Of a stretch of DNA of 64,000 bases, positions 1 to 64,000 are shown in pieces. The notes under the pieces were generated by a model that was given only the letters and a program-made list of their open reading frames with translations, made no database searches and was not told where the DNA came from. Both the position numbers and the translations under genes were made by a program. Source of the stretch: Polyangiaceae bacterium (GTDB taxonomy: Bacteria > Myxococcota_A > Polyangia > Polyangiales > Polyangiaceae); assembly GCA_019637265.1 (NCBI GenBank), contig JAHBVY010000002.1, positions 682,001-746,000 on the forward strand, written 5' to 3'. Position 1 is the stretch's first letter, and the number at the start of each line of letters is the position of its first letter.

Positions 1-2
1 CG

Positions 3-308
3 CTCGCCGTGGAGTGGGCGCGCCACGGCATCCGCGTGAACGCCTGCGCGCCGGGCACCATCCGCTCGAGCGGCACCACCCAGTACGGTGAGGCCACGCT
101 CGAGCTGTCGCGCGCGGCGACGCCCGTGAAGCGCCTGGGCACCGTGGAGGAGGTGTCGCGGGTGATCGTGTTCCTCGCCAGCGCGGCGAACGATTTCGTC
201 ACTGGCTCGACCTATTACATCGACGGCGGCGGCTCGCTGTGGGGCGACGTGTGGCCAATTGAAGAGCCCCAGGGCGAGCGGGCAGAAGAGCCGAGCGGAG
301 CCGAGTGA
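3..308 (+). CDS. SDR-family oxidoreductase, C-terminal fragment
   Basis: The 5-prime end lies outside the window, so only about 101 codons remain. The visible part carries the conserved C-terminal segment of classical short-chain dehydrogenases: an N-A-C-A-P-G-T-I stretch (usually N-x-V-x-P-G, contacting the nicotinamide), an R-L-G-T-V-E-E-V segment before the last helices, and T-G-S-T-Y-Y-I-D-G-G-G, the typical strand and glycine-rich end. Family knowledge: NAD(P)-dependent reduction or oxidation of alcohols, ketones or enoyl-CoA. The substrate cannot be told because the Tyr-Lys active site is missing here. The tail after the DGGG is longer and charged (about 27 residues). The stop lies 11 bp before the next gene, so the two may be co-transcribed. 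Confidence 0.85.
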   Translation, partial: LAVEWARHGIRVNACAPGTIRSSGTTQYGEATLELSRAATPVKRLGTVEEVSRVIVFLASAANDFVTGSTYYIDGGGSLWGDVWPIEEPQGERAEEPSGAE

Positions 309-319
309 GGGGCTAGTCG

Positions 320-2773
320 GTGGCGACGGATCCAGAGGAGCGACGTGGCGACGAGGCCACGCCACCCGCGAGCGGGGAGGCGCCTGAGCTAGCGGCGGCC
401 AATACCGCCGCTGCAGCGCCTGGCGCGGCGGCGCCTGGCACGCAAGTCAGTGAAACTGATGTAATCAACGCCACCACGACATCAGGCGCTGCAGCGCCTG
501 CCAAAGTCAGTGAAACTGATGTAGTCGACACCGCCGCGGCGCCTGGCGCCGAAGCCAGTAAACCCGATGTAACCAGCGCGACGCCAGCCGCCACACCTGA
601 ATTGCCGCGCGGCAATCTACTGAAGCGCGGCGCGCGGCGGGTGAAGGCTTACTTCACCGAGCAAGATCCGACGTTCTTCAACGCGCTGCTCCCCGCCTTG
701 ATCATCGTAGCGCTGGTGTACACGCGGAGCCCCGCTACCAACTGCATCTTCGACGAGCAAGAGGCGCTGCTCGCCAACCCCTACGTGAACGGCGATCACC
801 TCTTGTGGCGCGACGCCTTCAAGCGCGACTTCTGGGGTCTACCGCCAACGGGCAGCATCGGCTCCTACCGGCCAATCCCGAATTTGATTTGGCGCGCGCT
901 GTGGCGCCTGCGCGAGCACCCGTGGCTCCCGCACTGGGTGGGCCTGATGCTCCACGCGGTGAACGCGGCGCTGGTGTCGCGCCTGGCGCTCGCCATCGCG
1001 CCGAAGAACCGCGCCTTCGCGTGGCTCGCCGGGCTGACCTTCATCAGCAGCGCGGTGCTCACGGAGGCGGTGACGGGGGTGGTCGGCATCGCCGATGTGC
1101 TCGGCGGCATGGGGGTGCTGCTCGCGTTGCTCGCGCTGCGCCTGCCGGCGTACCTGATGCCGCTCGGGGTGTTCGCGGCGCTGCTCTTCGGTTTGTTCTC
1201 GAAGGAGAGCGTGATCGTGGCGGTGCCGCTGACCGCCTGGGCCGCGCTGGTGCTCGCCCCCGCGCTGCATCCATCGCACCCGAGGCGCTGGCTCCGCGCG
1301 CTGCTCGCGCTCGGCTCAGCGGCCGCGGCGCTCGTGCTCTACACCGAGCTCCGCCGGCGCTGGTTCCCCGTCGCGCTGCCACCCGAGCTCACGGAGCCGC
1401 TGCCCGAAGGCGCCCCCCTCGCGAAGCGGCTGCTCCACGACTTCATGCGCTGGTTCGCCCAGCCGCGGCTCCCCACGGATCCGATCAACAACCCGCTGGT
1501 GAACGCGGAGACGCCCGATCGCATCGCGGGCGCGCTGCGCGTCTACGCGCGCGGCCTCGGCCAAACGCTCCTCCCCGTCACCCTCTCCGGCGACTACAGC
1601 TTCCCGCAAGAGCCCATCCCCACCAGTCGCTTCACGCTACCGACCCTCCTGGGCGGCCTCGCGATGTTCGTCGCCCCGCTGGTGGGCGCCTGCGCGTGGA
1701 TCGCCTCCTGGCTACGCGAGCGCCGCGAGCGCCGCGCGTCAACAGCGGACCTGTCCATTGCAGCGCCCAGCGCCACGACGCCAAGCCCCACGACGCAAGC
1801 TGCGCTCAGCAACGTAGAAGCCGAATCAAAAATCCACGAGGAAATTCAGAGCCTTGAGGACCGTTCCGTAGCGCCCAGCGCCGCGACGAGCCTTGAGGAT
1901 AGCTCCGTAGCGCCCAGCGCCATGACGAGCCCTGAGGATAGCTCCGTAGGGGCGCAGCAAGCTGCGCCCCGTTCATCGTGGTGGGCGCGACGGGCACCAC
2001 GGGTGGACCGTCCTAATTGGTCACCCAGGATGATCACCTGGCTCATCCTGGCGTGGGTGCTGGTTTGGGTGCCGCTCGCCTTCTTCCCGCACTCGAACAT
2101 CCCGGTGGTGTTGCCCACGGTGCGCGCGGAGCGGTTTTGGTACCTGCCGGTGGTGGGGCTGAGCTTTGGCTACGCGTGGCTGCTCACCTGGCTGGTCACG
2201 AGGCCTCGCGCAGCGCTGTGGTCACGCGCGCGCCTCGTGGGCATCACGTCAGTCACACTGTTCATTGGCTTCCAGCTGCTGAGCGCGCGGCTCCACGCGC
2301 TGGACTACACGAATGACCTCACCTTCTGGCGCGCCACCGCCAGGAGCTCCCCGAACAGCGCCAAGGCGCACCTCAACTACTCGGTGATGCTGGGCGCGCG
2401 CGGCTACATGAAGGAGCGCCTGGTGGAGGGGGGGCGCGCCAAGGAGCTCGCCCCCGAGTGGGCGATGGCGCACGTGTACTACGGGGACGCGCTGTGCCGC
2501 ATGAAGCGCGCCAGTGAGGCCTGGCCGCACTACCTGCGCGGCTTCGAGCTGAAGCCAGCGGACCAGAACCTGATCTCGCTGGCGCTGCAGTGCTTGTGGG
2601 ATGAGCGCGCCTGGCAGCCCCATGAGGCCGAGCTGCTCGCATTGGCAGACAAATACCCGGGCACCTGGCTCGCGCACCTCGCCCGCGACTTGGTGCTGAA
2701 CGGCGAGAAGCACGGCGGCGTCAACCCCACGTACCGGCCACGGGGCTACAACGAAGGACCCAAGAAGAAGTGA
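320..2773 (+). CDS. TMTC-like GT-C membrane protein with C-terminal TPR
   Basis: 817 residues, GTG start. After a low-complexity Ala/Thr/Pro N-terminus (about 1-95) comes a multi-spanning membrane domain (about 110-620). Its first loop has F-D-E-Q-E-A-L-L-A-N-P, then R-D-F-W-G and S-Y-R-P, the pattern of TMTC-type O-mannosyltransferases, where the acidic pair sits in the first extracytoplasmic loop of GT-C enzymes. A second linker (about 475-560) holds a 13-residue tandem repeat. The C-terminus (about 665-790) has TPR-like helices (S-A-K-A-H-L-N-Y, A-M-A-H-V-Y-Y-G-D-A-L). Inference: polyprenol-linked sugar transfer to envelope proteins, or a structural relative. It follows the SDR gene by 11 bp. 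The two linkers use visibly less GC-rich codons than the membrane domain. Confidence 0.72.
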   Translation: MATDPEERRGDEATPPASGEAPELAAANTAAAAPGAAAPGTQVSETDVINATTTSGAAAPAKVSETDVVDTAAAPGAEASKPDVTSATPAATPELPRGNLLKRGARRVKAYFTEQDPTFFNALLPALIIVALVYTRSPATNCIFDEQEALLANPYVNGDHLLWRDAFKRDFWGLPPTGSIGSYRPIPNLIWRALWRLREHPWLPHWVGLMLHAVNAALVSRLALAIAPKNRAFAWLAGLTFISSAVLTEAVTGVVGIADVLGGMGVLLALLALRLPAYLMPLGVFAALLFGLFSKESVIVAVPLTAWAALVLAPALHPSHPRRWLRALLALGSAAAALVLYTELRRRWFPVALPPELTEPLPEGAPLAKRLLHDFMRWFAQPRLPTDPINNPLVNAETPDRIAGALRVYARGLGQTLLPVTLSGDYSFPQEPIPTSRFTLPTLLGGLAMFVAPLVGACAWIASWLRERRERRASTADLSIAAPSATTPSPTTQAALSNVEAESKIHEEIQSLEDRSVAPSAATSLEDSSVAPSAMTSPEDSSVGAQQAAPRSSWWARRAPRVDRPNWSPRMITWLILAWVLVWVPLAFFPHSNIPVVLPTVRAERFWYLPVVGLSFGYAWLLTWLVTRPRAALWSRARLVGITSVTLFIGFQLLSARLHALDYTNDLTFWRATARSSPNSAKAHLNYSVMLGARGYMKERLVEGGRAKELAPEWAMAHVYYGDALCRMKRASEAWPHYLRGFELKPADQNLISLALQCLWDERAWQPHEAELLALADKYPGTWLAHLARDLVLNGEKHGGVNPTYRPRGYNEGPKKK
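1850..1955 (+). repeat. 39-bp coding tandem repeat (about 2.7 units)
   Basis: Units begin at 1850, 1889 and 1928 and encode 13 residues each (S-L-E-D-x-S-V-A-P-S-A-x-T) in the linker of the TMTC-like protein. The third unit is partial. The unit length equals that of the array at 58123. Confidence 0.85.
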
Positions 2774-2899
2774 GGCGCGGGCGCGCAGCGCCATCACGAT
2801 GTAGTCAGGGTGACCTGCGTTTTACGCGCGACAGCGCCACCATGATGTAGTCAGGGTGACGTACGTTGTGCCAGTGACTGAGCGTCGGTCGCAGCGCGC

Positions 2900-2919
2900 T
2901 GCCAAACCCCCAAACCCCC
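2900..2919 (-). repeat. dispersed G-rich motif, copy 1
   Basis: TGCCAAACCCCCAAACCCCC on the plus strand, G-rich on minus. It lies between the convergent ends of the TMTC-like and flavoprotein genes. Confidence 0.75.
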
Positions 2920-2947
2920 TGGCGCTGCTCCCAGGGTAGGCCGAGGT

Positions 2948-4534
2948 TCACCACTCATAGCGCCCGGGGGCGATGACGCCCTCTGGGTCCAGCGCCTGCT
3001 TCAGGCGCTGCGCCAGCTCGCGACGCTCCGGGGTGGGCTCCGGCAGGTGGTGCATCGACTGCGCGCCGAGGCGATACGGTAGGTATCCTAGCTGACCGAA
3101 CGCCTGATACAGGGCGTCGTGGCAGGCGAAGGCGCGCTCATCGTTACCCGCTCCCGTGCGGTCGTAGACGATGAGCGGGATGAGGTAGATGCAGCGCTCG
3201 GACTGCGCCACCCAGGCGAGCAGCGGCTCGAAGCCGCGCCCCGTGAGCAGCACCTCGGCCGCGCGCGTCGCGCGCGCCACGTCGCGCCCGATGAAGGGCA
3301 CCGAAGCGCAGGCCCAGATCACCCCGCAGCCATCGCGGCCCAGATCGAGCGGGGCGTCGCCCGGCGACGAAGCCGCCGCGGTCACCGCGGGCATGCGCCA
3401 GTACGCGGAGCGGAGGCTGTGCTCATGGGGGATCCCTTGCAGGAACTTGAAGGCGGGCTCGTTCGGCACCAGGAGCTCGCGCCCCGCGAACGCCTCTCCG
3501 CTCGCCTCCACCCAGCGGAGCTGGTCAACTAACCTGCCGATGCAGCGCTCCACGTGGAGGCGACGCGCGTGACCCTCCTCAGGGCTCGCGGTGTAGATGG
3601 CGGTGCTGCCGCAGAAGCTGAGGCCGGGCCACTCGGGCATCGCCTCCAACGCGGCGCGCGACAACGCCTCCCCCGGCGCGCCCTCCGCCGGCCAGCGCGC
3701 GTTGGCCGATACCACACGGTAATCATTCCACACGCCGATGCTGGATTGGAGCGTGCCCTCGAGCTTCAGCTCCGCCAGAGCGTCCGTCAGGGGCCCGAGG
3801 CGCGCCGGATCCTTGATGCCGAAGCGCAGCACGTGGAGCGAGCGCGGGAGCGGCCTGAGCCACAGGCAGAGCCGCGTGACCACGCCGAGGTTGCTCTGCG
3901 AGAACAGCCCATCGAGGACGGGCCCCACGCCCCAGCGGTGCGCGGCGGAGAGCCCCGGCGCGCTCGCGGGGAAGCCGGCGAAGCCCGTCTGAACCAGGGT
4001 GCTCGGCTCCCCCGCGCGCGGCGCCAGCGCCACCTCCAGGTGCGCGATGTGACTGAACCGATCGGCATAGGGCCCAGCGCCATCACCGCGCTCGATGGCG
4101 TTGCCGAGCACGCTGCCGTGCGGCGACGAGCCCGTGACGTTCAAGAAGAAGCGCGAGCGCTTTGCCTTGAGGAAATCGTACAGCTGCTGGAAGCTGACCC
4201 CCGGCTCCACCTCCACGCTGCCGAGGCGCTCGTCGTAGCTCGTGATGCGCTGGAGGTCTTGGAGATCGAGCAAGGTGGCGTCTCGCGGCGGCACCTGAGA
4301 GCCGAGGCCCCAGCTCTTGCCGCGGCTCGTGGGGTACACGGACGCGCCGTGAGCGGCGGCGACCTCGAGGCAACGCTGCACCTCACTGACGGAGCGCGGC
4401 CGGATCACGGCGAGCACCTGCCCGGTGCTGAGGTGGGTGGTGATGCGCGCCGCTTCGAGCGCCTCACCGTGCTCGATCACGCGATCGACGCCGAGCACCT
4501 CACGCCACGCAGCGAGGGCGGTCACCAAGCTCAT
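2948..4534 (-). CDS. FAD-binding oxidoreductase, 4-cresol dehydrogenase/VAO type
   Basis: About 528 residues. The N-terminal PCMH-type FAD domain is clear: V-I-R-P-R-S-V-S-E-V-Q (near 46), Y-P-T-S-R-G-K-S-W-G-L-G-S (near 68), L-D-L-Q-D-L-Q-R-I and V-E-V-E-P-G-V (near 110). The C-terminus ends D-P-E-G-V-I-A-P-G-R-Y, the usual flavoprotein-subunit ending of 4-cresol dehydrogenase and vanillyl-alcohol oxidase relatives. Known family chemistry: oxidation of para-alkyl phenols through a quinone methide. The substrate here is unknown, and no cytochrome partner is adjacent. I chose ATG at 4534 because GAGGAG lies 5 nt before it; an upstream GTG at 4540 overlaps that ribosome site. The pseudokinase gene lies 85 bp upstream on the same strand. 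Confidence 0.82.
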   Translation of the reverse strand: MSLVTALAAWREVLGVDRVIEHGEALEAARITTHLSTGQVLAVIRPRSVSEVQRCLEVAAAHGASVYPTSRGKSWGLGSQVPPRDATLLDLQDLQRITSYDERLGSVEVEPGVSFQQLYDFLKAKRSRFFLNVTGSSPHGSVLGNAIERGDGAGPYADRFSHIAHLEVALAPRAGEPSTLVQTGFAGFPASAPGLSAAHRWGVGPVLDGLFSQSNLGVVTRLCLWLRPLPRSLHVLRFGIKDPARLGPLTDALAELKLEGTLQSSIGVWNDYRVVSANARWPAEGAPGEALSRAALEAMPEWPGLSFCGSTAIYTASPEEGHARRLHVERCIGRLVDQLRWVEASGEAFAGRELLVPNEPAFKFLQGIPHEHSLRSAYWRMPAVTAAASSPGDAPLDLGRDGCGVIWACASVPFIGRDVARATRAAEVLLTGRGFEPLLAWVAQSERCIYLIPLIVYDRTGAGNDERAFACHDALYQAFGQLGYLPYRLGAQSMHHLPEPTPERRELAQRLKQALDPEGVIAPGRYEW

Positions 4535-4619
4535 CGGCACTCCTCGGGTTGCCGTGAGGTGCGGGCGCTCACGGCCGCACGGATGCGGGGCGTGGTCAGC
4601 AGCGCTCCCGATCGCAGGC

Positions 4620-5981
4620 TCACGGGGACTCCTCTTCGTTGCTCACGGTGGAGGCGGCGGGCGCCGCGGGGCGTGGGACGGCGAGCTTGACGTCGAGCAG
4701 CACGCTCTCGCCGGGCGAGAGGGTGATGGTGCGGCGCTCCGTCGGCGCCTGCGGGTGCTCGAGGCGCACGTAGTGGGTGCCGGGGGAGAGCGGGATCGGC
4801 TCGGCGAAGGGCGTGGTCTCCACGCGCTCTCCATCGATGACCACGTGCGCCCAGGGGTCGGCCACCACGCGCAGGAAGCCAGGCTCCGCCGGCCGGAGCT
4901 CGAGGCCACGCGAGCCCGCGCTGGAGCGACCCGAGAACGCGCCGCCCTCCGAGCCCACCTGGATCACCACCCCACCCAGTAAGGTCAGCACACCCATGGC
5001 CGCGAGGCCGGTCAAGGCGCGGCTGAGGCTCGGTGCGCCGCGTGGCGGCGCGCGGCGCTCGAGCGGCGACTCCTCCTCCACCCCGAGCAGTGAGGCGCGC
5101 CCCAGCGCCCGACGGATCCACCCGGTGGTGCTGTTCCCACCCAGGAACTCCTCCAAGGCCGCCGTGAGCTCATCCATGCTCGCGAAGCGATCCGCCGCGA
5201 GCTTCTCCAGCAGGCGTTGTACGATGCGCTCGAGCGGCGTGGGGATGCCGGGCAAGAGCCGCGACAGCTGGGGCGGCGCCTGATGCCGGATGTTCTGGGT
5301 GATGGTCTTGGTGTCCGCGCCCTGAAACGGCCGCCGCCCCACCAAGAGCTCGAACAAGATCACGCCCAGCGCGAACTGATCGCTGCGCGGGTCCGGCGCC
5401 TCACCCAGCACCTGCTCTGGCGCCTGGTAGGCGACGTGCCACGCATTGTCTGCTTCACTGTCCAATGCGGCGGGGAGGTACTCGTCGCTGTCCCCCGCGA
5501 ACTCCGTCAGCTTCAGCGCGCCCTCCGCCGTGAGCAGCACGTGGGAGGGCCGAAGATCGCGATGGAGCACGCCGCGCCGATGCGCGTGACTCAGGGCGCG
5601 CGCCACCTCGAGGGCGATCGCCGCCGCCTCGAGCGCGGAGAGCCGCCCAGGCTCGGCCTCGCTCGCGCGCGGCGCGTGCTCGAGCAGCGTGCGCAGGGTG
5701 ACACCCTCCACGTGCTCCAGCACCAGCCACATGCTGTCACCCTGCCGCACGAAGTCGTACAGCCGGGTGAGGCTCGGGTGGTCACAGTCAGCCAGCGCGC
5801 GCGCCTCGTGCTCGAGGCGCGCCGCCATCGGTGAAGTCGGCAAGAGGCTCGGCGAGAGCGCCTTGATCTCCACGGTGCGCCCGAGCGGCTCCTGGAGCGC
5901 CAAGTACACGTCGGCGATCGGCCCCGAGCGCAGTCGTCTCAAGACCTGACAACCTGGGAAGCTCGGGAGCGCCTCAGCCAT
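4620..5981 (-). CDS. Ser/Thr pseudokinase with TM and PEGA domain
   Basis: 453 residues. The kinase fold spans about 10-275. The glycine loop is degenerate (R-S-G-P-I-A-D-V). The beta-3 lysine (K40, V-E-I-K) and HRD aspartate (D142) remain, but the catalytic loop reads HRDLRPSH, so the Mg-binding Asn is His147, and DFG is replaced by E-F-A at 160-162. APE and the following S-D-Q-F-A-L-G helix are intact. A membrane helix (about 318-338) leads to a PEGA-like beta domain (about 368-435: V-V-A-D-P-W-A-H-V-V-I-D-G). Inference: a membrane-anchored scaffold or receptor with weak or no phosphotransfer, and PEGA on the outer face. It is upstream of the flavoprotein gene on the same strand. Confidence 0.82.
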   Translation of the reverse strand: MAEALPSFPGCQVLRRLRSGPIADVYLALQEPLGRTVEIKALSPSLLPTSPMAARLEHEARALADCDHPSLTRLYDFVRQGDSMWLVLEHVEGVTLRTLLEHAPRASEAEPGRLSALEAAAIALEVARALSHAHRRGVLHRDLRPSHVLLTAEGALKLTEFAGDSDEYLPAALDSEADNAWHVAYQAPEQVLGEAPDPRSDQFALGVILFELLVGRRPFQGADTKTITQNIRHQAPPQLSRLLPGIPTPLERIVQRLLEKLAADRFASMDELTAALEEFLGGNSTTGWIRRALGRASLLGVEEESPLERRAPPRGAPSLSRALTGLAAMGVLTLLGGVVIQVGSEGGAFSGRSSAGSRGLELRPAEPGFLRVVADPWAHVVIDGERVETTPFAEPIPLSPGTHYVRLEHPQAPTERRTITLSPGESVLLDVKLAVPRPAAPAASTVSNEEESP

Positions 5982-6050
5982 TCGCCGCCTGCTCTAGTAT
6001 AGCCGGCGCCGCCGAGCGACTGCAGGGCCGCTCATCGACGCCCAGCGGGA

Positions 6051-6070
6051 CCAACCCCCCGATCCAAACC
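6051..6070 (-). repeat. degenerate copy of the dispersed G-rich motif
   Basis: CCAACCCCCCGATCCAAACC in the 146-bp gap between the pseudokinase and PilZ genes. It keeps the two cytosine blocks but not the A-tract. Not counted among the 16 core copies. Confidence 0.4.
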
Positions 6071-6127
6071 GAAGAGCGCTCCACGCTTCGAGGACGACTC
6101 CAACCGGGCCGCCAAGCGCGGCGCTCA

Positions 6128-8089
6128 TCAACGCTTGGCGAGCGAGCCGCTCTTCGCCGGCTCGCTGATCAGGAACTCGACGAAGTCCTTGCGGAGCCGC
6201 ACGCGGTAACCTGGGATGCCGTCCTTGAACTGGAAGGTGACTTGCGCGCCGCCTCCCGCGTTGCTGGTGCGCACCCGCGCGATGCGCTTGTCGCGCTTGG
6301 CGATCCCCGCGCCGTCTTCCATCACCTTGCGGTTCGGGATCACCACGGCGAACCCCGTGGGGTTGATGGCGCCTTGGATGGCGCCGCCGGGGCCATCGAG
6401 GCGGATGCGGTGGATGGTGGGGCGCGTGACCTTGCCGCGACCCCACGGTGGTACCTTGCTCGGGTCGACCACGGCGGGCTTCGCCTCGGCGGGGCTCTTG
6501 GCGGCGGGCTGATCGTCCCACCCCTCGTCCTCCACCGGCGGGGTGTCCTCCACCGCCTCGGCCGCGCCGAGCGACTCACCCTCTTCCCCGTCGTCCACCG
6601 GCGCCGCTTCGCTGGTCGCCATCGGGGTGGGCCCGAACAGCGGCACGTCGGCGCTGATACCGTCGGAGGTGGTCTTGCCCTTGGCGGCTCCGGTCGTGAT
6701 CGGATCGCCCTGCTCGTCCACCTGCGTCACGTCATCACTCGGCGCGATCGCCGTCTCGGCGCTCACGCCCTTGCTGAGCGCGGCCTCACTGGGATCCGCC
6801 GCGGGGCTCCGCATGGCGAGCACCGCCACCGCTCCGAGCATCACCGCCGCGCCCGCGATCGCACCGTAGCGCTTCAGCTTGCGCTTGGGATCGGCGGGAG
6901 GCACCGAGCGACCCGCTGCGGTGCGAGGCGCCTCGACACCCGCGCGCGGCGACTGCGGGCGCAGCCGGCGCCCATCGGAGTACACCGAGCTCGGCGCGGC
7001 GCCTCGTGAGGGCACCCCTTGGCGCCGGAGGGTGGGCGGCGCTGCCGTCTGCTTGACCGGTGCGGTACCCTGACGACGGCTCTTGATCCACGAGCCGACG
7101 CGCGTCGCCGCGCTGGAGCCGACGTGCTTCAGCGCCTCGCCCGTGTTCTTCGCGATGCGCCCGGCGCTCGCCGCGGCGCCACCCAGCTTGCTCTTCAGCG
7201 CGCTCGGCTCCTCGTCCTCGTCGAAGTCGTCGAACTCGGCGCCGACACCCTCCTCGTCGTCGGTGTCGAAGTCTGGCTCGTCGTCGTCCTCTGGGTCGAA
7301 GCCGCTGCGCAGCGACGCAGCGTCCAAGTCGTCCGCTTCACTGATTTGGGTGCTCCCGGCGGGCGCCTTCCCCGCGCGCACCGTGGCCACCGCACCGCGC
7401 TCCACCTGGCTCGGCTCCGGCGTCGCGTCGGCGTAAGGCTCATCGTAGCTCAGGCTGACGATGAGCTGAGGCACCTGCGACTGCGGGTCCACCAGCACGT
7501 CCACCGTCTCGATCACGGCGCCGACGCGCTCCCCCGCCTCCACGTCCTCCACGTTGAGGTGGCGCCCCAGCTTGAGCAGCTCGAGCTTCGACCCGACAGT
7601 CATCTTGCGCCCACCCGAGCGGCGCACCTGCGCCTTCATCGTCGAGCCCATGCCGTCGATGTGGAGGTGCACCCGAGCGCCGTTCGGGACGCGGGTGCGC
7701 TCAGGCGCCTCGGGCGGCTCAGGAGCGCGCTCAGCACCTGGTGAGCTGGCCTGTGTAGCCGGAGCGATGGCGCACAGCTCGCGCAGCGCGTCGACGCTAC
7801 CGCTGTCGAGCGCCGTGAAGCGGATCCCGAACTCCCCACCGTGGTCCGTGGGCTCTGCCCAGGAGACCTCACCTTCCACCAAGATCTGACGGCCGCGGTC
7901 CTCGAACCTGAGCACCAGGGGCGAGCCCACCGGCGGCAGGTAGCGCGTCTTCACGTGCATCCCACGCCCGCTCACCTCGATGCTCTCGGCCTCGAACGCC
8001 GGGACCTCCGGCACACGACCGCAGATCTCGACCAAGGTTTGCACTGGGACGCGCTTCACTCCGCTCGCGCGACGCTCCTGGTTCTGCAT
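6128..8089 (-). CDS. PilZ-domain transmembrane protein with C-terminal AMIN-like domain
   Basis: About 653 residues. The N-terminal part (about 5-105) is PilZ-like: V-E-I-C-G-R-V-P, E-S-I-E-V-S-G-R-G-M-H-V and G-E-F-G-I-R-F-T. PilZ domains often bind cyclic-di-GMP through RxxxR and (D/N)xSxxG; here the second motif is degraded (E-V-S-G-R-G) and binding is uncertain. A second beta-rich domain follows (about 135-215). An acidic disordered stretch leads to one membrane helix (about 410-432, A-G-A-A-V-M-L-G-A-V-A-V-L-A). The C-terminal 90 residues (I-H-R-I-R-L-D-G-P, V-R-L-R-K-D-F-V-E-F-L-I) look like an AMIN-type peptidoglycan-binding sheet. I chose ATG at 8089 because GGGGGAGGAG lies 7 nt before it. 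Inference: links a cytoplasmic signal to the cell wall. Confidence 0.72.
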   Translation of the reverse strand: MQNQERRASGVKRVPVQTLVEICGRVPEVPAFEAESIEVSGRGMHVKTRYLPPVGSPLVLRFEDRGRQILVEGEVSWAEPTDHGGEFGIRFTALDSGSVDALRELCAIAPATQASSPGAERAPEPPEAPERTRVPNGARVHLHIDGMGSTMKAQVRRSGGRKMTVGSKLELLKLGRHLNVEDVEAGERVGAVIETVDVLVDPQSQVPQLIVSLSYDEPYADATPEPSQVERGAVATVRAGKAPAGSTQISEADDLDAASLRSGFDPEDDDEPDFDTDDEEGVGAEFDDFDEDEEPSALKSKLGGAAASAGRIAKNTGEALKHVGSSAATRVGSWIKSRRQGTAPVKQTAAPPTLRRQGVPSRGAAPSSVYSDGRRLRPQSPRAGVEAPRTAAGRSVPPADPKRKLKRYGAIAGAAVMLGAVAVLAMRSPAADPSEAALSKGVSAETAIAPSDDVTQVDEQGDPITTGAAKGKTTSDGISADVPLFGPTPMATSEAAPVDDGEEGESLGAAEAVEDTPPVEDEGWDDQPAAKSPAEAKPAVVDPSKVPPWGRGKVTRPTIHRIRLDGPGGAIQGAINPTGFAVVIPNRKVMEDGAGIAKRDKRIARVRTSNAGGGAQVTFQFKDGIPGYRVRLRKDFVEFLISEPAKSGSLAKR

Positions 8090-8268
8090 GTCTCGACTCC
8101 TCCCCCAAGGCGCTGCTTGGGCAGGTCGCGGATACGTGAAGCCATCAGGCGGGGCCAAGTTTCCACGCCGATCCACTCATCACGCCCCATGCAAGCAGCA
8201 AAAACCCGGCGGGAACACGGCGCATGGGCCGCGCCGCGACTCACCGAGCGATGACAGGCCCCGTGCGG

Positions 8269-8294
8269 GTAGGGGCAGGCCCCCGTGCCTGCCC
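8269..8294. repeat. GTAGGGGC-type dispersed palindrome
   Basis: GTAGGGGCAGG, then CCCCCGTG and CCTGCCC: arms GGGCAGG/CCTGCCC around a C-rich loop. It belongs with the other GTAGGGGC palindromes here (15713, 30954, 33057, 33258, 35706, 49054, 54071). Confidence 0.65.
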
Positions 8295-8395
8295 TCGAGA
8301 CCTGAAAGGGTGCTCTAAGGGCACCAAGGGTGACGATCGTGGTGCCCTCGCATGTCGTGCCTGCCCTTGAGACCTGAAAGGGTGCTCTAAGGGCA
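8284..8395. repeat. pair of 40-bp direct repeats
   Basis: Copies at 8284-8323 and 8356-8395 differ at one position. Each contains CTGCCCT...AGGGCA arms, so each can fold into a hairpin. Upstream of the FHA gene by 28 bp. Confidence 0.85.
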
Positions 8396-8422
8396 GGGTG
8401 ACGTGCCATCATCCCCTGCCGC

Positions 8423-9463
8423 ATGCCGCTCACGCTCCAAGTCCGTTCCGGGGATCTCGAAGCGCCCCCTGAGCTGACCTTCGACGCGCCCCGCATCGTG
8501 ATCGGGCGCGGGGAGGGCTGCGAGGTGCGGTTGCCCGATCCGAGCGTGAGCCACCGCCACGCGAGCATCCGTCAGCGCGGCTCGGACTACCTCTTGGTGG
8601 ACGAGGGCAGCGCCAACGGCACCTTCGTCGCCTCGGTGCGCCTCGGCGCTCACTCCCCGCGAGTGCTGAAGAGCGGCGACTGGATCCGAGTGGGGCGCGT
8701 GTGGCTGGTGGTGCAGATCTCCCAATTAGGCGCACCGCTGACGAATCCGACGGCTACCAAGGAGCTCGCCTTACGGCTCGTGGAGGGCGCGCTCGCGGCG
8801 CAAGGCGACGAGATCCGGCTTCAGATCGAAGTGTTGGAGGGCCCCGCCAAGGGGCGAAAGCTCACGATCGAGCACTTCGAGCGCGCCTACGTGATCGGCC
8901 GCGCCGGCGCGGTGGATCTCGCGCTGGAGGACGAGGGCGCGTCGCGACGCCACGCGGAGGTGATCCGACGCGGCGACCGCCTGCTGATCCGCGACCTGGA
9001 GACCAAGAACGGCACCACCCTCGCGGATCATCCGGTGAGCCCCGGCAAGGAGACACGCTGGGCGCCCGGGGTGGTGCTCGGGATCGGCACGAGCCGCCTC
9101 AGGTATCACGATCCCGTCATCGAGGCCTTGGGGGATATCGAGCGCTCACCTGACGAGCACCTCGCCCTGGATGAAGACGTCGCCCCACCCACCGCCGCTG
9201 GGGGAGCCTCGGACTCAGCCCATGCAGCGGATGAGGTGGGTCCTCCCGCTCAGGCGCTGCTCGACGTCGCCGATCTCCCCGGAGCCTCACGCCGTGACCG
9301 CCGCTCGATCGACTCCAAGCGCCCTCCGGAGCGCCCCAAGCGCGCGAGCGCGCCGCCGCCCAAGGCGGGCTGGGGGAAGACCGACGTGATCATCGCGCTG
9401 ATCGCGCTCGGCGTGCTGATCGCGAGCGGCCTCGGCATGTACTGGTTGTTCGCCAGCGGATGA
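8423..9463 (+). CDS. double-FHA tail-anchored membrane protein
   Basis: 346 residues. FHA domain 1 (about 8-100) shows I-G-R-G-E-G-C-E-V-R-L-P-D-P-S-V-S-H-R-H and S-A-N-G-T-F-V. FHA domain 2 (about 135-232) shows I-G-R-A-G-A-V-D-L, S-R-R-H-A-E-V and T-K-N-G-T-T-L. The phosphothreonine-contacting Arg, Ser and Asn are present in both. A Pro/Ser/Lys linker leads to a C-terminal helix (about 318-344, I-I-A-L-I-A-L-G-V-L-I-A-S-G-L-G) that should anchor the protein with its FHA domains in the cytosol. Family knowledge: FHA modules read phosphothreonine, so this is a natural reader for nearby Ser/Thr kinases. The partner is not shown by the sequence. Confidence 0.9.
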   Translation: MPLTLQVRSGDLEAPPELTFDAPRIVIGRGEGCEVRLPDPSVSHRHASIRQRGSDYLLVDEGSANGTFVASVRLGAHSPRVLKSGDWIRVGRVWLVVQISQLGAPLTNPTATKELALRLVEGALAAQGDEIRLQIEVLEGPAKGRKLTIEHFERAYVIGRAGAVDLALEDEGASRRHAEVIRRGDRLLIRDLETKNGTTLADHPVSPGKETRWAPGVVLGIGTSRLRYHDPVIEALGDIERSPDEHLALDEDVAPPTAAGGASDSAHAADEVGPPAQALLDVADLPGASRRDRRSIDSKRPPERPKRASAPPPKAGWGKTDVIIALIALGVLIASGLGMYWLFASG

Positions 9464-9528
9464 GTCGTCAGTGTAGCTGCCCCGACGGGGAGCAGGAGCG
9501 CTCGTCAGCGTACCTGTATGTTACCCAA

Positions 9529-9547
9529 GGTTTGGGGGGTTGGCAGG
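9529..9547 (+). repeat. dispersed G-rich motif, copy 2
   Basis: GGTTTGGGGGGTTGGCAGG between the convergent FHA gene and lipoprotein gene. It carries six rather than five G in the central run. Confidence 0.75.
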
Positions 9548-9558
9548 TCACCTCACGG

Positions 9559-10566
9559 CTAGCGCTGGGGTGGCAAGCTCGACCACCCGCGGGGGCTCCC
9601 CAGCACACCGAGCGGGCCCGCCTGCCTCACGAGCTCTTGCACCACCTTCGGTGCTGGGGTCCGCAGCAGGGCGCGCGGCAGCGAGCGGCTCTCCACGCGC
9701 ACCGTGCGGAAATAGGAGCCCCACTCCCCGGAGGTGCAGGCGTAGCAAGTCGGCGCGGCGAACACGAGGGCTAGCGTCGTCTGCCCAGCGCCGTCGAACG
9801 CGGGCAACGCCTTCACGAGCTCCATGCGCCGCAGATCCGTGATGTCATCGACCTCGCCCTGCTCCGCACGGAAAAGCGCTTCAGCGGCGGCGCGCTCCTC
9901 CGTCAGCGCCGCCAGCTCCTCAGGGGAGAGCAGCGAGACCACGGCGCGCTGGTTCGAGTCGTACACGAAGAACTGAACGAAGGCGTTCCCGTGCGCGCCG
10001 CAGGAGTAGCTCCAGGTCGTCTCCGAGATGAACAGGTAGGGCCCGTAGCTCGCCTCGAGCCGCACCTCATGGGAGAGATCGTTCACGGCGTGGTCGAGGC
10101 GCTCACCGAGCGGCAGCTCGAGGCCTCCGTCACCTCCGAGCGACGCGCGCTGCCACGGGCGACGATCGACGGGCGTGCCCAGCGCCTCGTCGATGATGTC
10201 GTCGCAGGAGTAGAGCGGGACCTCCTCCGCCGTCAGCAGGAAGGGGCGCTCGGCGCCCGCGGCGTGCACGTAGCTGCCCGCGGCGCGCCGCTCGATGCGC
10301 ACCCCGTCAGCCTCGAGGACTACCCAGTAGCTCTGGCGCCTCCCCGCCTCGTTCTCCGTCCACACCAGGGCGCGCTCGCCAGCAGGCGCGGGCTCGACGC
10401 GCTCCGACGAAGCGGGCGCGGCGATCTCCGTCGGCGTCCGGGACGCCGCGGGCGACGGCGCCGAGCCGCAGCCCGCCAGGTAGAGGCCCAGGACACAGGC
10501 ACCTACACCCGCTGCTCGCACCGCGCCCGAGCTGAAGGCTGGAAGCGTCGAATCGGCCTGCGTCAT
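9559..10566 (-). CDS. hypothetical lipoprotein
   Basis: About 335 residues. A signal peptide with lipobox L-A-G-C near residue 32 predicts a lipoprotein. The mature part has no family I recognise. It contains paired cysteines (Y-S-C-D-D and Y-S-C-G-A-H-G, later C-Y-A-C) that could form disulfides, plus alternating beta-type sequence (Y-W-V-V-L-E-A-D-G-V). I chose ATG at 10566 because AGGAGAG lies 7 nt upstream; a longer frame would overlap the exonuclease gene. It is downstream of the exonuclease and DsbA-like genes on the same strand, a context consistent with periplasmic disulfide exchange, but this is inference. Confidence 0.65.
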   Translation of the reverse strand: MTQADSTLPAFSSGAVRAAGVGACVLGLYLAGCGSAPSPAASRTPTEIAAPASSERVEPAPAGERALVWTENEAGRRQSYWVVLEADGVRIERRAAGSYVHAAGAERPFLLTAEEVPLYSCDDIIDEALGTPVDRRPWQRASLGGDGGLELPLGERLDHAVNDLSHEVRLEASYGPYLFISETTWSYSCGAHGNAFVQFFVYDSNQRAVVSLLSPEELAALTEERAAAEALFRAEQGEVDDITDLRRMELVKALPAFDGAGQTTLALVFAAPTCYACTSGEWGSYFRTVRVESRSLPRALLRTPAPKVVQELVRQAGPLGVLGSPRGWSSLPPQR

Positions 10567-10637
10567 CGTGATCTCTCCTGTCGGCTCAGGCGCGACGCCA
10601 AGCATCGCTTCGAGCACCGAGGGCGGCGCGTGGAAGC

Positions 10638-11378
10638 TCAACGCCGCCAGAGCCGACGTTCATCCTCGAACAAGCGACCCAGACGCAGCTGCTCCCGAAT
10701 GAAGGCGGCGTAGCTCTGCGGCACCCGCGGGTCCTTCGCGAACACCCCGTGCACCTCCGCGGCGGCCACCGCGTCATCCGTCGCGCGGTGCGCCTGCTCG
10801 ATGCGGATCCCGAGGCGCTCACACACCTCGCCCAGGCTCTTGCTCCGCTCGTCCTTCTGGAGCTCCCGTGCCCAGATCAGCGGATCGAGCCACTCGATAC
10901 CCTCGCGCGCCGCGGGCGGCAGCGGCCCTGACGGGAGCGCGCAACGCGCGAGCTCCGCGTGCAGGAAGGCGCGGTCGAACTCCGCGTTGTACGCGAGCGG
11001 CACCCCCTGACGCATCGCCTCCAAGATCTCCCCGGCGACGTCGGCGAACTTCGGCTTCCCCTGCACGTCCTCATCGCGGATACCGTGCACTTCGGTGGAC
11101 TCCGGTGGGATCGGCACCTCCGGATCGATGAGCCAGCTGTGCCGCCCGAGCACGCGCCCGTCTTGCCACACCACGCACGCCACCTCGATCACCCGATCGA
11201 CTGACGGATCGCGCCCCGTGGTCTCGGTGTCGATGGACACCACCGGCAGGTCGCGCATCGGGGCGTGAGCATCGTACTCCTCCGCCAGACCCGCGGCGCT
11301 CACCCGCAGCAGGTGCGCGATGCCTGGGTAGTGACGCCCGGTGGGGAAGCACCCACCGCCTTCCATCCCCGATCTCAC
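10638..11378 (-). CDS. DEDDh 3-prime to 5-prime exonuclease (DnaQ/RNase T fold)
   Basis: 246 residues. The three exonuclease motifs are in order: Exo I D-T-E-T-T-G (about 50), Exo II A-Y-N-A-E-F-D-R-A-F (about 132) and Exo III H-R-A-T-D-D-A (about 213), giving the DEDD acids and the catalytic His. S-L-G-E-V-C-E-R-L-G-I precedes Exo III as in DnaQ-type proofreading subunits. Family knowledge: metal-dependent removal of 3-prime nucleotides from DNA or RNA. It is shorter than a polymerase but full length for a stand-alone nuclease. The GTG start at 11378 overlaps the stop of the upstream DsbA-like gene (GTGA), indicating translational coupling; ATG codons at 11366 or 11258 are alternatives. Confidence 0.87.
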   Translation of the reverse strand: MRSGMEGGGCFPTGRHYPGIAHLLRVSAAGLAEEYDAHAPMRDLPVVSIDTETTGRDPSVDRVIEVACVVWQDGRVLGRHSWLIDPEVPIPPESTEVHGIRDEDVQGKPKFADVAGEILEAMRQGVPLAYNAEFDRAFLHAELARCALPSGPLPPAAREGIEWLDPLIWARELQKDERSKSLGEVCERLGIRIEQAHRATDDAVAAAEVHGVFAKDPRVPQSYAAFIREQLRLGRLFEDERRLWRR

Positions 11379-12355
11379 GGAAGGTCGCCCGAGTCGGCTG
11401 GCTCGCCCGAAGGAGCCGCCGCCGCGCCCTTGGGGACCGGCTTGGGCGCGACGTCCTTACCCGTGCGCAGCTTGATTTCGAGCTGGATGAACTCCGTCAG
11501 GTCTTCTTCGTAGTCGAAGTGCCCGCCGGTGAAGTGGCGCCCATTGATGTAGATCATGGGGGTGCCCTGGAGGCCGAGCTTGTCACCCAGCTTCTTGTCG
11601 GCCTGCACGGCGTCGGCCACCGCCTCGCTCTCGTAGTCCTTGATGAACTGCGCCATGTCCAAGGAGAGCTGCTTCGCGAACAGGGAGTAGTCCTTGGTGA
11701 GCTTCGCCTGGTTCGCGAAGAGCAGCTCGTGCATCTCCCAGTATTTGCCCTGCTTGCCAGCGGCCACGGCGGCGCGCGCGGCGTACTCGGCGTTCTCATG
11801 GCTCGCGAGCGGGTAGTTCTTGAACACCAAGCGCACGTGCTCCGGGAACTGCTGGAGCATCCGCGTCATCAGCGGGTTCACGGCGGCGCAGTGGGGGCAC
11901 TGGTAGTCGGCCCACTCCACCACCGTGACCACGGCGTCCTTCGGGCCCTTGGAGGGGGAGTCGCCGAGATCGATCGACTTCACCTCCTCAGCGGCGAATC
12001 GCACCCGGAACGCGCCCTCCGCCTGAGCCCGTGTGCGGCCCCGCCGCACCTGCGTGCGCAGGAACTCCGCCGCGGGCCGGCAGGCCTCACACGGGCGGCT
12101 CTCCTTGACGCACTGAGCGATGTTCACCGGCTGATCCGCGCACGGCGCCAACAGCTCGGTCACGTAGGTGGACCACTCACGCTGCTCGCGCCGCGTGAGC
12201 TCGGAGGTGTCCACCCCGGGCAGCTCCACGGGGCCGGTGGTCGCGGGATCGGCGCTGGGCGCCCCACCTGCCTCGCCAGGCGATCGGCAGGAGCTGAAAT
12301 TCAGCTGCATCAGCCCGAGCAGGGCAACAGTGAGGGTGCTTCGGAGCGCGCGCAT
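11375..12355 (-). CDS. DsbA/thioredoxin-4-like lipoprotein
   Basis: 326 residues. The signal peptide ends in a lipobox-like F-S-S-C (near 22). A Cys-rich spacer (P-C-A-D-Q, Q-C-V-K, P-C-E-A-C) leads to a thioredoxin-fold domain (about 125-295) with active site C-P-H-C in Y-Q-C-P-H-C-A-A and a cis-Pro signature G-T-P-M-I-Y-I-N-G. An alpha-helical insert lies between them, as in DsbA. Family knowledge: periplasmic thiol oxidation or isomerisation. The tail is Pro/Ala-rich. It is the first gene of a coupled pair with the exonuclease. The same fold occurs twice in the giant protein at 33311, so the genome invests in membrane-tethered DsbA-like domains. Confidence 0.87.
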   Translation of the reverse strand: MRALRSTLTVALLGLMQLNFSSCRSPGEAGGAPSADPATTGPVELPGVDTSELTRREQREWSTYVTELLAPCADQPVNIAQCVKESRPCEACRPAAEFLRTQVRRGRTRAQAEGAFRVRFAAEEVKSIDLGDSPSKGPKDAVVTVVEWADYQCPHCAAVNPLMTRMLQQFPEHVRLVFKNYPLASHENAEYAARAAVAAGKQGKYWEMHELLFANQAKLTKDYSLFAKQLSLDMAQFIKDYESEAVADAVQADKKLGDKLGLQGTPMIYINGRHFTGGHFDYEEDLTEFIQLEIKLRTGKDVAPKPVPKGAAAAPSGEPADSGDLP

Positions 12356-12512
12356 GGTCCGCGCGACTCTAGTGTGCCAGCCAGGCGGGCGCTACCCGCT
12401 GATACCGCCGCGGCTCAGGCGCCGTGAAGGCGGACGCCCAGCGCACCAAGCCGCTGCAAACCAGTGTGTGAGCACCCACTGCCGTCATGTCCGGCCCACA
12501 GGCCGGCATCGC

Positions 12513-12539
12513 TGTCCAACCCCCAAAAAATAAAAACCC
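12513..12539 (-). repeat. dispersed G-rich motif, copy 3
   Basis: TGTCCAACCCCCAAAAAATA followed by AAAACCC, in the 265-bp divergent region between the DsbA-like and ParA-like genes. This is the longest A-tract among the copies and the only AT-rich stretch in the region. Confidence 0.7.
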
Positions 12540-12620
12540 ACGCGGCCGAACCCAGGCTCTCGGCGTTTCGCGGCCAAATGGTCGTGGAACCGCCGGCCTG
12601 GTCCAACTAAAGCCTGGGCG

Positions 12621-14228
12621 ATGGCTAGCAGTCCGAGCTCTCCGCCGGACTCCCTGTACCCCTTCTCGGGGGTTGGGAGCCATGAGGAGCAATTGGAGGC
12701 CCCTCGGGTGGCGCGCCACGTCATCGCGGTGGCGGGCGGTCGGGGCGGCGTCGGCAAGAGCATCGTTGCGGTGAACCTGGGGGTCTACCTGGCCCAGCTG
12801 GGGCGCACCGTGGTGGTGGTGGACGCCAACTCCGCTGGCGCCGATTTGCACACCCTGCTCGGGGAGGCGATGCCCACCGGCCGGCCCGGGGGCGAGGCCA
12901 CCGAGGACGAGGAGCTGACCCCGATCAAGACCCAAGTGCCGGGCATGCTGCTCCTGCCCCAGGCCTACTCGCAGAACTCGACGGTGCCGCTCCGCCCAGG
13001 CCGGAAGCCGCGCTGGGCGTTCCACGTGCGCCAGCTCGACGTAGACTACGTGATCCTCGATTTGGGCGCGGACACCGCACCGGCGACGCTCGACTTGTTC
13101 CTGAGCGCCGACGTAGGGCTCACCGTGACCGCCCCCGAGCCACCCAGCGTGGAGGCCACTTACCGCTTCGTCAGGGCGCTGTTCCAACGCAAGCTGCGCC
13201 GCGCGCTCCTGAAAGATCGCTTCAAGGTGCGCATGGTGGAGCGCGCTCAAGAGCCGCTGCCGCCGCTGCCGTCGCCCATCGAGCTGGTGCGCGCCATCGC
13301 GCGCTACGACGGCGGCACCGCGGAGCTCGCGGCCGCGGAGCTGGCGAAGCTCAGGCCGCGCCTCATCGTGAACTCTGCGCGTCTCCGCACGGATAATGAT
13401 CTAGGGCCGGCCATGGTCGACATGGGGCGGCGCTACTTGGGCGTGGAGTTCGACTACGTGGGGCACATCGAGCAAGAAGACTCGGTGTGGCTCAGCGTGG
13501 TGCGGCGGCGCCCGCTCTTGATAGACAGCCCCACGAGCAAAGCGGCGCGCAACATCGAGCGCATCGCGCGCCGCATCTTGGCGCTGGTCACCACCCGCGA
13601 GCAGGCGAAGGTGGCGACGCCCGTGCCGCTGGTGCGCTCCGAGCCCAACCTCTATGAGTCCCTGTGGACCCACCGCGGCGCCACGGACGAAGAGCTGCGC
13701 CGCGCCTACAAACGCCAGCGCGAGATCTACCTCCCGGACAGCCTGCCCCTCACCTCGCTGCTCACCGAAGAGGAGCTCGCGCGGGAGCGCGCGCGGGTGG
13801 ACGAAGCCTACGACACCCTGCTCGACCCGATCCGGCGCCGAGCTTACGACAAAGCCACCTTCCCTGAGCAAGACTCGAGCGCCGAGGCCCCACGCCCCGA
13901 GGTGGACGCCGCCCTCGCCGCCGAGCGCGCGATGCTGCGCGCCGAGCTGGCGCGAGAAATCCACCCGGAAACGGAGTTCACCGGGGAGCTCTTGCGCAAG
14001 GTGCGGCAGAGCCTCGGCATCGAGCTGGAGGAGATCGCCGGGAAGACGAAGATCAGCCTGGCGCACCTGCGCGCCATCGAAGAGGAGGACTTCAAGGCCT
14101 TGCCCGCCGCGGTCTACGCGCGCGGCTTCGTCCACGAGATAGCCAAGCTCCTCAAGGTGGACCCGACTCAAGTCAGCCGTACTTACCTGAAGCGCCTGCG
14201 CGCCGCGCGCGGCGCATCCGGTGAGTGA
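12621..14228 (+). CDS. ParA/MinD-like ATPase fused to J-like and HTH_25 domains
   Basis: 535 residues. The N-terminal P-loop ATPase (about 34-330) has G-G-R-G-G-V-G-K-S at 39-47 and V-V-V-V-D-A-N near 69. The signature lysine of the deviant Walker A (K-G-G-x-G-K) is Arg here. A J-like helical segment follows (about 345-415: Y-E-S-L-W...R-R-A-Y-K-R-Q...A-Y-D-T-L-L-D-P-I-R-R-R-A-Y-D) with L-P-D in place of HPD, so Hsp70 stimulation is doubtful. The C-terminus (about 450-520) is a RodZ-like HTH_25 helix-turn-helix (L-R-K-V-R-Q-S-L-G-I-E-L-E-E-I-A). Inference: a positioning or scaffold ATPase. Its stop overlaps the next gene by 8 nt. Confidence 0.78.
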   Translation: MASSPSSPPDSLYPFSGVGSHEEQLEAPRVARHVIAVAGGRGGVGKSIVAVNLGVYLAQLGRTVVVVDANSAGADLHTLLGEAMPTGRPGGEATEDEELTPIKTQVPGMLLLPQAYSQNSTVPLRPGRKPRWAFHVRQLDVDYVILDLGADTAPATLDLFLSADVGLTVTAPEPPSVEATYRFVRALFQRKLRRALLKDRFKVRMVERAQEPLPPLPSPIELVRAIARYDGGTAELAAAELAKLRPRLIVNSARLRTDNDLGPAMVDMGRRYLGVEFDYVGHIEQEDSVWLSVVRRRPLLIDSPTSKAARNIERIARRILALVTTREQAKVATPVPLVRSEPNLYESLWTHRGATDEELRRAYKRQREIYLPDSLPLTSLLTEEELARERARVDEAYDTLLDPIRRRAYDKATFPEQDSSAEAPRPEVDAALAAERAMLRAELAREIHPETEFTGELLRKVRQSLGIELEEIAGKTKISLAHLRAIEEEDFKALPAAVYARGFVHEIAKLLKVDPTQVSRTYLKRLRAARGASGE

Positions 14229-15717
14229 TCTCAGCCCCGCCGCCTCGAGACGCACCTTGGAGAACCCCACTCGAGCCGTAGCTGGCGCACCTCACGCAGG
14301 GAGCGGACCGCCCGCGCCCGACTGGGGCTTCACGCTCGTGGTCACGCTGGTGGCGCTCTTGCCGCGGCTGTTCGTCGCCATCGCGTGGTCGCGTGAGCCG
14401 GTGTGGGACGGCCACTACTACCACTTCGGTGCGGCGCGCATCGCGGAGGGCCTCGGCTACTCCGAAGACGTGATGATCGGCGGTTATCCGGTGTGGAAGG
14501 CTTGGTGCCACTACCCCGTCGGCTACAGCGGGCTGCTCGGCGGGCTGTATGCCTTGTTCGGTCCAGGGCTGCTCATCGCGCCGATCGCCAACGCCGTGAT
14601 CGGCACCGCGCAAGTCGGCGTCGCGCACCGCCTGGCCCGGAGCTTCCTCGGCGTGAACCGCGCGCGCATCGGCGCCGCGCTCATCGCGCTGCACCCCGGG
14701 CTCATCGCCTACAGCGCGCTGGTGATGAACGAGCTCCTGAGCGGGCTCCTGCTCTTGGTGACCGCGGCCATCTTGCTGAAGCTGCGCGGCCGGCTCGCGC
14801 TCGGGGGGCTGCTCGGGGGCTTGACCTTGGGGCTCGCGACGCTGGTTCGCCCTTCCATCCTCTTCAGCGCGCCGTTCACTGCGCTCCTGTCACCGAGCCG
14901 CGGCACGAAGCTCCGTAGCCTGCTCCGGGCGCTGGTTTTGGGGGTTGGGTGCACCGCGGCTGCCGTGCTGACGGTGCTGCCGTGGTCGCTCAGGAACTGC
15001 GAGCGCATGGATGCTTGCGCCTTCGTGTCGACCAACGGCGGCTGGAATCTGGCGATAGGCGCCCTCACCGAGACCGGGAGGTTCCGAACCCTGACGGCTC
15101 AGGACGGCTGCCCGATGGTGACGGGACAGGTGCAGCAAGATCGCTGCTGGCGTGACGTGGGGCGCGCCCGCATCAGCGCCGACCCAGCCGCCTGGCTCGC
15201 GCTGATCCCGAAGAAGCTCGGTCACACCTACGATCACGAGTCCTTCGCGGTGGAGTACCTCCACGAGGCGAACCCCAGCGCCTGGCCGGAGCCGCGCCGC
15301 GCCGCCGGGCGCGCGCTGTTGTCGAATTTTCATCGCGCGCTGCTGGTGGTCGCGGCGCTGTGCCTGGTGGGCTGGCCGCGGCGGCGCGAGCTGTATTCCA
15401 CCGGGAAATGGTACGCGGCCTGGGGGTGCCAGGTGGCGCTGCTCGGCGTCCTGCTCGCGCTGACGCTGCAAGCGGTGCTCACGGTGGAGCACCCGTTCTT
15501 CTGGCTGCCCGCGCTGATGCCACTCATCGCGCTCATCCCGCTCCCCGGGCGGCCACGTCAGGGCGCGGTGGGTCGCTTCCTCTTGAGCGCCGTGTTCACC
15601 ACCAGCCTCACTCACGCGGTGTTCTTCGGTGACGATCGCTACCACCTGGTAGTCAGCCCCGCGCTCTGTTTGCTGGCGGCTGCGGCGCTGCGCCCCAGCG
15701 CGCCGCGCGGCGTGTAG
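14221..15717 (+). CDS. GT-C (family 39-like) membrane glycosyltransferase
   Basis: 498 residues, about ten predicted membrane helices. The first periplasmic loop has E-P-V-W-D-G-H-Y-Y-H-F-G-A, matching the acidic loop of ArnT/PMT-like GT-C enzymes, and Y-P-V-G-Y-S-G-L-L follows. Family knowledge: transfers a sugar from a polyprenyl-phosphate donor on the outer face of the inner membrane. Acceptor and sugar are unknown. The GTG start sits inside the end of the ATPase gene, so translation is likely coupled. The stop codon TAG lies inside a GTAGGGGC palindrome, so the repeat appears to have set the C-terminus. A copy of the dispersed G-rich motif is read in frame near 14934. Confidence 0.78.
   Translation: MSDLSPAASRRTLENPTRAVAGAPHAGSGPPAPDWGFTLVVTLVALLPRLFVAIAWSREPVWDGHYYHFGAARIAEGLGYSEDVMIGGYPVWKAWCHYPVGYSGLLGGLYALFGPGLLIAPIANAVIGTAQVGVAHRLARSFLGVNRARIGAALIALHPGLIAYSALVMNELLSGLLLLVTAAILLKLRGRLALGGLLGGLTLGLATLVRPSILFSAPFTALLSPSRGTKLRSLLRALVLGVGCTAAAVLTVLPWSLRNCERMDACAFVSTNGGWNLAIGALTETGRFRTLTAQDGCPMVTGQVQQDRCWRDVGRARISADPAAWLALIPKKLGHTYDHESFAVEYLHEANPSAWPEPRRAAGRALLSNFHRALLVVAALCLVGWPRRRELYSTGKWYAAWGCQVALLGVLLALTLQAVLTVEHPFFWLPALMPLIALIPLPGRPRQGAVGRFLLSAVFTTSLTHAVFFGDDRYHLVVSPALCLLAAAALRPSAPRGV
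14934..14949 (+). repeat. dispersed G-rich motif, copy 4 (in coding sequence)
   Basis: GGTTTTGGGGGTTGGG within a membrane segment of the glycosyltransferase, encoding V-L-G-V-G; the frame is undisturbed. Confidence 0.75.
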
Positions 15718-15739
15718 GGGCGGGTTTCAAACCCGCCCA
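15713..15739. repeat. GTAGGGGC palindrome supplying a stop codon
   Basis: GTAGGGGCGGG, TTTCAAA, CCCGCCCAC: perfect GGGCGGGTTT/AAACCCGCCC arms. The TAG of its leading GTAG is the stop of the glycosyltransferase gene. The hairpin could also end transcription. Confidence 0.8.
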
Positions 15740-16028
15740 CCTTCGGTGCGTCCTCCGTTCGGCGCTAGCCAGCTGTCGCAGCCACCGGCGCCCCCTACAC
15801 GGTGTGCGCGCGTGCTGCCTCCGGCGCAGAGCACTGAACAAACGTGCGTCAACGCGCGCAGGAAATGCGTTCGGTCGCTCCAAGCGGCTCTGAGCCGCGC
15901 GCCCGATCGCTGCAATTTCCATGGGTTACAGCAGAAGCGCCAGGCCGATATTGAAAATCAATTTCAATCCGTCTAGGTTCGCGGCCCAACTTCACCGGCG
16001 CACAGGCGCCACGGCGGGATGAGGAATC
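15718..16028. other. intergenic region upstream of delta-60 lipoprotein gene
   Basis: 311 bp. It holds the palindrome above and an AT-rich inverted repeat at 15950-15968 about 60 bp before the next start. No gene seen. Confidence 0.5.
15950..15968. promoter_or_regulatory. operator-like inverted repeat
   Basis: ATTGAAA-ATCAA-TTTCAAT, 7-bp perfect arms and 5-bp spacer, in an otherwise GC-rich region 61 bp before the ATG at 16029. It looks like a repressor or activator site; the protein is unknown. Confidence 0.4.
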
Positions 16029-17636
16029 ATGCGACTACACACCTTTGGCTCTCTCGGCATCATCAGCTTGGCGCTCGTGGCTCTCCCCGGTTGTGGGGAT
16101 GACGAAGACGACGACAAGAAGGGCAGCGGCGGCACGGCAGGCAACGCCGGCACGGCGGGCACCGCGGGCACTGCTGGAAGCGGCGGCACCGCGGGCACCG
16201 GCGCCGCGGGCGGCACGGCAGGCACCGGTGGCACGGGCGCTGTCGGCGGCACGGCGGGCACCGGCGCCGCGGGTGGCACGGCAGGCACGGGTGGCACCGC
16301 GGGCACGGGTGGCACCGCAGGGACTGGTGGTACCGCGGGCACCGGCGGCACCGCGGGTACGGGTGGCGGGACGGCTGATGAGATCACAGGCACGGTGACC
16401 TTTCCCTCGGGTAGCGCCCGGTTCGTCAGCTCCGCGTTCGACAGCGCGGGGAACTTCTATGGCGCAGGCTTCCTGAAGGGCGCCAACGGGGACCAGTACC
16501 TGTTCGTCGCCCGCCAAAACCCGGACGGCTCCTCGAGCGCGGGCTGGGGCAGCCATGGGAGCGGCTCGTTCTACCTCAACGTCAGGGCGCAGCCGGCCGG
16601 TGAGACCACCGAGTCCGTGCGCAGCGTGCTGATCCAGAGCGACGGCAAGATCCTGCTGGTCGGCAACGTACTCACCGAAGACGGCACGGACGCAGACATC
16701 GTGGTGGTGCGCGTCAATGGGGACGGCACCCTCGACACCACCTTCGGCACCGACGGCATCGCCACGGTCAGCATCAACACGACGACCGGCGCAGCGAACA
16801 CGAGGGACAACCTCTACAACGCCGCGCTCGACGCGAACGGCAACATCCTGCTGTTCGGGATGACCAAGGCGGAGACCCGTGACGACATCGATCGCTTCGT
16901 CGCGCGCCTCACCCCGGCTGGTGCGCTCGACACCACGTTCAACGGCACCGGCAAGCGCATCTACGGCGTGGACGACCTGGACCTCAACGACAGCGTGCGG
17001 AACGGCTTCGTCCAGCCCGACGGCAAGATCATGTCGGCCGGCTACACCGCCGTGGGCGGCAACAACGAGATCGTGCTGGCGCGCTTCAACGCGGACGGCA
17101 GCTTCGACACCAGCTTCAGCACGGACGGCATCATGCGCCACGCGCCCATCGCGCCGCCAGGCATGGCCGAGGCCTACTCAGCGGTGCTCCACGGCACGAG
17201 CTACATCACCACCGGCTATGGTCGTGAGGCGGCGAGCGGCAACCCGGTGGATCTGGTGAGCTTCCGCTACACCGCGGACGGCAGCTTCGACACCACCTAT
17301 GCCAGCGCGGGCGGGATCATCTGGGACCTCGAGGGCGGGGACGACCGTGGCCGCAACGCCATCGTCCTGCCTGACGGCCGCGTGGTCCACGTGGGTAGCG
17401 CCACGAAGGATGGCAAGATCCAGGCGCTGGTGGTCATCACGGACGGCGACGGCGCCCTCGATCCGTCGTTCAACGGTGGCCAGCCGAAGATCTACGACTT
17501 CGGCAGCGCCACCGAGCAGGCCTTCTTCGGCCTCGCCCTGTCGGCGGACGGCAAGTGGATCGGCGCGGCGGGCTACACCGTGACCACGGCGCCGAACACC
17601 GACGCCGCCTTCCTGCTGCTCCCCACCGGGCTCTGA
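16029..17636 (+). CDS. lipoprotein with Gly/Thr/Ala-rich linker and delta-60 repeats
   Basis: 535 residues, ATG preceded by GATGAGGA. Lipobox L-P-G-C near residue 22, then an acidic patch and a linker of G-T-A-G-T-G-G units (about 35-118). The rest holds repeats of about 55-60 residues with the delta-60 pattern: Q-P-D-G-K-I-x-x-x-G, R-F-N-A-D-G-S-F-D-T-S-F and T-D-G-I at regular spacing (at least five visible). Family knowledge: these repeats build a beta-propeller-like surface domain, usually in secreted or outer-membrane proteins of myxobacteria and relatives; ligands are unknown. A GC-rich hairpin after the stop separates it from the imelysin operon. Confidence 0.88.
   Translation: MRLHTFGSLGIISLALVALPGCGDDEDDDKKGSGGTAGNAGTAGTAGTAGSGGTAGTGAAGGTAGTGGTGAVGGTAGTGAAGGTAGTGGTAGTGGTAGTGGTAGTGGTAGTGGGTADEITGTVTFPSGSARFVSSAFDSAGNFYGAGFLKGANGDQYLFVARQNPDGSSSAGWGSHGSGSFYLNVRAQPAGETTESVRSVLIQSDGKILLVGNVLTEDGTDADIVVVRVNGDGTLDTTFGTDGIATVSINTTTGAANTRDNLYNAALDANGNILLFGMTKAETRDDIDRFVARLTPAGALDTTFNGTGKRIYGVDDLDLNDSVRNGFVQPDGKIMSAGYTAVGGNNEIVLARFNADGSFDTSFSTDGIMRHAPIAPPGMAEAYSAVLHGTSYITTGYGREAASGNPVDLVSFRYTADGSFDTTYASAGGIIWDLEGGDDRGRNAIVLPDGRVVHVGSATKDGKIQALVVITDGDGALDPSFNGGQPKIYDFGSATEQAFFGLALSADGKWIGAAGYTVTTAPNTDAAFLLLPTGL
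16122..16375 (+). repeat. low-complexity GGCACSGCGGGC-type coding repeats
   Basis: Imperfect 9- to 12-bp units encode G-T-A-G-T-G-G runs in the linker after the lipobox. Such linkers are typical of Polyangia lipoproteins. Confidence 0.8.
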
Positions 17637-17655
17637 GCTGGAGTAGGTGATGCAA

Positions 17656-17688
17656 GCGGCCGTCCTCGCGCCTCGCGGGGGCGGCCGT
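17656..17688 (+). terminator. GC-rich hairpin after delta-60 gene
   Basis: Outer arms GCGGCCG/CGGCCGT with inner CCTCGCG/CGCGGGG pairing and a 3-nt loop, 20 bp after the stop at 17636. There is no U-tract, so rho-independent function is uncertain. Confidence 0.5.
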
Positions 17689-17737
17689 GTCACATGCAGG
17701 TGCTGAAGCATGAGGCGAGGCCTGGAGTGAACCGGAG

Positions 17738-19114
17738 ATGAAGAGGACCTACTGGACAGGGCTCCTGATTGCCCTGGTGAGCTTTGGAGGCTGCCGCAAG
17801 GAGGCGCCGGATGAGGTCGTGTTCACTGGGAAGACGACCGGGCCGAGCAGCGGCGGCAGCGGCGCGAGCGGCGGCACAAGCTGGTTCGGCGGCAGCTCCG
17901 GCGGCGGCGCAGGGGGCGCCTCGGGCAGCGCGGGCACGGGTGACGCGGGCACCGACGCCGACACGCCCGACCTGGTGTCCTGCGGTTTCCCGGAGGAAAC
18001 GCAGGAAGCCTTCACCAAGAGCAAGCTGCTCCGCGCGGTCGCGGAGTGCGCGGTGGGGCGCTACGCGGCGTTCCAGGTGCAGGCGGAGGCGCTGAGCACG
18101 GAGGCTCAGGCCTTCGAGCAGAGCCCCTCGAGCGAGGCGCTCGCGCGCACCCAGCTCGCCTGGCAGCGAGCTATTTCCGCGTGGCAAGAGGCCGAGCCGT
18201 TCCGCTTCGGGCCAGCGGCGCGCCCCGCGGAGCCTGGCGGGCAAGACCATCGCGATCAGATCTACGGCTGGCCGCTGGCGAGCCGCTGCCGCATCGAGGA
18301 GCAAATAGTCTCCCAGCTCTACCTGGAGCCGAGGTTCGTCACCTCGCTCATCAACGGGCGCACGCTGTCCTCCCTCGACTACCTGCTGTTCTACGGCGGC
18401 ACCAGCAACGGCTGCTCCGCGTTCTCCAGCATCAACGCCAGCGGCACTTGGGACGCCCTCGGCGCCGACGAGATCCGCGCGCGACGCGTGGTCTACGCCA
18501 GCCGCGCCGCGAGCCTCGTCGCCGAGCGCGCCCGCGCGCTGGTCACGAGCTGGGTCCCGGCGAGTGAAGCCCACCCGGATGGCGCGAACTTCTGCGGCGA
18601 GCTCAGCCGCGCCGGCGCTGGTAGCGCCGTGTTCGCCTCCGATCAGGCGGCGCTGAACGCGGTGAGCGACGGGATGTTCTACGTGGAGAAGGAGCTCAAG
18701 GACTGGAAGCTCGGGCGCCCGATTGGCTACGGCGACTGCTTCTCAGCGAGCTGCCCTGAGTCAGTGGAGCTGCCTTTCTCGCGCGGCTCGGTCGCCCACA
18801 TGCAGGCGAACCTCCGCGGGTTCCGCAGGTTGTTCCAAGGCTGCGGCCCCGGCGGCGAAGGGGTCGGCTTCGATGACTGGCTGATCGCGATCGGCGCGGG
18901 AGATCTCGCGGCGCGGATGCTGAGCGCGCTCGACGGCGCCGAGCCGGCGATCGCGGCGATCGGCGGGCCGCTGGACGACGCGGTGGTGAACGAGCCCGAG
19001 AAGGTCCAGCTCGCCTACACCCGGCTCAAGGCGCTGACCGATCTGCTCAAGACGGAGTTCGTCTCCGTCCTCAACCTCGAGCTGCCAAAGACCTCGGAAG
19101 GTGACAACGACTAG
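17738..19114 (+). CDS. imelysin-family (M75-like) lipoprotein
   Basis: 458 residues. Lipobox G-G-C near 19, Gly/Ser-rich linker to about 70, then a helical domain with F-Q-V-Q-A-E-A-L, L-A-W-Q-R-A-I-S-A-W-Q-E-A-E-P-F-R-F-G-P and L-S-S-L-D-Y-L-L-F, the imelysin/insulin-cleaving-protease pattern. In typical members the last motif is G-x-H-x-x-E-x-L-L; here His is Ser and Glu is Asp, so the metal site is lost. Family knowledge: periplasmic or outer-membrane proteins tied to iron uptake (IrpA, EfeO relatives). It leads a tight operon with an HTTM protein (14-bp overlap) and a TonB receptor. Inference: substrate-binding or presenting partner of that receptor. Confidence 0.8.
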   Translation: MKRTYWTGLLIALVSFGGCRKEAPDEVVFTGKTTGPSSGGSGASGGTSWFGGSSGGGAGGASGSAGTGDAGTDADTPDLVSCGFPEETQEAFTKSKLLRAVAECAVGRYAAFQVQAEALSTEAQAFEQSPSSEALARTQLAWQRAISAWQEAEPFRFGPAARPAEPGGQDHRDQIYGWPLASRCRIEEQIVSQLYLEPRFVTSLINGRTLSSLDYLLFYGGTSNGCSAFSSINASGTWDALGADEIRARRVVYASRAASLVAERARALVTSWVPASEAHPDGANFCGELSRAGAGSAVFASDQAALNAVSDGMFYVEKELKDWKLGRPIGYGDCFSASCPESVELPFSRGSVAHMQANLRGFRRLFQGCGPGGEGVGFDDWLIAIGAGDLAARMLSALDGAEPAIAAIGGPLDDAVVNEPEKVQLAYTRLKALTDLLKTEFVSVLNLELPKTSEGDND

Positions 19115-20606
19115 CCAAGCACCCAGCGCTACGGCGTCTGCTTGGCAGCGCTTCGAGCGAGCCGCGCTCACCCCGGTGGACGCGAGCTGGCTCGTGGCGT
19201 TTCGAGTTTTGTTCGGGCTCGTGCTGAGCGTCAGCGCGCTCCGGTTCATCCACTACGGGTGGATCGACGGGCTGTTCGTCGACCCGAGCTTCCGCTTCCG
19301 CTACTTCGGGTTCGAGTGGGTGCCGGTGCCGACGGGCGCGCAAGTGCACGCGCTGTTCTGGGTGGTGGTGGGGCTCGGCGTCGCCGTCGCGGCGGGGTTC
19401 TTGTTTCGCCTCAGCGCGCTGCTCCTGTTCGCCTGCTTCGCGACGCTGCAGCTGATCGACGTCACGAACTACCTCAACCATTACTACCTCGCCTGCCTCC
19501 TCACGCTGCTGCTCGCGCTGTCTCCCGCCGGGAAGACAGCGTCCGTCGACAGCTGGCTCGGCATCAGCCGCGCACAGACGGAGGTGCCGCGCGCCTGGCA
19601 CTGGCTGCTGCGAGTGCAAGTGGGGGTGGTGTACACCTTCGCGGGCCTGGCCAAGGCCACCAGCGATTGGCTGATCCACGCTCAGCCGCTCCGCATCTGG
19701 CTGAACTCGCGCACCGACATGCCCGTGCTGGGGCCGCTGTTCGCGGAGCCCCTCGCCGCCCCGGTGATGAGCTGGTGTGGCTTCCTGTTCGACACCACCA
19801 TCGTGTGGTTCTTGCTGTGGCGCCGCACGCGCGTCCCGGCGTACCTGGTCGTGATCGCGTTTCACACGGTCACGCGGCTCTTGTTCCCGATCGGGATGTT
19901 CCCCTTCATCATGGTGCTGGGCGCCCTGGTGTTCTTCCCAGCGGACTGGCCGCGCGCGCTGGTGAGGCGCGCGCGAGGGGTGTTGGAGCGTCGTACGCGG
20001 ACAGCGAACGTGGCGACGAGCACCGACGCCGCACAGACAGCACAACTGACGGACACGCCTCGCAGCGCCTCGAGCACCTCAAACACCAGCGCCCCGCGCG
20101 CTGGAGCGCGCCAGCGCCTGGCGCTGGGGCTCGGGCTCACCTACTGCGCATTCCAGGTGCTGATGCCGCTCCGTCACCTGGCCTACGGCGGCAACGTGCT
20201 GTGGGACGAGCAGGGCATGCGCTTCTCCTGGCGCGTGATGGTGCGCGAGAAGAACGGCAGCATCACCTACATCGTCAGGGACACGAACGGCAAAGAGTGG
20301 CACGTCCCGACGCACAAGTACCTCACCCGGCTCCAAGAGCGAGAGCTCGCGGGTCAGCCGGATTTGATCTTGCAGCTCGGGCACCACATCGCGCGGGACT
20401 TCGCCGCGCGTGGCTACCCGGACGTCAGCGTGCAGGTGGACGCGCTGGTGTCCCTCAACGGCCGGCGCCTCGCGCCCCTGATCGATCCCGAGGTGGACCT
20501 GACGACGATCCGAGACGGCGTCGCCAAGGCCCATTGGATCTTACCCGCCCCCAAGGACCCTCCCCCTCACATCAAGCCCCTGCGCGCCGAGACGGCGCGT
20601 CGCTAG
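19101..20606 (+). CDS. HTTM-domain (vitamin K-dependent carboxylase-like) membrane protein
   Basis: 501 residues, GTG start inside the imelysin gene. Several membrane helices occupy about 15-290, with the HTTM-type first segment (F-R-V-L-F-G-L-V-L-S-V-S-A-L-R-F) and N-Y-L-N-H-Y-Y-L-A-C-L-L-T-L-L-L-A-L-S-P, Y-T-F-A-G-L-A-K and L-F-P-I-G-M-F-P-F. The C-terminal soluble part (about 340-490: F-S-W-R-V-M-V-R-E-K-N-G, Y-L-T-R-L-Q) matches the beta domain found in gamma-carboxylase-like members. Family knowledge: the eukaryotic enzyme carboxylates glutamates using vitamin K; bacterial members are mostly uncharacterised. Being between imelysin and a TonB receptor argues for a role in uptake or surface-protein modification. 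Confidence 0.82.
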   Translation: MTTTSQAPSATASAWQRFERAALTPVDASWLVAFRVLFGLVLSVSALRFIHYGWIDGLFVDPSFRFRYFGFEWVPVPTGAQVHALFWVVVGLGVAVAAGFLFRLSALLLFACFATLQLIDVTNYLNHYYLACLLTLLLALSPAGKTASVDSWLGISRAQTEVPRAWHWLLRVQVGVVYTFAGLAKATSDWLIHAQPLRIWLNSRTDMPVLGPLFAEPLAAPVMSWCGFLFDTTIVWFLLWRRTRVPAYLVVIAFHTVTRLLFPIGMFPFIMVLGALVFFPADWPRALVRRARGVLERRTRTANVATSTDAAQTAQLTDTPRSASSTSNTSAPRAGARQRLALGLGLTYCAFQVLMPLRHLAYGGNVLWDEQGMRFSWRVMVREKNGSITYIVRDTNGKEWHVPTHKYLTRLQERELAGQPDLILQLGHHIARDFAARGYPDVSVQVDALVSLNGRRLAPLIDPEVDLTTIRDGVAKAHWILPAPKDPPPHIKPLRAETARR

Positions 20607-20614
20607 AGAGCCCC

Positions 20615-22966
20615 GTGAAGCAATTCGTCAAGTACCCACACCGTATCCCCGCGTGGCTGATCGCCCTCGCCGCCTCTGGCTACACCCTGAGCGCCCTCGG
20701 CCAACCCACGGGCGGCCCCGAAGCGGCGCCCATCGATGAAGCGACTGAAGGCGCCTCCAACCCTGAAGAAGCCAGCTCAGCTGACGACGCCACAGCACCC
20801 AGTGACACCAGCGACGCCACAGCACCCAGTGACACCAACGACGCCGCAGCACCCAGTGACTCCGCGGAGGCCGACGAAGAAGCCGAAGTGGTCGTCGCCG
20901 GCTCCCCCGCGCGCCGCGCGGCGGGCTCCGCCCACGTCATCCGTGAGGCCGAGCTCGAGCGCTACGAGTACGACGACCCAGCGGCCGTGCTCTCGGTGGT
21001 GCCGGGCCTCTACTCGCGCGGCGAGGACGGCGTCGGCTTACGCCCGAACCTCAGCATGCGCGGGGTGAGCCCCGACCGGTCAAAAAAGCTGACCTTACTG
21101 GAGGATGGCCTCCCCTTCGGCCCTGCCCCCTACTCCGCGCCCGCCGCCTACTACTTCCCGCTGATGACGCACTTCTCGGGCGTGCGCGTGCTGAAGGGCC
21201 CCGGCGCCATGAGCTATGGGCCGCAGACGGTGGCCGGCGTGGTGGACTTCATCAGCCGCCCCATCCCCACGCGCACCACCGCCCACATCGATCTGGCCAC
21301 CGGTGAGTACGCGCACCGCAAGGCCCACGCCTACTTCGGCACCAGCGATGGTCAAACAGGCTTCCTGATCGAGGGCGTGCACCTCGGCAACGACGGCTTC
21401 AAGGAGCTCCCGAGCGGCGCCGACACCGGCTTCGTGCGCAACGCGTGGAAGGCGCACGCCAGCTACAGCCCGAACCCCACGGCGAGGCTCCGGAGCGACT
21501 TCAGCATCCGGCTCGGCTACGACGACGAGATCTCCAACGAGACCTACCTGGGCCTCACGGACGCTGACCTCGAGGCGAGCCCTAACCGCCGCTACGCGGC
21601 GACCCAGCTCGACCGCATGGAGTGGCACCGGAGCTCGCTGGTGCTCAGCCACACCCTCACGGGCGGCCCCGGCTTCAAGCTCACCACCTCCGTTTATCGC
21701 CACGATTTGACGCGTTCCTGGCGCAAGGTGAACCGCTTCCGCGGCGCCAGTTTGTTCGATGTCCTGACGAATCCGGACGGCGGCCAGAACGCGGTGTTCG
21801 CGGCGCTCTTGAGCGGCCAAGCGGACTCCTCCGGCCCCGCGGAGGCCATCATGATCGGGCCCAACGCGCGAAAGTACGTCTCGCAAGGCCTCGATACGCG
21901 CGTGCGCTGGGACACCAGCACCGGTCCGCTCCAGCACCGCTTCGAGTACGGCGCCACGCTCCACTACGATCGCATCGAGCGACGCCACAGTGAGGACGCC
22001 TTCCTGATCGTCGGCGACACCCTCGTCCCCGAGGGCAGCCCCACCCTGGTGACCGCGTTCAACGAGGCGGCGACGCACGCCGTGGCGCTCCACCTGAACG
22101 ACGCCATCAGCTACGACGCGCTGACGGTCACCCCGGGCGTCCGCGTGGAGGCGCTGGCGTCGCGCTTCCTCGATCGGACGAGCGGCAACTCCACGGGCTC
22201 GTCCACCGTGGCCGTGATGCCGGGCCTCGGCGCCTTCTACGCGCTCTTGCCCGATTTCGGCGTGCTCGCTGGCGCCTACCGCGGCTTCAGCCCGCCCGCG
22301 CCAGGCAGCGCCGAGCACGTGGATCCAGAGTTCAGCTGGAACCTCGAGGGTGGCCTGCGCTTCGCTCCAGGGCGCTCACGGCTGGAGGCGATCGGCTTTT
22401 ACAACCACTACACCAACCTGACGGATGTCTGCACCTTCTCGAGCGGCTGCCTCGACGCCAACCTCGATCGTCAGTTCGACGCCGGTAAAGCGCGCATCTA
22501 TGGGCTCGAGGTGTACGGTGAGCACGCGCTCCGCGTCGCGGAGGAGATCAGCTTACCCCTCAGCGTCAGCTACACTTACTCCAAGTCAGAATTCCTGACG
22601 GACTTCGAGTCGGAGGACCCCATCTTCGGGGTGGTGGAGGCGGGGGACGAGCTGCCTTACATCCCCGCGCATCAGCTCCAGCTGCGCGCCGGCGTGGAGG
22701 GCGGGCGCTTCGGGGTCTACGGCGCCTTCATGTACGTAGCCTCCACGCGCGAACAGGCGGGGAGCGAGCCGCTCGACGAGGTCCTGAGCACGGATAGTCA
22801 GGCGAGCGTGGACGTGGGCGGGCGCTTCGACGTCACCTCGAACCTCCAAGTCTACACCCAGGTTCGCAACGTCACCGACGCCCGCTACATCATCGGGCAT
22901 CGCCCCTACGGCGCGCGCCCCAACGCACCCCGTTGGATTCAAGTGGGCCTCAAAGCGGGCTTCTGA
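20615..22966 (+). CDS. TonB-dependent outer-membrane receptor (FecA-like)
   Basis: 783 residues, GTG start 8 nt after the HTTM stop; the open frame extends far upstream but that part is a shadow. Signal peptide, then an Asp/Ala/Ser-rich linker with a 9-residue tandem repeat (about 58-84), then the plug (about 95-215: P-A-A-V-L-S-V-V-P-G-L-Y-S-R, L-S-M-R-G-V-S-P-D-R, L-L-E-D-G-L-P-F-G-P-A-P-Y, V-L-K-G-P-G-A-M-S-Y-G-P) and a 22-strand-type barrel ending in Phe. The plug resembles ferric-dicitrate receptors. Family knowledge: TonB-driven import of iron chelates or other scarce ligands. The ligand here is unknown. The imelysin and HTTM genes are its likely partners. Confidence 0.9.
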   Translation: MKQFVKYPHRIPAWLIALAASGYTLSALGQPTGGPEAAPIDEATEGASNPEEASSADDATAPSDTSDATAPSDTNDAAAPSDSAEADEEAEVVVAGSPARRAAGSAHVIREAELERYEYDDPAAVLSVVPGLYSRGEDGVGLRPNLSMRGVSPDRSKKLTLLEDGLPFGPAPYSAPAAYYFPLMTHFSGVRVLKGPGAMSYGPQTVAGVVDFISRPIPTRTTAHIDLATGEYAHRKAHAYFGTSDGQTGFLIEGVHLGNDGFKELPSGADTGFVRNAWKAHASYSPNPTARLRSDFSIRLGYDDEISNETYLGLTDADLEASPNRRYAATQLDRMEWHRSSLVLSHTLTGGPGFKLTTSVYRHDLTRSWRKVNRFRGASLFDVLTNPDGGQNAVFAALLSGQADSSGPAEAIMIGPNARKYVSQGLDTRVRWDTSTGPLQHRFEYGATLHYDRIERRHSEDAFLIVGDTLVPEGSPTLVTAFNEAATHAVALHLNDAISYDALTVTPGVRVEALASRFLDRTSGNSTGSSTVAVMPGLGAFYALLPDFGVLAGAYRGFSPPAPGSAEHVDPEFSWNLEGGLRFAPGRSRLEAIGFYNHYTNLTDVCTFSSGCLDANLDRQFDAGKARIYGLEVYGEHALRVAEEISLPLSVSYTYSKSEFLTDFESEDPIFGVVEAGDELPYIPAHQLQLRAGVEGGRFGVYGAFMYVASTREQAGSEPLDEVLSTDSQASVDVGGRFDVTSNLQVYTQVRNVTDARYIIGHRPYGARPNAPRWIQVGLKAGF
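20786..20866 (+). repeat. 27-bp coding tandem repeat (3 units)
   Basis: Units at 20786, 20813 and 20840 encode D-A-x-A-P-S-D-x-x in the linker between signal peptide and plug of the TonB receptor. Contains the recurring CAGTGAC string. Confidence 0.85.
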
Positions 22967-22977
22967 GCCGCTAGGCG

Positions 22978-23424
22978 CTAGCTCCGCAGCGCCAAGCCAA
23001 CCAGCACACCCACCACCACCGCGCCGACCAGCACCGCGGCCCATAGCCACAGGTAGCTCTGAGGGGCCGCGGGAGGCAGGGAGGCGGGCGGCAGAGAGAC
23101 AGGCGGCGAGGACGCGGGGGCCTTGGGGCGGTTCGACGGCAGGGCTCCGCCGAGGCCATGTTGATCGATGTAGCGCTGCACCTCCGAGCGCTCGATCTTA
23201 CGCGTCGCCGCGGCGCGCGCGTCCTCGGCGTCCACCTCGAAGCTCCGGATCTCGAGCGTCTTGTATTTCGACTCCGACGGCGGGCGCTGAGCACCCACGT
23301 GAACACGCTCTGTTGCCTCGAGCTGCCCTGCTGCCTCGAGCTGCCCTGCTGCCTCGAGCTGCGCCTCAGGCTGCTCCGCCTCCCCTGCGTTCCCCACCGT
23401 CGGCTCGGACTCGGATCGTGACAT
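22978..23424 (-). CDS. small tail-anchored protein of unknown function
   Basis: About 148 residues from ATG 23424. No family recognised. An N-terminal polar stretch carries 6-residue L-E-A-A-G-Q repeats encoded by 18-bp units; the middle (K-Y-K-T-L-E-I-R-S-F-E-V-D, then I-E-R-S-E-V-Q-R-Y-I-D-Q-H-G-L) is predicted helical; a Pro/Ser-rich hinge leads to a C-terminal membrane helix (L-W-L-W-A-A-V-L-V-G-A-V-V-V-G-V-L-V-G-L) ending R-S. This layout suits a cytoplasmic domain tethered to the inner membrane. It is convergent with the TonB receptor gene (11-bp gap). A longer frame upstream is possible but lacks a good ribosome site. Confidence 0.6.
   Translation of the reverse strand: MSRSESEPTVGNAGEAEQPEAQLEAAGQLEAAGQLEATERVHVGAQRPPSESKYKTLEIRSFEVDAEDARAAATRKIERSEVQRYIDQHGLGGALPSNRPKAPASSPPVSLPPASLPPAAPQSYLWLWAAVLVGAVVVGVLVGLALRS
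23308..23360 (-). repeat. 18-bp coding tandem repeat (about 2.8 units)
   Basis: CTGCCCTGCTGCCTCGAG units at 23323 and 23341, with a partial one before them, encode L-E-A-A-G-Q in the tail-anchored protein. Confidence 0.8.
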
Positions 23425-23543
23425 GCCCGCATCACCTGGGTGCCACAGGAGCGGCGCCGGACGCAAGGCCTCACACGACGCAGCCTCCGTGAGGTGACTC
23501 CTAGCGCTCCCGCGCGGCGCCATCTCAACGACCCACTGCGACC

Positions 23544-23564
23544 TGCCAAACCCCAAAAAAACCC
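23544..23564 (-). repeat. dispersed G-rich motif, copy 5
   Basis: TGCCAAACCCCAAAAAAACC plus C. Left arm of an inverted pair with copy 6. Confidence 0.75.
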
Positions 23565-23699
23565 TGCTCCAACCTCAGCCGCGGCCACGGCGAGGCGCAC
23601 TCCAACCGATCGCGCCCCGCTCGAAAGGTCGACCGAGCCATTCGGATCCGCGCTGCGACGAGCACCGCAGCTCAGCTCGGGACGGGCTCGCACAGGCTC

Positions 23700-23719
23700 T
23701 TTTTTTAGGGGGTTTGCCT
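23700..23719 (+). repeat. dispersed G-rich motif, copy 6
   Basis: TTTTTTTAGGGGGTTTGCCT. Right arm of an inverted pair with copy 5, 86 bp before the kinase start. Confidence 0.7.
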
Positions 23720-23805
23720 GAACGCCGCCCCATGACGGCCGCCCAGTCTCGAGCGCCAGGCGGCAAACGGGTCGGCGCCCCCGTGCGAGAGGGTATGCTG
23801 GGTGC

Positions 23806-25638
23806 GTGACCGGCGCGCGCGGCAAGCTGCCCAGCATCCCGGGGGGTGGGAAGGAAGAGCTCCGCGCCTCGATGCTCAAGCCCTACCTGCTCCGGCTGAG
23901 GGAGCAGCGCGGCGACAAGACCGCCCGCGCCTTGTTATCGACAGTGAACCTGTCGACGACCGTGCTCGACGACGAGACGGAGTGGATCAGCGTCGCCGCG
24001 GCGCGCCGTGCGCTGCGCGCGCTGGCGACCACGCTGGGTGAAGACGCGATCCGAACGCGCGGCGAGTGGATGACGCACCCGGAGACACTGGGCAGCTACG
24101 TGAACCTCCTGCGCGCCTCCAGCGCGCCCCTCGACGCCTACCGTTACCTCGCGGAGCACGCCTCGGAGACGACGCGGGTCGGCACCTATCAGCTCACGGA
24201 GCAGGGCAGCCGAGAAGCGCTGGTGACTTACACCCCGCGCCCTGAGGCCGAGTCACCTCAAGCCGATCCGCTGCTGTGCGCCGCGAGGCAAGCCGAGCTC
24301 GCCGCCATCCCACGCCTGTGGGGGCTCGAGGACGCGACGGTGGAGGCCACGAGCTGCCTCGCGAACGGCGACAGCACCTGCACCTACCGCGTGCGGTGGA
24401 CGCCCGCCGGGGGCGGCTCTCAACTGCCGATGACGACGGCGCTCGGCGCGGTGGTGTGCGGCGGGTCGGTCGCGTTCGGCGGCAGCTGGGTAGCCACCCT
24501 GATTGGCGTGGCGGTGGGCGGCGGCCTGGGCGCCGTGATCGGGCGCTTGATGGATCGCGTGCGGCGCGAGCGCTCGACGCACGTGTTCGAGAAGAATCGG
24601 ATCGCCGCGCTCGAGCGCGGGCTCGACCTGCGCGGGATGACTCACGCGCTGACGGGCGGCGGGCTGATCGGCTCGGTGCTGGGCGGTAAATACCGCATCT
24701 TGCGCAAGATTGGCGCGGGCGGCATCGGCGCGGTGTACGCGGCGGAGCACGTGGCGCTCGGCTCGCAAGTGGCCATCAAGGTGCTGCGCGGCGCCGCGGC
24801 GCTCGACGCCGCCGAGATCGCCAGGCTGAGGCGGGAGGCGCAGGTGCAGGTGTCTATTGAGCACCCCAACGTGGTGCGCACGATCGATTTGGACCAAATG
24901 CCTGACGGATCGATCTACGTGGTGATGGAGCTGCTCCGCGGACAAAGCCTCGCGGAAATCCTCAAGCGCCAGCGGCGGATCTCCAGCGACGAAGCGGTGC
25001 GCTGGTTCTCGCAGGTGTGCGGTGGGCTCTACGCCGCGCACCGCCTGGGCGTGGTGCACCGCGACTTGAAGCCGGGCAACGTGTTCATCTGTGACGATGA
25101 CACGGTGAAGGTGCTGGATTTCGGGATGAGCAAGCTCGCCAGCGCCGAGGCGCTCACGGAGGAGGGCTACACGCTGGGCACCCCGGAGTACATGTCACCC
25201 GAGCAGTGCGTCGGCGCGCCGGTGGAGGCTCGCTCCGATCTCTACGCGCTCGGCGTGCTCATGTACGAAGCGCTCACCGGCGACATCCCGATCCAGGCGC
25301 GCACGCGGCGCGAGCTCTTGGAGCTGCACCAGCGCGCCATCCCCATGAGCATGCGTGAGCGCTACCCCAGCCTTCGAATCCCGGAGGCGCTCGACCAGGC
25401 CGTCATGCGCTGCCTGCGCAAGCGCGCCGCCGAGCGCCCAGCCAATGCCCGCGAGCTGCAAGACTTACTGAAGCAGGTCCCAGAGCAGCGCTCGGAGCGC
25501 CCGATTGATTCAGACTTGGGTGACCCAGGCTCAGGCGCCCCCAGCTCGAGCGACCCAGACTCGAGCAACCCAGGCTCGAGTGACCCCAGCTCGAGCGATC
25601 CAGAAAAGCCCGCTGCGGCGCCGCCTGATTCGGCATAG
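23806..25638 (+). CDS. Ser/Thr protein kinase with N-terminal V4R-like sensor domain
   Basis: 610 residues, GTG start. The N-terminal 200 residues are a soluble sensor-like domain ending with C-L-A-N-G-D-S-T-C-T-Y-R-V-R-W, the C-terminal signature seen in V4R/heme-NO-associated and related ligand domains (the two Cys are present). A hydrophobic Gly-rich hairpin (about 205-245) follows, then the kinase (about 290-555): I-G-A-G-G-I-G-A-V-Y, V-A-I-K, H-R-D-L-K-P-G-N, D-F-G, T-P-E-Y-M-S-P-E. All catalytic residues are intact. The C-terminus is an S-D-P-x-S-S repeat. Inference: kinase activity follows ligand binding by the N-domain. The LysM gene starts 10 bp after the stop. Confidence 0.85.
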   Translation: MTGARGKLPSIPGGGKEELRASMLKPYLLRLREQRGDKTARALLSTVNLSTTVLDDETEWISVAAARRALRALATTLGEDAIRTRGEWMTHPETLGSYVNLLRASSAPLDAYRYLAEHASETTRVGTYQLTEQGSREALVTYTPRPEAESPQADPLLCAARQAELAAIPRLWGLEDATVEATSCLANGDSTCTYRVRWTPAGGGSQLPMTTALGAVVCGGSVAFGGSWVATLIGVAVGGGLGAVIGRLMDRVRRERSTHVFEKNRIAALERGLDLRGMTHALTGGGLIGSVLGGKYRILRKIGAGGIGAVYAAEHVALGSQVAIKVLRGAAALDAAEIARLRREAQVQVSIEHPNVVRTIDLDQMPDGSIYVVMELLRGQSLAEILKRQRRISSDEAVRWFSQVCGGLYAAHRLGVVHRDLKPGNVFICDDDTVKVLDFGMSKLASAEALTEEGYTLGTPEYMSPEQCVGAPVEARSDLYALGVLMYEALTGDIPIQARTRRELLELHQRAIPMSMRERYPSLRIPEALDQAVMRCLRKRAAERPANARELQDLLKQVPEQRSERPIDSDLGDPGSGAPSSSDPDSSNPGSSDPSSSDPEKPAAAPPDSA

Positions 25639-25648
25639 TACATCGGCC

Positions 25649-26641
25649 GTGCGAAAGCCCTCCCTGCTCCTGACGCTCGCGCTGCTGGCGCTCACCTTGG
25701 TGAGCTCCCCTGCGCGCGCCTTCACCTACTTGGTGAGGCCACAGGACACGCTCGCGAGCATCGCGGAGCGCATGTACGGGCGGATCCAACACGAGAAGAT
25801 CCTCGTCACCGCCAACGCCCTGGACCTGGAGGGCGGCACCCGCATCGTGCCTGGCATGCGCCTCGAGGTCCCCGCGGTGGGGTACCGGCGGGTGAGCGCC
25901 GGGGACACGTGGCCGCTCTTGGCGGAGGACCTGCTCGGCGGCAAGCACCGCGACGTAGTGTTCGCCGCCGCCAACGACACCTCCCCTTGGCTCCCCCCGC
26001 GCGACGGCTCGGAGGTGGTGGTGCCCTTCAACCTGCGCGTGGTGGTCAAGCAGGGTGATGATATCGTCAAAATTGCTTACCACTTCCTGGGGGACCGCAA
26101 CAAAGCCTGGGTGCTCGACCACTACAACGGCCTGAAGGGGCGCACGCTCGAGCGCGGCGACGTGATCTTGGTTCCGCTGACTGACTTGACCCTGACGGAC
26201 GAAGGGCGCGCCCACGCGCGCCTGGCGGCCGAGGCGCGCGTGACGGAGGCCGCGGGTGAGTCGCGGCGCGCGCAGCTGGGGGTGGAGGTGGAGCTCCCGG
26301 CGCTGCTCGGTGACATCCGTGGCGGGCGCTACGTGGACGCCGTGCGGCGCGCGAACCTGTTCCTCGCGTCGCGGGATCAGCGCGGTGAGGGCGCGCTCTC
26401 CAGGCCGCAGCTCGCCGTGATCCACCGGCAGCTGCTCGAGGCCTACGCCGCCCTCGGCGCCGTGGGGCTGGCGACCGCCTCCTGCAAGGAGTGGCTCGCG
26501 AGCGATCCTGAAGCGCGCCTCGACCCCACGTACCTGAGCCCCAAGCTGATCAGCGCCTGCCGCCCCGCGGAGAACACGCAGCCCGTCGTGGAGCCCACGC
26601 CGAGCAGTAATCCTGACGATGCCGGCGCGGGGCCACCATGA
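25649..26641 (+). CDS. secreted LysM-domain protein
   Basis: 330 residues. I chose GTG at 25649 because it begins a clean signal peptide (R-K-P-S-L-L-L-T-L-A-L-L-A-L ... A-R-A); the frame is open further upstream over the kinase tail, which is a shadow. Three LysM-like modules follow: Y-L-V-R-P-Q-D-T-L-A-S-I-A-E-R-M-Y-G (about 27), a weaker A-G-D-T-W-P-L-L-A-E-D-L-L (about 85) and V-K-Q-G-D-D-I-V-K-I-A-Y-H-F-L-G-D (about 135). A helical C-terminal third has TPR character. Family knowledge: LysM binds peptidoglycan. It overlaps the next kinase gene by ATGA. Inference: a wall sensor or adaptor paired with the kinases on either side. Confidence 0.83.
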   Translation: MRKPSLLLTLALLALTLVSSPARAFTYLVRPQDTLASIAERMYGRIQHEKILVTANALDLEGGTRIVPGMRLEVPAVGYRRVSAGDTWPLLAEDLLGGKHRDVVFAAANDTSPWLPPRDGSEVVVPFNLRVVVKQGDDIVKIAYHFLGDRNKAWVLDHYNGLKGRTLERGDVILVPLTDLTLTDEGRAHARLAAEARVTEAAGESRRAQLGVEVELPALLGDIRGGRYVDAVRRANLFLASRDQRGEGALSRPQLAVIHRQLLEAYAALGAVGLATASCKEWLASDPEARLDPTYLSPKLISACRPAENTQPVVEPTPSSNPDDAGAGPP

Positions 26642-28035
26642 GCCTCACGGCGGGCACGCAGGTCGGCGACTACCGGGTGGTGAGCCGCCTGGGGGAGGGC
26701 GCGAGCGGCGCTGTCTACGTGGCGGAGCCCGTGAGCCCCGCGAGCTCGCGCCTGGGCGCGCGGCGCGTGGCGCTGAAGGTGCTGCACCCGCACCTCGCGA
26801 CGGATCACCAGCTGACGCGGCGCTTCGAGCGCGAGGCGCGCATCTTGAGGCAGCTGTCGGGGGAGCACCTGGTGCCAGTGCTGGACGTGGGGCGCGCCGG
26901 CGATCGACTCTACATGGCGCTCGAGCTGGTGCAGGGGGTGTCGCTCGACTTGGCGCTCCGCCACGCGCGCCCCACCCCGGAGCAGGCGATCCGTATCCTC
27001 ATGGAGGTGTGCGCGGCGCTCGAAGCGGCGCACGCCGCGGGGGCGATTCACCGCGATTTGAAGCCGAGCAACATCATGCTCGAAATCGGGGATGCGGGCG
27101 GGTTTGAAACCCGCCCCTACGAGAAAAACGCGGGCGGGTTTGAGGCCCGCCCCTACGAGAAAAACGCGGGCGGGTTTGAGGCCCGCCCCTACGAGAAAAA
27201 CGCGGGCGGGCTCGAAACCCGCCGGGGGGATGCGCGGGATGCACGCGAGGGGCACAAGCGGGGAGCACACGACGCGAACGAGTCGCGGCGCGGGCTCGAC
27301 GAGGTTGCGCGCGCCTTTGAAGAGGCGCCGCCCGGCGCGTTCGAGGCGCAGGCCGCGGAGCTGCTCGCGAGCGGGCGCGTGAAGGTCCTCGACTTCGGCA
27401 TGGCCAAGCTGGTGCGCGGCGACTCGGGCACCAGCGTCACCGCGCTGACCGAGCAGAACATGGTGTTCGGCACCCCGGAGTACATGTCCCCGGAGCAGGC
27501 CAAGGGGGAGGAGGTGGACTCCACCACGGACGTCTACGCCGCGGGCATCATCCTGTATGAGCTGATCACCGGGCGGCTCCCGTTCCAGAAGGCCACCGCC
27601 ATCGGCACCATGACAGCTCAGCTGACGGAATCACCCACGCCGCCGAGCGAGCGTGACGGCGCCGTGGTCACGCCCGCGCTGGAGGCGGTCATCCTCCACG
27701 CATTAGCCAAAGACCCTGACCAGCGTTACCCCACCGCGGGCGACCTGCGGGTCGCCCTCCAGCGCGCGGACGAGGCGCCGCTCGACGCGGACGCCGCCGC
27801 GCCGGTTTCAACCCTGGCGCACTCCGACACCCAACGCGCCCTCTACGGCGCCATCACCTCAGCTCGTCCGCCCAGCTCCCTATCGAGCAGCTCGGGCGCG
27901 CCCGAGCTGCAGGCCGTGAGCCTCGACCCAGCGCAGCCCACGGCGCGCGGCAGCGTGCTGTGGCTGTCCCTCGCGCTGATCGCCGCCTTACTCAGCATCG
28001 TGGCCGGCGTCGCGGTAAGCATGAGCCTCAGCTGA
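26638..28035 (+). CDS. Ser/Thr kinase with palindrome-derived insertion in catalytic domain
   Basis: 465 residues. The kinase fold starts at about 10 (L-G-E-G-A-S-G-A-V-Y, V-A-L-K-V-L) and has H-R-D-L-K-P-S-N near 138 and D-F-G near 252. Normally these motifs are about 15-20 residues apart; here about 107 lie between them. The first part of the extra segment is 12-residue units E-K-N-A-G-G-F-E-A-R-P-Y encoded by a DNA palindrome array; the rest is charged. Activation loop, T-P-E-Y-M-S-P-E and later subdomains are intact. A C-terminal membrane helix (about 440-463) anchors it. All catalytic residues remain, so it may be active with a surface loop. Start overlaps the LysM stop, end overlaps the DUF58 start. 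Confidence 0.88.
   Translation: MSLTAGTQVGDYRVVSRLGEGASGAVYVAEPVSPASSRLGARRVALKVLHPHLATDHQLTRRFEREARILRQLSGEHLVPVLDVGRAGDRLYMALELVQGVSLDLALRHARPTPEQAIRILMEVCAALEAAHAAGAIHRDLKPSNIMLEIGDAGGFETRPYEKNAGGFEARPYEKNAGGFEARPYEKNAGGLETRRGDARDAREGHKRGAHDANESRRGLDEVARAFEEAPPGAFEAQAAELLASGRVKVLDFGMAKLVRGDSGTSVTALTEQNMVFGTPEYMSPEQAKGEEVDSTTDVYAAGIILYELITGRLPFQKATAIGTMTAQLTESPTPPSERDGAVVTPALEAVILHALAKDPDQRYPTAGDLRVALQRADEAPLDADAAAPVSTLAHSDTQRALYGAITSARPPSSLSSSSGAPELQAVSLDPAQPTARGSVLWLSLALIAALLSIVAGVAVSMSLS
27094..27228 (+). repeat. 36-bp palindromic repeat array inside kinase gene (3.75 units)
   Basis: Units start at 27094, 27130, 27166 and 27202 (partial). Each holds GCGGGCGGGTTTGARRCCCG followed by CCCCTACGAGAAAAAC. 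The palindrome core is the same as the intergenic GTAGGGGCGGGTTTCAAACC element, read in the opposite orientation. The array keeps the kinase frame. Confidence 0.92.
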
Positions 28036-28952
28036 TGCCGGCCCTCTCCCACGCCTCCTCGCTCGACTGGGGCGAGCTCTCACCGCTCAGGCTCACCGCG
28101 CGCACCGTCGCTGATGGTGTCTACGCCGGGCTCCACCCGAGCCCGCGGCGCGGCGCCGGGATCGAGTTCGGCGGGCACCGCGAGTACGTCCCGGGGGACG
28201 ACCTGCGCTGGCTCGATCACCGCACGCTGATGCGCCACGGGCGGCTCATGATCAAGGAGTTCGAGACGGAGACGGACCGCGCGCTCCGCCTCATCGTGGA
28301 CGCCAGCGCCTCCATGGGGTTCCGCAGCGATCGCGCGCGGGGCGCCAAGCTAGCTTACGCCGCGCTGATCGCCGCGGCGCTCACGCGCATCGCGATCGCG
28401 GCGGGTGATCCGGTGGCGCTCGAGTGGCTGGGTGGGCAGGGCGGCCGCTCCCTGCCGGCCATCGGTGGGCGCGAGGCCTTCGAGCGCATCGTGGGGACGC
28501 TCGAGCTCGCGGAGCCCGATCCACCAGGACAGCTGACTGAAGAGGAGCTCGAGCGCGCGCTCACCTCGACCCTGCGCCAAACGCGGCGCGGCGCCATCAT
28601 CGTGCTCTTCAGTGACTTGCTCGATTTACCCGAGAGCGCCCTGGAGCGCTTCGCGGCGCTGGGCGGCGCGCACCGGCGCACGTTGGTGGTGGTGCAGGTG
28701 CTCGACCCCTTGGAGACGGACTTCGCCCTCTCGGGTCCGCTGCGCCTGCGCGCCACCGAGTCTCGCGCGCTGATCGAGACCGACGCGGAGACGGCGCGCG
28801 AAGGCTACCTCGCGGCGCTCGGCGCCTTGCAAGAGCGCTGGCGCGCGCGGCTCATCTCCCGACGCGGGCGGCTCGTCGTGTGTGACAGCGCGAGCGATCC
28901 AGTGGAGGTGGTGCGCTCGGTGATCCGCGCCGCGGAGGGGCGCCTCGCGTGA
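28035..28952 (+). CDS. DUF58 (vWA-like) protein
   Basis: 305 residues. ATG overlaps the kinase stop (TGATG). It has the DUF58 core G-G-H-R-E-Y-V-P-G-D-D-L-R-W-L-D-H-R-T (about 44) and K-E-F-E-T-E (about 73), then a vWA-type strand and metal site L-I-V-D-A-S-A-S-M (D-x-S-x-S variant), with I-I-V-L-F-S-D-L-L-D later. Family knowledge: DUF58 proteins usually sit with a MoxR AAA+ ATPase and BatA/BatB membrane proteins, acting in envelope chaperoning or metal insertion. Here no MoxR gene is adjacent; kinases occupy that place. GTGA overlap with the next gene shows tight coupling. Confidence 0.87.
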   Translation: MPALSHASSLDWGELSPLRLTARTVADGVYAGLHPSPRRGAGIEFGGHREYVPGDDLRWLDHRTLMRHGRLMIKEFETETDRALRLIVDASASMGFRSDRARGAKLAYAALIAAALTRIAIAAGDPVALEWLGGQGGRSLPAIGGREAFERIVGTLELAEPDPPGQLTEEELERALTSTLRQTRRGAIIVLFSDLLDLPESALERFAALGGAHRRTLVVVQVLDPLETDFALSGPLRLRATESRALIETDAETAREGYLAALGALQERWRARLISRRGRLVVCDSASDPVEVVRSVIRAAEGRLA

Positions 28953-30943
28953 GCTTCCTGATCGCCGCCGCGCTGGCGATGGGCCTGCTCGTGGTCGCGC
29001 CGCTGGTCGCGCACCTGCTCAGGCGTGGCCGCGCGGAGGAGCGGGAGTTCCCCGCGGCGCACCTGGTGCCGCTCGCCTCCCCCGTGGCGCGCCAGCGCAC
29101 GCGCCTGGAAGATCGCGCGCTGTTCGGCATCCGCGCGTCGATCATCTTGCTGCTCGCGCTGCTCGGCGCCACGCCGTTCATCAGCTGCTCACGGCTCGGC
29201 CTGACGCGCCCGAGCGGCGCGTCCGTCGCCTTGGCCATCGTGCTCGATGACTCGAGCAGCATGCGCGCCCGCACCGCAGAAGGTCAGCCGCGCTTCACCC
29301 TAGCGCTGGCGGGCGCGGAGGAGCTGCTTGATTCCACACGGGAAGGGGACGCGGTGGCGCTCGTCGCCGCGGGCGCGCCGGCGCGCCTGGTGCTGGCGGC
29401 GACGACGGACATCGCGCTGGTGCGCGAGACGCTCAGCCAGCTCCAGGTGAGCGATCGCGACACCGACTTGAGCGGCGCGGTCCAGCTCGCGCGCTCGGCG
29501 CTGGGTCAGCTACCTCACACCGACAAGCGCGTCCTCTTGCTGAGCGATCTGGCGGGCGCGCCCATCCCCGAAGGGGAGATCCCGGTGGCGGCGCCGCTGC
29601 CCGCGCTCGCCGAGGCGCGGCCCGACTGCGCCGTGATCGCCGCGGTGGTGCGCGGCGCGAACGTCGAGGTGCAGGTGGCCTGCGCGGACGCCGCGAGCGC
29701 TCGAGGTCGGCAGCTCTCGCTGCGCCCCGCGACGGCCGCGCTCGGCCCCAGCCCCAAGCCTCGAGCCGACGCGAAGGCGAGCGAGCCGGTCCCGCTCACG
29801 GAGGCCGCTGGCGTGCAGTCCTTGGCGCTGCCCACGCCGAGCGATCCGCTCAGCTGGGAGGCGGCGCTGAGCGGCGCTGACTCCATCCCCGAGAACGACG
29901 CCGCGCCGGTGAGCCCGCGCGCCGCGGCCACCTCCGTGGTGGTGGTGACGGATGCGTCGCGCGACGGCAGCGCGACGGGTGGCCCGCCCTTGGTGGAGCG
30001 CGCCCTCGCCGCCTTGGAGGCGGGCATCACGGTGCAGCCGCGCTCGCTGGTGCCGGACGAAGCGGCGGCGCTCGAGGGCGTGCAGCTCTTGATCCTGGAT
30101 GATCCTCCAGGTCTCGCGCCCGAAGCTCGCGCCGCGGTGCGCGCTTGGCTCGAGCGCGGTCGCACCGCGGTGCTGTTCACCGGTGAGGTCGCCGCGAGCG
30201 CGCAGCTCGCCTCCAAGCTCGAGCCCTTCCTCGCCTCCTCACGCTGGGAGCCAGCGGACGTCGCCGGGCTCGACCTCACCAGCGTGACCTGGCTCTCGGA
30301 CAGCTCTGGGCTCGATCGGCTCGCGCCGGTCGGGCGCAGCGTGCTGGAGGGCAGCCTGCTCCCGAGCACGCAGATCGTCGCGCGCTGGTCCGACGGGCGG
30401 CCGTTCATCACGCGGCGCGACGTGGGTCGCGGCAAGGCCTACGCCGTGGGGCTGCCGGTCTCCGCCGCCGCGAGCGACTTGGCGCTGTGCCCTGGCTTCC
30501 TCGCGCTGCTGCAGGAGCTGCTCACCCAAGCGGAGCGCGGCGGTGGGCCAGCGCGCACCCGCGCGGGCGTCACTTGGGTGTTCTCCGCGCCGCCCCAAGT
30601 CAGTGGCCCTGACGGTGAGCTCAGTCAGGATGCCTCATCGACGGACGGCGCCGCGAGGCTCACTCCAGGGCGCGCGGGGCGTTACCGTGTGAGCATCGAT
30701 GGGGGTGAGAGCTACCGCGTGGTGGAGCTCAGCGCGGAGGAGGTCCTCACCGCGCCCGGCGCGCTCGATCAGCCGAGCCTGACCAGCGCCGAAGGCGCGC
30801 AGCGCGCGCGCATCGACGTCTCCCCTCACGTGGCGCTGGTGCTGCTCGGCTTGTTGGCGCTCGAGCTCGTCATGCGGCTGTTCGGGCGGCTCCGCGCGGG
30901 GCCTGAACGGCGAGCCCGGCGCCGCTCGGACGCCGCCGCCTGA
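28949..30943 (+). CDS. BatA-like membrane protein with vWA domain
   Basis: 664 residues, GTG start overlapping the DUF58 stop. The N-terminus is a BatA-type membrane hairpin (A-A-A-L-A-M-G-L-L-V-V-A-P-L-V-A-H-L-L-R-R, then I-R-A-S-I-I-L-L-L-A-L-L-G-A). A vWA domain follows (about 90-260) with a MIDAS motif I-V-L-D-D-S-S-S-M and D-T-D-L-S-G-A-V. The middle resembles a glutamine-amidotransferase-like beta fold (V-Q-L-L-I-L-D-D-P-P-G-L, G-K-A-Y-A-V-G-L-P), and a C-terminal helix (about 630-652) ends in an Arg-rich tail. Inference: periplasmic metal-dependent interaction domain paired with the DUF58 protein. Last gene of the operon beginning at 23806. Confidence 0.85.
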   Translation: MSFLIAAALAMGLLVVAPLVAHLLRRGRAEEREFPAAHLVPLASPVARQRTRLEDRALFGIRASIILLLALLGATPFISCSRLGLTRPSGASVALAIVLDDSSSMRARTAEGQPRFTLALAGAEELLDSTREGDAVALVAAGAPARLVLAATTDIALVRETLSQLQVSDRDTDLSGAVQLARSALGQLPHTDKRVLLLSDLAGAPIPEGEIPVAAPLPALAEARPDCAVIAAVVRGANVEVQVACADAASARGRQLSLRPATAALGPSPKPRADAKASEPVPLTEAAGVQSLALPTPSDPLSWEAALSGADSIPENDAAPVSPRAAATSVVVVTDASRDGSATGGPPLVERALAALEAGITVQPRSLVPDEAAALEGVQLLILDDPPGLAPEARAAVRAWLERGRTAVLFTGEVAASAQLASKLEPFLASSRWEPADVAGLDLTSVTWLSDSSGLDRLAPVGRSVLEGSLLPSTQIVARWSDGRPFITRRDVGRGKAYAVGLPVSAAASDLALCPGFLALLQELLTQAERGGGPARTRAGVTWVFSAPPQVSGPDGELSQDASSTDGAARLTPGRAGRYRVSIDGGESYRVVELSAEEVLTAPGALDQPSLTSAEGAQRARIDVSPHVALVLLGLLALELVMRLFGRLRAGPERRARRRSDAAA

Positions 30944-30953
30944 AGAGCCTCAG

Positions 30954-30975
30954 GTAGGGGCCCCCGTGGCTGCCC
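30954..30975. repeat. GTAGGGGC-type palindrome, diverged
   Basis: GTAGGGGCCCCCGTGGCTGC plus CC, 10 bp after the BatA-like stop. Related to the 8269 and 49054 elements. Confidence 0.55.
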
Positions 30976-31007
30976 TTCACACACCGCATGACGAGCCACC
31001 CAGCGGC

Positions 31008-31043
31008 GGCAGCGCGGATTGAACAGGCAGCGCGGATTGAGCA
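31008..31043. repeat. 18-bp tandem duplication
   Basis: GGCAGCGCGGATTGAACA followed by the same 18 bp with one change. In the 214-bp gap after the BatA-like gene. Confidence 0.8.
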
Positions 31044-31157
31044 GAGCGCCACCCAGCGTGGCGCGGAGGCGAAGCACTCTGCTCCGCTACAGTCACCATG
31101 GCTACCTAAAACTGCCACGTCTGGGCGCATGACGCGCGCCATGTTACGGCTCGCGCC

Positions 31158-31766
31158 ATGCAGCGGGCGTTCACCCTCACCCTCGCCACACACCTCAGCA
31201 CCCGCGTCGGCGCCGCGCTCCACCTCGGCGCCGCAGCCTGCCTCAGCGCCGCGGTTTGTTTTAGTATGCTGGGCTGCTCATCCGCGGGCCCTTACGGTCA
31301 CAGTCGCGTGTACTCCCCCCTGGCGGCCGAGCGAGCCGCGCTCGAGGGCGCCGTGGAGTACGACCCGGTGATGGCCACCCGAAACCCCGAGGCCTGGCAA
31401 GGTAAGCCCATCAGCCTATTCGGCGTGGTCGTGAGTCGCGACGCGGGCAGCGGCGGCACCTCGCAGCTCAAGCTGAGCCTCCGCACCTTGGAGCCGCGCA
31501 ACCTGTGCGAAGAAGAGGCGGAGGACAGCTGCCGCGTGACCGTCAGCGACCGCGAGCACGCCGTGGTGCACGCCCACGTGGCGCTCTCCGGCGACGACGA
31601 TCTCGGCCGCTACAGCGTCGGCGGCGGCTCGCTGGTGCGCCTCGTAGGCGAGCTCACGGACGACTTCAGCGAAGACGGCACCCCGCTCTTCCGCGCGACG
31701 TACTACCGCCACTGGCCACGCGGCTTCTACGTCACCACCGCAGACCGCGGCCGCATGCGACGCTAG
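31158..31766 (+). CDS. hypothetical lipoprotein
   Basis: 202 residues. The signal sequence is long, with lipobox M-L-G-C near residue 40; an internal start closer to the hydrophobic core is possible. The mature domain has alternating strands (K-P-I-S-L-F-G-V-V-V-S-R-D, S-Q-L-K-L-S-L-R-T-L-E, L-V-R-L-V-G-E-L-T-D-D) compatible with a small OB- or Slp-like barrel, and a cysteine pair (L-C-E...S-C-R). No family assigned. It stands alone between the kinase operon and the foldase gene. Confidence 0.7.
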   Translation: MQRAFTLTLATHLSTRVGAALHLGAAACLSAAVCFSMLGCSSAGPYGHSRVYSPLAAERAALEGAVEYDPVMATRNPEAWQGKPISLFGVVVSRDAGSGGTSQLKLSLRTLEPRNLCEEEAEDSCRVTVSDREHAVVHAHVALSGDDDLGRYSVGGGSLVRLVGELTDDFSEDGTPLFRATYYRHWPRGFYVTTADRGRMRR

Positions 31767-31880
31767 CAACGGGGAAGCAGCGGGCTCGGAGCCCTGCGTT
31801 GCATGGAGTGCTCGGGGGCTCTACGACAAGCCCGATCGGTGCTCGAAGAGCGACCGACAGACCAGCGCCGTGAAGTGAGA

Positions 31881-31897
31881 TGCCAAACCCCAAACCC
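31881..31897 (-). repeat. dispersed G-rich motif, copy 7
   Basis: TGCCAAACCCCAAACCC; left arm of a close inverted pair with copy 8. Confidence 0.75.
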
Positions 31898-31930
31898 ACG
31901 TGCGGACTCATTTTCAAAGGTAGAATCGCT

Positions 31931-31947
31931 GGTTTTGGGGGTTGGTA
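31931..31947 (+). repeat. dispersed G-rich motif, copy 8
   Basis: GGTTTTGGGGGTTGGTA; right arm, 33 bp from copy 7. The pair can form a stem with an AT-rich loop upstream of the foldase gene. Confidence 0.78.
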
Positions 31948-32042
31948 CAGACCCCGCGCACTGAGCGTCGCCGCAGTCTCTGGCTGACCCTGCGCGTCAC
32001 GAGGCACCGCTCGCAGCGCCCCTGTGCTATGGCCGGCGGGTG

Positions 32043-33059
32043 ATGCCGAAGCGCTCCTCCAAGCTCCCCGCGCGCGTGAAGCTCGCCGTGCGCGGCCCTC
32101 GCGCGCTGGCCGCCGGCTTGCTCCTCGCGTCCCTGGCGCTGCCGGGCGTCGCCAGCGCGGCGGTGGTCGAGCGCGTGGTGGCGGTGGTCGGTGAACAGGC
32201 CATCTTACTTTCAGATCTACGCGCGCGCGCTCGGCCGGTGCTGCTGCGCGTCTACCAGAGCACCCCCGCGGGCGCGCAGCGCGCGGCGGCGAGCGGCCAG
32301 GTCTACAAAGAGGTGCTCGAGCGCATGGTGGACGATGAGCTCCAGCGCCGCGCCGCCAACCAGGCGCGCATCACCGTCAGCGCTCAGGAGATCGACGACG
32401 CGATGGCGCGCGTCGCGCGCCAGAACCGCATCACGGTGGAGAAGCTCATCAGCGAGGCCACCGGAGGCGGCCTCACCCTGGCGGACTACCGCGCGGAGCT
32501 CCGGCGTCAGCTGCTAGAAGCGAAGCTCCTGAACCTGCGCATCGCGGGGCGCATCCGCGTCACCGAGCCCGACCTTCGCTCGAGCTACCGCCGCATCGTG
32601 CTCGAGGAGCGCCGCAAGCTGAGCTTCCGCATCGCGTGGATCCACATCCCGGCGGGCGAGCACAACAGCCCGGAGCGCCAACAGCAGCAGCGGCTCGCGC
32701 GCCAAGTCGCCGCGGAGGCGAAGACGGGCGACTTCGCCCAGCTCGCCGCGCGTCACTCGGCGGACGCCGCCACCCGCGCCCAGGGTGGCCTGCTCCCACC
32801 GCAGCTGCCGAGCGCCCTCCCCCGCGAGCTGGCCCGCGCCGTCCTCGAGCTCGAGGTGGGTCAGGTCGCCGAGCCCATCCGCGTGGCGGACGCCTTCGTG
32901 ATCGTGAAGTTGGTGGAGCGCGAGGAGTCCGAGCTGCCCACCTTCGACGAAGCGAAGGAACAGCTCTACAGCCGCGTCTACATGGAAAAAATGGGCAAGG
33001 CCCGCGACCAGTGGCTCCGCAGCCTGCGCAGCCGCACCCACGTCGAAGTGCGCCTGTAG
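32043..33059 (+). CDS. SurA-like periplasmic peptidyl-prolyl isomerase
   Basis: 338 residues. Signal peptide (L-A-A-G-L-L-L-A-S-L-A-L-P-G-V-A-S-A), then the SurA N-domain start V-V-E-R-V-V-A-V-V-G-E-Q-A-I-L-L-S-D-L, a helical chaperone region (about 50-180) and one parvulin domain (about 190-290: A-W-I-H-I-P-A-G, F-A-Q-L-A-A-R-H-S-A-D, Q-G-G-L-L-P, A-V-L-E-L-E-V-G-Q-V-A-E-P-I). Two-parvulin SurA is longer (about 430), so this is a one-parvulin form. Role: folding of outer-membrane proteins in the periplasm. ATG at 32043 is preferred over GTG just before it. Its stop TAG is part of a GTAG-type palindrome. Confidence 0.87.
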   Translation: MPKRSSKLPARVKLAVRGPRALAAGLLLASLALPGVASAAVVERVVAVVGEQAILLSDLRARARPVLLRVYQSTPAGAQRAAASGQVYKEVLERMVDDELQRRAANQARITVSAQEIDDAMARVARQNRITVEKLISEATGGGLTLADYRAELRRQLLEAKLLNLRIAGRIRVTEPDLRSSYRRIVLEERRKLSFRIAWIHIPAGEHNSPERQQQQRLARQVAAEAKTGDFAQLAARHSADAATRAQGGLLPPQLPSALPRELARAVLELEVGQVAEPIRVADAFVIVKLVEREESELPTFDEAKEQLYSRVYMEKMGKARDQWLRSLRSRTHVEVRL

Positions 33060-33086
33060 GTTGGGGGCGACCAGCCGGTCGCCCCA
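33057..33086 (+). terminator. palindrome/hairpin at foldase stop codon
   Basis: TTGGGGGCGACC-AGCC-GGTCGCCCCAA: 11-bp stem with one bulged G. TAG of the preceding GTAG is the foldase stop. It belongs to the widespread GTAGGGGCGACC-type palindromes and could end transcription. Confidence 0.65.
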
Positions 33087-33126
33087 ACAGTTGATTCGGG
33101 TTCAATCCCGGTTGATTCCGCGCGGC

Positions 33127-33159
33127 AATGCTAGCGGCCCCAGATCGCGTCGTACATGC
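33127..33159 (-). pseudogene. 3-prime gene-end fossil (copy of pseudokinase-thioredoxin gene end)
   Basis: On the minus strand, 33131-33157 reads M-Y-D-A-I-W-G-R-stop; the intact gene ends M-Y-D-A-I-C-G-R-stop exactly 180 bp away. Thirty-odd bases match with two changes. Nothing upstream in this frame resembles the rest of the gene. Confidence 0.75.
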
Positions 33160-33257
33160 CAGCAGAAGTGCGTCTGCTGGGCACACGCACTACACGACGC
33201 GCCCACAAACGATGTGCGCACTGCACCCTCGCTGATGCTTCGTTCGACCTACTATCC

Positions 33258-33284
33258 GTAGGGGCGGGTTTCAAACCCGCCCAC
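33258..33284. repeat. GTAGGGGCGGG palindrome
   Basis: Same sequence as the element at 15713 (GTAGGGGCGGG-TTTCAAA-CCCGCCCAC), in the gap between the gene-end fossil and the intact gene end. Confidence 0.85.
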
Positions 33285-33310
33285 TGACGGATTATTTCCT
33301 CACGACAATG

Positions 33311-36300
33311 CTAGCGGCCGCAGATCGCATCGTACATGGCTTGACGCTGGGTGCCGCTCTGCAGCAGGCGGCGCGTCAGGCGCAGCTCGGACTCCACCAC
33401 CACCTCGAACGCCTCGTAAGGCAACGCGCCCTCGATGCGGCGACCGTTGACGTAGAAGGTAGGCGTGCCCTTGGCGCCCACCCGATCGGCCTCACGCACG
33501 TCCGCGTCGATCAGGGCGCGATGCGCGCCGCCCAGCGCCCGCTCGAGGCCGCTCGGCGCGAGCCCGAGCTCTTCACCCAAGCGCAGCAGCGCGGCATCCG
33601 AGAGATCGTCCTGAGCGCCGAACAGCGCGTCGTGTAGGCTCCAGAAGCCCTTGTTCCCCAAGCGCTTGTGCGCCTCGATCGCCACGCCCGCGGCGGGGCG
33701 CGCGCGGGGGTGACTCGAGAGCGGCAGGTGCTTCCACACGAGGCGCAAGTCCTTGGGGTAGCGGCGCGCCAAGCGCTTCAAGGCGGGCTCCACCTGAGCG
33801 CAGTACCGGCACTCGAACTCCGAGAACTGCACGACGGTGACCAGCGCGTCGTCCGCGCCAAACACTGGTGAGCCGAGCACCGCCGGGCACACCCGCACCG
33901 GCACATCCTCCCCCACGTCAATCAGGTGCTTCTTCAGCCGCGCTGGGTACACCTCGGCGCGCGGCAAGCCGCCGGCGAGCAAGCTGCGCGCGCCGCTCAC
34001 CTCGCTCTGAATCAAGCGGCTCAGCGCGCTCCGTGGGAAGAAACCATCCAAGATTTGCCCATTGAGCACCAAGGTGGGCGTGGAGCGCACCCCGAAGCGC
34101 ACCCCGAGCGCCCTGTCCTCCGCCACCTGGCGCGCCGCCTCCGTGTCCTTCGCCAGCGCCGCCGCGTCCATCGTCAAACCCACTGACTTACCCGCGCGCA
34201 CCAGGGCGGCGTCGGTCGGCGCCTCGCTGGTGCGGCGCCAAGCGGCGAGCAGACGCCAGAACGCCTCGCCCCCCTCGGCGCGAGCCAGCGCGGCGCTCAG
34301 GTTCGCCGCGGGCAGCGCGCGCGGGTGACCCGCGAGCGGCGTGTGCACCCACGCGATGCGCAGCGCATCCGGGAAATCGCTCATCAGCTGAAACAGTACC
34401 GTGAGCTGACGGCGCGTGTGCCTGCACTCCAGGTCGCCGAACACCACCAGCGTCGCCAAGGCCTGCCCTTGTCCCCACACCGGGGTGTGCTCGAGCAGCG
34501 GGAGCAGGGCCGCGCGCTCGTCGGGGCGGGGCGCGCCCACCACCAGCGACGTGCCCGGAGGCAGCGCTGGGCCCGTGTCCGGCTCGGGCGCAGCGCCCGC
34601 CGCGCCCGTGGTGGCCGGCGGCACGCCTGAAGCGGCGCCGAAGCCGCCCGCACCACCGACGCCAGTCACACCCCCCGCGCCCACGAAGCCGCCCACGCCA
34701 CTGGCGGTGCTCGCCGTGGGCGGTCCCGAGGCGCCACGAGAACCCAAGGCGCGCACCACGAACGAGCCCCCCACTCCGAGCAAGATCACCGTCAGCGCCG
34801 TGATCCCCGTCACCAACAAGAAGCCCCGTAGCCGCCGCTCGCCCTCGACCTCCAAGGTCTGTTCCGACTTGGGCCCCGGCTGCTCCACCTTGGGCCCCGG
34901 CTCTGCCGCACCTTCAGGCGCAGCACTGGGCAGCGCAGCACCAGGCGGCGCAGCGCTCACCGCACCTGGCGACGCTGCATGAGGCAGCACACCTGGCGCT
35001 GGATGCAGCGGCGCGCCAGGCGCCGCACCGCGCAGCGCAGCATGAGGCAGCGCAGCGCTAGGCGGCACCAAACTCGCTGCACCTGGCGACGCTGCATGAG
35101 GCAGCGCCACGCCAGGTACCGACGTCAGCATGCCTGATGACGCAGCAGCGTGTAGCGGAGCCGCTGGGGAGTGAGTCAACGTAGCCGACGATGCAGCCGG
35201 CGCCGCGTGAGGCAGCGCCTCAGGCGGCACACCCAGAGCAAGGGAGCTAGTCAGTAACCCAGTTGATGCGTCCAGCGGCGAAGCGGTGGGCGAGCTAGTC
35301 AGTGATCCAGATGATGCATCCGGCTCGCCGCCAACGGGCTCATCCACCGCGGCCGTGGCGTCATTAGAAGCCGCGCGCTGGATTTCGGGCGGCACGAAGC
35401 GGCCGGGCGCCTCCGGTAGCGCGTCGGCGAACGACGCCTTGGGTCGCGGCGCGAGCCAGCTCGGCGGCGGGAGATCGGCCACCACCTTGCTACCCGCGCG
35501 CGGCGCCTCCGCCCCGACGCCCGGCGCTCGCGGCGCCTCAGCCTCGAAGCCCGGCGTCCGCGGCGCGCCCGCTGCTGATCCATCACTCGACGCGCCCGCT
35601 GCTGCGCCGTCGCGCGGCGCACCCCAGGTGCCTCCTGGAGCCGATAGCTCACCTGTCGCAGCACCATCATGCGCGGCGCCCGCTCCATCGTGCGCTGCAC
35701 CTGAGGGCGGCCACGGGGGGCCGCCCCTACGTACGCTGTGGCCAGCCGTACATGCGCCGTCGCGCGCTGCGCCCGCACCACCGCCAGCCGCATCCACGCT
35801 CCCAGCGACACCCTCCGGCGCGATCCTATCCCCGCTCACCGGACTCCGAGCGACACCACGCGCCGCACCGCTCAGCGCCGCGCCGCTCACGGAGGCGCTG
35901 GTGACCTCCTCCAATAGGGCCTCTTCCGCGAGCTGCATCAGCCCTCGCCACCAGCTGCGAAGGTCAGCTGGGCGTTCTGACAGAACCTCTGACCAGGCAG
36001 GGCGGAGAGCGGCGCGCAGCGCCTCCAGCCCAGAGGGAGGTAGCAGCCCGTCGATGACCGCCGCCAGCGAGTAGACGTCGCTGTAGGGGCTTGGTGAGGC
36101 GCCCGCGGTGACCTCGGGCGCTCGGAGGGGTTCAGGCGTCAGCGCGCGCACGGCGTCCGCACCACAAGCCCGTAGCGCCAGCTCCACGAGCCCCATGCCA
36201 GCGAGCGCCAGTTGGGGCGATGGCGGATTGGCTTGAAGCGTCTGCAGCGCCCATGGTGCGCCTGAGCCGCCGCTACCCGTTGTGACGAGCAGAGCGGGCG

Positions 36301-36679
36301 TCACCGCGCCGTGAAACAAGCCACGATCATGCAAGGTAGTCAGGCACTCGAACACCGGCTTCAGCGCCTGCAAGAGCTCCCCAACCCCCCAAAAATTCCG
36401 CGAGGAAATCGGCTGCGAGTCGGCGTCGAGCTCGCTGACCACCCACACCGGCCCCTCCCCGCTCACGGCAGCAGGCGGGAGGAGGCCTGGTGCCCCCAAG
36501 CACGCGAGCCGCGACTGACGCCGCCACGCGTCCGCCTCCGCGTACTCACCTGGGAGCTCGACCAGCAGCGCGCGACCGCTGCCACCGCTCGCGAACGCGA
36601 CGACGGGGCACTCGGGCCCCAGCCCCCAGAGCACCTGCTCCACCCGGTACCCGAGCGCCTGCGAGCCCACCACCAGCAT
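33311..36679 (-). CDS. transmembrane pseudokinase fused to two DsbA-like thioredoxin domains
   Basis: 1122 residues from ATG 36679, chosen because M-L-V-V-G-S-Q-A-L-G-Y-R-V matches the start pattern of other kinases here (M-S-L-T-A-G-T-Q-V-G-D-Y-R-V); the frame is open 96 codons further. A kinase-like fold (about 10-275) has lost every catalytic motif: L-V-E-L for the beta-3 lysine, L-F-H-G-A-V-T-P for HRDLKP (123-128), G-M-G for DFG (161); A-P-E and S-D-V-Y-S-L remain. An Ala/Pro/Ser linker (about 300-610) leads to a membrane helix (about 616-640). Outside are two thioredoxin folds: the first has C-R-H-T (near 750), the second a full C-R-Y-C (near 955); both keep a T-P-T cis-Pro. Inference: a redox sensor or oxidase tethered to a cytosolic scaffold. 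Confidence 0.85.
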   Translation of the reverse strand: MLVVGSQALGYRVEQVLWGLGPECPVVAFASGGSGRALLVELPGEYAEADAWRRQSRLACLGAPGLLPPAAVSGEGPVWVVSELDADSQPISSRNFWGVGELLQALKPVFECLTTLHDRGLFHGAVTPALLVTTGSGGSGAPWALQTLQANPPSPQLALAGMGLVELALRACGADAVRALTPEPLRAPEVTAGASPSPYSDVYSLAAVIDGLLPPSGLEALRAALRPAWSEVLSERPADLRSWWRGLMQLAEEALLEEVTSASVSGAALSGAARGVARSPVSGDRIAPEGVAGSVDAAGGGAGAARDGACTAGHSVRRGGPPWPPSGAAHDGAGAAHDGAATGELSAPGGTWGAPRDGAAAGASSDGSAAGAPRTPGFEAEAPRAPGVGAEAPRAGSKVVADLPPPSWLAPRPKASFADALPEAPGRFVPPEIQRAASNDATAAVDEPVGGEPDASSGSLTSSPTASPLDASTGLLTSSLALGVPPEALPHAAPAASSATLTHSPAAPLHAAASSGMLTSVPGVALPHAASPGAASLVPPSAALPHAALRGAAPGAPLHPAPGVLPHAASPGAVSAAPPGAALPSAAPEGAAEPGPKVEQPGPKSEQTLEVEGERRLRGFLLVTGITALTVILLGVGGSFVVRALGSRGASGPPTASTASGVGGFVGAGGVTGVGGAGGFGAASGVPPATTGAAGAAPEPDTGPALPPGTSLVVGAPRPDERAALLPLLEHTPVWGQGQALATLVVFGDLECRHTRRQLTVLFQLMSDFPDALRIAWVHTPLAGHPRALPAANLSAALARAEGGEAFWRLLAAWRRTSEAPTDAALVRAGKSVGLTMDAAALAKDTEAARQVAEDRALGVRFGVRSTPTLVLNGQILDGFFPRSALSRLIQSEVSGARSLLAGGLPRAEVYPARLKKHLIDVGEDVPVRVCPAVLGSPVFGADDALVTVVQFSEFECRYCAQVEPALKRLARRYPKDLRLVWKHLPLSSHPRARPAAGVAIEAHKRLGNKGFWSLHDALFGAQDDLSDAALLRLGEELGLAPSGLERALGGAHRALIDADVREADRVGAKGTPTFYVNGRRIEGALPYEAFEVVVESELRLTRRLLQSGTQRQAMYDAICGR
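35706..35730. repeat. GTAGGGGC palindrome inside coding linker
   Basis: GGCGGCCACGGGGGGCCGCC followed by CCTAC; nearly identical to the intergenic copy at 49054. It is read in frame on the minus strand as V-R-R-G-G-P-P-W-P-P in the pseudokinase-thioredoxin linker. Confidence 0.85.
36379..36397 (-). repeat. dispersed G-rich motif, copy 9 (in coding sequence)
   Basis: CCCCAACCCCCCAAAAATT within the pseudokinase C-lobe; on the coding strand it encodes N-F-W-G-V-G. Confidence 0.7.
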
Positions 36680-37021
36680 ACGCCCCACGTATAGCGCGAC
36701 GGAGCGCGCCCCACCCCCAGCTATGGCAACCACGAGCTCATGACAGAATGTCAGGCGCGCCACGCGCAGGCGCCACTTCGGCGCGGCCATGAGGAGCAGT
36801 CCGCCTCGCGCGAGCAGCTCCAACCAGGTGCCGACGAGCAGCGACCCTGCCTGCCTAGCCTCACGGCGATGGTCCGCGATGGCTCCGCGCGCCGCGTCTC
36901 GCGTCGATCGCGCAGCACCAAGCGATGGCGCGGTGGGTCGTCGCGGCGACGGCTGCCTCGCGTTCACCTACCACGGCAACGGTTTGCGCCATGGCACGCT
37001 CTGTGCTCAAACGGCCTGGCC
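36680..37021. other. divergent region between pseudokinase-Trx and MXAN_2561-like genes
   Basis: 342 bp. The pseudokinase frame is open through most of it, so it could be coding if an upstream start is used. No clear promoter or repeat seen. Confidence 0.4.
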
Positions 37022-38089
37022 ATGTTCGGCGCCCTTCCCTCCTCGCTCCGGCGCGCCCTCGCGCTGCTCGGGCTCACCCTCGCCAGCGCGCTCCACGCCG
37101 CGCCCGCCGGCGCTCAGACGCTCACCCTGAACACGACCAACTACGGTCGCACCCCGGAGGTGAGCCGTCAGAACGCCGACCTGAACAAGGCCATCGCGCT
37201 GAGCGACTGCGAGGCGGACGGCCGCTACAGCCTCTACCTCCAGCGCACGGGCCCCGCCGCCAGCACGCTCCGGGTGTTCGTCAGCACGGGTAACGACTGC
37301 TCGGTGAAGGACAACCGCACCCGCGACAAGGGCTGCATCGAGATCCACTCGCAGGCCGACAACGCCGCGAACTACACGCTGGATCTGTACTTCCGCGACA
37401 TCATCGCCGCGCACCGCACCGGCAGCGCGCGCTGCGCCGCGTTCGATGAAGCCTGCAAGCAGAACGCCTGCACGGATGAGGACAACGGCACCCGCAAGAC
37501 GCTGACCTTGTGGTTCATGCTCGACAACTCGTCGGACACCGCCATCAACCAGCTCAGCTGGGACACCAGCTACGACCTGGCGGGGCCGCCCGCGCCCGCC
37601 GGCGTCAGCGCGGGGATCGGTGAGGAGCAGCTCACGGTGAGCTGGCGCGCCCCCACGGACACTGACCTCGCGTCGTACCGGTTCTACTGTGACTCGGCGG
37701 CGGGCGGCGGGGACGGTGGCGGCGCTTGCACCAGCGCGGCGCTGGTGCCGGGGGAGGTGCCTTCATCGGAGTATGAGTGCGGCTCCAACTCGTCGCGCAC
37801 GGCGACCAGCGGCACCGTGAGCGGGCTCACCAACTTCCAAGAGTACGTGGTGGGGGTGTCGGCGGTGGACAACCTCGGCAACGCGGGGCCCCTCTCGGAG
37901 CTGGTGTGCGCGACGCCGGAGCCGGTGGACGACTTCTTCGAGCTCTATCGCCGCGCAGGGGGCAAAGGCGGCGGTGGCTACTGCGCGATGAGCCCGAGTC
38001 AGGCGCCGGCGCGCCCGCTGGGTGTGGTAGTGGGTCTCGGCATGTTGGGTTGGTTCTTGCGGCGGCGCGCGCAGCGGGAGGCGCGGTGA
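37022..38089 (+). CDS. MXAN_2561-like secreted protein with FnIII and MYXO-CTERM-like tail
   Basis: 355 residues from ATG 37022, which opens a good signal peptide (L-R-R-A-L-A-L-L-G-L-T-L-A-S-A-L). The N-terminal domain (about 33-180) has several cysteines (S-D-C-E, N-D-C-S, K-G-C-I, R-C-A-A, K-Q-N-A-C). A fibronectin type III-like domain follows (about 190-300: A-P-A-G-V-S-A-G-I-G-E-E-Q-L-T-V-S-W). The C-terminus has a G-G-G-Y-C stretch, a hydrophobic helix (L-G-V-V-V-G-L-G-M-L-G-W-F-L) and R-R-R-A-Q-R, the layout of MYXO-CTERM sorting signals. As I recall, this family is regularly paired with the MXAN_2562 barrel; here GTGA overlap joins them. Likely surface-anchored. Confidence 0.78.
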   Translation: MFGALPSSLRRALALLGLTLASALHAAPAGAQTLTLNTTNYGRTPEVSRQNADLNKAIALSDCEADGRYSLYLQRTGPAASTLRVFVSTGNDCSVKDNRTRDKGCIEIHSQADNAANYTLDLYFRDIIAAHRTGSARCAAFDEACKQNACTDEDNGTRKTLTLWFMLDNSSDTAINQLSWDTSYDLAGPPAPAGVSAGIGEEQLTVSWRAPTDTDLASYRFYCDSAAGGGDGGGACTSAALVPGEVPSSEYECGSNSSRTATSGTVSGLTNFQEYVVGVSAVDNLGNAGPLSELVCATPEPVDDFFELYRRAGGKGGGGYCAMSPSQAPARPLGVVVGLGMLGWFLRRRAQREAR

Positions 38090-38859
38090 ACGGGTTGGGA
38101 CGAAGCGCAGCGCTGTTCGGCGTCACGCTGTCGGCGCTCACGCTGGTGGCAGGCCACGCGGCGGCGCAGGGCGTGGATGAGCTAGGCACCTACGGGGGCA
38201 TCGAGAAGTGGCAGTACGAGTCGCCTCAGCACGCCGCGGTGGAGCTGCGCTTCGGGCGCTACGTCCCGGGCGTGGACGACGAGTTCAGCGGCGCCACGCC
38301 TTACGCGGACGCGTTCGGTGACAAGAACCGTTACCTGATCGGCCTCGAGGTAGATTGGCAGCTGCTGCAAATCCCTTCGTTTGGCACGCTGGGGCCAGGC
38401 ATCGGCTTCGGGTACACCACCGCCTCGGGCAAGGCGCGCGTCTCCAGCACGGGCACCGAATCCGACCAGGAGACGAGCCTCTCCATCCTGCCCATGTACC
38501 TGGTGGGCGTGCTGCGGATCGACGTCTTCGCACAGGACTTGGGCATCCCGCTCGTGCCGTACGGGAAATTAGGGCTCGGCTACGCGCTGTGGTGGAGCAG
38601 CTCGGGGGATGACTCCGCGCGCGACGACGCCGGCGTCATCGGCCGGGATACTTCCTACGGTTGGCAGTATGCCCTCGGCGGCATGCTGCACTTGGACGCC
38701 TTCGACCCACGCAGCGCGGCGGACATGGACATGAGCACCGGGGTGAACAACTCCTACCTGTTCATCGAGTGGTACGTCAGCCACCTTGACGGCTTCGGCG
38801 GCGACAAAATGGAGGTCGGCACCAACACCTGGATGCTCGGCCTAGCGCTCGAGCTGTAG
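38086..38859 (+). CDS. outer-membrane beta-barrel protein, MXAN_2562-like
   Basis: 257 residues, GTG start overlapping the upstream stop. Signal peptide, then alternating strands of a small barrel: A-A-V-E-L-R-F-G-R-Y-V-P-G-V-D-D-E-F, N-R-Y-L-I-G-L-E-V-D-W-Q-L-L, G-P-G-I-G-F-G-Y-T-T-A-S-G-K-A and P-Y-G-K-L-G-L-G-Y-A-L-W-W. The C-terminal strand ends L-G-L-A-L-E-L, with a terminal aliphatic residue rather than Phe. Family knowledge: uncharacterised myxobacterial outer-membrane proteins. Paired with the preceding surface protein, so the two probably work as a unit. Confidence 0.82.
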   Translation: MNGLGRSAALFGVTLSALTLVAGHAAAQGVDELGTYGGIEKWQYESPQHAAVELRFGRYVPGVDDEFSGATPYADAFGDKNRYLIGLEVDWQLLQIPSFGTLGPGIGFGYTTASGKARVSSTGTESDQETSLSILPMYLVGVLRIDVFAQDLGIPLVPYGKLGLGYALWWSSSGDDSARDDAGVIGRDTSYGWQYALGGMLHLDAFDPRSAADMDMSTGVNNSYLFIEWYVSHLDGFGGDKMEVGTNTWMLGLALEL

Positions 38860-39024
38860 CGCGCCAGTTAGACCACGTTGGCGAAGCAGCCAGCGCAGGG
38901 CGCATCAGCCACAGGGCGAAGGGGTCCGCTGGTCCCACAGGACGCAGTTGGGTTGGGTTCGCCCCCGCCCCACGTCGACGCGCGTCACCGCGACCCCCTT
39001 GGAGGCCGCACCGCGAGCTGCTGA

Positions 39025-39885
39025 TCAGCGCCAGCGGAGCAGGCGATCGATGTGCGCGGCTTCCCACGCTAGGGCGCGTTGGTAGTGGAGGAACGCCTGC
39101 TCGCGGCGGAGGAACTCGGGGGAGTGCAGCGTCAGGCGCCCGGCGCTGCGGAGCACCGGGACCACGTGGTGCAGTAGCTCGTGGAACACGATGTACTCGA
39201 CGAAGTAGCGAGGCACCCAGCGGTTATCCAACACGGGATGCACGCGGATCAGCCGCTCCGCCGCGCTGTAGGTCCCGAGCTTGATGGTGCGCCGCGCTCG
39301 ACCGCGAGGCGCCGAGCGGCGGCCCCAGGTGATGAGCACGTCGTCCGTGGCGCCGTCGAAGTAGCGCTCGTCCAGGCGCTGCTTGATGCTCGCGAGGTCG
39401 TGCACCGCGCCGCGCGTGGTGAGGCGCTGCGTGATCCGCCGCACCGGCTTGATGCGGTGGCTGTTCGCCTCGATGAACTCCCCGACGATCTGCGAAGCGG
39501 CTCGATCGCTATCGGCGATGAAGCCGGCCAACGCCGCCTGCACCCGCTCGGGCGCATCGAGGAACATCAGGTGCACCCGCACCCGCAGCACGCCGCGCTC
39601 ATGCCGGCAGCTCACCATGCGATGCAGGTTGTCCGTCACCGCGAGGCGCACCGGCTCACCGAGCCCCGACTCGAGGCGCCGCTCCAGCGACTGACGCGCC
39701 CCTTCGTGCACGAAGATCTGCGGGACCCGCGTGGCGAACTGGAGCGGCAGCTGGAGCGCCCGCCAATCCGGCAACCTCACCGCGGCGGGAGCCAGGCGCG
39801 GTGCCCCGCGCAGCGCCTTGGCCCGACCGCGCGTCACCCGCGAGGGCGACGACAACAACCAGGGGAAGACGACGGGGCGAGGCAT
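39025..39885 (-). CDS. SprT/M48-like zinc metalloprotease
   Basis: 286 residues. The zinc motif H-E-L-L-H-H lies near residue 235 in F-V-E-Y-I-V-F-H-E-L-L-H-H, followed by L-H-S-P-E-F-L-R-R-E, whose Glu or His could supply the third ligand. The region before it (W-G-R-R-S, I-K-L-G-T-Y, L-I-R-V-H-P-V-L-D-N) matches SprT-type proteins. No signal peptide or membrane helix, so cytoplasmic. ATG 39885 has AAGGAG 8 nt upstream. It lies downstream of recA on the same strand; SprT-like proteases act on DNA-protein crosslinks in other organisms, so a repair link is tempting but unproven. Confidence 0.75.
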   Translation of the reverse strand: MPRPVVFPWLLSSPSRVTRGRAKALRGAPRLAPAAVRLPDWRALQLPLQFATRVPQIFVHEGARQSLERRLESGLGEPVRLAVTDNLHRMVSCRHERGVLRVRVHLMFLDAPERVQAALAGFIADSDRAASQIVGEFIEANSHRIKPVRRITQRLTTRGAVHDLASIKQRLDERYFDGATDDVLITWGRRSAPRGRARRTIKLGTYSAAERLIRVHPVLDNRWVPRYFVEYIVFHELLHHVVPVLRSAGRLTLHSPEFLRREQAFLHYQRALAWEAAHIDRLLRWR

Positions 39886-40021
39886 CTGGCGGCTCCTTGG
39901 CCTACGAACGACCCCCTACGCCGTCAAGCGGCGCCCGGAGAGCCTATGATTTCCACAACCTACGAGCGCCTGACCACGAGGCACCTCCGCCATGGATAAC
40001 TACTTGAAATAATTGAACTAT

Positions 40022-40060
40022 TTGGACACGCCCCGCGGAATTACCGAGGGATGTGTCCAA
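40022..40060 (-). terminator. possible hairpin downstream of recA
   Basis: TTGGACAC/GTGTCCAA perfect 8-bp arms with a 23-nt loop, 150 bp past the recA stop. It could be a terminator, leader structure or operator of the SprT-like gene. Confidence 0.35.
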
Positions 40061-40128
40061 GGTTTTCCCCAGGTTGCGCGCAGCACCCTGTGGGCAGCCG
40101 ACAGACGAACGCATACGCATTCGTCCAG

Positions 40129-40144
40129 TTGGTTGGGGGTTAGA
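40129..40144 (+). repeat. dispersed G-rich motif, copy 10 (variant)
   Basis: TTGGTTGGGGGTTAGA downstream of recA; matches the G5-TT core but differs in both flanks. Confidence 0.55.
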
Positions 40145-40209
40145 CGGCACCGCGGCTCCGCTGCGACGCAGAGCCCGCGCGGTGTGAGGGCTGCCCTTGG
40201 CAACGATCG

Positions 40210-41400
40210 CTAGGCGCGCGCCGTGGGTCGCTTACCAGGGGGTGGCTGCTTGCCGTTGACGGCCTCTGCCGGCTTCGCGGTGCCCGCGGCCTCTACGCTG
40301 GGCTTCGCCGTGCTGGGCTTTGCTCCGCCGGGCTCCGTCTTACCACCCTCCACCTTGCTGCCCTCGGCCGGCGGTGGCCCGCGATGGATGCCGGCGTTCG
40401 CCAACACCAGGCGCTCGAGCCGCTCCATCATCTCCGGGTGCTCCTCGAGGTAGGTGCGCGCGGCGTCGCGCCCCTGCCCGATGCGCTCGCCATCCATCGA
40501 GTACCAGGCGCCGCTCTTCTGAACCAGGTTCAGCTCCACCGCCTGATCGAGCACCTCCCCGGAGCGGCTCACGCCCGCGCCGTAGATGATGTCGAACTCC
40601 ACCTCCCGGAACGGCGGCGCCATCTTGTTCTTCACCACCTTCACGCGGGTGCGGTTGCCGACCACCGTCATCTCCCCCTTGCGGTCCTTCGCCGCCTCCT
40701 TGATGGCGCCGATGCGCCGCACATCCAGCCGCACGGAGGAGTAGAACTTCAGCGCGTTGCCGCCGCTGGTCGTCTCCGGGCTGCCGAACATCACGCCGAT
40801 TTTCATGCGGATCTGGTTGGTGAAGAAGAACAGCGTGCTCGAGCGCGACACGGAGCCCGTGAGCTTCCGCAGCGCCTGGCTCATGAGCCGCGCCTGGAGC
40901 CCCACGTGGGAGTCCCCCATATCACCCTCGATCTCCGCCTTCGGCACCAGGGCCGCCACGGAGTCCACCACCACGATGTCCACCGCGCCGGAGCGCACCA
41001 ACATCTCCCCGATCTCCAGCGCCTGCTCACCATAGTCAGGCTGGCTGATGAGCAGCTCCTCTGTCTTCACACCGAGGCGGCGCGCGTAGGTGACGTCCAG
41101 CGCGTGCTCGGCGTCGATGAACGCCGCCACGCCGCCTTGCCGCTGGACGCTCGCGATGGCGTGCAGCGTGAGCGTGGTTTTACCGCTGCTCTCCGGCCCG
41201 AAGATCTCCACGATGCGGCCCCGCGGGTAACCCCCGATACCGAGCGCCAAGTCGAGCCCCAGCGAGCCGCTCGGCACCACCGGCACATCAGCGCCGATCT
41301 TCTCGCCATCCTTCAGCCGCATGATGGCGCCGCGGCCGAACTCCTTCTCGATGTTGGCTACGGTGAGCTCGATCGCCTTGACCTTCTCTTTGTCGTCCAT
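40210..41400 (-). CDS. recA: RecA recombinase
   Basis: 396 residues from ATG 41400 (GGGAGA about 8 nt before it). All RecA hallmarks are present: Walker A G-P-E-S-S-G-K-T (about 66), Y-A-R-R-L-G-V, Walker [18 protein letters not shown], loop L2 region [16 protein letters not shown] and Q-I-R-M-K-I-G-V. The C-terminal tail is Lys/Pro/Ala/Thr-rich rather than acidic. Function: ATP-dependent strand exchange and co-protease for LexA. It is monocistronic, with an unusually good promoter containing a LexA-box-like site, so SOS induction is expected. Confidence 0.98.
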
Positions 41401-41431
41401 CGCTGAGATCTCCCTGCTATTGGCTGGCCGA

Positions 41432-41460
41432 TAAATACTGCTCAACCGTTCAGATGTCAA
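41432..41460 (-). promoter_or_regulatory. recA sigma-70 promoter with LexA box in spacer
   Basis: Read on minus: TTGACA (41460-41455), 17-nt spacer, TATTTA (41437-41432), 31 bp before the ATG. On plus, the spacer is CTGCTCAACCGTTCAGA, matching 14 of 17 positions of the Myxococcus LexA box as I recall it (CTRHAMRYBYGTTCAGS). Bound LexA would cover the space between the two boxes. Confidence 0.72.
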
Positions 41461-41670
41461 ACCCTTGAGCGCAGCGCCTGTTCGCGCCCGCTGAACCGCC
41501 GACTCGTGCTGCGAAAGCGCCCGTCACCCCCCATCCATGCCACGAACCCGAGCGCCAAGTATGACAAACGGTGTCACACTGCACGGCTTGATGGAAGGCG
41601 TGAAGCTTCGGAGGGACCGCGCGCGGACGCAAGGTCACTTCAGTGCCGCGCGATGACGCGCGGCGTTCGC

Positions 41671-41811
41671 AAGCGACGCGCGCGCGGTGCTCTTCGGCGA
41701 CGCTCGGCGCGCTTCAGGGCACCGCCAAGCGACGCGCGGTGCTCTTCGGCGACGCTCGGCGCGCTTCAGGGCACCGCCAAGCGACGCGCGGTGCTCTTCG
41801 GGGCGCTCGTG
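41671..41811. repeat. 52-bp tandem repeat array (about 2.6 units)
   Basis: Units at 41671 (56 bp, with 4 extra), 41727 (52 bp) and 41779 (partial), each beginning AAGCGACGCG; a further degenerate start at 41812. Confidence 0.85.
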
Positions 41812-41833
41812 AAGCGACGCTCGGCGCGGTGCC

Positions 41834-41851
41834 GTCCAACCCCCAAAATCC
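41834..41851 (-). repeat. dispersed G-rich motif, copy 11
   Basis: GTCCAACCCCCAAAATCC just after the 52-bp array; matches copy 3 closely. Confidence 0.75.
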
Positions 41852-41888
41852 GAAGCTCACGCCACGCCTGAGCGGCCTCTACGAATCG

Positions 41889-41909
41889 CAGGGGCGCGCG
41901 CCGCCCCTG
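41889..41909 (-). terminator. hairpin downstream of kinase gene
   Basis: CAGGGGCG-CGCGC-CGCCCCTG, 8-bp perfect arms, 25 bp after the kinase stop. No U-tract. Confidence 0.5.
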
Positions 41910-41933
41910 AGCGTCGTCTACGGGTCGCCGCGG

Positions 41934-43391
41934 CTACCGACTGCGGGCGATGCTGCCGCGCTCGGACTCGCGCGGGATCACCTTGGCGGGCGCTTGCTGG
42001 TCGCGCTTCGGCTTCTTGCGCGGCGCTGCCTTGGGCGTGCTCGGGCGGCTCACCGGCGCGCGGGGGCGCAGGGAGTCATCGATGCCGAGGCCGCGCGTGA
42101 CCGCCTCCACGAGATCCGTCGGGTCGCCGAGCGGCGTCACCTCGGGACCGCCCACCTCACCGCGCTCGAAGCGCGCCTCCGCGCCGCTCGGCGTGTGGGT
42201 GTTCGAGGTGAGCGGCGCCTCGGTGGTGGGCGTGGGAGCCGCGCCGCCGGTCGCCACCACCACGCCTATCCAAGTGCCCAGCGCCGCACCCGCGAGGCCG
42301 ATCATGGGACGCGAAGCGAGCAGCGACGTGACGCGCTCCACGACCGCGCGCTCCTGAGCCGTGTTCGCAGCAGACGTCAGTGCACCTGATGGTGCGCCGA
42401 CGGTGCCTGGCACCACGGATCCGCGCGGCAACGTCGACACCCGTGGGAGCAAGGTGCTGCGCGGCGGCTCGGCGTTGATGCTCAGGCGATCCGTCGCGCG
42501 TCGACGCGGCCCCGGGCGCTCCAGCCCGAGCTGCTCGGTGTACTCGATGGCCAGCCGCTCGAGCTCCTCCGCGAGCTTCTCTGCGCTACCGATGCGCGCC
42601 TCGCGATCTTTCACCAAGCAAGCCATCACCAGCGACGCCAGCGCTGGATCCACCCCGGGCGCCGCCTCCACCAGCGGGCGCGGCTCGCGGGTCATGATGT
42701 CGATCATCAGCGCGTTGTAGTTGCTCGCGCGAAACGGCGCGGCCCCCGCCAGGCACTCGTACATTTGCACGCCGAGCGCCCAGATGTCGGTGCGCGCGTC
42801 CACCTCCGCGGCGCCGCTCGCCTGCTCCGGGCTCATGTAGTCAGGTGACCCGAGGATTGCCCCGCTGCCGGTGCGGATCTGCCCGTCGTAGCGCGGCCCC
42901 AAGTTCTTGCTCACCCCGAAGTCGAGCAGCTTGGGGATGGGCGCACCCTGAGGCTGCGCGGCGAGGAAGATGTTCGCGGTGGAGAGGTCGCGGTGCACGA
43001 TGCCGCGCTCGTGAGTGAGCCTGAGCGCCTGCGCCACCTGACTGAAGATGAGCGTCACCTCCAGTGAGTCGAGCACCGCCTCGCGCGTGAGCCGCTGCTC
43101 CAAGCTCTCACCGCTGAGCAGCTCCATCACCAAGAAGGGCCGCCCGTCCTCCGCCTGACCCACGTCGTACACCTCGACGATGCTGGGGTGCTGAAGCTGA
43201 CCCGTGGCCTCGGCCTCTTGGAGGAAGCGGCCGAGCGCCTCCTGGTGTCGGGCCAGCTCCGGGAGCAGGAACTTGATGGCGAAATCACGGTGCGTGTAGC
43301 GATGCCAGGCGGACCACACCTCGCCCATGCCGCCCTGCGCCAAGCGCCGCTTGAGCACATACTTGTCGACGACCAAGCTTCCGGGTTTCAC
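41934..43391 (-). CDS. Ser/Thr protein kinase with one membrane helix
   Basis: 485 residues, GTG start. Kinase domain about 11-280: L-A-Q-G-G-M-G-E-V-W, F-A-I-K-F-L, H-R-D-L-S-T-A-N-I-F-L, L-D-F-G-V-S-K, S-P-D-Y-M-S-P-E-Q and A-L-G-V-Q-M-Y-E. The catalytic loop has S-T-A where kinases usually have K-P-x, so the loop lysine is absent although Asp and Asn remain; such HRDLxxxN kinases can be active. After a polar stretch, a single hydrophobic helix (about 365-385, M-I-G-L-A-G-A-A-L-G-T-W-I-G-V-V-V) separates a Pro/Lys-rich C-terminus likely outside the membrane. It is divergent from a lipoprotein gene 171 bp away. Confidence 0.87.
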   Translation of the reverse strand: MKPGSLVVDKYVLKRRLAQGGMGEVWSAWHRYTHRDFAIKFLLPELARHQEALGRFLQEAEATGQLQHPSIVEVYDVGQAEDGRPFLVMELLSGESLEQRLTREAVLDSLEVTLIFSQVAQALRLTHERGIVHRDLSTANIFLAAQPQGAPIPKLLDFGVSKNLGPRYDGQIRTGSGAILGSPDYMSPEQASGAAEVDARTDIWALGVQMYECLAGAAPFRASNYNALMIDIMTREPRPLVEAAPGVDPALASLVMACLVKDREARIGSAEKLAEELERLAIEYTEQLGLERPGPRRRATDRLSINAEPPRSTLLPRVSTLPRGSVVPGTVGAPSGALTSAANTAQERAVVERVTSLLASRPMIGLAGAALGTWIGVVVATGGAAPTPTTEAPLTSNTHTPSGAEARFERGEVGGPEVTPLGDPTDLVEAVTRGLGIDDSLRPRAPVSRPSTPKAAPRKKPKRDQQAPAKVIPRESERGSIARSR

Positions 43392-43562
43392 GATTCAAAT
43401 TGTCGCCGGGGGCGCGCACCTTCGGCCAAGATCATCACCGTGATTTCCTCTCGACGCCCGCGCCCGCACCCTCGAGCCGCTTTCGGGGCGCCTCAGCAGG
43501 TGCGCCTGAATGCGCTTCAGGGTGCGTCCGCGCCACGCGAAGCAGGCAGCGGGCTACTGGGC

Positions 43563-44216
43563 GTGCGTGAACCATCGGAGCGCCGCGGGCAAACGAGCGG
43601 AGCCGTGCTGCTGGGCGCCGCGCTCTGCTTCACGCTGGGCTGCGATCGCGAGAGCCAAACCACGCCCGCCGCCGATCCATCCGCTTGGCTCGCCCCGGCC
43701 GACGGCTCAGGCCTGCCGCCACTTCCTGAAGAGCCACCCGAGCCCGAACCCGCACCCACCGCGAAGGTCGATGACGACATCAAGGTGGGGCCCGTGAGGA
43801 AAGTGCGCCCCAAGGACCTGCCCCCGCTGCCGCCCGCTCCCACCGCGCGTGAGAAGGATCCGAAAGCCAACAGCGTCGAGGCGCTGCTCGCGAGCTACGG
43901 CTTCCCCTCTCAACCCGGCCTCACCGCGCTGTGCGCTGGCCGCGTCTACGAAGGGAGCGGCGGGCACCTGACTTGGGATGCCTTCACCTCCAGCGAGAGC
44001 CCCGAGGCGCTCATCAAGCGCTTCCAGGAGCGCTTGAGCGAGCGGGGGTTTGGCAAGGAGCCGGGCGGCGGCAGCTGGAAGCTCCCCGCAGGGAGCCGCA
44101 CGCCCGATCGGGTGCTCAGCGTGCTCCCCCTCAGCGCCGCTGGCCCTCACAAGACATGCGACGCCAAACCACCCGAAGGCGCCGTGACAGTAGTCGTGGC
44201 GAGCCGGCGGTATTAG
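43563..44216 (+). CDS. hypothetical lipoprotein
   Basis: 217 residues from GTG 43563, chosen because it gives a compact lipoprotein signal (V-L-L-G-A-A-L-C-F-T-L-G-C near 26); GTG 43440 is an alternative. After a Pro/Asp-rich linker the mature domain (about 95-215) begins V-E-A-L-L-A-S-Y-G-F-P, has a cysteine pair (L-C-A-G...K-T-C-D) and a short alpha-beta pattern (A-L-I-K-R-F-Q-E-R-L-S-E-R-G-F). Not recognised. It is convergent with the trypsin module, with a palindrome at 44231 between them. Confidence 0.6.
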   Translation: MREPSERRGQTSGAVLLGAALCFTLGCDRESQTTPAADPSAWLAPADGSGLPPLPEEPPEPEPAPTAKVDDDIKVGPVRKVRPKDLPPLPPAPTAREKDPKANSVEALLASYGFPSQPGLTALCAGRVYEGSGGHLTWDAFTSSESPEALIKRFQERLSERGFGKEPGGGSWKLPAGSRTPDRVLSVLPLSAAGPHKTCDAKPPEGAVTVVVASRRY

Positions 44217-44230
44217 GAGACCGATATACA

Positions 44231-44245
44231 GTCAGTATTACTGAC
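44231..44245. repeat. GTCAGTATTACTGAC palindrome between convergent genes
   Basis: GTCAGTA-T-TACTGAC, 7-bp arms with one central base. Too short a loop for a hairpin but a good dimer-binding site; it shares the CAGT-NNN-ACTG core seen at 450, 510, 54544 and 55992. Confidence 0.5.
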
Positions 44246-44278
44246 GAGCACGCTCCCTCACCGGTAGCTCCAGACGAC

Positions 44279-45379
44279 TCACTCCTTCAGGAACGTGAGC
44301 TGCGTCTCTGGCGCGGGGCTGCACCCGTAGGTGTTCACGAGCACGTTGTCCAGGCGATCGGCGGCGCGGATGAAGTCTGCGATGTGGCGGGCCATGTCGC
44401 CGTGCCCGTCTGCTGTGAACACGTCGGACATGTGAAACGTCAGGTTGAGCCGGATCACGTTCTCCGCGAGATCGAAGGCGAGCGGCGCGTGCTCGGGGGA
44501 GAGCAGGAACCGGAAGAGGTCCCCGAGCTTCTGCTTCCCCGTCTGCGCGAGCGGCGACGAGAAGCACAGGTGCTCGGAGCAGCAGCACCACACCTTGATG
44601 GGCGCGCTGCCGCTGTGGAACGACCAATTGAGCTCCCCGTGGCGAGCGAGCACTGGATCGATATCCGCGCTCTTCAACGCCTCTTCGACGAAGCGCGCCA
44701 CGGGGTGCGGCGTCGGGGGATCGAAGTACGCGTCGAGCTCGAGGTCGTTCAAATCCGTCCCGCAGCTATCGCAGAAGCGCGTGGCGGACTCGATGAGCGC
44801 ATCGCACGACGGGCACATGACGCCGAACGGCTCGGTCTGCTCCTTGTAGCTCTCGACGAACGCGTGCACGTCGCTGGAGGGGATGCCGAAGCCGACCATG
44901 TCCGCCGACGAGATCTTGCAGGTCGTCACCGCGACGACGTTCTTCTGCTCGTCGAGGATGGGGCCTCCCGAGTTACCCGGGTTGATGGCCGCGTCCGTCT
45001 GCACGAAGGTCTGCCCGTCGAACAGCTGCTTCGGGTTCGAGACGACGCCCTCCGTGACGGAGAGCGGCAGGCCGATCGGGAAGCCGACGATGAGCACCTG
45101 CTGCTTCGACCGCAGATCGCCGCCCGGATCGATCGCGAAGAGATCGCCTTCGAGCGGCGACGCCAGCTCCACCACGGCGAGATCACGCTTCGGGTTCAGC
45201 CGCCGCACGTTCCCGATGATGCGCCGCTTGTCCCGCTGCTCGATCGCCACCGTGCGATACGGCGCGACGACGTGACAGTTGGTGACCAGCACGTTCGGCT
45301 CCACGAGGAAGCCGGTGCCAGTTCCGCCACCCGTGAAGACCTGGAAGACTCCCAGCGTATCGATGTCGAGCGAGCTCAT
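44279..45379 (-). CDS. cytosolic trypsin-like serine protease with zinc ribbon and YbjN-like domain
   Basis: 366 residues, no signal peptide or membrane helix. Protease domain about 8-180 with the S1C triad H36 (T-N-C-H-V-V), D66 (K-R-D-L-A-V-V) and S137 (N-P-G-N-S-G-G-P). A four-Cys zinc ribbon follows (C189, C192, C203, C206). The C-terminal 130 residues resemble the YbjN/type III chaperone fold (W-S-F-H-S-G-S-A-P-I-K-V, K-L-G-D-L-F-R-F-L-L, A-F-D-L-A-E-N-V-I-R-L-N-L). HtrA proteins are normally exported and carry PDZ domains; this one has neither. The ATG overlaps the stop of its partner gene (ATGA). Inference: a regulated intracellular protease activated through the partner. Confidence 0.82.
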   Translation of the reverse strand: MSSLDIDTLGVFQVFTGGGTGTGFLVEPNVLVTNCHVVAPYRTVAIEQRDKRRIIGNVRRLNPKRDLAVVELASPLEGDLFAIDPGGDLRSKQQVLIVGFPIGLPLSVTEGVVSNPKQLFDGQTFVQTDAAINPGNSGGPILDEQKNVVAVTTCKISSADMVGFGIPSSDVHAFVESYKEQTEPFGVMCPSCDALIESATRFCDSCGTDLNDLELDAYFDPPTPHPVARFVEEALKSADIDPVLARHGELNWSFHSGSAPIKVWCCCSEHLCFSSPLAQTGKQKLGDLFRFLLSPEHAPLAFDLAENVIRLNLTFHMSDVFTADGHGDMARHIADFIRAADRLDNVLVNTYGCSPAPETQLTFLKE

Positions 45380-46572
45380 TCGGTGTCTCCTTCGGTGCCC
45401 TCACCAGCCTCATCTTCGTCGTCGTCGTCTTCGTCGTCTTCGTCATCACTGACGAAATTCGAGATCAGCTCCTTGGAGTGATCGAGGAGCAGCGTCACCA
45501 CCTCGCGCCAAGGTTTCCCGGAGGATTGGGTGAGCCCATCCACGAGGCTCGCCTCCACCACCGCGGGCCACGAGAAGCGGGCGACGAGGAAGGTGTAGGT
45601 CCCAATGAGCGCGAGCGCGGCGTCGAGCGACTTGCCGCCCGTGCGGAGCCGCTCGATCATCTGGCCGTAGTCGCGCTCCGCGTCGAGGTGCTCCCCCAGG
45701 ACGCCCGGTGTGCCCTCGGCGCGCGGATCCAACGCGTAAGTCGCGTGACCGAGGCTCTTTCGCAGCTCATCGCCGCTGATCGCCTTCATCTCGCGGGCGC
45801 ATTTGACGAGCGCCGCTTCGCGCTTGCTCGGGTCCACGTTGTTGTCGTTGAACGTGGAGCCCGCCTCGCTCAAGCGCAGGCCAATGTAGCCCGTGAGCGG
45901 CAAGGTGTGGCTCACCCGCGTGAGGGCGTAGGACGTTAGCTCATTCAGGAAGAAGACCGAGCGCTTGCGCTGACACTCGACGATGAGCTCATCGACGTCG
46001 TCCCAGTGGCGTTGCCAGAAGGCCTCGGCGCGCGCCGCCTCTTCGTCGGTCAGGTCATCGACCTGAGCGCGCTCGAGCGGCTCCGCCGAGAACTGCCCGA
46101 TGATCCAGTCGTCGCTTCGGTCCGCCTCGAGCGGGATGTTCCGCAGGACCTCGATCAGCTTCGCCGGATGGATCCGCGCGAGCTCGTCCTTGAACCGGAT
46201 GTGGATCTCCTCGCCGCGGAGCTCGGGTTGGTGGAGCTGCCCCGAGCCGGCGATCATCGTCAGGACGTACCGCATGGCGGCGATGGCGCTGCCTCCCGAA
46301 GGGAGCCGCACGACCGGCACCGTGACGAGCAGGTGGTCACCCTCCACGCTCACGGTGACCTTCGACGAGCCCTGCGTGAAGACGAAGGGCGCCTTCGCGA
46401 GGTCCGCCGCCTCGTGCTCAGGGAAGAGGTGCTCCAGGACTTGGTGGATCGACTCGAGCGAGCGCCCGTTTTCATAGAGCTCCACCGCGACTTCGAGCTT
46501 CTCGAAATCGCGCGGCGCACGACGAACGGAGCGCCGGAGCGACGGCTCATAGGCGAGCGACGTGATCGGCAT
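45376..46572 (-). CDS. partner protein of the cytosolic protease, unknown function
   Basis: About 398 residues from ATG 46572. No named family. The segment about 50-180 resembles the same YbjN/chaperone fold as the protease tail (F-V-F-T-Q-G-S-S-K-V-T-V-S-V-E-G-D-H-L-L-V-T, A-A-M-R-Y-V-L-T-M-I, E-E-I-H-I-R-F-K-D-E-L-A). The middle and C-terminal parts are helical, ending in a strongly acidic tail (D-D-E-D-D-E-D-D-D-D-E-D-E). No export signal. It is the upstream gene of a translationally coupled pair with the protease. A G9 tract lies 45 bp before the start codon, and the only AT-rich stretch of the leader is at 46970-47010. Confidence 0.65.
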   Translation of the reverse strand: MPITSLAYEPSLRRSVRRAPRDFEKLEVAVELYENGRSLESIHQVLEHLFPEHEAADLAKAPFVFTQGSSKVTVSVEGDHLLVTVPVVRLPSGGSAIAAMRYVLTMIAGSGQLHQPELRGEEIHIRFKDELARIHPAKLIEVLRNIPLEADRSDDWIIGQFSAEPLERAQVDDLTDEEAARAEAFWQRHWDDVDELIVECQRKRSVFFLNELTSYALTRVSHTLPLTGYIGLRLSEAGSTFNDNNVDPSKREAALVKCAREMKAISGDELRKSLGHATYALDPRAEGTPGVLGEHLDAERDYGQMIERLRTGGKSLDAALALIGTYTFLVARFSWPAVVEASLVDGLTQSSGKPWREVVTLLLDHSKELISNFVSDDEDDEDDDDEDEAGEGTEGDTE

Positions 46573-47025
46573 GGCGCCGAGTGTCGTCCAGCCCGTCAAG
46601 ACAGGCAAGGGGGGCAGGGGGGGGGTTCACTCCCTCCCAGACGCGATGTAGGCCTCTGAGTGCCGCTGCGTAGACGCCGCACGGCGCTCTTGTCACGGTC
46701 CTCGACCTCATGGGCGTCTTCGTGCGACCTTGAAGGGCATCGGTGCAAAGCGTTGAAGTGCTGAAGTGCCGGTTGGACGGCACCGCGCCATAGCCGCCCC
46801 ACGGATCGCGCTGGAAGCGCTCCCTAGCCTACGAAGCGCCCCTGCTTGCGTCGAGCGCGAACGCCCGCACCGCTACCAACCCCCGCGGCAGCGCTGAAGC
46901 TCGAGGCCGCACCGCACACGGAGGCCGGCCGAGAATGGCCGACTGACGTCACCCGACCCTGGCGGCCTACATAACTTTTTCCATGTAGATAAATACATCA
47001 ACAAGTTAACTGACCAACACCGTCT
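46573..47025. other. leader of the protease module / downstream of DUF1566 gene
   Basis: 453 bp. It has a G6-CA-G9 tract at 46609-46625, a partial G-rich motif at 46874, and an AT-rich block (46970-47010) with inverted repeat CTACAT...ATGTAG (46972-46993). No gene seen; the AT-rich block is the best promoter candidate but boxes are unclear. Confidence 0.5.
46609..46625. repeat. G6-CA-G9 homopolymer tract
   Basis: Runs of six and nine G separated by CA, ending 37 bp before the start codon of the protease partner gene (minus strand). Such tracts are slippage-prone. Confidence 0.9.
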
Positions 47026-48849
47026 TCACCGAACACAACGAGCCCAGACCGCATGGGCCACGCCGGCGCCGTAGGTGCTGCCATCGCCGAAGGACACGAC
47101 CCATCCGCTGGACGAACCGGAGACCGGAGAGGCACTCCAATAGAAACTCGACTGTGTACCTGAGAATAGGGTCAGATCAATGTGCGGTGACACTGCCTTG
47201 CGTCCGGGCACCAGGCTGCTCAGCTCGGCCACGGTGGGCAGGCGCCAGTCCGTCTTCCCGCCTAGCGACAGGCCCTCGCAATAGCTGACAGAATCCACCT
47301 GGTACTGCTGACCGGGCGATGTGCTACGCTGCCACTCGAGCCCCGTGGCGTGGTCCAACACCGTGTCACCCGTGACTTCGAAGAAGTGACCACTCGCGGG
47401 GATGGGCCGCTGAGAAGTGCCCTCCGCCACGCAACGCACACGCCTTGTCTCGCCTGAGCTCGATGCGCCAACAAACCCACCGCTGAACGCTACGAACCAC
47501 TTATTGCCATCGGTTCGCCCCGAGGCTGACCAAAACCCCGCGCTGGGGGTGCTGGGGAACGCATCGCTATCTATCGCTGGGTTAACCCGCCCATAGTCCA
47601 CCAGGGAGAGCAGCTCCATTCGCGTCGGCAAGCGCCAGTCCTTACGCCCGCCCCACGTAAGCCTGTCACAGTAGCTCACCGCCTGTGTCCAATCGAGTTC
47701 GTTGGTCGCGGGCTCACGTTGCCACAGCAGGCCCGTCACGTTGTCCAACACCGTCTTATCAGCCTCATTCACTGTGTAGCTGTGCGGGTGGCCCGGCGTG
47801 CCTGGCAGCGGGCCGCGAGCGTAGCCGTCATAGTCTGCGTAGCGAACGCCCTCGCACCTCGCGAACTCGCAATAGGGAAGGTCCCCAGAACAGGCTGCAC
47901 CCCGCACTGAGGTGCTCAAGCCATCTCCAGCGCAGTCCATGGGCTGATTGCCATCACAGTAGGCTTCACCAGCCGGGCACACCCAAGGCTCACACACGCC
48001 CGCGCGACAGGTCGCACCTGGATCACCGCTCTGACCATCACTGCAGGCCGCACCGAGCGGCGCCGAGTTCACGCCGTCCACAGAGCAGCGGCGCGGCTGC
48101 GCCCCGTCGCAGTAGTCCGTGCCTGGCTCACACGCCCAAGCGGCACACTCGCTGCCGTTCACGCAGCTCTGACGATCCCCACACGGCCACTCCTCCTCCG
48201 AGGTGCCGTTCGTGGAGCAGACGACGCGCTCCAGCCCTTGGCAGTAGGTCGCGCCTGGGACACAGATGCGCGCCTTGCACGCGCCGCCCTCACAAACCTC
48301 GCCCGCCCGGCAGTTCAGCGTCTCGATGAGAGTGAAGCCATCTTCGGAGCACACTTCCACTTGACCGCTGCCATTGCAGTGAGTCCCCGGGCGGCATGCG
48401 CGAGTCTCACAGCGGCCGTCCACACACTGATTCACGCCACAGGGCTCGCGCCTCGTCACCGCCAAGCCATCCGCCGCGCAGGTGACCACCGTGTTCCCCT
48501 CGCAGCGCACGCTCGCCGGCTCACACACCGTGGCCACGCAGGCGCCATTGGCGCAAGCCGGCGTGTCCCCGGAGCACACCTCCTGAAGCTCGAAGCCGTC
48601 CCCGTCTGCTCGGCACACCTCCACCGCGGTGCTCTTGCAGCGCAGCTCCCCTGCCTCACACAAGGGCGTGCCCGCGTTGATGGTGTTCTCCTTGCTGCCA
48701 CAACCGCCGGCGCTGAGCGCCCCAAGCGCTAGGAGCAGCGCGGCGCTCAGGGCATTGAACGGCGGATGGAGTGGGATGCGGAACCACGCGGCGCCCCACG
48801 CCCGGCACCTTGGCCCGCTGCGCCCAGCGCGGTGCTGGCAAACCCCCAA
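47026..48849 (-). CDS. Cys-rich lipoprotein with two DUF1566 domains; 5-prime end frame problem
   Basis: About 607 codons open. Lipobox A-G-G-C near 50, then about eight Cys-rich modules (C-E-P-x...C-x-G-x...C) to about 335, then two DUF1566 (Lcl C-terminal) domains with W-Q-R-E...Y-C-D-R-L-T-W-G-G-R-K-D-W-R-L-P-T (about 370) and W-Q-R-S...D-W-R-L-P-T (about 510). In this frame there is no ATG or GTG before the lipobox, only TTG at 48849. A good start (GGGAGGAGG, ATG at 48872) lies in another frame that ends at a stop inside the signal region. The paralog at 49151 has an intact start. So this copy is either frameshifted or uses TTG. Probable surface protein of unknown ligand. Confidence 0.8.
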   Translation of the reverse strand: MGVCQHRAGRSGPRCRAWGAAWFRIPLHPPFNALSAALLLALGALSAGGCGSKENTINAGTPLCEAGELRCKSTAVEVCRADGDGFELQEVCSGDTPACANGACVATVCEPASVRCEGNTVVTCAADGLAVTRREPCGVNQCVDGRCETRACRPGTHCNGSGQVEVCSEDGFTLIETLNCRAGEVCEGGACKARICVPGATYCQGLERVVCSTNGTSEEEWPCGDRQSCVNGSECAAWACEPGTDYCDGAQPRRCSVDGVNSAPLGAACSDGQSGDPGATCRAGVCEPWVCPAGEAYCDGNQPMDCAGDGLSTSVRGAACSGDLPYCEFARCEGVRYADYDGYARGPLPGTPGHPHSYTVNEADKTVLDNVTGLLWQREPATNELDWTQAVSYCDRLTWGGRKDWRLPTRMELLSLVDYGRVNPAIDSDAFPSTPSAGFWSASGRTDGNKWFVAFSGGFVGASSSGETRRVRCVAEGTSQRPIPASGHFFEVTGDTVLDHATGLEWQRSTSPGQQYQVDSVSYCEGLSLGGKTDWRLPTVAELSSLVPGRKAVSPHIDLTLFSGTQSSFYWSASPVSGSSSGWVVSFGDGSTYGAGVAHAVWARCVR

Positions 48850-48853
48850 ACCC
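48836..48853 (-). repeat. dispersed G-rich motif, copy 12
   Basis: TGGCAAACCCCCAAACCC at the 5-prime end of the DUF1566 gene, between the good ATG at 48872 and the signal region. The paralog carries a degenerate form at the matching place (50904-50925). Confidence 0.75.
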
Positions 48854-49053
48854 GCTCACTTTGCGCCTTCATGCTGCCTCCTCCCAGGCTCCCAAGCCCC
48901 TGCTCACGCAGCTCCAAACCGAGCACGCTGGTGCTGACCCGCGTGCCATGATCACACGATTTTCACAAGGGAATTCTAGCCACCTCACCTGAATGCACGC
49001 CCCTGATACGCGCGCCGCAACCAGGGCTACCCAGGGATCGCACCGTGGCGGCG

Positions 49054-49077
49054 GGCGGCCACGGGGGGCCGCCCTAC
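49054..49077. repeat. GTAGGGGC-type palindrome
   Basis: GGCGGCCACGGGGGGCCGCC followed by CTAC, almost identical to the copy inside the coding linker at 35706. In the 278-bp gap between the DUF1566 paralogs. Confidence 0.75.
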
Positions 49078-49150
49078 GCATCACTGGCGGTCGGGCGTAG
49101 CTTGGGTACCGACGGGTGGCGGGCTCGGGCCCCAGTGACCAACCCCGCCT

Positions 49151-50941
49151 TCACCGGACGCAGCGCACCCAGTGCGCGTAGGTCGCGGGGGAGTTGCCGA
49201 CTTGGCCGTTGTGGAAGCCCACGACCCACACGGCGGATGAACCGGAGAACTGAGAGGTGGTCCAGTAGAAGCTGGACTGCGTACCTGGGAATATCGTCAG
49301 GTCCGTGTACGGTGAGGCAGACTTACGACCTGGCACCAGGTTGCTCAGCTCGGCCACGGTGGGCAGGCGCCAGTCCGCCTTCCCATCCAGCAACAGGCCT
49401 TCACAGTAGCTCACCGCGTCCGCGTGGTTGTGTGTGCTGAGTGAATTCCCGCGCTGCCACTCGAGCCCCGTCGCGTGGTCGACCACCGTGCCACCCGTGA
49501 CCTCGAAGAAGTGGCCACTCACGGGGATGGGCCGCTGAGGGGTATCCTCCGCCACGCAGCGCACGCGCCGTGAGGCGCTTGGGCTCGATGTGTAGGCGCT
49601 CCCAGAGACGAACTCCAGGCACCACTTATTGCCATTGGTTCGCCCCGTGGCTGACCAGAACTCCACGCTTGGGGTGCTGGGGAACGCGACGCTGTCTATC
49701 GCGGGGGTGTTCCGCCCGTAGTCCACTAGGGAGCGCAGCTCCATCCGCGTCGGCAAGCGCCAGTCGCTGCGGCCACCCCACTCCAGATCGTCGCAGTAGC
49801 TCGCCGCCTGTGCCCAAGTGAGGCCGCTCGGCGCAGGCTCCCGCTGCCACAGCAGGCCGGTCACGTTGTCCAGCACCGTCTTGGCGGCCTCATCGAAGCT
49901 GTAGCTGCGCGGGTGGCCCGGCGTACCTGGCTGCGGACCGCGCGCGTAACCATCGTAGTCCTCGCAAGCCCCGACGATGCAAGCCTGGGCGCTCAGGCAG
50001 GCGGCGCCCAGGCTTACGGAGGTCAGGCCATCTGACGCACAGCTACGTGGCTCAGCACCCTCGCAGTAGTCCGCGCTCGGCTCGCAAACCCAAGGCTCAC
50101 ACACCCCCGCGCTGCACTTCGCCTGGACGCAAGGCGGCAAGGCCACCGAGCTCAGCCCATCAGCCTGGCAGCGCCGCGGCTCGTCCCCATCACAGTAATC
50201 AGCGCCTGCGTCGCACACCCAGTCCGCGCACTGACCGTCACCCACGCAGCTCTGTCCAACATCGCACGGCGACGACGCCTCCGAAGAGCCGCTCGCCGAA
50301 CAGATAGTTGGTATGCCTTCCTTACAATACCTGGTATTGGGCTCGCATAGCAGCGCCTGGCACTCGCCGTCCTCACAGCGCTCCGTCGCAGAGCAGCTCC
50401 GCGTCTCGATGAGGGTGAAGCCATCTGCGGAGCATACCTCCACTTGGTTCTGGGTGTTGCAGTGAGTGCCCGGGCGGCACACCCAGCTCTCGCACTGGCC
50501 GTCGAAGCACCGCTGGTTCACGCCGCAGGGCTCGCGCTGCGTCACCGCCAGGCCGTCCGCCGCGCAGGTGACCACCGTGTTCCCCTCGCAGCGCACGCTC
50601 GCCGGCTCACACGCCGTGGCCACGCAAGCACCATTCACGCAAGCCGGTGTGTCCCCGGAGCACACCTCCTGAAGCTGGAAGCCGTCCCCGTCCGCTCGGC
50701 ACACCTCCACCACAGTGCTCGTACACCGCAGCTCCCCCGCCTCACACAAGGGCGTGCCCGCGTTGACGGCGTTCTCCTCACTGCCACAACCACTGGCGCT
50801 GAGCGCCCCCAGCGCCAACAACAAACCCACGCCAAGGACGCTGAGCGGACGAACGCCAGCAGCTAGCGGGCGATGACGGCGCCGGCTTCGACCGTTCGGC
50901 TCACTGCCGAACCCCCGCAACCCATGATCTCGTTTGGTCAT
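49151..50941 (-). CDS. Cys-rich lipoprotein with two DUF1566 domains (paralog)
   Basis: 596 residues. ATG with GGGAGG 6 nt upstream. Signal peptide with lipobox S-A-S-G-C near 52, then Cys-rich modules and two DUF1566 domains as in the downstream paralog (W-R-L-P-T-R-M-E-L-R-S-L and W-R-L-P-T-V-A-E-L-S-N-L). The two genes are a tandem duplication; the block encoding the first modules (about 50508-50770 against 48430-48680) is nearly identical while the middle modules have diverged. DUF1566 is common in large surface proteins of Polyangia. Function unknown; probably outer-membrane exposed and disulfide-rich. Confidence 0.85.
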   Translation of the reverse strand: MTKRDHGLRGFGSEPNGRSRRRHRPLAAGVRPLSVLGVGLLLALGALSASGCGSEENAVNAGTPLCEAGELRCTSTVVEVCRADGDGFQLQEVCSGDTPACVNGACVATACEPASVRCEGNTVVTCAADGLAVTQREPCGVNQRCFDGQCESWVCRPGTHCNTQNQVEVCSADGFTLIETRSCSATERCEDGECQALLCEPNTRYCKEGIPTICSASGSSEASSPCDVGQSCVGDGQCADWVCDAGADYCDGDEPRRCQADGLSSVALPPCVQAKCSAGVCEPWVCEPSADYCEGAEPRSCASDGLTSVSLGAACLSAQACIVGACEDYDGYARGPQPGTPGHPRSYSFDEAAKTVLDNVTGLLWQREPAPSGLTWAQAASYCDDLEWGGRSDWRLPTRMELRSLVDYGRNTPAIDSVAFPSTPSVEFWSATGRTNGNKWCLEFVSGSAYTSSPSASRRVRCVAEDTPQRPIPVSGHFFEVTGGTVVDHATGLEWQRGNSLSTHNHADAVSYCEGLLLDGKADWRLPTVAELSNLVPGRKSASPYTDLTIFPGTQSSFYWTTSQFSGSSAVWVVGFHNGQVGNSPATYAHWVRCVR

Positions 50942-51119
50942 CCGTCGCCTCCCATGCCTTCACCTTCTCAGCCAGGCGCGGGCGACGCTATTTCAGCGCG
51001 ATGTCAGCCCCACCTGGGGCGGCGCAACCCACTCTGATCGAATGAGACCAGAGGCTCCCCCCGCGGCGCAAGGGGTTTCTCGGGCGCTCGTGAATCCACG
51101 TGGATAGCCGCCCCCGCGG

Positions 51120-51803
51120 TCAGCGTTGCTCGATCTCCCACACCAGCTGCTGGTTGCCTTGCGCGCCGGCGAAGCGGAGGCCGAAGTATTTGGCTTCGGG
51201 GGAAATGGTGAGGCCGCCGTCGGGGCGCCGCGTGGGGAAGCGGAGACGGAAGGCGCGGCGCCAGGGGGTGGTGTAGGGGAAGTAGGTGCGCTCCACGGCG
51301 CCAGGGCGCTCGATGGGGATGATCTCGCGCGGCGGTGTCTCGTTGCCTTGGTCGTCAACCATGCGTACGACCCACGCGGGGTCGTCGCGAGTGAGGTCAG
51401 CCCACTTGTGGTTCTCGGCGAAGAGGGCGATGTAAAATTGATGGTGCTCCCGCGACTCGCTCAGGGTGCGCTCGAGCAGCACGCGGCGCTGGTCCACGCT
51501 GAGGCGATAATCCGAGGCGTAGCGGACCACGTAAGCCCAGCGGAAATCCCAAGCCTCGTACGTCGCGGTGACGTTGAGCACGTTGTCGAGCTCCCGCATC
51601 ACGATGAGCTCGCTGTTACGCGTCCAATGGTCCAGCACCCGATCGTAATCGGTGGCGACGTACTCCCGCGCGCCCTCGCTGAGGCTCACCTTCGGCACGC
51701 CGCAGCCCGTGGCAGCCACCACGAGCCCCAGCGTGATGCACAGCGCCGCGAACCCCGTGAGGCAGGGCAGGCGCGGGGCGCGGGGAGGGAGCTGGCAAGC
51801 CAT
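51120..51803 (-). CDS. hypothetical lipoprotein
   Basis: 227 residues. Signal peptide with lipobox A-A-T-G-C near 34. The mature domain starts V-S-L-S-E-G-A-R-E-Y-V-A-T-D-Y and has long helices (R-N-S-E-L-I-V-M-R-E-L-D-N-V-L-N-V, V-D-Q-R-R-V-L-L-E-R-T-L-S-E-S-R-E-H-H) followed by strands with a Y-F-P-Y-T-T-P-W-R-R-A-F-R-L-R-F-P segment. I do not recognise the family. It is upstream of the DUF1566 pair by 178 bp on the same strand, possibly but not clearly co-transcribed. Confidence 0.72.
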   Translation of the reverse strand: MACQLPPRAPRLPCLTGFAALCITLGLVVAATGCGVPKVSLSEGAREYVATDYDRVLDHWTRNSELIVMRELDNVLNVTATYEAWDFRWAYVVRYASDYRLSVDQRRVLLERTLSESREHHQFYIALFAENHKWADLTRDDPAWVVRMVDDQGNETPPREIIPIERPGAVERTYFPYTTPWRRAFRLRFPTRRPDGGLTISPEAKYFGLRFAGAQGNQQLVWEIEQR

Positions 51804-51838
51804 GGAGGACCCGCGCGGCGAGACGCGCGCCCCATCGT

Positions 51839-51943
51839 CTAGCAGAAATCAGCGCTCGCCACTCGGCGTTGTTGCTGCGCGACGGCGCGGGAGCGCAAGG
51901 TGGCGAGCTGCTTCACCTCGCGGCTGGAGCCGGCGAGCGCGCC
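51839..51943 (-). pseudogene. 3-prime gene-end fossil (copy of TPR gene end)
   Basis: Minus strand reads A-L-A-G-S-S-R-E-V-K-Q-L-A-T-L-R-S-R-A-V and on to a TAG at 51841-51839; the intact TPR gene ends A-L-A-G-S-P-N-R-E-V-K-Q-F-A-I-E-R-S-R-A. The frame is the same as that of the Uma2 gene, right after its stop. With 52915-53030 it forms imperfect direct repeats around the Uma2 gene. Confidence 0.75.
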
Positions 51944-51976
51944 CAGGGTGTGCAGTGCGTCTGAGCGCGGCTCGCG

Positions 51977-52783
51977 TCAGTCGAGCGCGTCGGGGTCGAC
52001 GCCCAGCGCGCGCAGCTTGGCCGCCAACTGGTCGGCGCGCGCCTGCTCGCGCTCTCTGGCGCGCTGCTCGTCCTCGAGCTGTGCCAGCAATTCTCGCTCA
52101 CGCTCGAGCGCACCCACCACTTGGGCGTTCACCATCTCGTCGAGCCGCACGATGAGCTCTTCGGCGTCGGGCAGCGGCGCGGCGCCACTGAAGAAGCGCA
52201 CCTTGCCGCCCTCCATCGCTAAATCCAAACCGAGCACCTGCGAGCTCCAGCGCCCAGCCTGCGGCACGATCGGAACGTAGCTCTGCTTACCCTCCTCCAG
52301 GCGATACCCAACCAGGCGTTGATGCAAGGGCTCGAACAGGAAGTACTCCGGGATGGCCAGCTTGGCGTAGCGGATCACGTTGTCTTCGCGATCCTTCTTC
52401 GCGTTACCGCGCACGTGCACCTCGAGCACGAAATCGAGGCCGCGCCCCTCGACGCTCACCACCCATTTGTCTCGCGGGTGCGGCTCCACGTCGAGCACCG
52501 CGATCACATCGGGCGCGAACAGCTCTTCTCCTGGGTAGTAGACCGGCAGCTCAGCGGACAAGTACACTGACCGACCGTGGCGCCGGAACCAATCACGGAG
52601 CTGCTCGAGCGCGCTCTTCTTGGGGATTTGATGCCGGTCACCCTCCGGCGCGGTGCTGCGGGGCACCTCCGAGGGCAACATCGCGACCACGGCGGCGCGC
52701 TCCGCCTCGGTCATGCTCGCCCACTGCGCTTCACTCGGCGCGCGCGGAGCCTCGGGCTCGAACTCGTAGCGAGACACGGTCAT
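51977..52783 (-). CDS. Uma2-family (DUF820) putative restriction-endonuclease-fold protein
   Basis: 268 residues. The Uma2 core spans about 75-185: E-L-F-A-P-D-V-I-A-V-L, G-R-G-L-D-F-V-L-E-V-H-V-R-G-N-A-K-K-D and K-L-A-I-P-E-Y-F-L-F-E, giving the D...E-V-x...K-D pattern of the PD-(D/E)xK fold. A coiled coil (about 215-262, Glu/Arg/Ala-rich) forms the C-terminus. Family knowledge: Uma2 proteins are abundant in filamentous and social bacteria and have no settled function. The start at 52783 has a GGAGG close by. It lies between the TPR gene and a duplicated fragment of that gene's end, suggesting arrival by insertion. Confidence 0.83.
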   Translation of the reverse strand: MTVSRYEFEPEAPRAPSEAQWASMTEAERAAVVAMLPSEVPRSTAPEGDRHQIPKKSALEQLRDWFRRHGRSVYLSAELPVYYPGEELFAPDVIAVLDVEPHPRDKWVVSVEGRGLDFVLEVHVRGNAKKDREDNVIRYAKLAIPEYFLFEPLHQRLVGYRLEEGKQSYVPIVPQAGRWSSQVLGLDLAMEGGKVRFFSGAAPLPDAEELIVRLDEMVNAQVVGALERERELLAQLEDEQRAREREQARADQLAAKLRALGVDPDALD

Positions 52784-52876
52784 GGCCTCCGAAGCTTACC
52801 TCCGGAGGAGCCCAGGCGAAAGCGGCGCACGCCGCGTCGCGGCCGCCACGCGCAGCGTGCGACACCAAGGGCGGCA

Positions 52877-52898
52877 GGTACCGCAATCGTGCGGCACC
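52877..52898 (-). terminator. hairpin downstream of TPR gene
   Basis: GGTACCGCA-ATCG-TGCGGCACC, 9-bp stem with one mismatch and a 4-nt loop, 17 bp past the TPR gene stop. No U-tract. Confidence 0.45.
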
Positions 52899-52914
52899 TA
52901 GGGCCTCAACCGCC

Positions 52915-54051
52915 CTACCTGCCAGCCGCGGCCGCCACTTGGCGCTGTTGCTGCTGGAGGTACTGCGCGACGGCGCGGGAGCGCTCGATGGCGAACTGCT
53001 TCACCTCGCGGTTGGGGGAGCCGGCGAGCGCGTTGAGGAGCTTCGTCACCTTATCGATTTGGCGGCTCTGGAACAGCGCCTCGAAGTAGTTGTTCGCGAG
53101 CCGCACGTCGCGCGCCATCTGCGCCTCGTGAGGCTGCAGCATCTCGATCACCTTGTTCAGGTCGCCGCGCTGACCATGCAGCGCGGAGAGGCACACCAGC
53201 GCGAGCGGGTCGTTCGGGTTGCGCTCCACGGCCTTCTCCGCCCAGCGCAGCGCTTCGTCGCGCTTCTCCTCGTCGTTCGCGTAGAAGCCCTGGATGGCGA
53301 TGAACGGCGCCGCGCTCGCCTTGTTCGGCTCCTTGTCCGCCAGCTCGCTCACAGCCTTCACCGCGGCCGCTTCGTCCGCGCCCTCACGCACCTGGGTGAA
53401 GAGGTAAGCCCAAGCGTCCACGCACTTCGGGTCGATCTCGATGGCGCGCTCGATCAGCGCGCGCTCCTCCGCGGCGTCTCCCTTGCCCTTGGCCACCTTG
53501 GCGAGGTGCAGCGTGGGGAACGGGTTGTCCTTCAGCAGGTTCTGCGCGCCCTTGAGCGTGGACTCCGCCTTGTCCCACTTCTCCTGCTGCAGCTGGGTCA
53601 CGCCCAGGCCGAGCCAGTCTTCACCCACCAAGCCACCCGCGGCCACCACCTTGGCGAGCACCTTCTCCGCCTGCTCGATGCGGCCGTACTTCACCAGCTC
53701 CTGGGCGTAGATGCGACCACGGTTGAGGTCTTCCTTGTTCTCTTTCCAGTTGCGATCCAACCCATCGAGTAAGTCATCCAGACCAATGGCGATGGGGCGG
53801 CCCTCCTGATCCATCACCTGCACCGCGGGCCCGTTGAACCCGAGCAGCTTCCACATCTGCTCCTGCGTCACCGCCACGGGGCCCTTCTCGAGCGCCGCCT
53901 TCAGCTCATCGCTCGGCTGGTTGAGCGGCATCACCACCAGCGCGTTCGCGGGCACCCCGCCGGGGAAGGCGCCGACCGGCGCGACGATGGCGGCGCCACC
54001 CGAGAGCTGAAGATTGGCTTGAACGCCCTGGGGCGGGTTCGACTGGGTCAT
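52915..54051 (-). CDS. TPR-repeat protein
   Basis: 378 residues, no signal peptide. N-terminal 110 residues are non-repetitive (L-N-Q-P-S-D-E-L-K-A-A-L-E-K-G, M-D-Q-E-G-R-P-I-A-I-G-L-D-D-L-L). From about 120 on there are TPR helices: Y-A-Q-E-L-V-K-Y-G-R-I-E-Q-A-E-K-V-L, L-G-L-G-V-T-Q-L-Q-Q-E-K-W-D-K-A, A-L-I-E-R-A-I-E-I-D-P-K and A-L-R-W-A-E-K-A-V-E-R-N-P. Family knowledge: protein-interaction scaffold; partners unknown. The Gln/Ala-rich last 15 residues are the part copied downstream at 51839. AAGGA lies just before the ATG. A hairpin follows the stop. Confidence 0.83.
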   Translation of the reverse strand: MTQSNPPQGVQANLQLSGGAAIVAPVGAFPGGVPANALVVMPLNQPSDELKAALEKGPVAVTQEQMWKLLGFNGPAVQVMDQEGRPIAIGLDDLLDGLDRNWKENKEDLNRGRIYAQELVKYGRIEQAEKVLAKVVAAGGLVGEDWLGLGVTQLQQEKWDKAESTLKGAQNLLKDNPFPTLHLAKVAKGKGDAAEERALIERAIEIDPKCVDAWAYLFTQVREGADEAAAVKAVSELADKEPNKASAAPFIAIQGFYANDEEKRDEALRWAEKAVERNPNDPLALVCLSALHGQRGDLNKVIEMLQPHEAQMARDVRLANNYFEALFQSRQIDKVTKLLNALAGSPNREVKQFAIERSRAVAQYLQQQQRQVAAAAGR

Positions 54052-54070
54052 GGCTTCCTTGGTTGACTGT

Positions 54071-54101
54071 GTGGGCGGGCGGGTTTGAAGCCCGCCCCTA
54101 C
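54071..54101. repeat. GTAGGGGCGGG palindrome
   Basis: GGGCGGGCGGGTTTGAAGCC followed by CGCCCCTAC. Same family as 15713, 33258 and the kinase-borne array. Confidence 0.85.
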
Positions 54102-54142
54102 TAGGGGTTGAAACCGGCGCCTAGTGGCGGTCAGGTGGGTGA

Positions 54143-54169
54143 CGGGCGGGCGGTTGAACCCGCGCCTAG
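54143..54169. repeat. degenerate GTAGGGGCGGG palindrome
   Basis: GGGCGGGCGGTTGAACCCGC and GCCTAG; decayed second copy 42 bp after the first. Confidence 0.6.
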
Positions 54170-54285
54170 CAGGCGCAGGTGGGATCCGCGTGGTGAGGAC
54201 GATGCATCCCCGCCGCTTGGGGCGCGGAAGCTAGCAGCGCGGTTCAGCCCCCGCAATACGCCGAGCCGGGCGCACCGGGGCGCCT

Positions 54286-54303
54286 TGCCAAACCCCAAAA
54301 CCC
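54286..54303 (-). repeat. dispersed G-rich motif, copy 13
   Basis: TGCCAAACCCCAAAACCC, 83 bp before the rseP start; one of the best matches to the consensus. Confidence 0.78.
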
Positions 54304-54386
54304 TGCTGAAAACGCCGCTCTAGAGAGCCTACATCGTCTCCCGTGCGTGCCAGGGCTGGCGCCTCAGACTATAAGATCACGTTCCA

Positions 54387-55424
54387 ATGACTATCGCCAC
54401 GGGCATCGTTGCCGTCTTGGGGATCGCGCTGCTCATGGTGGTCCACGAGGGCGGGCACCACTTGGTGGCGCGGGCCTTCGGGATGAAGGTGCTGAAGTTC
54501 AGCATCGGGATGGGGCCGCCCATCTGGCGCCACCAGCCGAAGGACAGTGACACTGTCTACCAGGTCGCGCTGATCCCCTTCATGGCCTACGTGCAGATCC
54601 ACGGGATGAACCCGCTGGAGGAGGTCGACCCGGACGATAAGGAGAGCTACGCGAACGCGAGCCTCATCGCGCGCATCAGCGCCATCTTCGCGGGGCCGCT
54701 CGCCAACTACCTGTTCGCGTCGGTCTTGTTCTTCGGCGCGCTCGTCATCGGCGGTCAGCAGACACCCAGCCTGACCGTCGCCGAGGTGAGCAAGGAGAGC
54801 CCCGCGCTCGCGGCGGGTATTCAAGCGGGGGATCGGATCGTGCGCATCGAGGGCGCTCAGCTGAACGGATGGGACGACTTGGTGACGCGGGTGCAAGCCA
54901 GCCCCGATCGCGAGATCGAGGTGGTGGTGATGCGCGAAGGCGCCGAGCGCAGCATCCGCGTCACGCCCAAGAAGAACCCCGCGGGCAAAGGCCTCATCGG
55001 CGTGAGCCCCACCTTCGAGCGCAGCGACATCGCGCTGGGGGAGGCCACGGAGCGCGCGCTCATCCTGCCCGCCAAGATGGTGGTGGAGATGCTGAAGGGG
55101 ATCGGCCGCATCATCACCGGCAAGGAGAAGGCGGAGCTCGGCGGGCCGATCCGCATCTTCGAGGAGAGCAGCAAGGCCGCCAAGGCCGGCGCCGATCAGT
55201 ACCTGGGCTTGCTCGGTGTGCTCAGCACCTGGCTCGCCGTGTTCAACCTCCTGCCCATCCCCGCGCTGGACGGTGGGCGCCTGATGTTCCTCGGTTACGA
55301 GGCGATCACGCGGCGCCGCGCCAACGCCAAGGTGGAGGCCACGGTGCACTTGGTCGGCTTCGCGCTGCTCTTCATGCTGCTCTTGGTGGTCAGCGTGGGT
55401 GACGTCGGCCGGTTCTTCGACTGA
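54387..55424 (+). CDS. rseP: RseP-like site-2 zinc metalloprotease (M50B)
   Basis: 345 residues. H-E-G-G-H at 20-24 in the first membrane helix gives the zinc ligands and catalytic Glu; the second motif N-L-L-P-I-P-A-L-D-G-G (about 290) provides the Asp. One PDZ domain lies between (about 125-205, S-P-A-L-A-A-G-I-Q-A-G-D-R-I-V-R-I-E-G); E. coli RseP has two, so this is the shorter form. Function: intramembrane cleavage of anti-sigma factors and signal peptide remnants. lpxC follows on the same strand after 138 bp, an envelope-biogenesis context. Contains a perfect 15-bp palindrome at 54543-54557. Confidence 0.93.
   Translation: MTIATGIVAVLGIALLMVVHEGGHHLVARAFGMKVLKFSIGMGPPIWRHQPKDSDTVYQVALIPFMAYVQIHGMNPLEEVDPDDKESYANASLIARISAIFAGPLANYLFASVLFFGALVIGGQQTPSLTVAEVSKESPALAAGIQAGDRIVRIEGAQLNGWDDLVTRVQASPDREIEVVVMREGAERSIRVTPKKNPAGKGLIGVSPTFERSDIALGEATERALILPAKMVVEMLKGIGRIITGKEKAELGGPIRIFEESSKAAKAGADQYLGLLGVLSTWLAVFNLLPIPALDGGRLMFLGYEAITRRRANAKVEATVHLVGFALLFMLLLVVSVGDVGRFFD
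54543..54557. repeat. GACAGTGACACTGTC palindrome in rseP
   Basis: Perfect 15-bp palindrome with one central base, encoding K-D-S-D-T-V-Y in rseP. Shares CAGT-NNN-ACTG with 44231 and 55992. Confidence 0.7.
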
Positions 55425-55562
55425 GCTCGCGAGCTAGCGCCGTGGTTGGATTTCCGCAGGGATTTTATTCGGCTCGCGGCGTGAGGCTGCTGAGCAGAGC
55501 CGCGCGCGCCGCCAGCCGAGATGAGGCGAGCGCCGCGCGTGAGCTAGTCAGGAGGCCTTAGC

Positions 55563-56381
55563 GTGGAGCGCCTCGCCTTCCATGGCCTGGGGCTCCACTC
55601 GGGGGAGCCGTGCAGCCTCGCGCTCGATCGCGATCATGGCCCGGTGCGGCTCCGAGTGGGGAAGCGGAGCGTGGAGCTGGCTCAGCTCACTGTTTTCCGC
55701 ACGGATTTAGGCGTGCAGGTGGGCGTGGAGCCGGAGGGTGAGCTGCCGGGGTTCCGGGTGGATTTGGTGGAGCACCTGTTCGGGGCGCTGGCGGGCCTCC
55801 AGGTGGATGGCCAGCTCGAGATTCGGGTCACGGGCCCGGAGCTCCCGCTGCTCGATGGCGGCGCGCTCGAGCTGAGCCAGGCGCTGCTCGCCCTGGAGCT
55901 ACCCGCGAGCCCTCCGCGGCTCCGGGTGCTGCGCGCGGGGGAGCTACACCTGGGGACGTCGCGTTATGTTTTGACGCCCGCCGAGCGAGTCAGTGTGACT
56001 GTCCAAGTGGATTTTCGGGGGGTTGGCGAGCAATGCGCGAGTTGGGACGGTACCCGCGGCAGCTTCTTGACTGACATCGCGCCCGCGCGCACCTTCGGCT
56101 ACCGCGCGGACCACGCCGCGCTCAGTGAACGCGGCCGGGCGCGCCACGTGGACAAGCGGAGCGTGATGGTGCTCACCGAGGCAGGCGAGGTGGAGCCGCC
56201 GGGGCGCCCCATGGGCCAAGACGAGCTCGCGCGGCACAAGCTGCTCGATCTGCTCGGTGACCTGTACCTCGGCGGCGGCGCCCCCCTCGGCAGCATCCGC
56301 GCGGAGCACCCGGGTCACACGAGCAACCACCGCTTTCTCCGGGCAGCCACTGAAGCCGGCCTGATCGGCCAAGTGAGCTAG
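55563..56381 (+). CDS. lpxC: UDP-3-O-acyl-N-acetylglucosamine deacetylase
   Basis: 272 residues, somewhat short for LpxC (about 300). Opening F-H-G-L-G-L-H-S-G matches G-x-G-x-H-S-G. The zinc ligands are recognisable: H71 in V-E-H-L-F-G-A-L, then H-K-L-L-D-L-L-G-D-L-Y-L (about 224-235, His and Asp) and the catalytic His in P-G-H-T-S-N-H (about 252). A-R-T-F-G-Y also fits. Function: committed, zinc-dependent step of lipid A synthesis. The downstream gene is convergent. A G-rich motif copy and a CAGT/ACTG palindrome lie in its coding sequence without breaking the frame. Confidence 0.92.
   Translation: MERLAFHGLGLHSGEPCSLALDRDHGPVRLRVGKRSVELAQLTVFRTDLGVQVGVEPEGELPGFRVDLVEHLFGALAGLQVDGQLEIRVTGPELPLLDGGALELSQALLALELPASPPRLRVLRAGELHLGTSRYVLTPAERVSVTVQVDFRGVGEQCASWDGTRGSFLTDIAPARTFGYRADHAALSERGRARHVDKRSVMVLTEAGEVEPPGRPMGQDELARHKLLDLLGDLYLGGGAPLGSIRAEHPGHTSNHRFLRAATEAGLIGQVS
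55989..56002. repeat. AGTCAGTGTGACT palindrome in lpxC
   Basis: AGTCA-GTG-TGACT within lpxC, 10 bp before the G-rich motif copy. Shares the CAGT-NNN-ACTG core. Confidence 0.55.
56012..56029 (+). repeat. dispersed G-rich motif, copy 14 (in coding sequence)
   Basis: TTTTCGGGGGGTTGGCGA in lpxC, encoding F-R-G-V-G. Confidence 0.65.
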
Positions 56382-56478
56382 CTGCGCGCGCTGGGCGTCG
56401 ATCCGGATGCGCACGACTGACGCGAGCCGCGCTACTTGCGCGGGTCAACGACGAACGCTTCGAATCGGCAACGTCACC

Positions 56479-58923
56479 TCAGCTGACGAGCAGCTCTAAC
56501 AAGGGCGGTACGCTGACGAGCAGCTCTTGCGCTAGGTGCGGCTCCCCGATGAGCACCAGGGCGCCTCCGGGGCCTGCGTGCACCGCGCTGGGCGCGGGCT
56601 CACGGCTGATGATCTGCGTGGGTAACACGAACTCACCTGGGAGCAGCTCACCGCTGCCCTCCACCAAGAGCCGCCCAGCGCCCACGATCATCAGCCCAGG
56701 CACCGCGGCGCCGGCTTGCACCAGCGCCTCATCCGCGAGCAAGAGCCGCACCTGCATCCGCTCGGTGACCTGGTGGCGCAGCTCGGGATCGAGGCGCTCA
56801 CCCAGCAGCCCCATCGCCACCCCCGCGAGCGCCTGCAGCCTATCCGCCACCTGCTTCAGCTCGTCGGCCACCCAAGGGCAGTCCGCCGTGGCGCGCTCGA
56901 GGGCGCCACGCCGCCACACCGCGACCGTGGCACCCGCGTCACCGGCCACCACCCGCAGCGCCACGCCATCGGCGAGCGACCCACCGGTGAACACCACCTC
57001 CCCCACGCCCGCGCTGGCCGCAATCAGATCGTCGACGGCGGGCATCACGTGGACCACCCCGGCGGTGATCAGCGCGACCTCGAACTGACCCACCTCCTCC
57101 TCCGCCTCCAGCTCGATCAGCGAAGCCTCCTGCGCCAACTCGAGCTGCGCCTCCTCCGGGAGATCTTCCAGGCCGCGCACCTCCATCAGGTCGATGCCAC
57201 CGACGACGGGCGCGCTCGGCGCTTCCGGAGCCGTCTCCTGAGCAAGCGCCTCCTGAGCGGGCGCTTCCGGAGCCGCCCCCTGAACAGACGCCTCCTGAGC
57301 CTCCCGCGGCGCGGCCTCGTGAGCGGCTTCCTCCGGAGCCACTTCGGAGGAGGCTCCCAGCGACTTCACTGCGGAGGAAGCCTCGGCCGGTCGAGCCGGC
57401 GCGCTCACGGGTGGCTTCTCACTCGGCTCTTCCAAGGAGATCTCGAGCGGGGCCAGCGCAGCGGGCGGCGCCTCGATGAGCGCCACGTCGAGGGGCTCGA
57501 TCGGGCGCAGACCGTCAGGATCCGTGTCGAAGCGCGCGCCAGGATCCGGCTCGGCCAGCAGCTCGTCGATCGACGCGTCGCGCCCCGCCCACTTGAGCGC
57601 CGCATCGGCGGCGGCGGTCCCGCCGGTGAGCAGATCGTCAGCCAGCTCCACCGAGGTGTCCCGCACCTCGAGCTCATCGGCCACCGTGATCACGCTGGGG
57701 AGCAACACGGCAGGGAGGCTGTCCGACACCGGTGCTTCTTCCTCCTCGACCACCACCTCTCGCGGAGCGACCTCGGGCGCGTCGCTCGCGTCGAGGCTCG
57801 AGAGCGGCGCGAGCTCCTCCTCCGAGATCGGCGCGGGCGCCTCCGCCTCCGCCAAGCGGAGCTCACTCTCCGCCGCGAGCACCAGCGGCGGGGGAGCGCT
57901 GTTGCCCGTATCTGGCTCGCGCTCGGGGAACAGGCTCCCTGACGTCTCGTCCTCCGCCGGCAGGCGCTCCGGAGCCTGGCTCGGCGCCTTCGCGTCGCCT
58001 TGCCAAACCCCCAAACCCTCGTGAGCCGCTGGCGGCAGCTCGACAGCCGCCGTGACGAGGCGCTCAGGCTCTAGCTGGATACGATCCGCCGCGCCCCTCC
58101 CCAAGGATGAACCAGCGCCATCGACAGGGAGGCTGTCAACGACGCTCTCCGCGACCAGGCTGACAGGGAGGCTGTCAACGGCGCTCTCCGCAACCAGGCT
58201 GACAGGGAGGCTGTCAACGGCGCTCTCCGCGACCAGGCTCTCCGGTGCTGGCTGGGCGCGCTCCGCGGACGCGCTCTCCAGCGTCGTTGGCTCTTCCTCC
58301 GGGAACAGGGGCGCTCCGAGCGGCGCGCCTACGAGGCCCTCGGGCTCCAGGCTGTCCGGAGCGACGCTCTCGGGCGCGATGCTCTCAGGGGCCAAGCTCT
58401 CCGGGCTTTCGTCAGCATCACTGACCGATCGGCGCGGCGGGGGCGGCGGTGCCCGCAAGGGACGCGGGGGTGGCTTGGCTGGCGCGGGCGGCTTGGCCGG
58501 CGGGGGCTTCGCGGGCTTGGCGGCGACGCCATCCTGCTGTGACTGCAGGGTGACGGCGAGCTCCGGCGGCGGACGCCGCGGGGCGACGGCGGGCTCCTCC
58601 ACCACCACCTCGATGTCATCCACCTCACCTGGGTCCAGCTGGGACAGCCGCGGCGCGGAGGTCACCACATCGGGATCCGACTCCCGGCTCTCCTCCTCGG
58701 CCAGCCGCGCGCTGATCTGCTGCACCGCCTCGTCGATCTGCGTCGCGCGCTCCGCCGCGCCGATGCCCTTCGCGAACGCGCCGGCCCGCTCCAGCCACAC
58801 CACAGCGTCCGCGTAGGCGCCACGGCCCCACTGCACCTGCGCCGTCTGCAGCGCCCAGGCGACGTCATCGTCGTCGTCAGGGCGAGCCGTAGGCACCTCG
58901 AACGGCAGCGCGGCTCCTGTCAT
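56479..58923 (-). CDS. large acidic protein with two degenerate cNMP-binding-like domains
   Basis: 814 residues. The N-terminal 75 residues are helical and TPR-like (W-A-L-Q-T-A-Q-V-Q-W-G-R-G-A-Y-A-D-A-V-V-W). A very long Pro/Ala/Glu/Ser-rich linker (about 80-570) includes three 13-residue repeats S-L-V-A-E-S-A-V-D-S-L-P-V. The C-terminus has two cyclic-nucleotide-binding-type beta-rolls (about 575-690: L-P-E-E-A-Q-L-E-L-A...E-V-V-F-T-G-G; about 705-812: L-D-P-E-L-R-H-Q-V...P-G-E-F-V-L-P) that lack the usual P-G-E...R-x-A-x cassette. Inference: a cytoplasmic adaptor rather than a nucleotide sensor. It lies 54 bp downstream of ftsK, likely co-transcribed. Confidence 0.65.
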   Translation of the reverse strand: MTGAALPFEVPTARPDDDDDVAWALQTAQVQWGRGAYADAVVWLERAGAFAKGIGAAERATQIDEAVQQISARLAEEESRESDPDVVTSAPRLSQLDPGEVDDIEVVVEEPAVAPRRPPPELAVTLQSQQDGVAAKPAKPPPAKPPAPAKPPPRPLRAPPPPPRRSVSDADESPESLAPESIAPESVAPDSLEPEGLVGAPLGAPLFPEEEPTTLESASAERAQPAPESLVAESAVDSLPVSLVAESAVDSLPVSLVAESVVDSLPVDGAGSSLGRGAADRIQLEPERLVTAAVELPPAAHEGLGVWQGDAKAPSQAPERLPAEDETSGSLFPEREPDTGNSAPPPLVLAAESELRLAEAEAPAPISEEELAPLSSLDASDAPEVAPREVVVEEEEAPVSDSLPAVLLPSVITVADELEVRDTSVELADDLLTGGTAAADAALKWAGRDASIDELLAEPDPGARFDTDPDGLRPIEPLDVALIEAPPAALAPLEISLEEPSEKPPVSAPARPAEASSAVKSLGASSEVAPEEAAHEAAPREAQEASVQGAAPEAPAQEALAQETAPEAPSAPVVGGIDLMEVRGLEDLPEEAQLELAQEASLIELEAEEEVGQFEVALITAGVVHVMPAVDDLIAASAGVGEVVFTGGSLADGVALRVVAGDAGATVAVWRRGALERATADCPWVADELKQVADRLQALAGVAMGLLGERLDPELRHQVTERMQVRLLLADEALVQAGAAVPGLMIVGAGRLLVEGSGELLPGEFVLPTQIISREPAPSAVHAGPGGALVLIGEPHLAQELLVSVPPLLELLVS
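58001..58018 (-). repeat. dispersed G-rich motif, copy 15 (in coding sequence)
   Basis: TGCCAAACCCCCAAACCC; on the coding strand it reads G-L-G-V-W-Q in the linker of the cNMP-binding-like protein. Confidence 0.75.
58123..58239 (-). repeat. 39-bp coding tandem repeat (3 units)
   Basis: Units at 58123, 58162 and 58201, 39 bp each, nearly identical. Each contains GACAG-GGAGG-CTGTC, a 5-bp-arm inverted repeat, and encodes S-L-V-A-E-S-x-V-D-S-L-P-V. Confidence 0.92.
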
Positions 58924-58977
58924 CGCCCCTTACCCATTCGCGCGCATCATACGTGCTTCCACCGCGCCCCGGGACAG

Positions 58978-61890
58978 CTAATGCGCCGAGATCAAGATCT
59001 CGCGGTCCTTTGAGCCGTTCGGCGGGCCGACAATGCCCTGCTTTTCCATCTGCTCCACGATCTTCGCGGCGCGATTGTAGCCGATCGTCATCTTCCGCTG
59101 GAGCCACGAGGTGGAGCAGCGCTGGGTCTCCGCCACGATGCGGACGGCCTCGTCATACTTCGAGTCGAGGGGCTCCCCCGCGCCGCCATCCTCGCTCTCC
59201 TCCTCGGCGCACTTCAAGATCTCGTCCTGGTACGCGGGCTCACCTTGGGCGCGGCAGTGGCTCGCGATGGCGTCCACCTCCTCCTCGCTGATGAACGGAC
59301 ACTGGACCCGGCGCGTGTCGTTGGCGCCGTTCATCTTCACCAGCATGTCGCCCCTGCCGAGCAGCACCTCGGCGCCCATCTCATCCAAGATCGTCCGGCT
59401 GTCTACCTTCTGCGCCACGCGGAACGCGATGCGCGTGGGGAAGTTCGCCTTGATCATCCCGGTGATGACGTCCACGCTCGGGCGCTGCGTCGCCAGCACC
59501 ACGTGCATGCCCGCCGCGCGCGCCTTCTGCGCCAACCGCGCCACCGCCGCCTCCACGTCCTTACCCTGCTGCATCATCAGGTCGGCGAACTCATCGATCA
59601 CGATCACGATGAAGGGCAGCCGATCGGGCAGCGGCGCGCCATCACCACCCTCCTTCGCCGCCGCGATCTCCACCTCATCGCCCTCGGGCGTGACGGCGGT
59701 CACCTTCTCCGCCTGGGGCGGCGCGATCTCCCCGCTCTGCACCCTGTCCACGTAGCGGTTGTAGGTGGAGATGTTCTTGGTGCCCGCGCTCGCGAACAGC
59801 TGGTAGCGACGCTCCATCTCGTCCACCGCCCACTTGAGCGCGGTGGCCGCCTGCTTCATGTCCGTCACCACCGGGAGCAGCAGGTGAGGGATGCGATCGA
59901 ACGGCGCCAGCTCGACCACCTTCGGGTCGATCATCAGCATCCGCAGCTCGCTCGGCGAGCGATGGTAAAGCAAGCTGCTCAACATCACGTTGAGCCCCAC
60001 GCTCTTACCGGCGCCGGTCGCGCCCGCCACGATCACGTGCGGCATGCTCGCGAGGTCGGCGTAGTAAGGAGTACCGACGATATCGCGACCCAGCACCACG
60101 GGCAGCGGCGCCTTCTCCGCGAGCTTCGCGAAGCGCTTGTCCTCGATCAGCTCACGCAGGTTGACCGGGACGCGCTCGTCGTTCGGCAGCTCGAAACCGA
60201 TGCGGCTCTTGCCCGGGATGGGCGCGATGATGCGCACCTTGCGCGACAGCCCCAGCGCCAGGTCGTCGCTCAGCCCCGCCACCTTGCTCACCTTGGTGCC
60301 CGCCTGCGGCGCCAGCTCGTAAGTGGTCACCGTCGGCCCCGGGTGGATCTCCTCCACCTTACCGGTGACGCCGTAGTCCGCCAGCGTGCGCTCCAGGCAC
60401 TCCGCCAGCTTGATCACGCGATCTTTATCGACGTCCTTCACCTCGTCCGTCGGGGGCGCGAGCAGCTCGGTGCTGGGCAGCTCGTAGGCCCCGGCGCGCC
60501 GCTTGGCGATCCGACGCTCCCGCACCACCTGCTGAGCGGGCTTGGTGTCGACGATGGTGGGCTCGGCCGATGCTTTGGCAGCACCAGACGCCGCCGGGCT
60601 GGCCTCGGCCAAATCGAGCTCGTCTGACGAATCCTCAGCTGAAGCACGCTTGGCTGACGAGCTCTTGGAGCCCTTGGACGCGCCCGAGGTGCCCTTGGCG
60701 CTGCTGCCCGTTTCGGGGTTGGGGGTTGGTGTCAGCCGGGGCGCCGCTTCGGCGTCGCTCAAGTCGCTCACCGACGCTGCTTGGCTCGGCGGGTGCTCTT
60801 CCGCGCGCTCACGAGCCTCCGAGCGCCCCGCTCCACGCGCCGCCCGACGACCTCGCGACGTCTCATCCGTGTCACTGACGAAGTCCCCCGCGTCCGCTTG
60901 CAGCAGCACCGCCTCGGCGAGCGTCGGCGTGGGGCTCGGCGCGCTGCTCACGAGCGCACCCTCCCGAGAAGCGCCGTCCGGCGCCGCGCGCTCGGACGCG
61001 GGCGCCGCCAACAAGGGCTCGTCCAACAGCGCGAGCTCGGCGCGCGAGCGCATGTTGCTCCTGAGCTGCTCGCTCAGCGCCAGGGGCGGTGCGCCGGTGT
61101 CGTCGAGCGGCGCCCAGTCCGCGTCGTCCTCCGCCAGGTGCGCGAGGATCGCCTCGTCGCTCGGCTTGGTCGTCACCTGCGGCGCGCGCTCTGCCTGCGC
61201 CGCGCGGCGCTCGCGGTACACCACCCGCGCCTCACGCCAGGAGTCCCCCAGCCGCGCGCCGACCAGCTTGGCTTTTTCCCCAAGGAAACGCAGCAGGGCG
61301 AGCGCCTTGTAGCAGAGCTGGATGAACGAGAAGCTGCTGCGCCCGATCAGGATGAGCCCCACCACGGTGAGCCCCACCAAGAGCGAGCCCACGGTGGAGA
61401 ACATGGCGCGCATCAGCTCCCCGAACAAAAGCCCCACGTTGCCCCCCGAAGGGGAGCGCCCGAAGGCGAGCAGCTCCGGCGCCATGACCTGCACCAACGC
61501 CGACAGCACGATGGCCACCACCAGGTCGCCCGCGAGGCGGAGCGCCGTCGCCTGATTCGCGCGCTTGGTGAAGAGCGGCGCGCTGAGGAGCGCGAGCTCC
61601 ACCGGGACCAACCAGGCCACGAGCCCGAAGGCACGCACCAAGACGCCCGCCACGGCCGCGCCCACCGGCCCCACCCAGTCGGGCCCGGTCATCGAGGGGT
61701 CGCTGGGGTCCACCCGCAAGCTCGCCAACGCGAGGCACAGGAACACGGCGAGCGCGAACAGCATCAGCGCGCCCGCCTCACGCCCCTTCCGGAGCCCGCT
61801 CACGCTGGGGGCCGGCTCGGAGCTGGGCTCGCCGGAGCTGGGCTCGGGGCCTGCTACTGCACGCTTCGGGGAGAACAAGCGACCACTCAT
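58978..61890 (-). CDS. ftsK: FtsK/SpoIIIE DNA translocase
   Basis: 970 residues. Four to five N-terminal membrane helices (about 40-220), a low-complexity linker (about 225-465), then the motor: Walker A A-G-A-T-G-A-G-K-S-V-G (about 630), Walker B F-I-V-I-V-I-D-E-F-A-D-L-M-M (about 770), Q-R-P-S-V-D-V-I-T-G. The C-terminal gamma winged helix (about 905-965: T-S-W-L-Q-R-K-M-T-I-G-Y-N-R-A-A) reads polar DNA sites and docks on XerD. Function: chromosome segregation and dimer resolution at the septum. The linker carries a G-rich motif copy in the template orientation. The downstream acidic protein gene is 54 bp away. Confidence 0.96.
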   Translation of the reverse strand: MSGRLFSPKRAVAGPEPSSGEPSSEPAPSVSGLRKGREAGALMLFALAVFLCLALASLRVDPSDPSMTGPDWVGPVGAAVAGVLVRAFGLVAWLVPVELALLSAPLFTKRANQATALRLAGDLVVAIVLSALVQVMAPELLAFGRSPSGGNVGLLFGELMRAMFSTVGSLLVGLTVVGLILIGRSSFSFIQLCYKALALLRFLGEKAKLVGARLGDSWREARVVYRERRAAQAERAPQVTTKPSDEAILAHLAEDDADWAPLDDTGAPPLALSEQLRSNMRSRAELALLDEPLLAAPASERAAPDGASREGALVSSAPSPTPTLAEAVLLQADAGDFVSDTDETSRGRRAARGAGRSEARERAEEHPPSQAASVSDLSDAEAAPRLTPTPNPETGSSAKGTSGASKGSKSSSAKRASAEDSSDELDLAEASPAASGAAKASAEPTIVDTKPAQQVVRERRIAKRRAGAYELPSTELLAPPTDEVKDVDKDRVIKLAECLERTLADYGVTGKVEEIHPGPTVTTYELAPQAGTKVSKVAGLSDDLALGLSRKVRIIAPIPGKSRIGFELPNDERVPVNLRELIEDKRFAKLAEKAPLPVVLGRDIVGTPYYADLASMPHVIVAGATGAGKSVGLNVMLSSLLYHRSPSELRMLMIDPKVVELAPFDRIPHLLLPVVTDMKQAATALKWAVDEMERRYQLFASAGTKNISTYNRYVDRVQSGEIAPPQAEKVTAVTPEGDEVEIAAAKEGGDGAPLPDRLPFIVIVIDEFADLMMQQGKDVEAAVARLAQKARAAGMHVVLATQRPSVDVITGMIKANFPTRIAFRVAQKVDSRTILDEMGAEVLLGRGDMLVKMNGANDTRRVQCPFISEEEVDAIASHCRAQGEPAYQDEILKCAEEESEDGGAGEPLDSKYDEAVRIVAETQRCSTSWLQRKMTIGYNRAAKIVEQMEKQGIVGPPNGSKDREILISAH
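60711..60730 (+). repeat. dispersed G-rich motif, copy 16 (in coding sequence)
   Basis: TTTCGGGGTTGGGGGTTGGT in the ftsK linker. It encodes T-P-N-P-E on the minus strand; the only coding copy with its G-rich strand on the template. Confidence 0.65.
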
Positions 61891-62326
61891 GCGACCTACA
61901 CCTACATTAGATCACATTTACACACATTGAAAGTCCCTGCACGCGCTGCCCGTGAGCCCACCCGTGCCTCAGAGCCAGCAGGAGGCGCGGGGCGCCTGGC
62001 GCTGGACCGCCCCCGATCAGAGCACGAGGGATGGTGAACGGACGAACAACTGGGGACCACGAGCAGCGCGTCACGACCCTGAAGGCGGTTCCCCATGACC
62101 GCCCGCAGGAGCCGCGGCCTCACGGCCGTGTGCTGCAACTTGAGCCGCTGGCTTGAGTCACTGCCTGCGAGGGCGCTAGGCTTCCCTCCCCGCCGCCAGG
62201 GCGGGACGCGCGAGCGCCCTCAAGGAAGCCGCTCGGGCGTGCTCACCGTCGGCGAAGGCCGCTTGGGGCTCGGGCGACCCTGCACTCGCTCCTACGGAAT
62301 CAGGACACCTTCCTCGTGGGGATTCA
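61891..62326. other. divergent region between ftsK and the HEAT-like lipoprotein
   Basis: 436 bp. Apart from the AT-rich island near ftsK I see no repeat copy, hairpin of note or credible gene. A plus-strand frame across 62095-62589 is a shadow of the next gene. Confidence 0.55.
61904..61931 (-). promoter_or_regulatory. possible ftsK promoter
   Basis: On minus: TTCAAT (61931-61926), 16-nt spacer, TAATGT (61909-61904), 13 bp before the ATG at 61890, in a short AT-rich island. Boxes are imperfect and very close to the start, so the call is tentative. Confidence 0.35.
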
Positions 62327-64000
62327 ATGAACTGGCGCCAACACATGCGGCACGCGGCCGCGAAGACCACGCTCGCAGCCGTGTTCTGCTCCACCCTCGC
62401 CCTCCAGGCTGGGTGCAGCACCACCACGGAAGACATCCACCGTTGGGGGTACACCAAGCAGGGGCCGACCAAGCTCGTGGCGGTCCTCACCCACGACAAG
62501 TATTCGACGGAGCTGCGCACCGAAGCGGCGATGACGCTGATCGGGATGAAGCCGCGCGGCGGCCGCCCGGTGGGCATCACCTGCAGTGAGGCGGATTGCC
62601 GAGGGGCGATCGAGGCGCTCGCCAGCCTCAACGCCGAACAGCGCGCGCCCATCATGCAGCAGCTCATCCCGCGGCTGATCGCGGAGATGGCGAAACCGCC
62701 ATCGCAGGTCGCGCCGGACCAGCCGGCGCTCGACACCACCTACCCGTTCAAAGACGGCGCCTACGCGCTGCTCACCTACGCCGATCAAGATTTGATCGGC
62801 GACGAGAAGCTCAAGCAAGACGTGCGCGCCGCGCTCACCGCCTGGGTGATGGCCGACTTCGCCAGTCGCTTCGACAACACCACCCAACTCTCGAGCATGC
62901 AACAGGTGCTGCGCACCCTCGGCGCGCCCGGTGTCCGCGGCTTGCCGTCGCTGCTCGTGCCGGGCGGTCGACGGATCAAGGAGACGGCCGAGCTGATCGC
63001 CGAGCTCGGCGACGCGGAGACCAAGCTGGCCGCCAGCCGCGCCCTGGTGAAGATCGCCGAGGACGTCGAGAGCGAGAGCTGGCGCGCTCAGAAGCGGCCG
63101 CAGGTGGAGGCGATCAACAAGTCTCAGGGGCTCACCGGGCTGACCGAGGCGCAGGTCGCCGGGCAGGTCGCGGTCTTCCAAGAGGAGGAGCTGATCCGCA
63201 CCATCCAGTCGATGAAGCAGGTGGGGCAGAAGCCCATCGTCGACTACCTGCTCGCCTACGCGGCGCGCGAAGATCCGAACGGTGAGCTGACCACTCGGCG
63301 CGCCCACGCGCTCGCCTCGCTCCAGGGCAACCTCGACAAGAGCGACCCGGCGCAAATCGAGGTGGTGTTGAAGCTGGCCGAGGCGCCCACCACGCCGGAC
63401 GCCATCCGCACGGTCGCCATCCAGCGCATCTCGGAGATGCCGCGCAAGCTGGTCATCGATCGCTTGTACGCGATGTTCAAGCACGACAACTGGAAGGTGC
63501 GGTGGCTCGCCGCGGACCTCGTGCTGCGGATGAGTGATCAGAGCCAGCTGGACGAGTTCATGACCCAGCTGAGCCGGTCCGACCGCGGGATGTCGTTGTC
63601 CGAGCCCGTCGTCTACGGCCTCAGGATCGGCGAGCTGAAGGGCAGCGAGAAGCCGGAGGTCCTCGCGGACAAGTACAGCGCCTCGAGCTACGCGGCCTCG
63701 GTGCGGCTCTCCGCGCTCAGCTACTACTCGAAGTACGGCACCAAGGAGCAGCTCGCCCGCGTGGCGCCCTATGAGAGCGACGGCGCGCGGGTGCCGCGGT
63801 GCACCGCGGACGACTGCGAGTGGGTGTGTGAGGTGAAGGTCGGAGACCAAGCCGAGGCCAAGGAGATCGCCACGGTCGGGGACTTCGTGCGCCACTGCGT
63901 GAAGCCGGCGATGGAAGCGCGCACGGAGGCCGACAAGGCCAAGGAAGCGGCCGAGAAGAAGGCCCAAGAAGCGAAGGACGCGCCTCCGGGTGGGTCGGGC
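62327..64000 (+). CDS. HEAT-like repeat lipoprotein, 3-prime end outside window
   Basis: At least 558 codons open to the last base of the window, no stop. Signal peptide (M-R-H-A-A-A-K-T-T-L-A-A-V-F-C-S-T-L-A-L) with lipobox L-Q-A-G-C near residue 30. The mature part is helical with HEAT-like pairs: T-E-A-A-M-T-L-I-G, G-D-A-E-T-K-L-A-A-S-R-A-L-V-K-I-A, T-T-R-R-A-H-A-L-A-S-L-Q and H-D-N-W-K-V-R-W-L-A-A-D-L-V. A four-Cys segment (R-C-T-A-D-D-C-E-W-V-C-E ... H-C-V) lies near 490-525, then a Lys/Glu/Ala coiled coil begins. Function unknown; HEAT solenoids usually bind proteins. Divergent from ftsK. Confidence 0.8.
   Translation, partial: MNWRQHMRHAAAKTTLAAVFCSTLALQAGCSTTTEDIHRWGYTKQGPTKLVAVLTHDKYSTELRTEAAMTLIGMKPRGGRPVGITCSEADCRGAIEALASLNAEQRAPIMQQLIPRLIAEMAKPPSQVAPDQPALDTTYPFKDGAYALLTYADQDLIGDEKLKQDVRAALTAWVMADFASRFDNTTQLSSMQQVLRTLGAPGVRGLPSLLVPGGRRIKETAELIAELGDAETKLAASRALVKIAEDVESESWRAQKRPQVEAINKSQGLTGLTEAQVAGQVAVFQEEELIRTIQSMKQVGQKPIVDYLLAYAAREDPNGELTTRRAHALASLQGNLDKSDPAQIEVVLKLAEAPTTPDAIRTVAIQRISEMPRKLVIDRLYAMFKHDNWKVRWLAADLVLRMSDQSQLDEFMTQLSRSDRGMSLSEPVVYGLRIGELKGSEKPEVLADKYSASSYAASVRLSALSYYSKYGTKEQLARVAPYESDGARVPRCTADDCEWVCEVKVGDQAEAKEIATVGDFVRHCVKPAMEARTEADKAKEAAEKKAQEAKDAPPGGSG

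Follow-up and report, generated by a model that had tools for sequence, protein, structure and literature searches.

A putative transmembrane pseudokinase joined to a monothiol and a dithiol DsbA-like domain in the Polyangiaceae

Introduction

What can a kinase-like domain without its catalytic residues contribute to a protein whose other end carries two DsbA-like thioredoxin folds? This question is raised by a gene in the window, i.e. the 64,000-nucleotide stretch of a Polyangiaceae contig analysed here. The initial annotation of the locus, made from the sequence alone, held that no protein with this domain order had been described. This was too strong, because PknE (Rv1743) of Mycobacterium tuberculosis consists of a kinase domain (residues 1 to 289), a transmembrane helix (residues 337 to 359) and a DsbA-like domain (residues 377 to 566) (PMC3792642). 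The window protein follows the same plan, with a predicted kinase fold inside, a single transmembrane helix and a DsbA-like part outside, all in one chain (PMC3792642). In contrast to PknE, which is annotated as a Ser/Thr kinase and has one CPPC DsbA domain, the window protein shows E41, HGA and GMG at the sites of the catalytic motifs, and instead of a single CxxC DsbA domain it has two such domains, one of which is monothiol.

A single gene at a conserved locus

The frame of 1122 codons starts on the minus strand with an ATG at 36679 and ends with a stop codon at 33313-33311 (Table 1). The same frame is open farther upstream, up to a GTG at 36967, but the ATG was taken as the start because the orthologs begin at this position. 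Pfam matches to the window protein lie only in its C-terminal half (Thioredoxin_4, 1.1e-26, in two stretches; DSBA, 2.6e-23), and no N-terminal signal peptide was detected by hydropathy.

Table 1. Predicted features of the gene and its neighbours, in window positions
Feature	Position	Strand	Basis
Whole gene, 1122 aa: pseudokinase, linker, transmembrane helix, monothiol DsbA, dithiol DsbA	33311..36679	-	single open frame
N-terminal pseudokinase domain, aa 1-257	35909..36679	-	AlphaFold2 with Foldseek/VIA kinase fold; hhalign 99.1%; Pkinase in 6/7
H123-G124-A125 at HRD site, catalytic Asp lost	36305..36313	-	alignment with intact kinases
G161-M162-G163 at DFG site, metal Asp lost	36191..36199	-	alignment
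A187-P188-E189, APE retained	36113..36121	-	alignment
Ala/Pro/Gly-rich linker, aa 258-615, short 15- and 30-bp repeats	34835..35908	-	sequence; ortholog comparison
Single transmembrane helix, aa ~616-642	34754..34834	-	hydropathy, Lys/Arg counts
DsbA domain 1 (monothiol), aa 722-920	33920..34516	-	Pfam, AlphaFold2, ortholog alignment
C752-R-H-T755, domain 1 active-site motif	34415..34426	-	ortholog alignment
DsbA domain 2 (dithiol), aa 928-1122	33314..33898	-	Pfam 1.1e-26; BdbD Z 22.9, rmsd 1.7, 173 residues
C957-R-Y-C960, domain 2 redox motif	33800..33811	-	ortholog alignment
C931, conserved along with domain 2	33887..33889	-	ortholog alignment
C1120, conserved along with domain 2	33320..33322	-	ortholog alignment
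Context: SurA-type periplasmic chaperone/PPIase gene, convergent	32040..33059	+	Pfam SurA_N 9e-17, Rotamase; synteny
Context: fn3 protein, divergent, likely start ~37022	36740..38089	+	Pfam fn3; synteny

A search of related genomes for the same domain order, as proposed in the initial annotation, yielded 11 orthologs including the window gene, which are distributed over seven genera of one family of soil bacteria and each consist of one open frame; no two-gene form was found among them. The other ten are referred to by their genomes (G001, G066, G014, G130, G033, G127, G007, G057, G156 and G131), and the count is a lower bound. A single-sequence scan of genome contigs with the whole protein gave no match, and the search patterns lay in fast-evolving parts. 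From the pattern FGDLxCxHT the gene had seemed to be confined to four genera, which was superseded when synteny via the neighbouring OMP gene located G057, G156 and G131, which add three genera and in domain 1 carry CPYT, CPAT or no cysteine at all.

In 10 of the 11 orthologs the gene has the same position, with surA on one side, the fn3/OMP genes on the other and a SprT-like gene and recA beyond, while the G001 contig shows the fn3 side only. At every locus whose contig reaches far enough, the OMP chaperone gene surA adjoins the ortholog. An empty site is present in G150, a congener of G156, where surA is located directly next to fn3.

The linker differs strongly in length among genera and the antisense frames across the gene are open, which could be taken as signs of an annotation or assembly artefact, such as two separate genes joined by mistake or a pseudogene in decay. 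This is countered by the one-gene order in 11 genomes, the purifying selection in each segment and the length of the congener's protein (G001, 1124 aa). With 0/11 orthologs split, the two-gene or pseudogene reading is refuted, and an artefact of any such kind is extremely improbable. A chance architecture is excluded because the same domain order occurs in orthologs down to approx. 35% identity.

The N-terminal domain has a kinase fold and degraded catalytic motifs

The initial annotation had described a kinase fold lacking Lys, HRD and DFG, and the structure prediction that it called for indeed returned such a fold. The AlphaFold2 model of the N-domain, calculated from a seven-sequence alignment, reached a pLDDT of 79 and a pTM of 0.77, with two of the five models being poor (mean pLDDT 52-56), and it includes an N-lobe in the window protein. 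Comparison of this model with the PDB by Foldseek gave 1067 chains at E<=1e-3, with M. tuberculosis PknI in first place, and VIA-align gave a best Z of 17.9 (rmsd 2.9, 218 residues) and Z>=8 for 1000/1000 chains. A profile of seven N-domains aligned to intact kinases by hhalign with a probability of 99.1% (E 8.9e-19), covering the C-lobe. The window's N-domain alone has no Pfam match even at E up to 10; six of the seven N-domains scanned, the window's being among the seven, match Pkinase (best 3.5e-8).

Alignment with intact kinases placed E41 in the slot of the beta3 Lys and showed that D201 and R236 are retained together with the structural APE motif. None of the aligned orthologs has kept Lys, HRD Asp or DFG Asp, and the replacements are not common to them. 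On the basis of these alignments and models, the N-domain is a predicted Hanks-fold bacterial Ser/Thr pseudokinase with degraded catalytic motifs. Most of the N-lobe is gone in two orthologs, G033 and G127, and therefore ATP binding is not the conserved function.

Linker, membrane helix and topology

The linker comprises approx. 358 residues in the window protein and is similar in its congener G001, while it is much shorter in the other genera. Pfam, hydropathy and the models bore out the domain order and the single membrane helix that had been read from the sequence, and the same order recurs in the orthologs. Lys and Arg are commoner on the N-terminal side of the helix in 8/8 orthologs tested, with net charge being less clear. 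The favoured topology has a cytosolic N-domain and periplasmic DsbA domains; the N-domain is placed in the cytosol because of this Lys/Arg bias, the lack of a signal peptide and the presence of just one helix.

A maintained monothiol domain in front of a dithiol DsbA domain

AlphaFold2 modelled the tandem DsbA region with a pLDDT of 88. Structural comparison by VIA gave Z values of 14.7-22.9, with BdbD (22.9), ScsC (22.6) and DsbA proteins among the matches; most matches lay on domain 2, and 3gyk aligned to domain 1 (Z 21.5). Both domains display the helical insert and the cis-Pro of the DsbA fold, and TP precedes NG in both. In a Foldseek search with the tandem model, UGGT chains were the top matches and alone spanned both domains (E 3.4e-9, TM 0.40, rmsd approx. 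15), which is a weak structural hint; UGGT is absent from the VIA list for this model.

The motifs C-R-H-T and C-R-Y-C are present as first noted. Domain 1 has no CxxC active site and carries C-x-x-T instead, a motif that is found in 10 of the 11 orthologs (CxHT in eight, CPYT and CPAT in one each) and that is part of FGDLxCxxT, the longest invariant and most conserved block of the domain in the ortholog alignment. Because of this distribution and position, domain 1 looks like a maintained monothiol domain, and its description as degenerate in the initial annotation needs to be corrected. A general decay of domain 1 was considered and rejected on the same count, with the G057 domain, which has no cysteine, being the exception.

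The CxxC of domain 2 is present in 10/10 orthologs possessing this domain. In the eleventh, G131, domain 2 is entirely lost, while the N-domain, the membrane helix and the monothiol domain 1 are kept; the APE motif and the Asp of alpha-F are missing from its C-lobe. As a set, the cysteines on the periplasmic side hardly vary, consisting of C752 in domain 1 and of C931, C957, C960 and C1120 along with domain 2. C931 and C1120 occur in 10/10 orthologs with domain 2 and are both absent in G131. Because they co-occur with domain 2 and vanish with it, they likely form a structural disulfide of this domain.

Selective constraint along the protein

Within genus g14, dN/dS values are 0.25-0.35 for the N-domain, 0.19-0.44 for the linker plus membrane helix, 0.21-0.28 for domain 1 and 0.12-0.20 for domain 2, on which constraint is strongest. 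The N-domain belongs to the parts that evolve fastest, with 34-40% identity in pairs in which domain 2 shows 47-61%. Judged from these substitution rates, the N-domain is under purifying selection, but less constrained than domain 2. The main selection claim rests on g14, since dN/dS between the window gene and G001 is near saturation.

A kinase gene next to some orthologs

In five of the 11 genomes, belonging to genera g14 and g33, a gene for an intact membrane kinase lies directly 3' of the ortholog, on the same strand and with almost no gap. This kinase carries an N-terminal membrane region. The window gene and most orthologs have no such neighbour, and the proposal that the pseudokinase gene always forms an operon with a membrane kinase was rejected, as this holds for 2/7 genera only. 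In the window protein's own genome, the membrane part of the adjacent kinase has no match; its kinase domain alone does, among approx. 90 kinase-like matches.

Proposed role and alternatives

We favour, tentatively and with a probability of about 0.45, a PknE-like receptor for thiols or folding in the envelope, with a dead kinase that docks a partner. This would be a single-pass inner-membrane receptor on the PknE plan, in which domain 2 would exchange disulfides with periplasmic clients and domain 1 would bind clients or hold them in a long-lived mixed disulfide, the latter being proposed because the resolving cysteine is absent. The occupancy or redox state of the DsbA pair would be relayed across the membrane to the pseudokinase, which, instead of working as an enzyme, may be a docking or allosteric partner of an active Ser/Thr kinase. 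In this way, the condition of proteins or thiols in the outer compartment would probably be linked to signalling inside.

Several observations argue for the receptor: the kinase fold and the loss of all three motifs in every aligned ortholog, the N-domain dN/dS of 0.25-0.35, the C-x-x-T motif in 10/11 orthologs, the adjacent kinase gene in 5/11 genomes, the PknE precedent, the G004/G040 gradient described below and the SurA neighbour. In addition, G131 keeps N-domain, membrane helix and monothiol domain without domain 2. Against it stand the fast evolution of the N-domain, the N-lobe that is mostly lost in two orthologs, the G131 C-lobe without APE and alpha-F Asp, the missing domain 1 cysteine of G057 and the lack of an adjacent kinase gene beside most orthologs. 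The original suggestion that the outer redox state is passed to cytosolic partners is in line with this reading, but its support is circumstantial, consisting of the kinase gene that follows in two genera and of G131, which retains the rest without the CxxC domain. A surA-linked envelope folding or thiol sensor, in which the monothiol domain captures unfolded or reduced periplasmic clients through mixed disulfides and, by a relay through the membrane helix, the dead kinase switches a partner Ser/Thr kinase, appears rather unlikely. If so, it would be an analogue of an unfolded-protein receptor in its logic, not by homology.

Nearly as likely as the favoured receptor is a membrane-anchored periplasmic oxidoreductase or isomerase, which would belong to a local tandem-DsbA family and help SurA clients to fold. 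Domain 2 would be the enzyme and domain 1 would bind clients, while the former kinase would be an anchor or a drifting remnant. In favour of this reading, domain 2 is under strong constraint (dN/dS 0.12-0.20), the N-domain evolves at about the rate of the linker and its N-lobe is partly lost in two orthologs. Moreover, tandem-DsbA matches occur in 60/60 genomes, with the other tandem proteins being mostly kinase-free, surA is the neighbour, and a VKOR-DsbA fusion encoded in the same genome could reoxidise domain 2. Yet G131 has kept the N-domain and lost the CxxC domain, so that the earlier idea of an inner domain that merely positions the oxidase does not fit this ortholog, although it may apply elsewhere. 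Likewise, a kinase fold with LHDxG, APE and DVxxL across 6/7 genera is unexpected for free drift, and a kinase domain is not needed for anchoring, because the kinase-free sister tandem proteins manage without one.

It is improbable that the N-domain, with its motifs lost, still has some atypical catalytic or nucleotide-dependent activity. Some pseudokinases work via unusual active sites, with SidJ being discussed as a case (PMC12599244), and the predicted fold of the window protein has an N-lobe. However, all three catalytic residues (Lys, HRD Asp, DFG Asp) have disappeared without a common replacement, and two orthologs are mostly devoid of the N-lobe.

If the receptor reading is true, a kinase-inactive transmembrane receptor would allow sensing and docking to be told apart from phosphorylation. 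In addition, the DsbA domain with the conserved C-x-x-T is a candidate for a naturally occurring trap of mixed disulfides. Dead kinases with both DsbA domains, without the dithiol domain or without the monothiol cysteine, together with near-intact kinases, provide natural variants for testing whether DsbA-fused kinases such as PknE sense redox or client state.

Comparison with known systems

BdbD, ScsC and DsbA have the same fold as each DsbA domain of the window protein, but are single-domain enzymes without a kinase-like domain. The bacterial membrane protein MviN (Rv3910) contains a pseudokinase that docks the FHA protein FhaA. MviN and the window protein are both membrane pseudokinases, but MviN is a lipid II flippase and is not known to have a redox domain. 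EssB/YukC are transmembrane pseudokinases that are degraded in all three motifs (PMC12599244). The likeness is that of a membrane pseudokinase, whereas EssB belongs to type VII secretion in Firmicutes and DsbA domains are not reported there. Family-specific constraint residues are known for the pseudokinase families ActPs1-3, GLW, CP1, DYD and DLHK, and this review of bacterial pseudokinase families makes no mention of myxobacteria, thioredoxin or DsbA (PMC12599244). A literature search for pseudokinase and DsbA, with most subscription journals outside its reach, found no relevant paper joining both. Thus, what is new here is the combination of a fully dead kinase with a monothiol/dithiol DsbA tandem, while the kinase-membrane helix-DsbA order and membrane pseudokinases dead in all three motifs were already known.

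Related proteins in the same family

The window protein's own genome encodes a VKOR fused in frame to a DsbA-type domain and also a DsbD-type protein, and domain 2 could be serviced by the one or the other. Tandem-DsbA matches were found in all 60 family genomes searched, and most of the other tandem proteins examined lack a kinase domain. The kinase-free tandem Thioredoxin_4/DsbA proteins of the family, which include two of 665 and 787 aa in the window protein's own genome, have three DsbA domains, mostly with CPFC, and are anchored by a membrane helix or a lipid. They share with the window protein the clade of domain 2 and, weakly, that of domain 1; in a single-domain tree, domain 2 is placed in the second-domain clade (SH-aLRT 98) and domain 1 groups weakly with first domains. 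The simplest reading of this tree would be that a third DsbA domain was lost in the window protein's lineage.

Two proteins from sister genera have the same architecture of kinase, membrane helix and tandem DsbA. The G004 protein has kept Lys and both Asp residues (HQD, DLG), and the G040 protein has Glu in place of Lys, HGN and DLG. In contrast to the window protein, their kinases are far less degraded, all of their DsbA domains are CxxC and they are encoded at other loci. Together with the window protein they appear to form a gradient of kinase loss in one architecture, recognised here by likeness and not by a shared fusion event.

Monothiol DsbA domains and related architectures

In a related genome (G043), a tandem-DsbA protein with three domains carries Thr or Ser in place of every resolving cysteine. 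The second tandem protein of G007, one of the ortholog-bearing genomes, has a CPHT motif in its second domain, and the monothiol DsbA form therefore arose more than once.

Proteins joining a kinase domain, a transmembrane segment (TM) and several DsbA domains are encoded at other loci in G040 and G004. In the G040 pseudokinase, Glu replaces Lys and the further motifs read HGN and DLG, the former being reminiscent of JAK JH2 pseudokinases. The G004 protein is possibly an active kinase.

Associated genes and candidate partners

The two adjoining tandem-DsbA genes of the window's own genome encode products of 665 and 787 amino acids with three Thioredoxin_4 domains each and are flanked by Ser/Thr kinase genes, one of which encodes two kinase domains; a double-kinase gene likewise adjoins the tandem-DsbA gene of G018 (locus L062). 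The membrane kinase abutting the ortholog at L058 and L059 has an N-terminal multi-TM region and intact HRD/DFG motifs, and is a candidate partner of the ortholog. A VKOR/DsbA-type frame could encode a membrane oxidase acting on the DsbA domains.

Coordinates of the features (L, loci in related or own genomes)
Feature	Location	Strand	Remarks
G043 tandem-DsbA	L066 1647-4676 and 4115-6580		CPFT/CPFS/CPFT
G007 second tandem protein	L084 4808-6646	-	domain 1 CEPC, domain 2 CPHT
Own-genome tandem-DsbA pair	L068 5685-10046 = G000:C12:335684-340045		adjoining
G040 pseudokinase-TM-DsbA	L063 1934-5137	-	three CPFC domains
G004 kinase-TM-DsbA	L106 1200-4001	-	two DsbA domains; Lys, HQD, DLG retained
Membrane kinase	L058 3495-5192	-	abuts ortholog
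Membrane kinase	L059 6100-7755	+	abuts ortholog
VKOR + DsbA-type	G000:C16:387982-388968		own genome; single 395-aa frame
DsbA/Thioredoxin_4	window 11375-12355	-	single domain
ParA-like + DnaJ + HTH_25 (RodZ-type)	window 12621-14228	+	535 aa
Lcl_C proteins (two)	window 47026-48849 and 49151-50941	-	

Other genes in the window

The single-domain DsbA/Thioredoxin_4 gene lies about 21 kb from the pseudokinase-DsbA gene. ParA-like, DnaJ and HTH_25 domains in one protein are an uncommon combination. The two Lcl_C genes, adjoining and with products of similar size, probably represent a duplication.

Follow-up and report, generated by a model that had tools for sequence, protein, structure and literature searches.

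How does a gene come to lie between the intact 3′ end of its neighbour and a second, decayed copy of that same 3′ end? The question is raised by a gene of the Uma2 family in the 64-kb stretch of DNA analysed here (the window, i.e. the stretch as a whole), which is found next to the gene of a TPR-repeat protein. Integrative elements that rebuild the 3′ end of a gene leave their cargo between two copies of that end, and illegitimate recombination is known as well to give partial tandem duplications with rearrangement. A preliminary description of the locus had offered both an integrating element and a partial duplication as readings. The evidence set out below favours Uma2 gain together with local duplication and rearrangement, and the footprint is better read as a general scar of gene gain, possibly by homology-facilitated illegitimate recombination, than as a clue to the spread of Uma2 genes.

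The Uma2 gene and the relic of the TPR gene end

The TPR gene (52915-54051, minus strand; 378 aa) is intact, with TPR Pfam matches and orthologues in the same family and order. Along the minus strand it is followed by a 131-nt spacer, the Uma2 gene, 35 nt, a decayed copy (relic) of the TPR gene 3′ end, a further 35 nt and a lipoprotein-like gene. The spacer (52784-52914), which extends from the TPR stop to the Uma2 start, contains three strong hairpins (z -3.5); no copy of it was found elsewhere in the same genome or in the other loci compared, and a DNA search of the genome found no further copy of the Uma2 cassette. The Uma2 reading frame (51977-52783, minus strand; 268 aa) is open, and its product matches PF05685 with E 7e-20 and 71.6 bits, above the gathering score of 27. 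The protein, a putative endonuclease, keeps the residues conserved in its own subfamily. Expansions of the Uma2/DUF820 family are described in which copy number differs among related genomes (PMC1274311; PMC9403480). The gene studied here belongs to the same family but, unlike in such expansions, its genome holds only two copies; the expectation that Uma2 genes are numerous in genomes of this kind thus fails for this genome, while 29 relatives hold from 0 to 44 each.

The relic (51839-51941, minus strand), recognized by direct repeats, gapped alignment and a three-way comparison, derives from the final approximately 118 nt of the TPR gene (52915-53032) and repeats about its last 34 codons. It starts 35 nt past the Uma2 stop, lies in the Uma2 frame, carries in-frame deletions of 3 and 12 nt with respect to the TPR gene and reaches its own stop at 51839. 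The likeness resolves into three direct repeat pairs: 51875-51927/52963-53015 (53 nt, 91% identical), 51839-51878/52915-52954 (40 nt, 75%) and 51926-51941/53017-53032 (16 nt, 100%). Upstream of the relic the similarity to the TPR gene ends abruptly (extension z -0.7).

High G+C sequence yields many weak repeats, so that chance or a shared low-complexity motif might be invoked; however, the gapped alignment of the TPR 3′ end with the relic scores 60.5, a value reached by none of 1000 dinucleotide shuffles, the best of which scores 26, and this explanation is refuted to the point of being practically negligible. The decayed, in-frame repeat of the TPR gene end reported behind the Uma2 stop is, therefore, real. 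Its extent needs qualification: DNA similarity holds over 51839-51941, whereas the 35 nt directly downstream of the Uma2 stop, where the repeat had been said to begin, are not clearly TPR-like.

Origin and age of the relic

The source of the relic was addressed by comparing the TPR gene, the relic and the TPR gene of the congener G001, the only genome of the same genus compared. The two TPR genes differ at 17/105 sites, 14 of which are third codon positions. At the 16 of these sites that can be scored in the relic, it agrees with the TPR gene of its own genome at 13, with G001 at one and with neither at two. The relic itself differs from the TPR gene at 10/90 sites, spread over the three codon positions as 3/5/2, to be set against 2/1/14 for TPR versus G001 (Fisher p=0.003). 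The agreement at 13/16 sites and the different codon pattern indicate copying from the TPR gene of its own lineage, followed by decay without coding constraint. Divergence from G001 at fourfold sites is strong throughout the TPR gene (0.39-0.71) with no rise at the 3′ end; on this basis the copy is much younger than the split of the two TPR genes, and no foreign TPR 3′ tail is visible along the gene. Judged by these sequence comparisons, the relic is a copy of the TPR gene of its own lineage, made after the split from G001.

A second scar and a moved gene

The relic is not the only scar. In addition to it, the picture drawn in the preliminary description overlooked two linked ones, namely a second Uma2 3′ end, in inverted orientation, at 56380-56433 and a displaced gene at 51120-51803. 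The former emerged when the genome was searched at the DNA level with the locus as query, and no other inverted pair in the region matches as well (54 nt, 93%). Its left arm (51964-52017, minus strand) comprises the 41 last nucleotides of the Uma2 gene, stop included, and 13 nt of 3′ flank; the right arm (56380-56433, plus strand), a remnant of this Uma2 end in inverted orientation, begins at the stop of an lpxC-like gene, 4.4 kb from the Uma2 gene. The match scores 44, against a maximum of 20 in shuffled sequences. The 22 nt that separate the TPR-like stretch from the shared Uma2 flank are without explanation. Three of the four differences between this stub and the Uma2 gene fall at third codon positions, so that the stub may stem from another, diverged and once-translated Uma2 gene, although so few sites give only a hint. 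A function is necessary neither for the TPR relic nor for the Uma2 stub.

The stub occupies the site at which relatives carry the lipoprotein-like gene. In the window, this gene (51120-51803, minus strand; 227 aa) starts 35 nt past the stop of the TPR relic, being both moved and inverted with respect to relatives. Between the TPR gene and the stub lie the gene of an M50/RseP-type protease (54387-55424, plus strand), the ancestral neighbour of the TPR gene on the basis of a profile match and of gene order in relatives, and the lpxC-like gene (55563-56381, plus strand), which matches TIGR00325 with E 3e-27, below the curated cut-off, and is followed in relatives by the lipoprotein-like gene. Beyond the stub lies an unnamed gene of 814 aa (56479-58923, minus strand), which in relatives converges on the lipoprotein-like gene.

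The ancestral order was established on 66 other TPR loci (12 from relatives and 54 named loci, with genomes overlapping between the two sets). TPR(-), M50(+) and lipoprotein-like gene(+) follow each other in 16 of the 54 named loci; in L104 and L107 the block that contains the lipoprotein-like gene is turned relative to the TPR gene, and in the remaining named loci at least one of the three genes is out of range or unrecognised. In 15/54 named loci both the lipoprotein-like gene and the 814-aa gene could be recognised, and in every one of these 15 no other recognised gene lies between them. In G001 the lipoprotein-like gene lies directly behind lpxC; its contig stops 164 nt past the TPR stop, short of a possible empty site. 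None of the 66 loci has a Uma2 gene of the same kind near the TPR gene or a second TPR tail, and a second full-length TPR gene in relatives, named beforehand as the sign of simple duplication and loss, was found in 0/66.

Gene-end repeats at other Uma2 loci

Whether similar repeats flank other Uma2 genes was examined with a uniform test for direct repeats between the 1000 nt on either side of the gene, those with z>7 being taken as strong; earlier tests with other flank lengths (2/204 of their controls with z>7) are superseded. Of 169 loci given, 165 had a central Uma2 gene, 161 were unique and 152 testable, and 330 ORFs from TPR loci, picked by length rather than curated as genes, served as controls. 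Strong repeats were found in 8/152 Uma2 loci (the index locus L072 and L215, L216, L196, L199, L146, L269 and L152) and in 4/330 controls. When the index and two tandem Uma2 arrays (L215 and L216) are left out, the comparison is 5/149 versus 4/330 (p=0.14) or, with z>10, 3/149 versus 3/330 (p=0.38). Gene-end repeats are not clearly enriched at other Uma2 genes, and Uma2-specific integration is unsupported by the survey. In the titles and abstracts of the literature searched on Uma2/DUF820 and on Uma2 mobility, gene-end repeats at Uma2 genes are not described.

Few of the individual cases withstand inspection. L199 retains the footprint, with the 3′ end of the neighbouring gene on both sides of Uma2; that neighbour has no match in two congeners. 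In L146 the 3′ end of the neighbour is likewise found on both sides, but the repeat is weak (about 73%) and close to a contig end. L269 shows two gene fragments and no clear gene end, and L152 a transposase-like end. L196 (G014:C132) was considered as a second case on account of its 213-nt repeat and rejected, its neighbour being an IgGFc-binding paralogue within a paralogue array with a dispersed repeat. The sequence of about 200 nt downstream of these IgGFc-binding paralogues is a repeat dispersed within the genus (e.g. at L196 and at G059:C2:3177974-3178418). The congener G059 is without the segment that carries most of the L196 relic and the Uma2 gene, i.e. it has an empty site.

The same footprint with another cargo

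One of the control loci, L092 (span 6218-7381), contains a homologue of the 814-aa gene, a 325-aa cargo gene and, beginning 2 nt past the cargo stop, a 71-nt relic in which the 3′ end of the homologue is repeated together with its stop. The cargo is lipoprotein-like with no Pfam match, and the relic sits on the side of the native neighbour. That the repeated peptide is the C terminus of the homologue was judged by eye, from its resemblance to the C terminus of the 814-aa gene in the window.

Downstream copies of gene 3′ ends were further scanned for by gapped alignment, with a cut on the end position of the match, among 1273 ORFs (576 from 840 kb of contig C12, on which the window lies, and 697 from 58 other loci). 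Most of the 25 matches with z>=6 extend upstream, as paralogues do, or lie less than 100 nt from the stop; the index locus and L092 stand out because their gap has the size of a gene and the match does not continue upstream, L110 being a weak third (z 6.1). At C12:677523-678596 the copy is close, with a gap of 91 nt. On the same contig, short cargo-free tandem copies of 3′ ends directly past the stop were seen at G000:C12:615999-617528 and 36904-41067; copies of this sort are an ordinary type of mutation. Since L092 shows such a footprint around a different cargo, and enrichment at Uma2 loci is not clear, the footprint is better taken for a general scar of gene gain than for evidence of how Uma2 spreads.

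Mechanism and alternative explanations

The locus is probably the result of Uma2 gain combined with local duplication and rearrangement by illegitimate recombination. The Uma2 gene would have been gained beside the TPR gene in this lineage only and, with the gain or later, illegitimate recombination would have placed a duplicate of the TPR 3′ end on the side of Uma2 away from the TPR gene. The 3′ end of Uma2 would likewise have existed twice before the block was rearranged, either by two nested inversions or by one inverted transposition of the lipoprotein-like gene, which would have ended beside the TPR relic while the Uma2 stub stayed behind lpxC. An order that fits every junction is tandem duplication of the TPR 3′ end with Uma2, inversion of the block, re-inversion of its inner part and decay of the extra copies. 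The relics and their strands, the ancestral gene order, and the fact that the TPR copy is young and in which direction it was made are demonstrated; the order of events and the enzymes are what we infer, and the order is unproven. Duplication is supported by the Uma2 3′-end stub at the other junction of the rearrangement, since a second copy of the cargo end is indeed present (56380-56433), now inverted; the short cargo-free tandem copies of gene ends elsewhere on the contig also speak in its favour. Only this 3′ stub, and no second whole Uma2 copy, was seen; as it is inverted and 4.4 kb off rather than still in tandem, a rearrangement must be assumed. Thus, the locus resembles known cases of partial tandem duplication with rearrangement in the direct copy of a gene end, the inverted copy at the other junction and the decay of the extras, and departs from them in that the reciprocal copies are incomplete and the exact event unreadable. 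Against this explanation, it takes two inversions instead of a single event, and none of the genomes compared is an intermediate.

The main rival, possible though distinctly doubtful, is capture in one step by homology-facilitated illegitimate recombination: an incoming fragment in which a TPR 3′ region was joined to Uma2 would have recombined homologously in the TPR gene and illegitimately just inside the resident 3′ end, which, with the same reserve, would have been left as the relic, the lipoprotein-like gene moving later. One event would suffice for the direct repeat, and L092 offers an alike footprint in another genome. This route is described in naturally competent bacteria (PMC3240628) and is proposed for displaced 3′ ends in Vibrio (PMC5361080); there, as here, the host gene beside the newcomer is intact and its former 3′ end has been displaced to a place behind the new gene, whereas the index locus also has an inverted stub and a moved gene. 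Capture leaves both of these unexplained. Furthermore, divergence from G001 does not rise towards the TPR 3′ end, although fourfold sites are strongly diverged all along the gene, and the relic adjoins the moved gene instead of the native downstream neighbour, although a later move is possible. A tandem duplication of the full-length TPR gene, of which Uma2 would later have replaced most of the second copy, would account for a relic that ends at the stop codon like a gene copy; the lack of a second TPR tail in the 66 other loci and the break of similarity upstream of the relic (extension z -0.7) make it quite improbable. Hardly credible, finally, is a site-specific integrating element that carries Uma2 as cargo, inserts in gene ends and rebuilds them. 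The footprint has the expected shape, with cargo between two 3′-end copies, and in L199 and, more weakly, L146 the Uma2 gene is flanked on either side by the 3′ end of its neighbour; yet, unlike such elements, the locus shows no integrase, tRNA or repeated unit. The search of neighbouring genes revealed no recombinase (44 to 62 kb of the window: M50/RseP, lpxC-like, FtsK, trypsin-like, two Lcl_C proteins and unnamed genes), ARAGORN found no tRNA in the 64-kb window, and no single unit recurs at several sites with the same junction, spacer and cassette both being unique. Repeat lengths vary widely among cases, and 5/149 other Uma2 loci stand against 4/330 controls (p=0.14). Thus, of the two readings first offered, the integrating element is unsupported, as neither a recombinase among the neighbours searched, nor a tRNA, nor a repeated cassette was found, and partial duplication gains from the Uma2 3′-end relic at the other junction. 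None of the findings points to a new mobile element.

Two further features of the neighbourhood may be recorded. Between STK and the moved gene, at 47026-50941, lie two tandem genes of Lcl_C-domain proteins that are mutual paralogues, and the trypsin-like gene at 44279-45379 matches PADLOC RT-Protease_XI (E 6e-20) in the protease part only.

Implications

With duplication and rearrangement as the preferred reading, what was suspected to be the footprint of an element becomes a readable history of rearrangement, and a single flanking gene-end repeat is seen to be weak evidence of mobility. It is conceivable, though we consider it unlikely, that accessory genes, including those of the Uma2 family, regularly arrive in core neighbourhoods in a way that leaves an intact core gene, the cargo and a short relic (about 60 to 140 nt in the present cases) of the old 3′ end, candidates being the index locus, L092, L199 and, more weakly, L146. 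If this were true, such relics would be datable scars that reveal both the newcomer gene and its mode of arrival and, should the scar recur with unrelated cargo, scans for 3′-end relics could flag recent gene gains.
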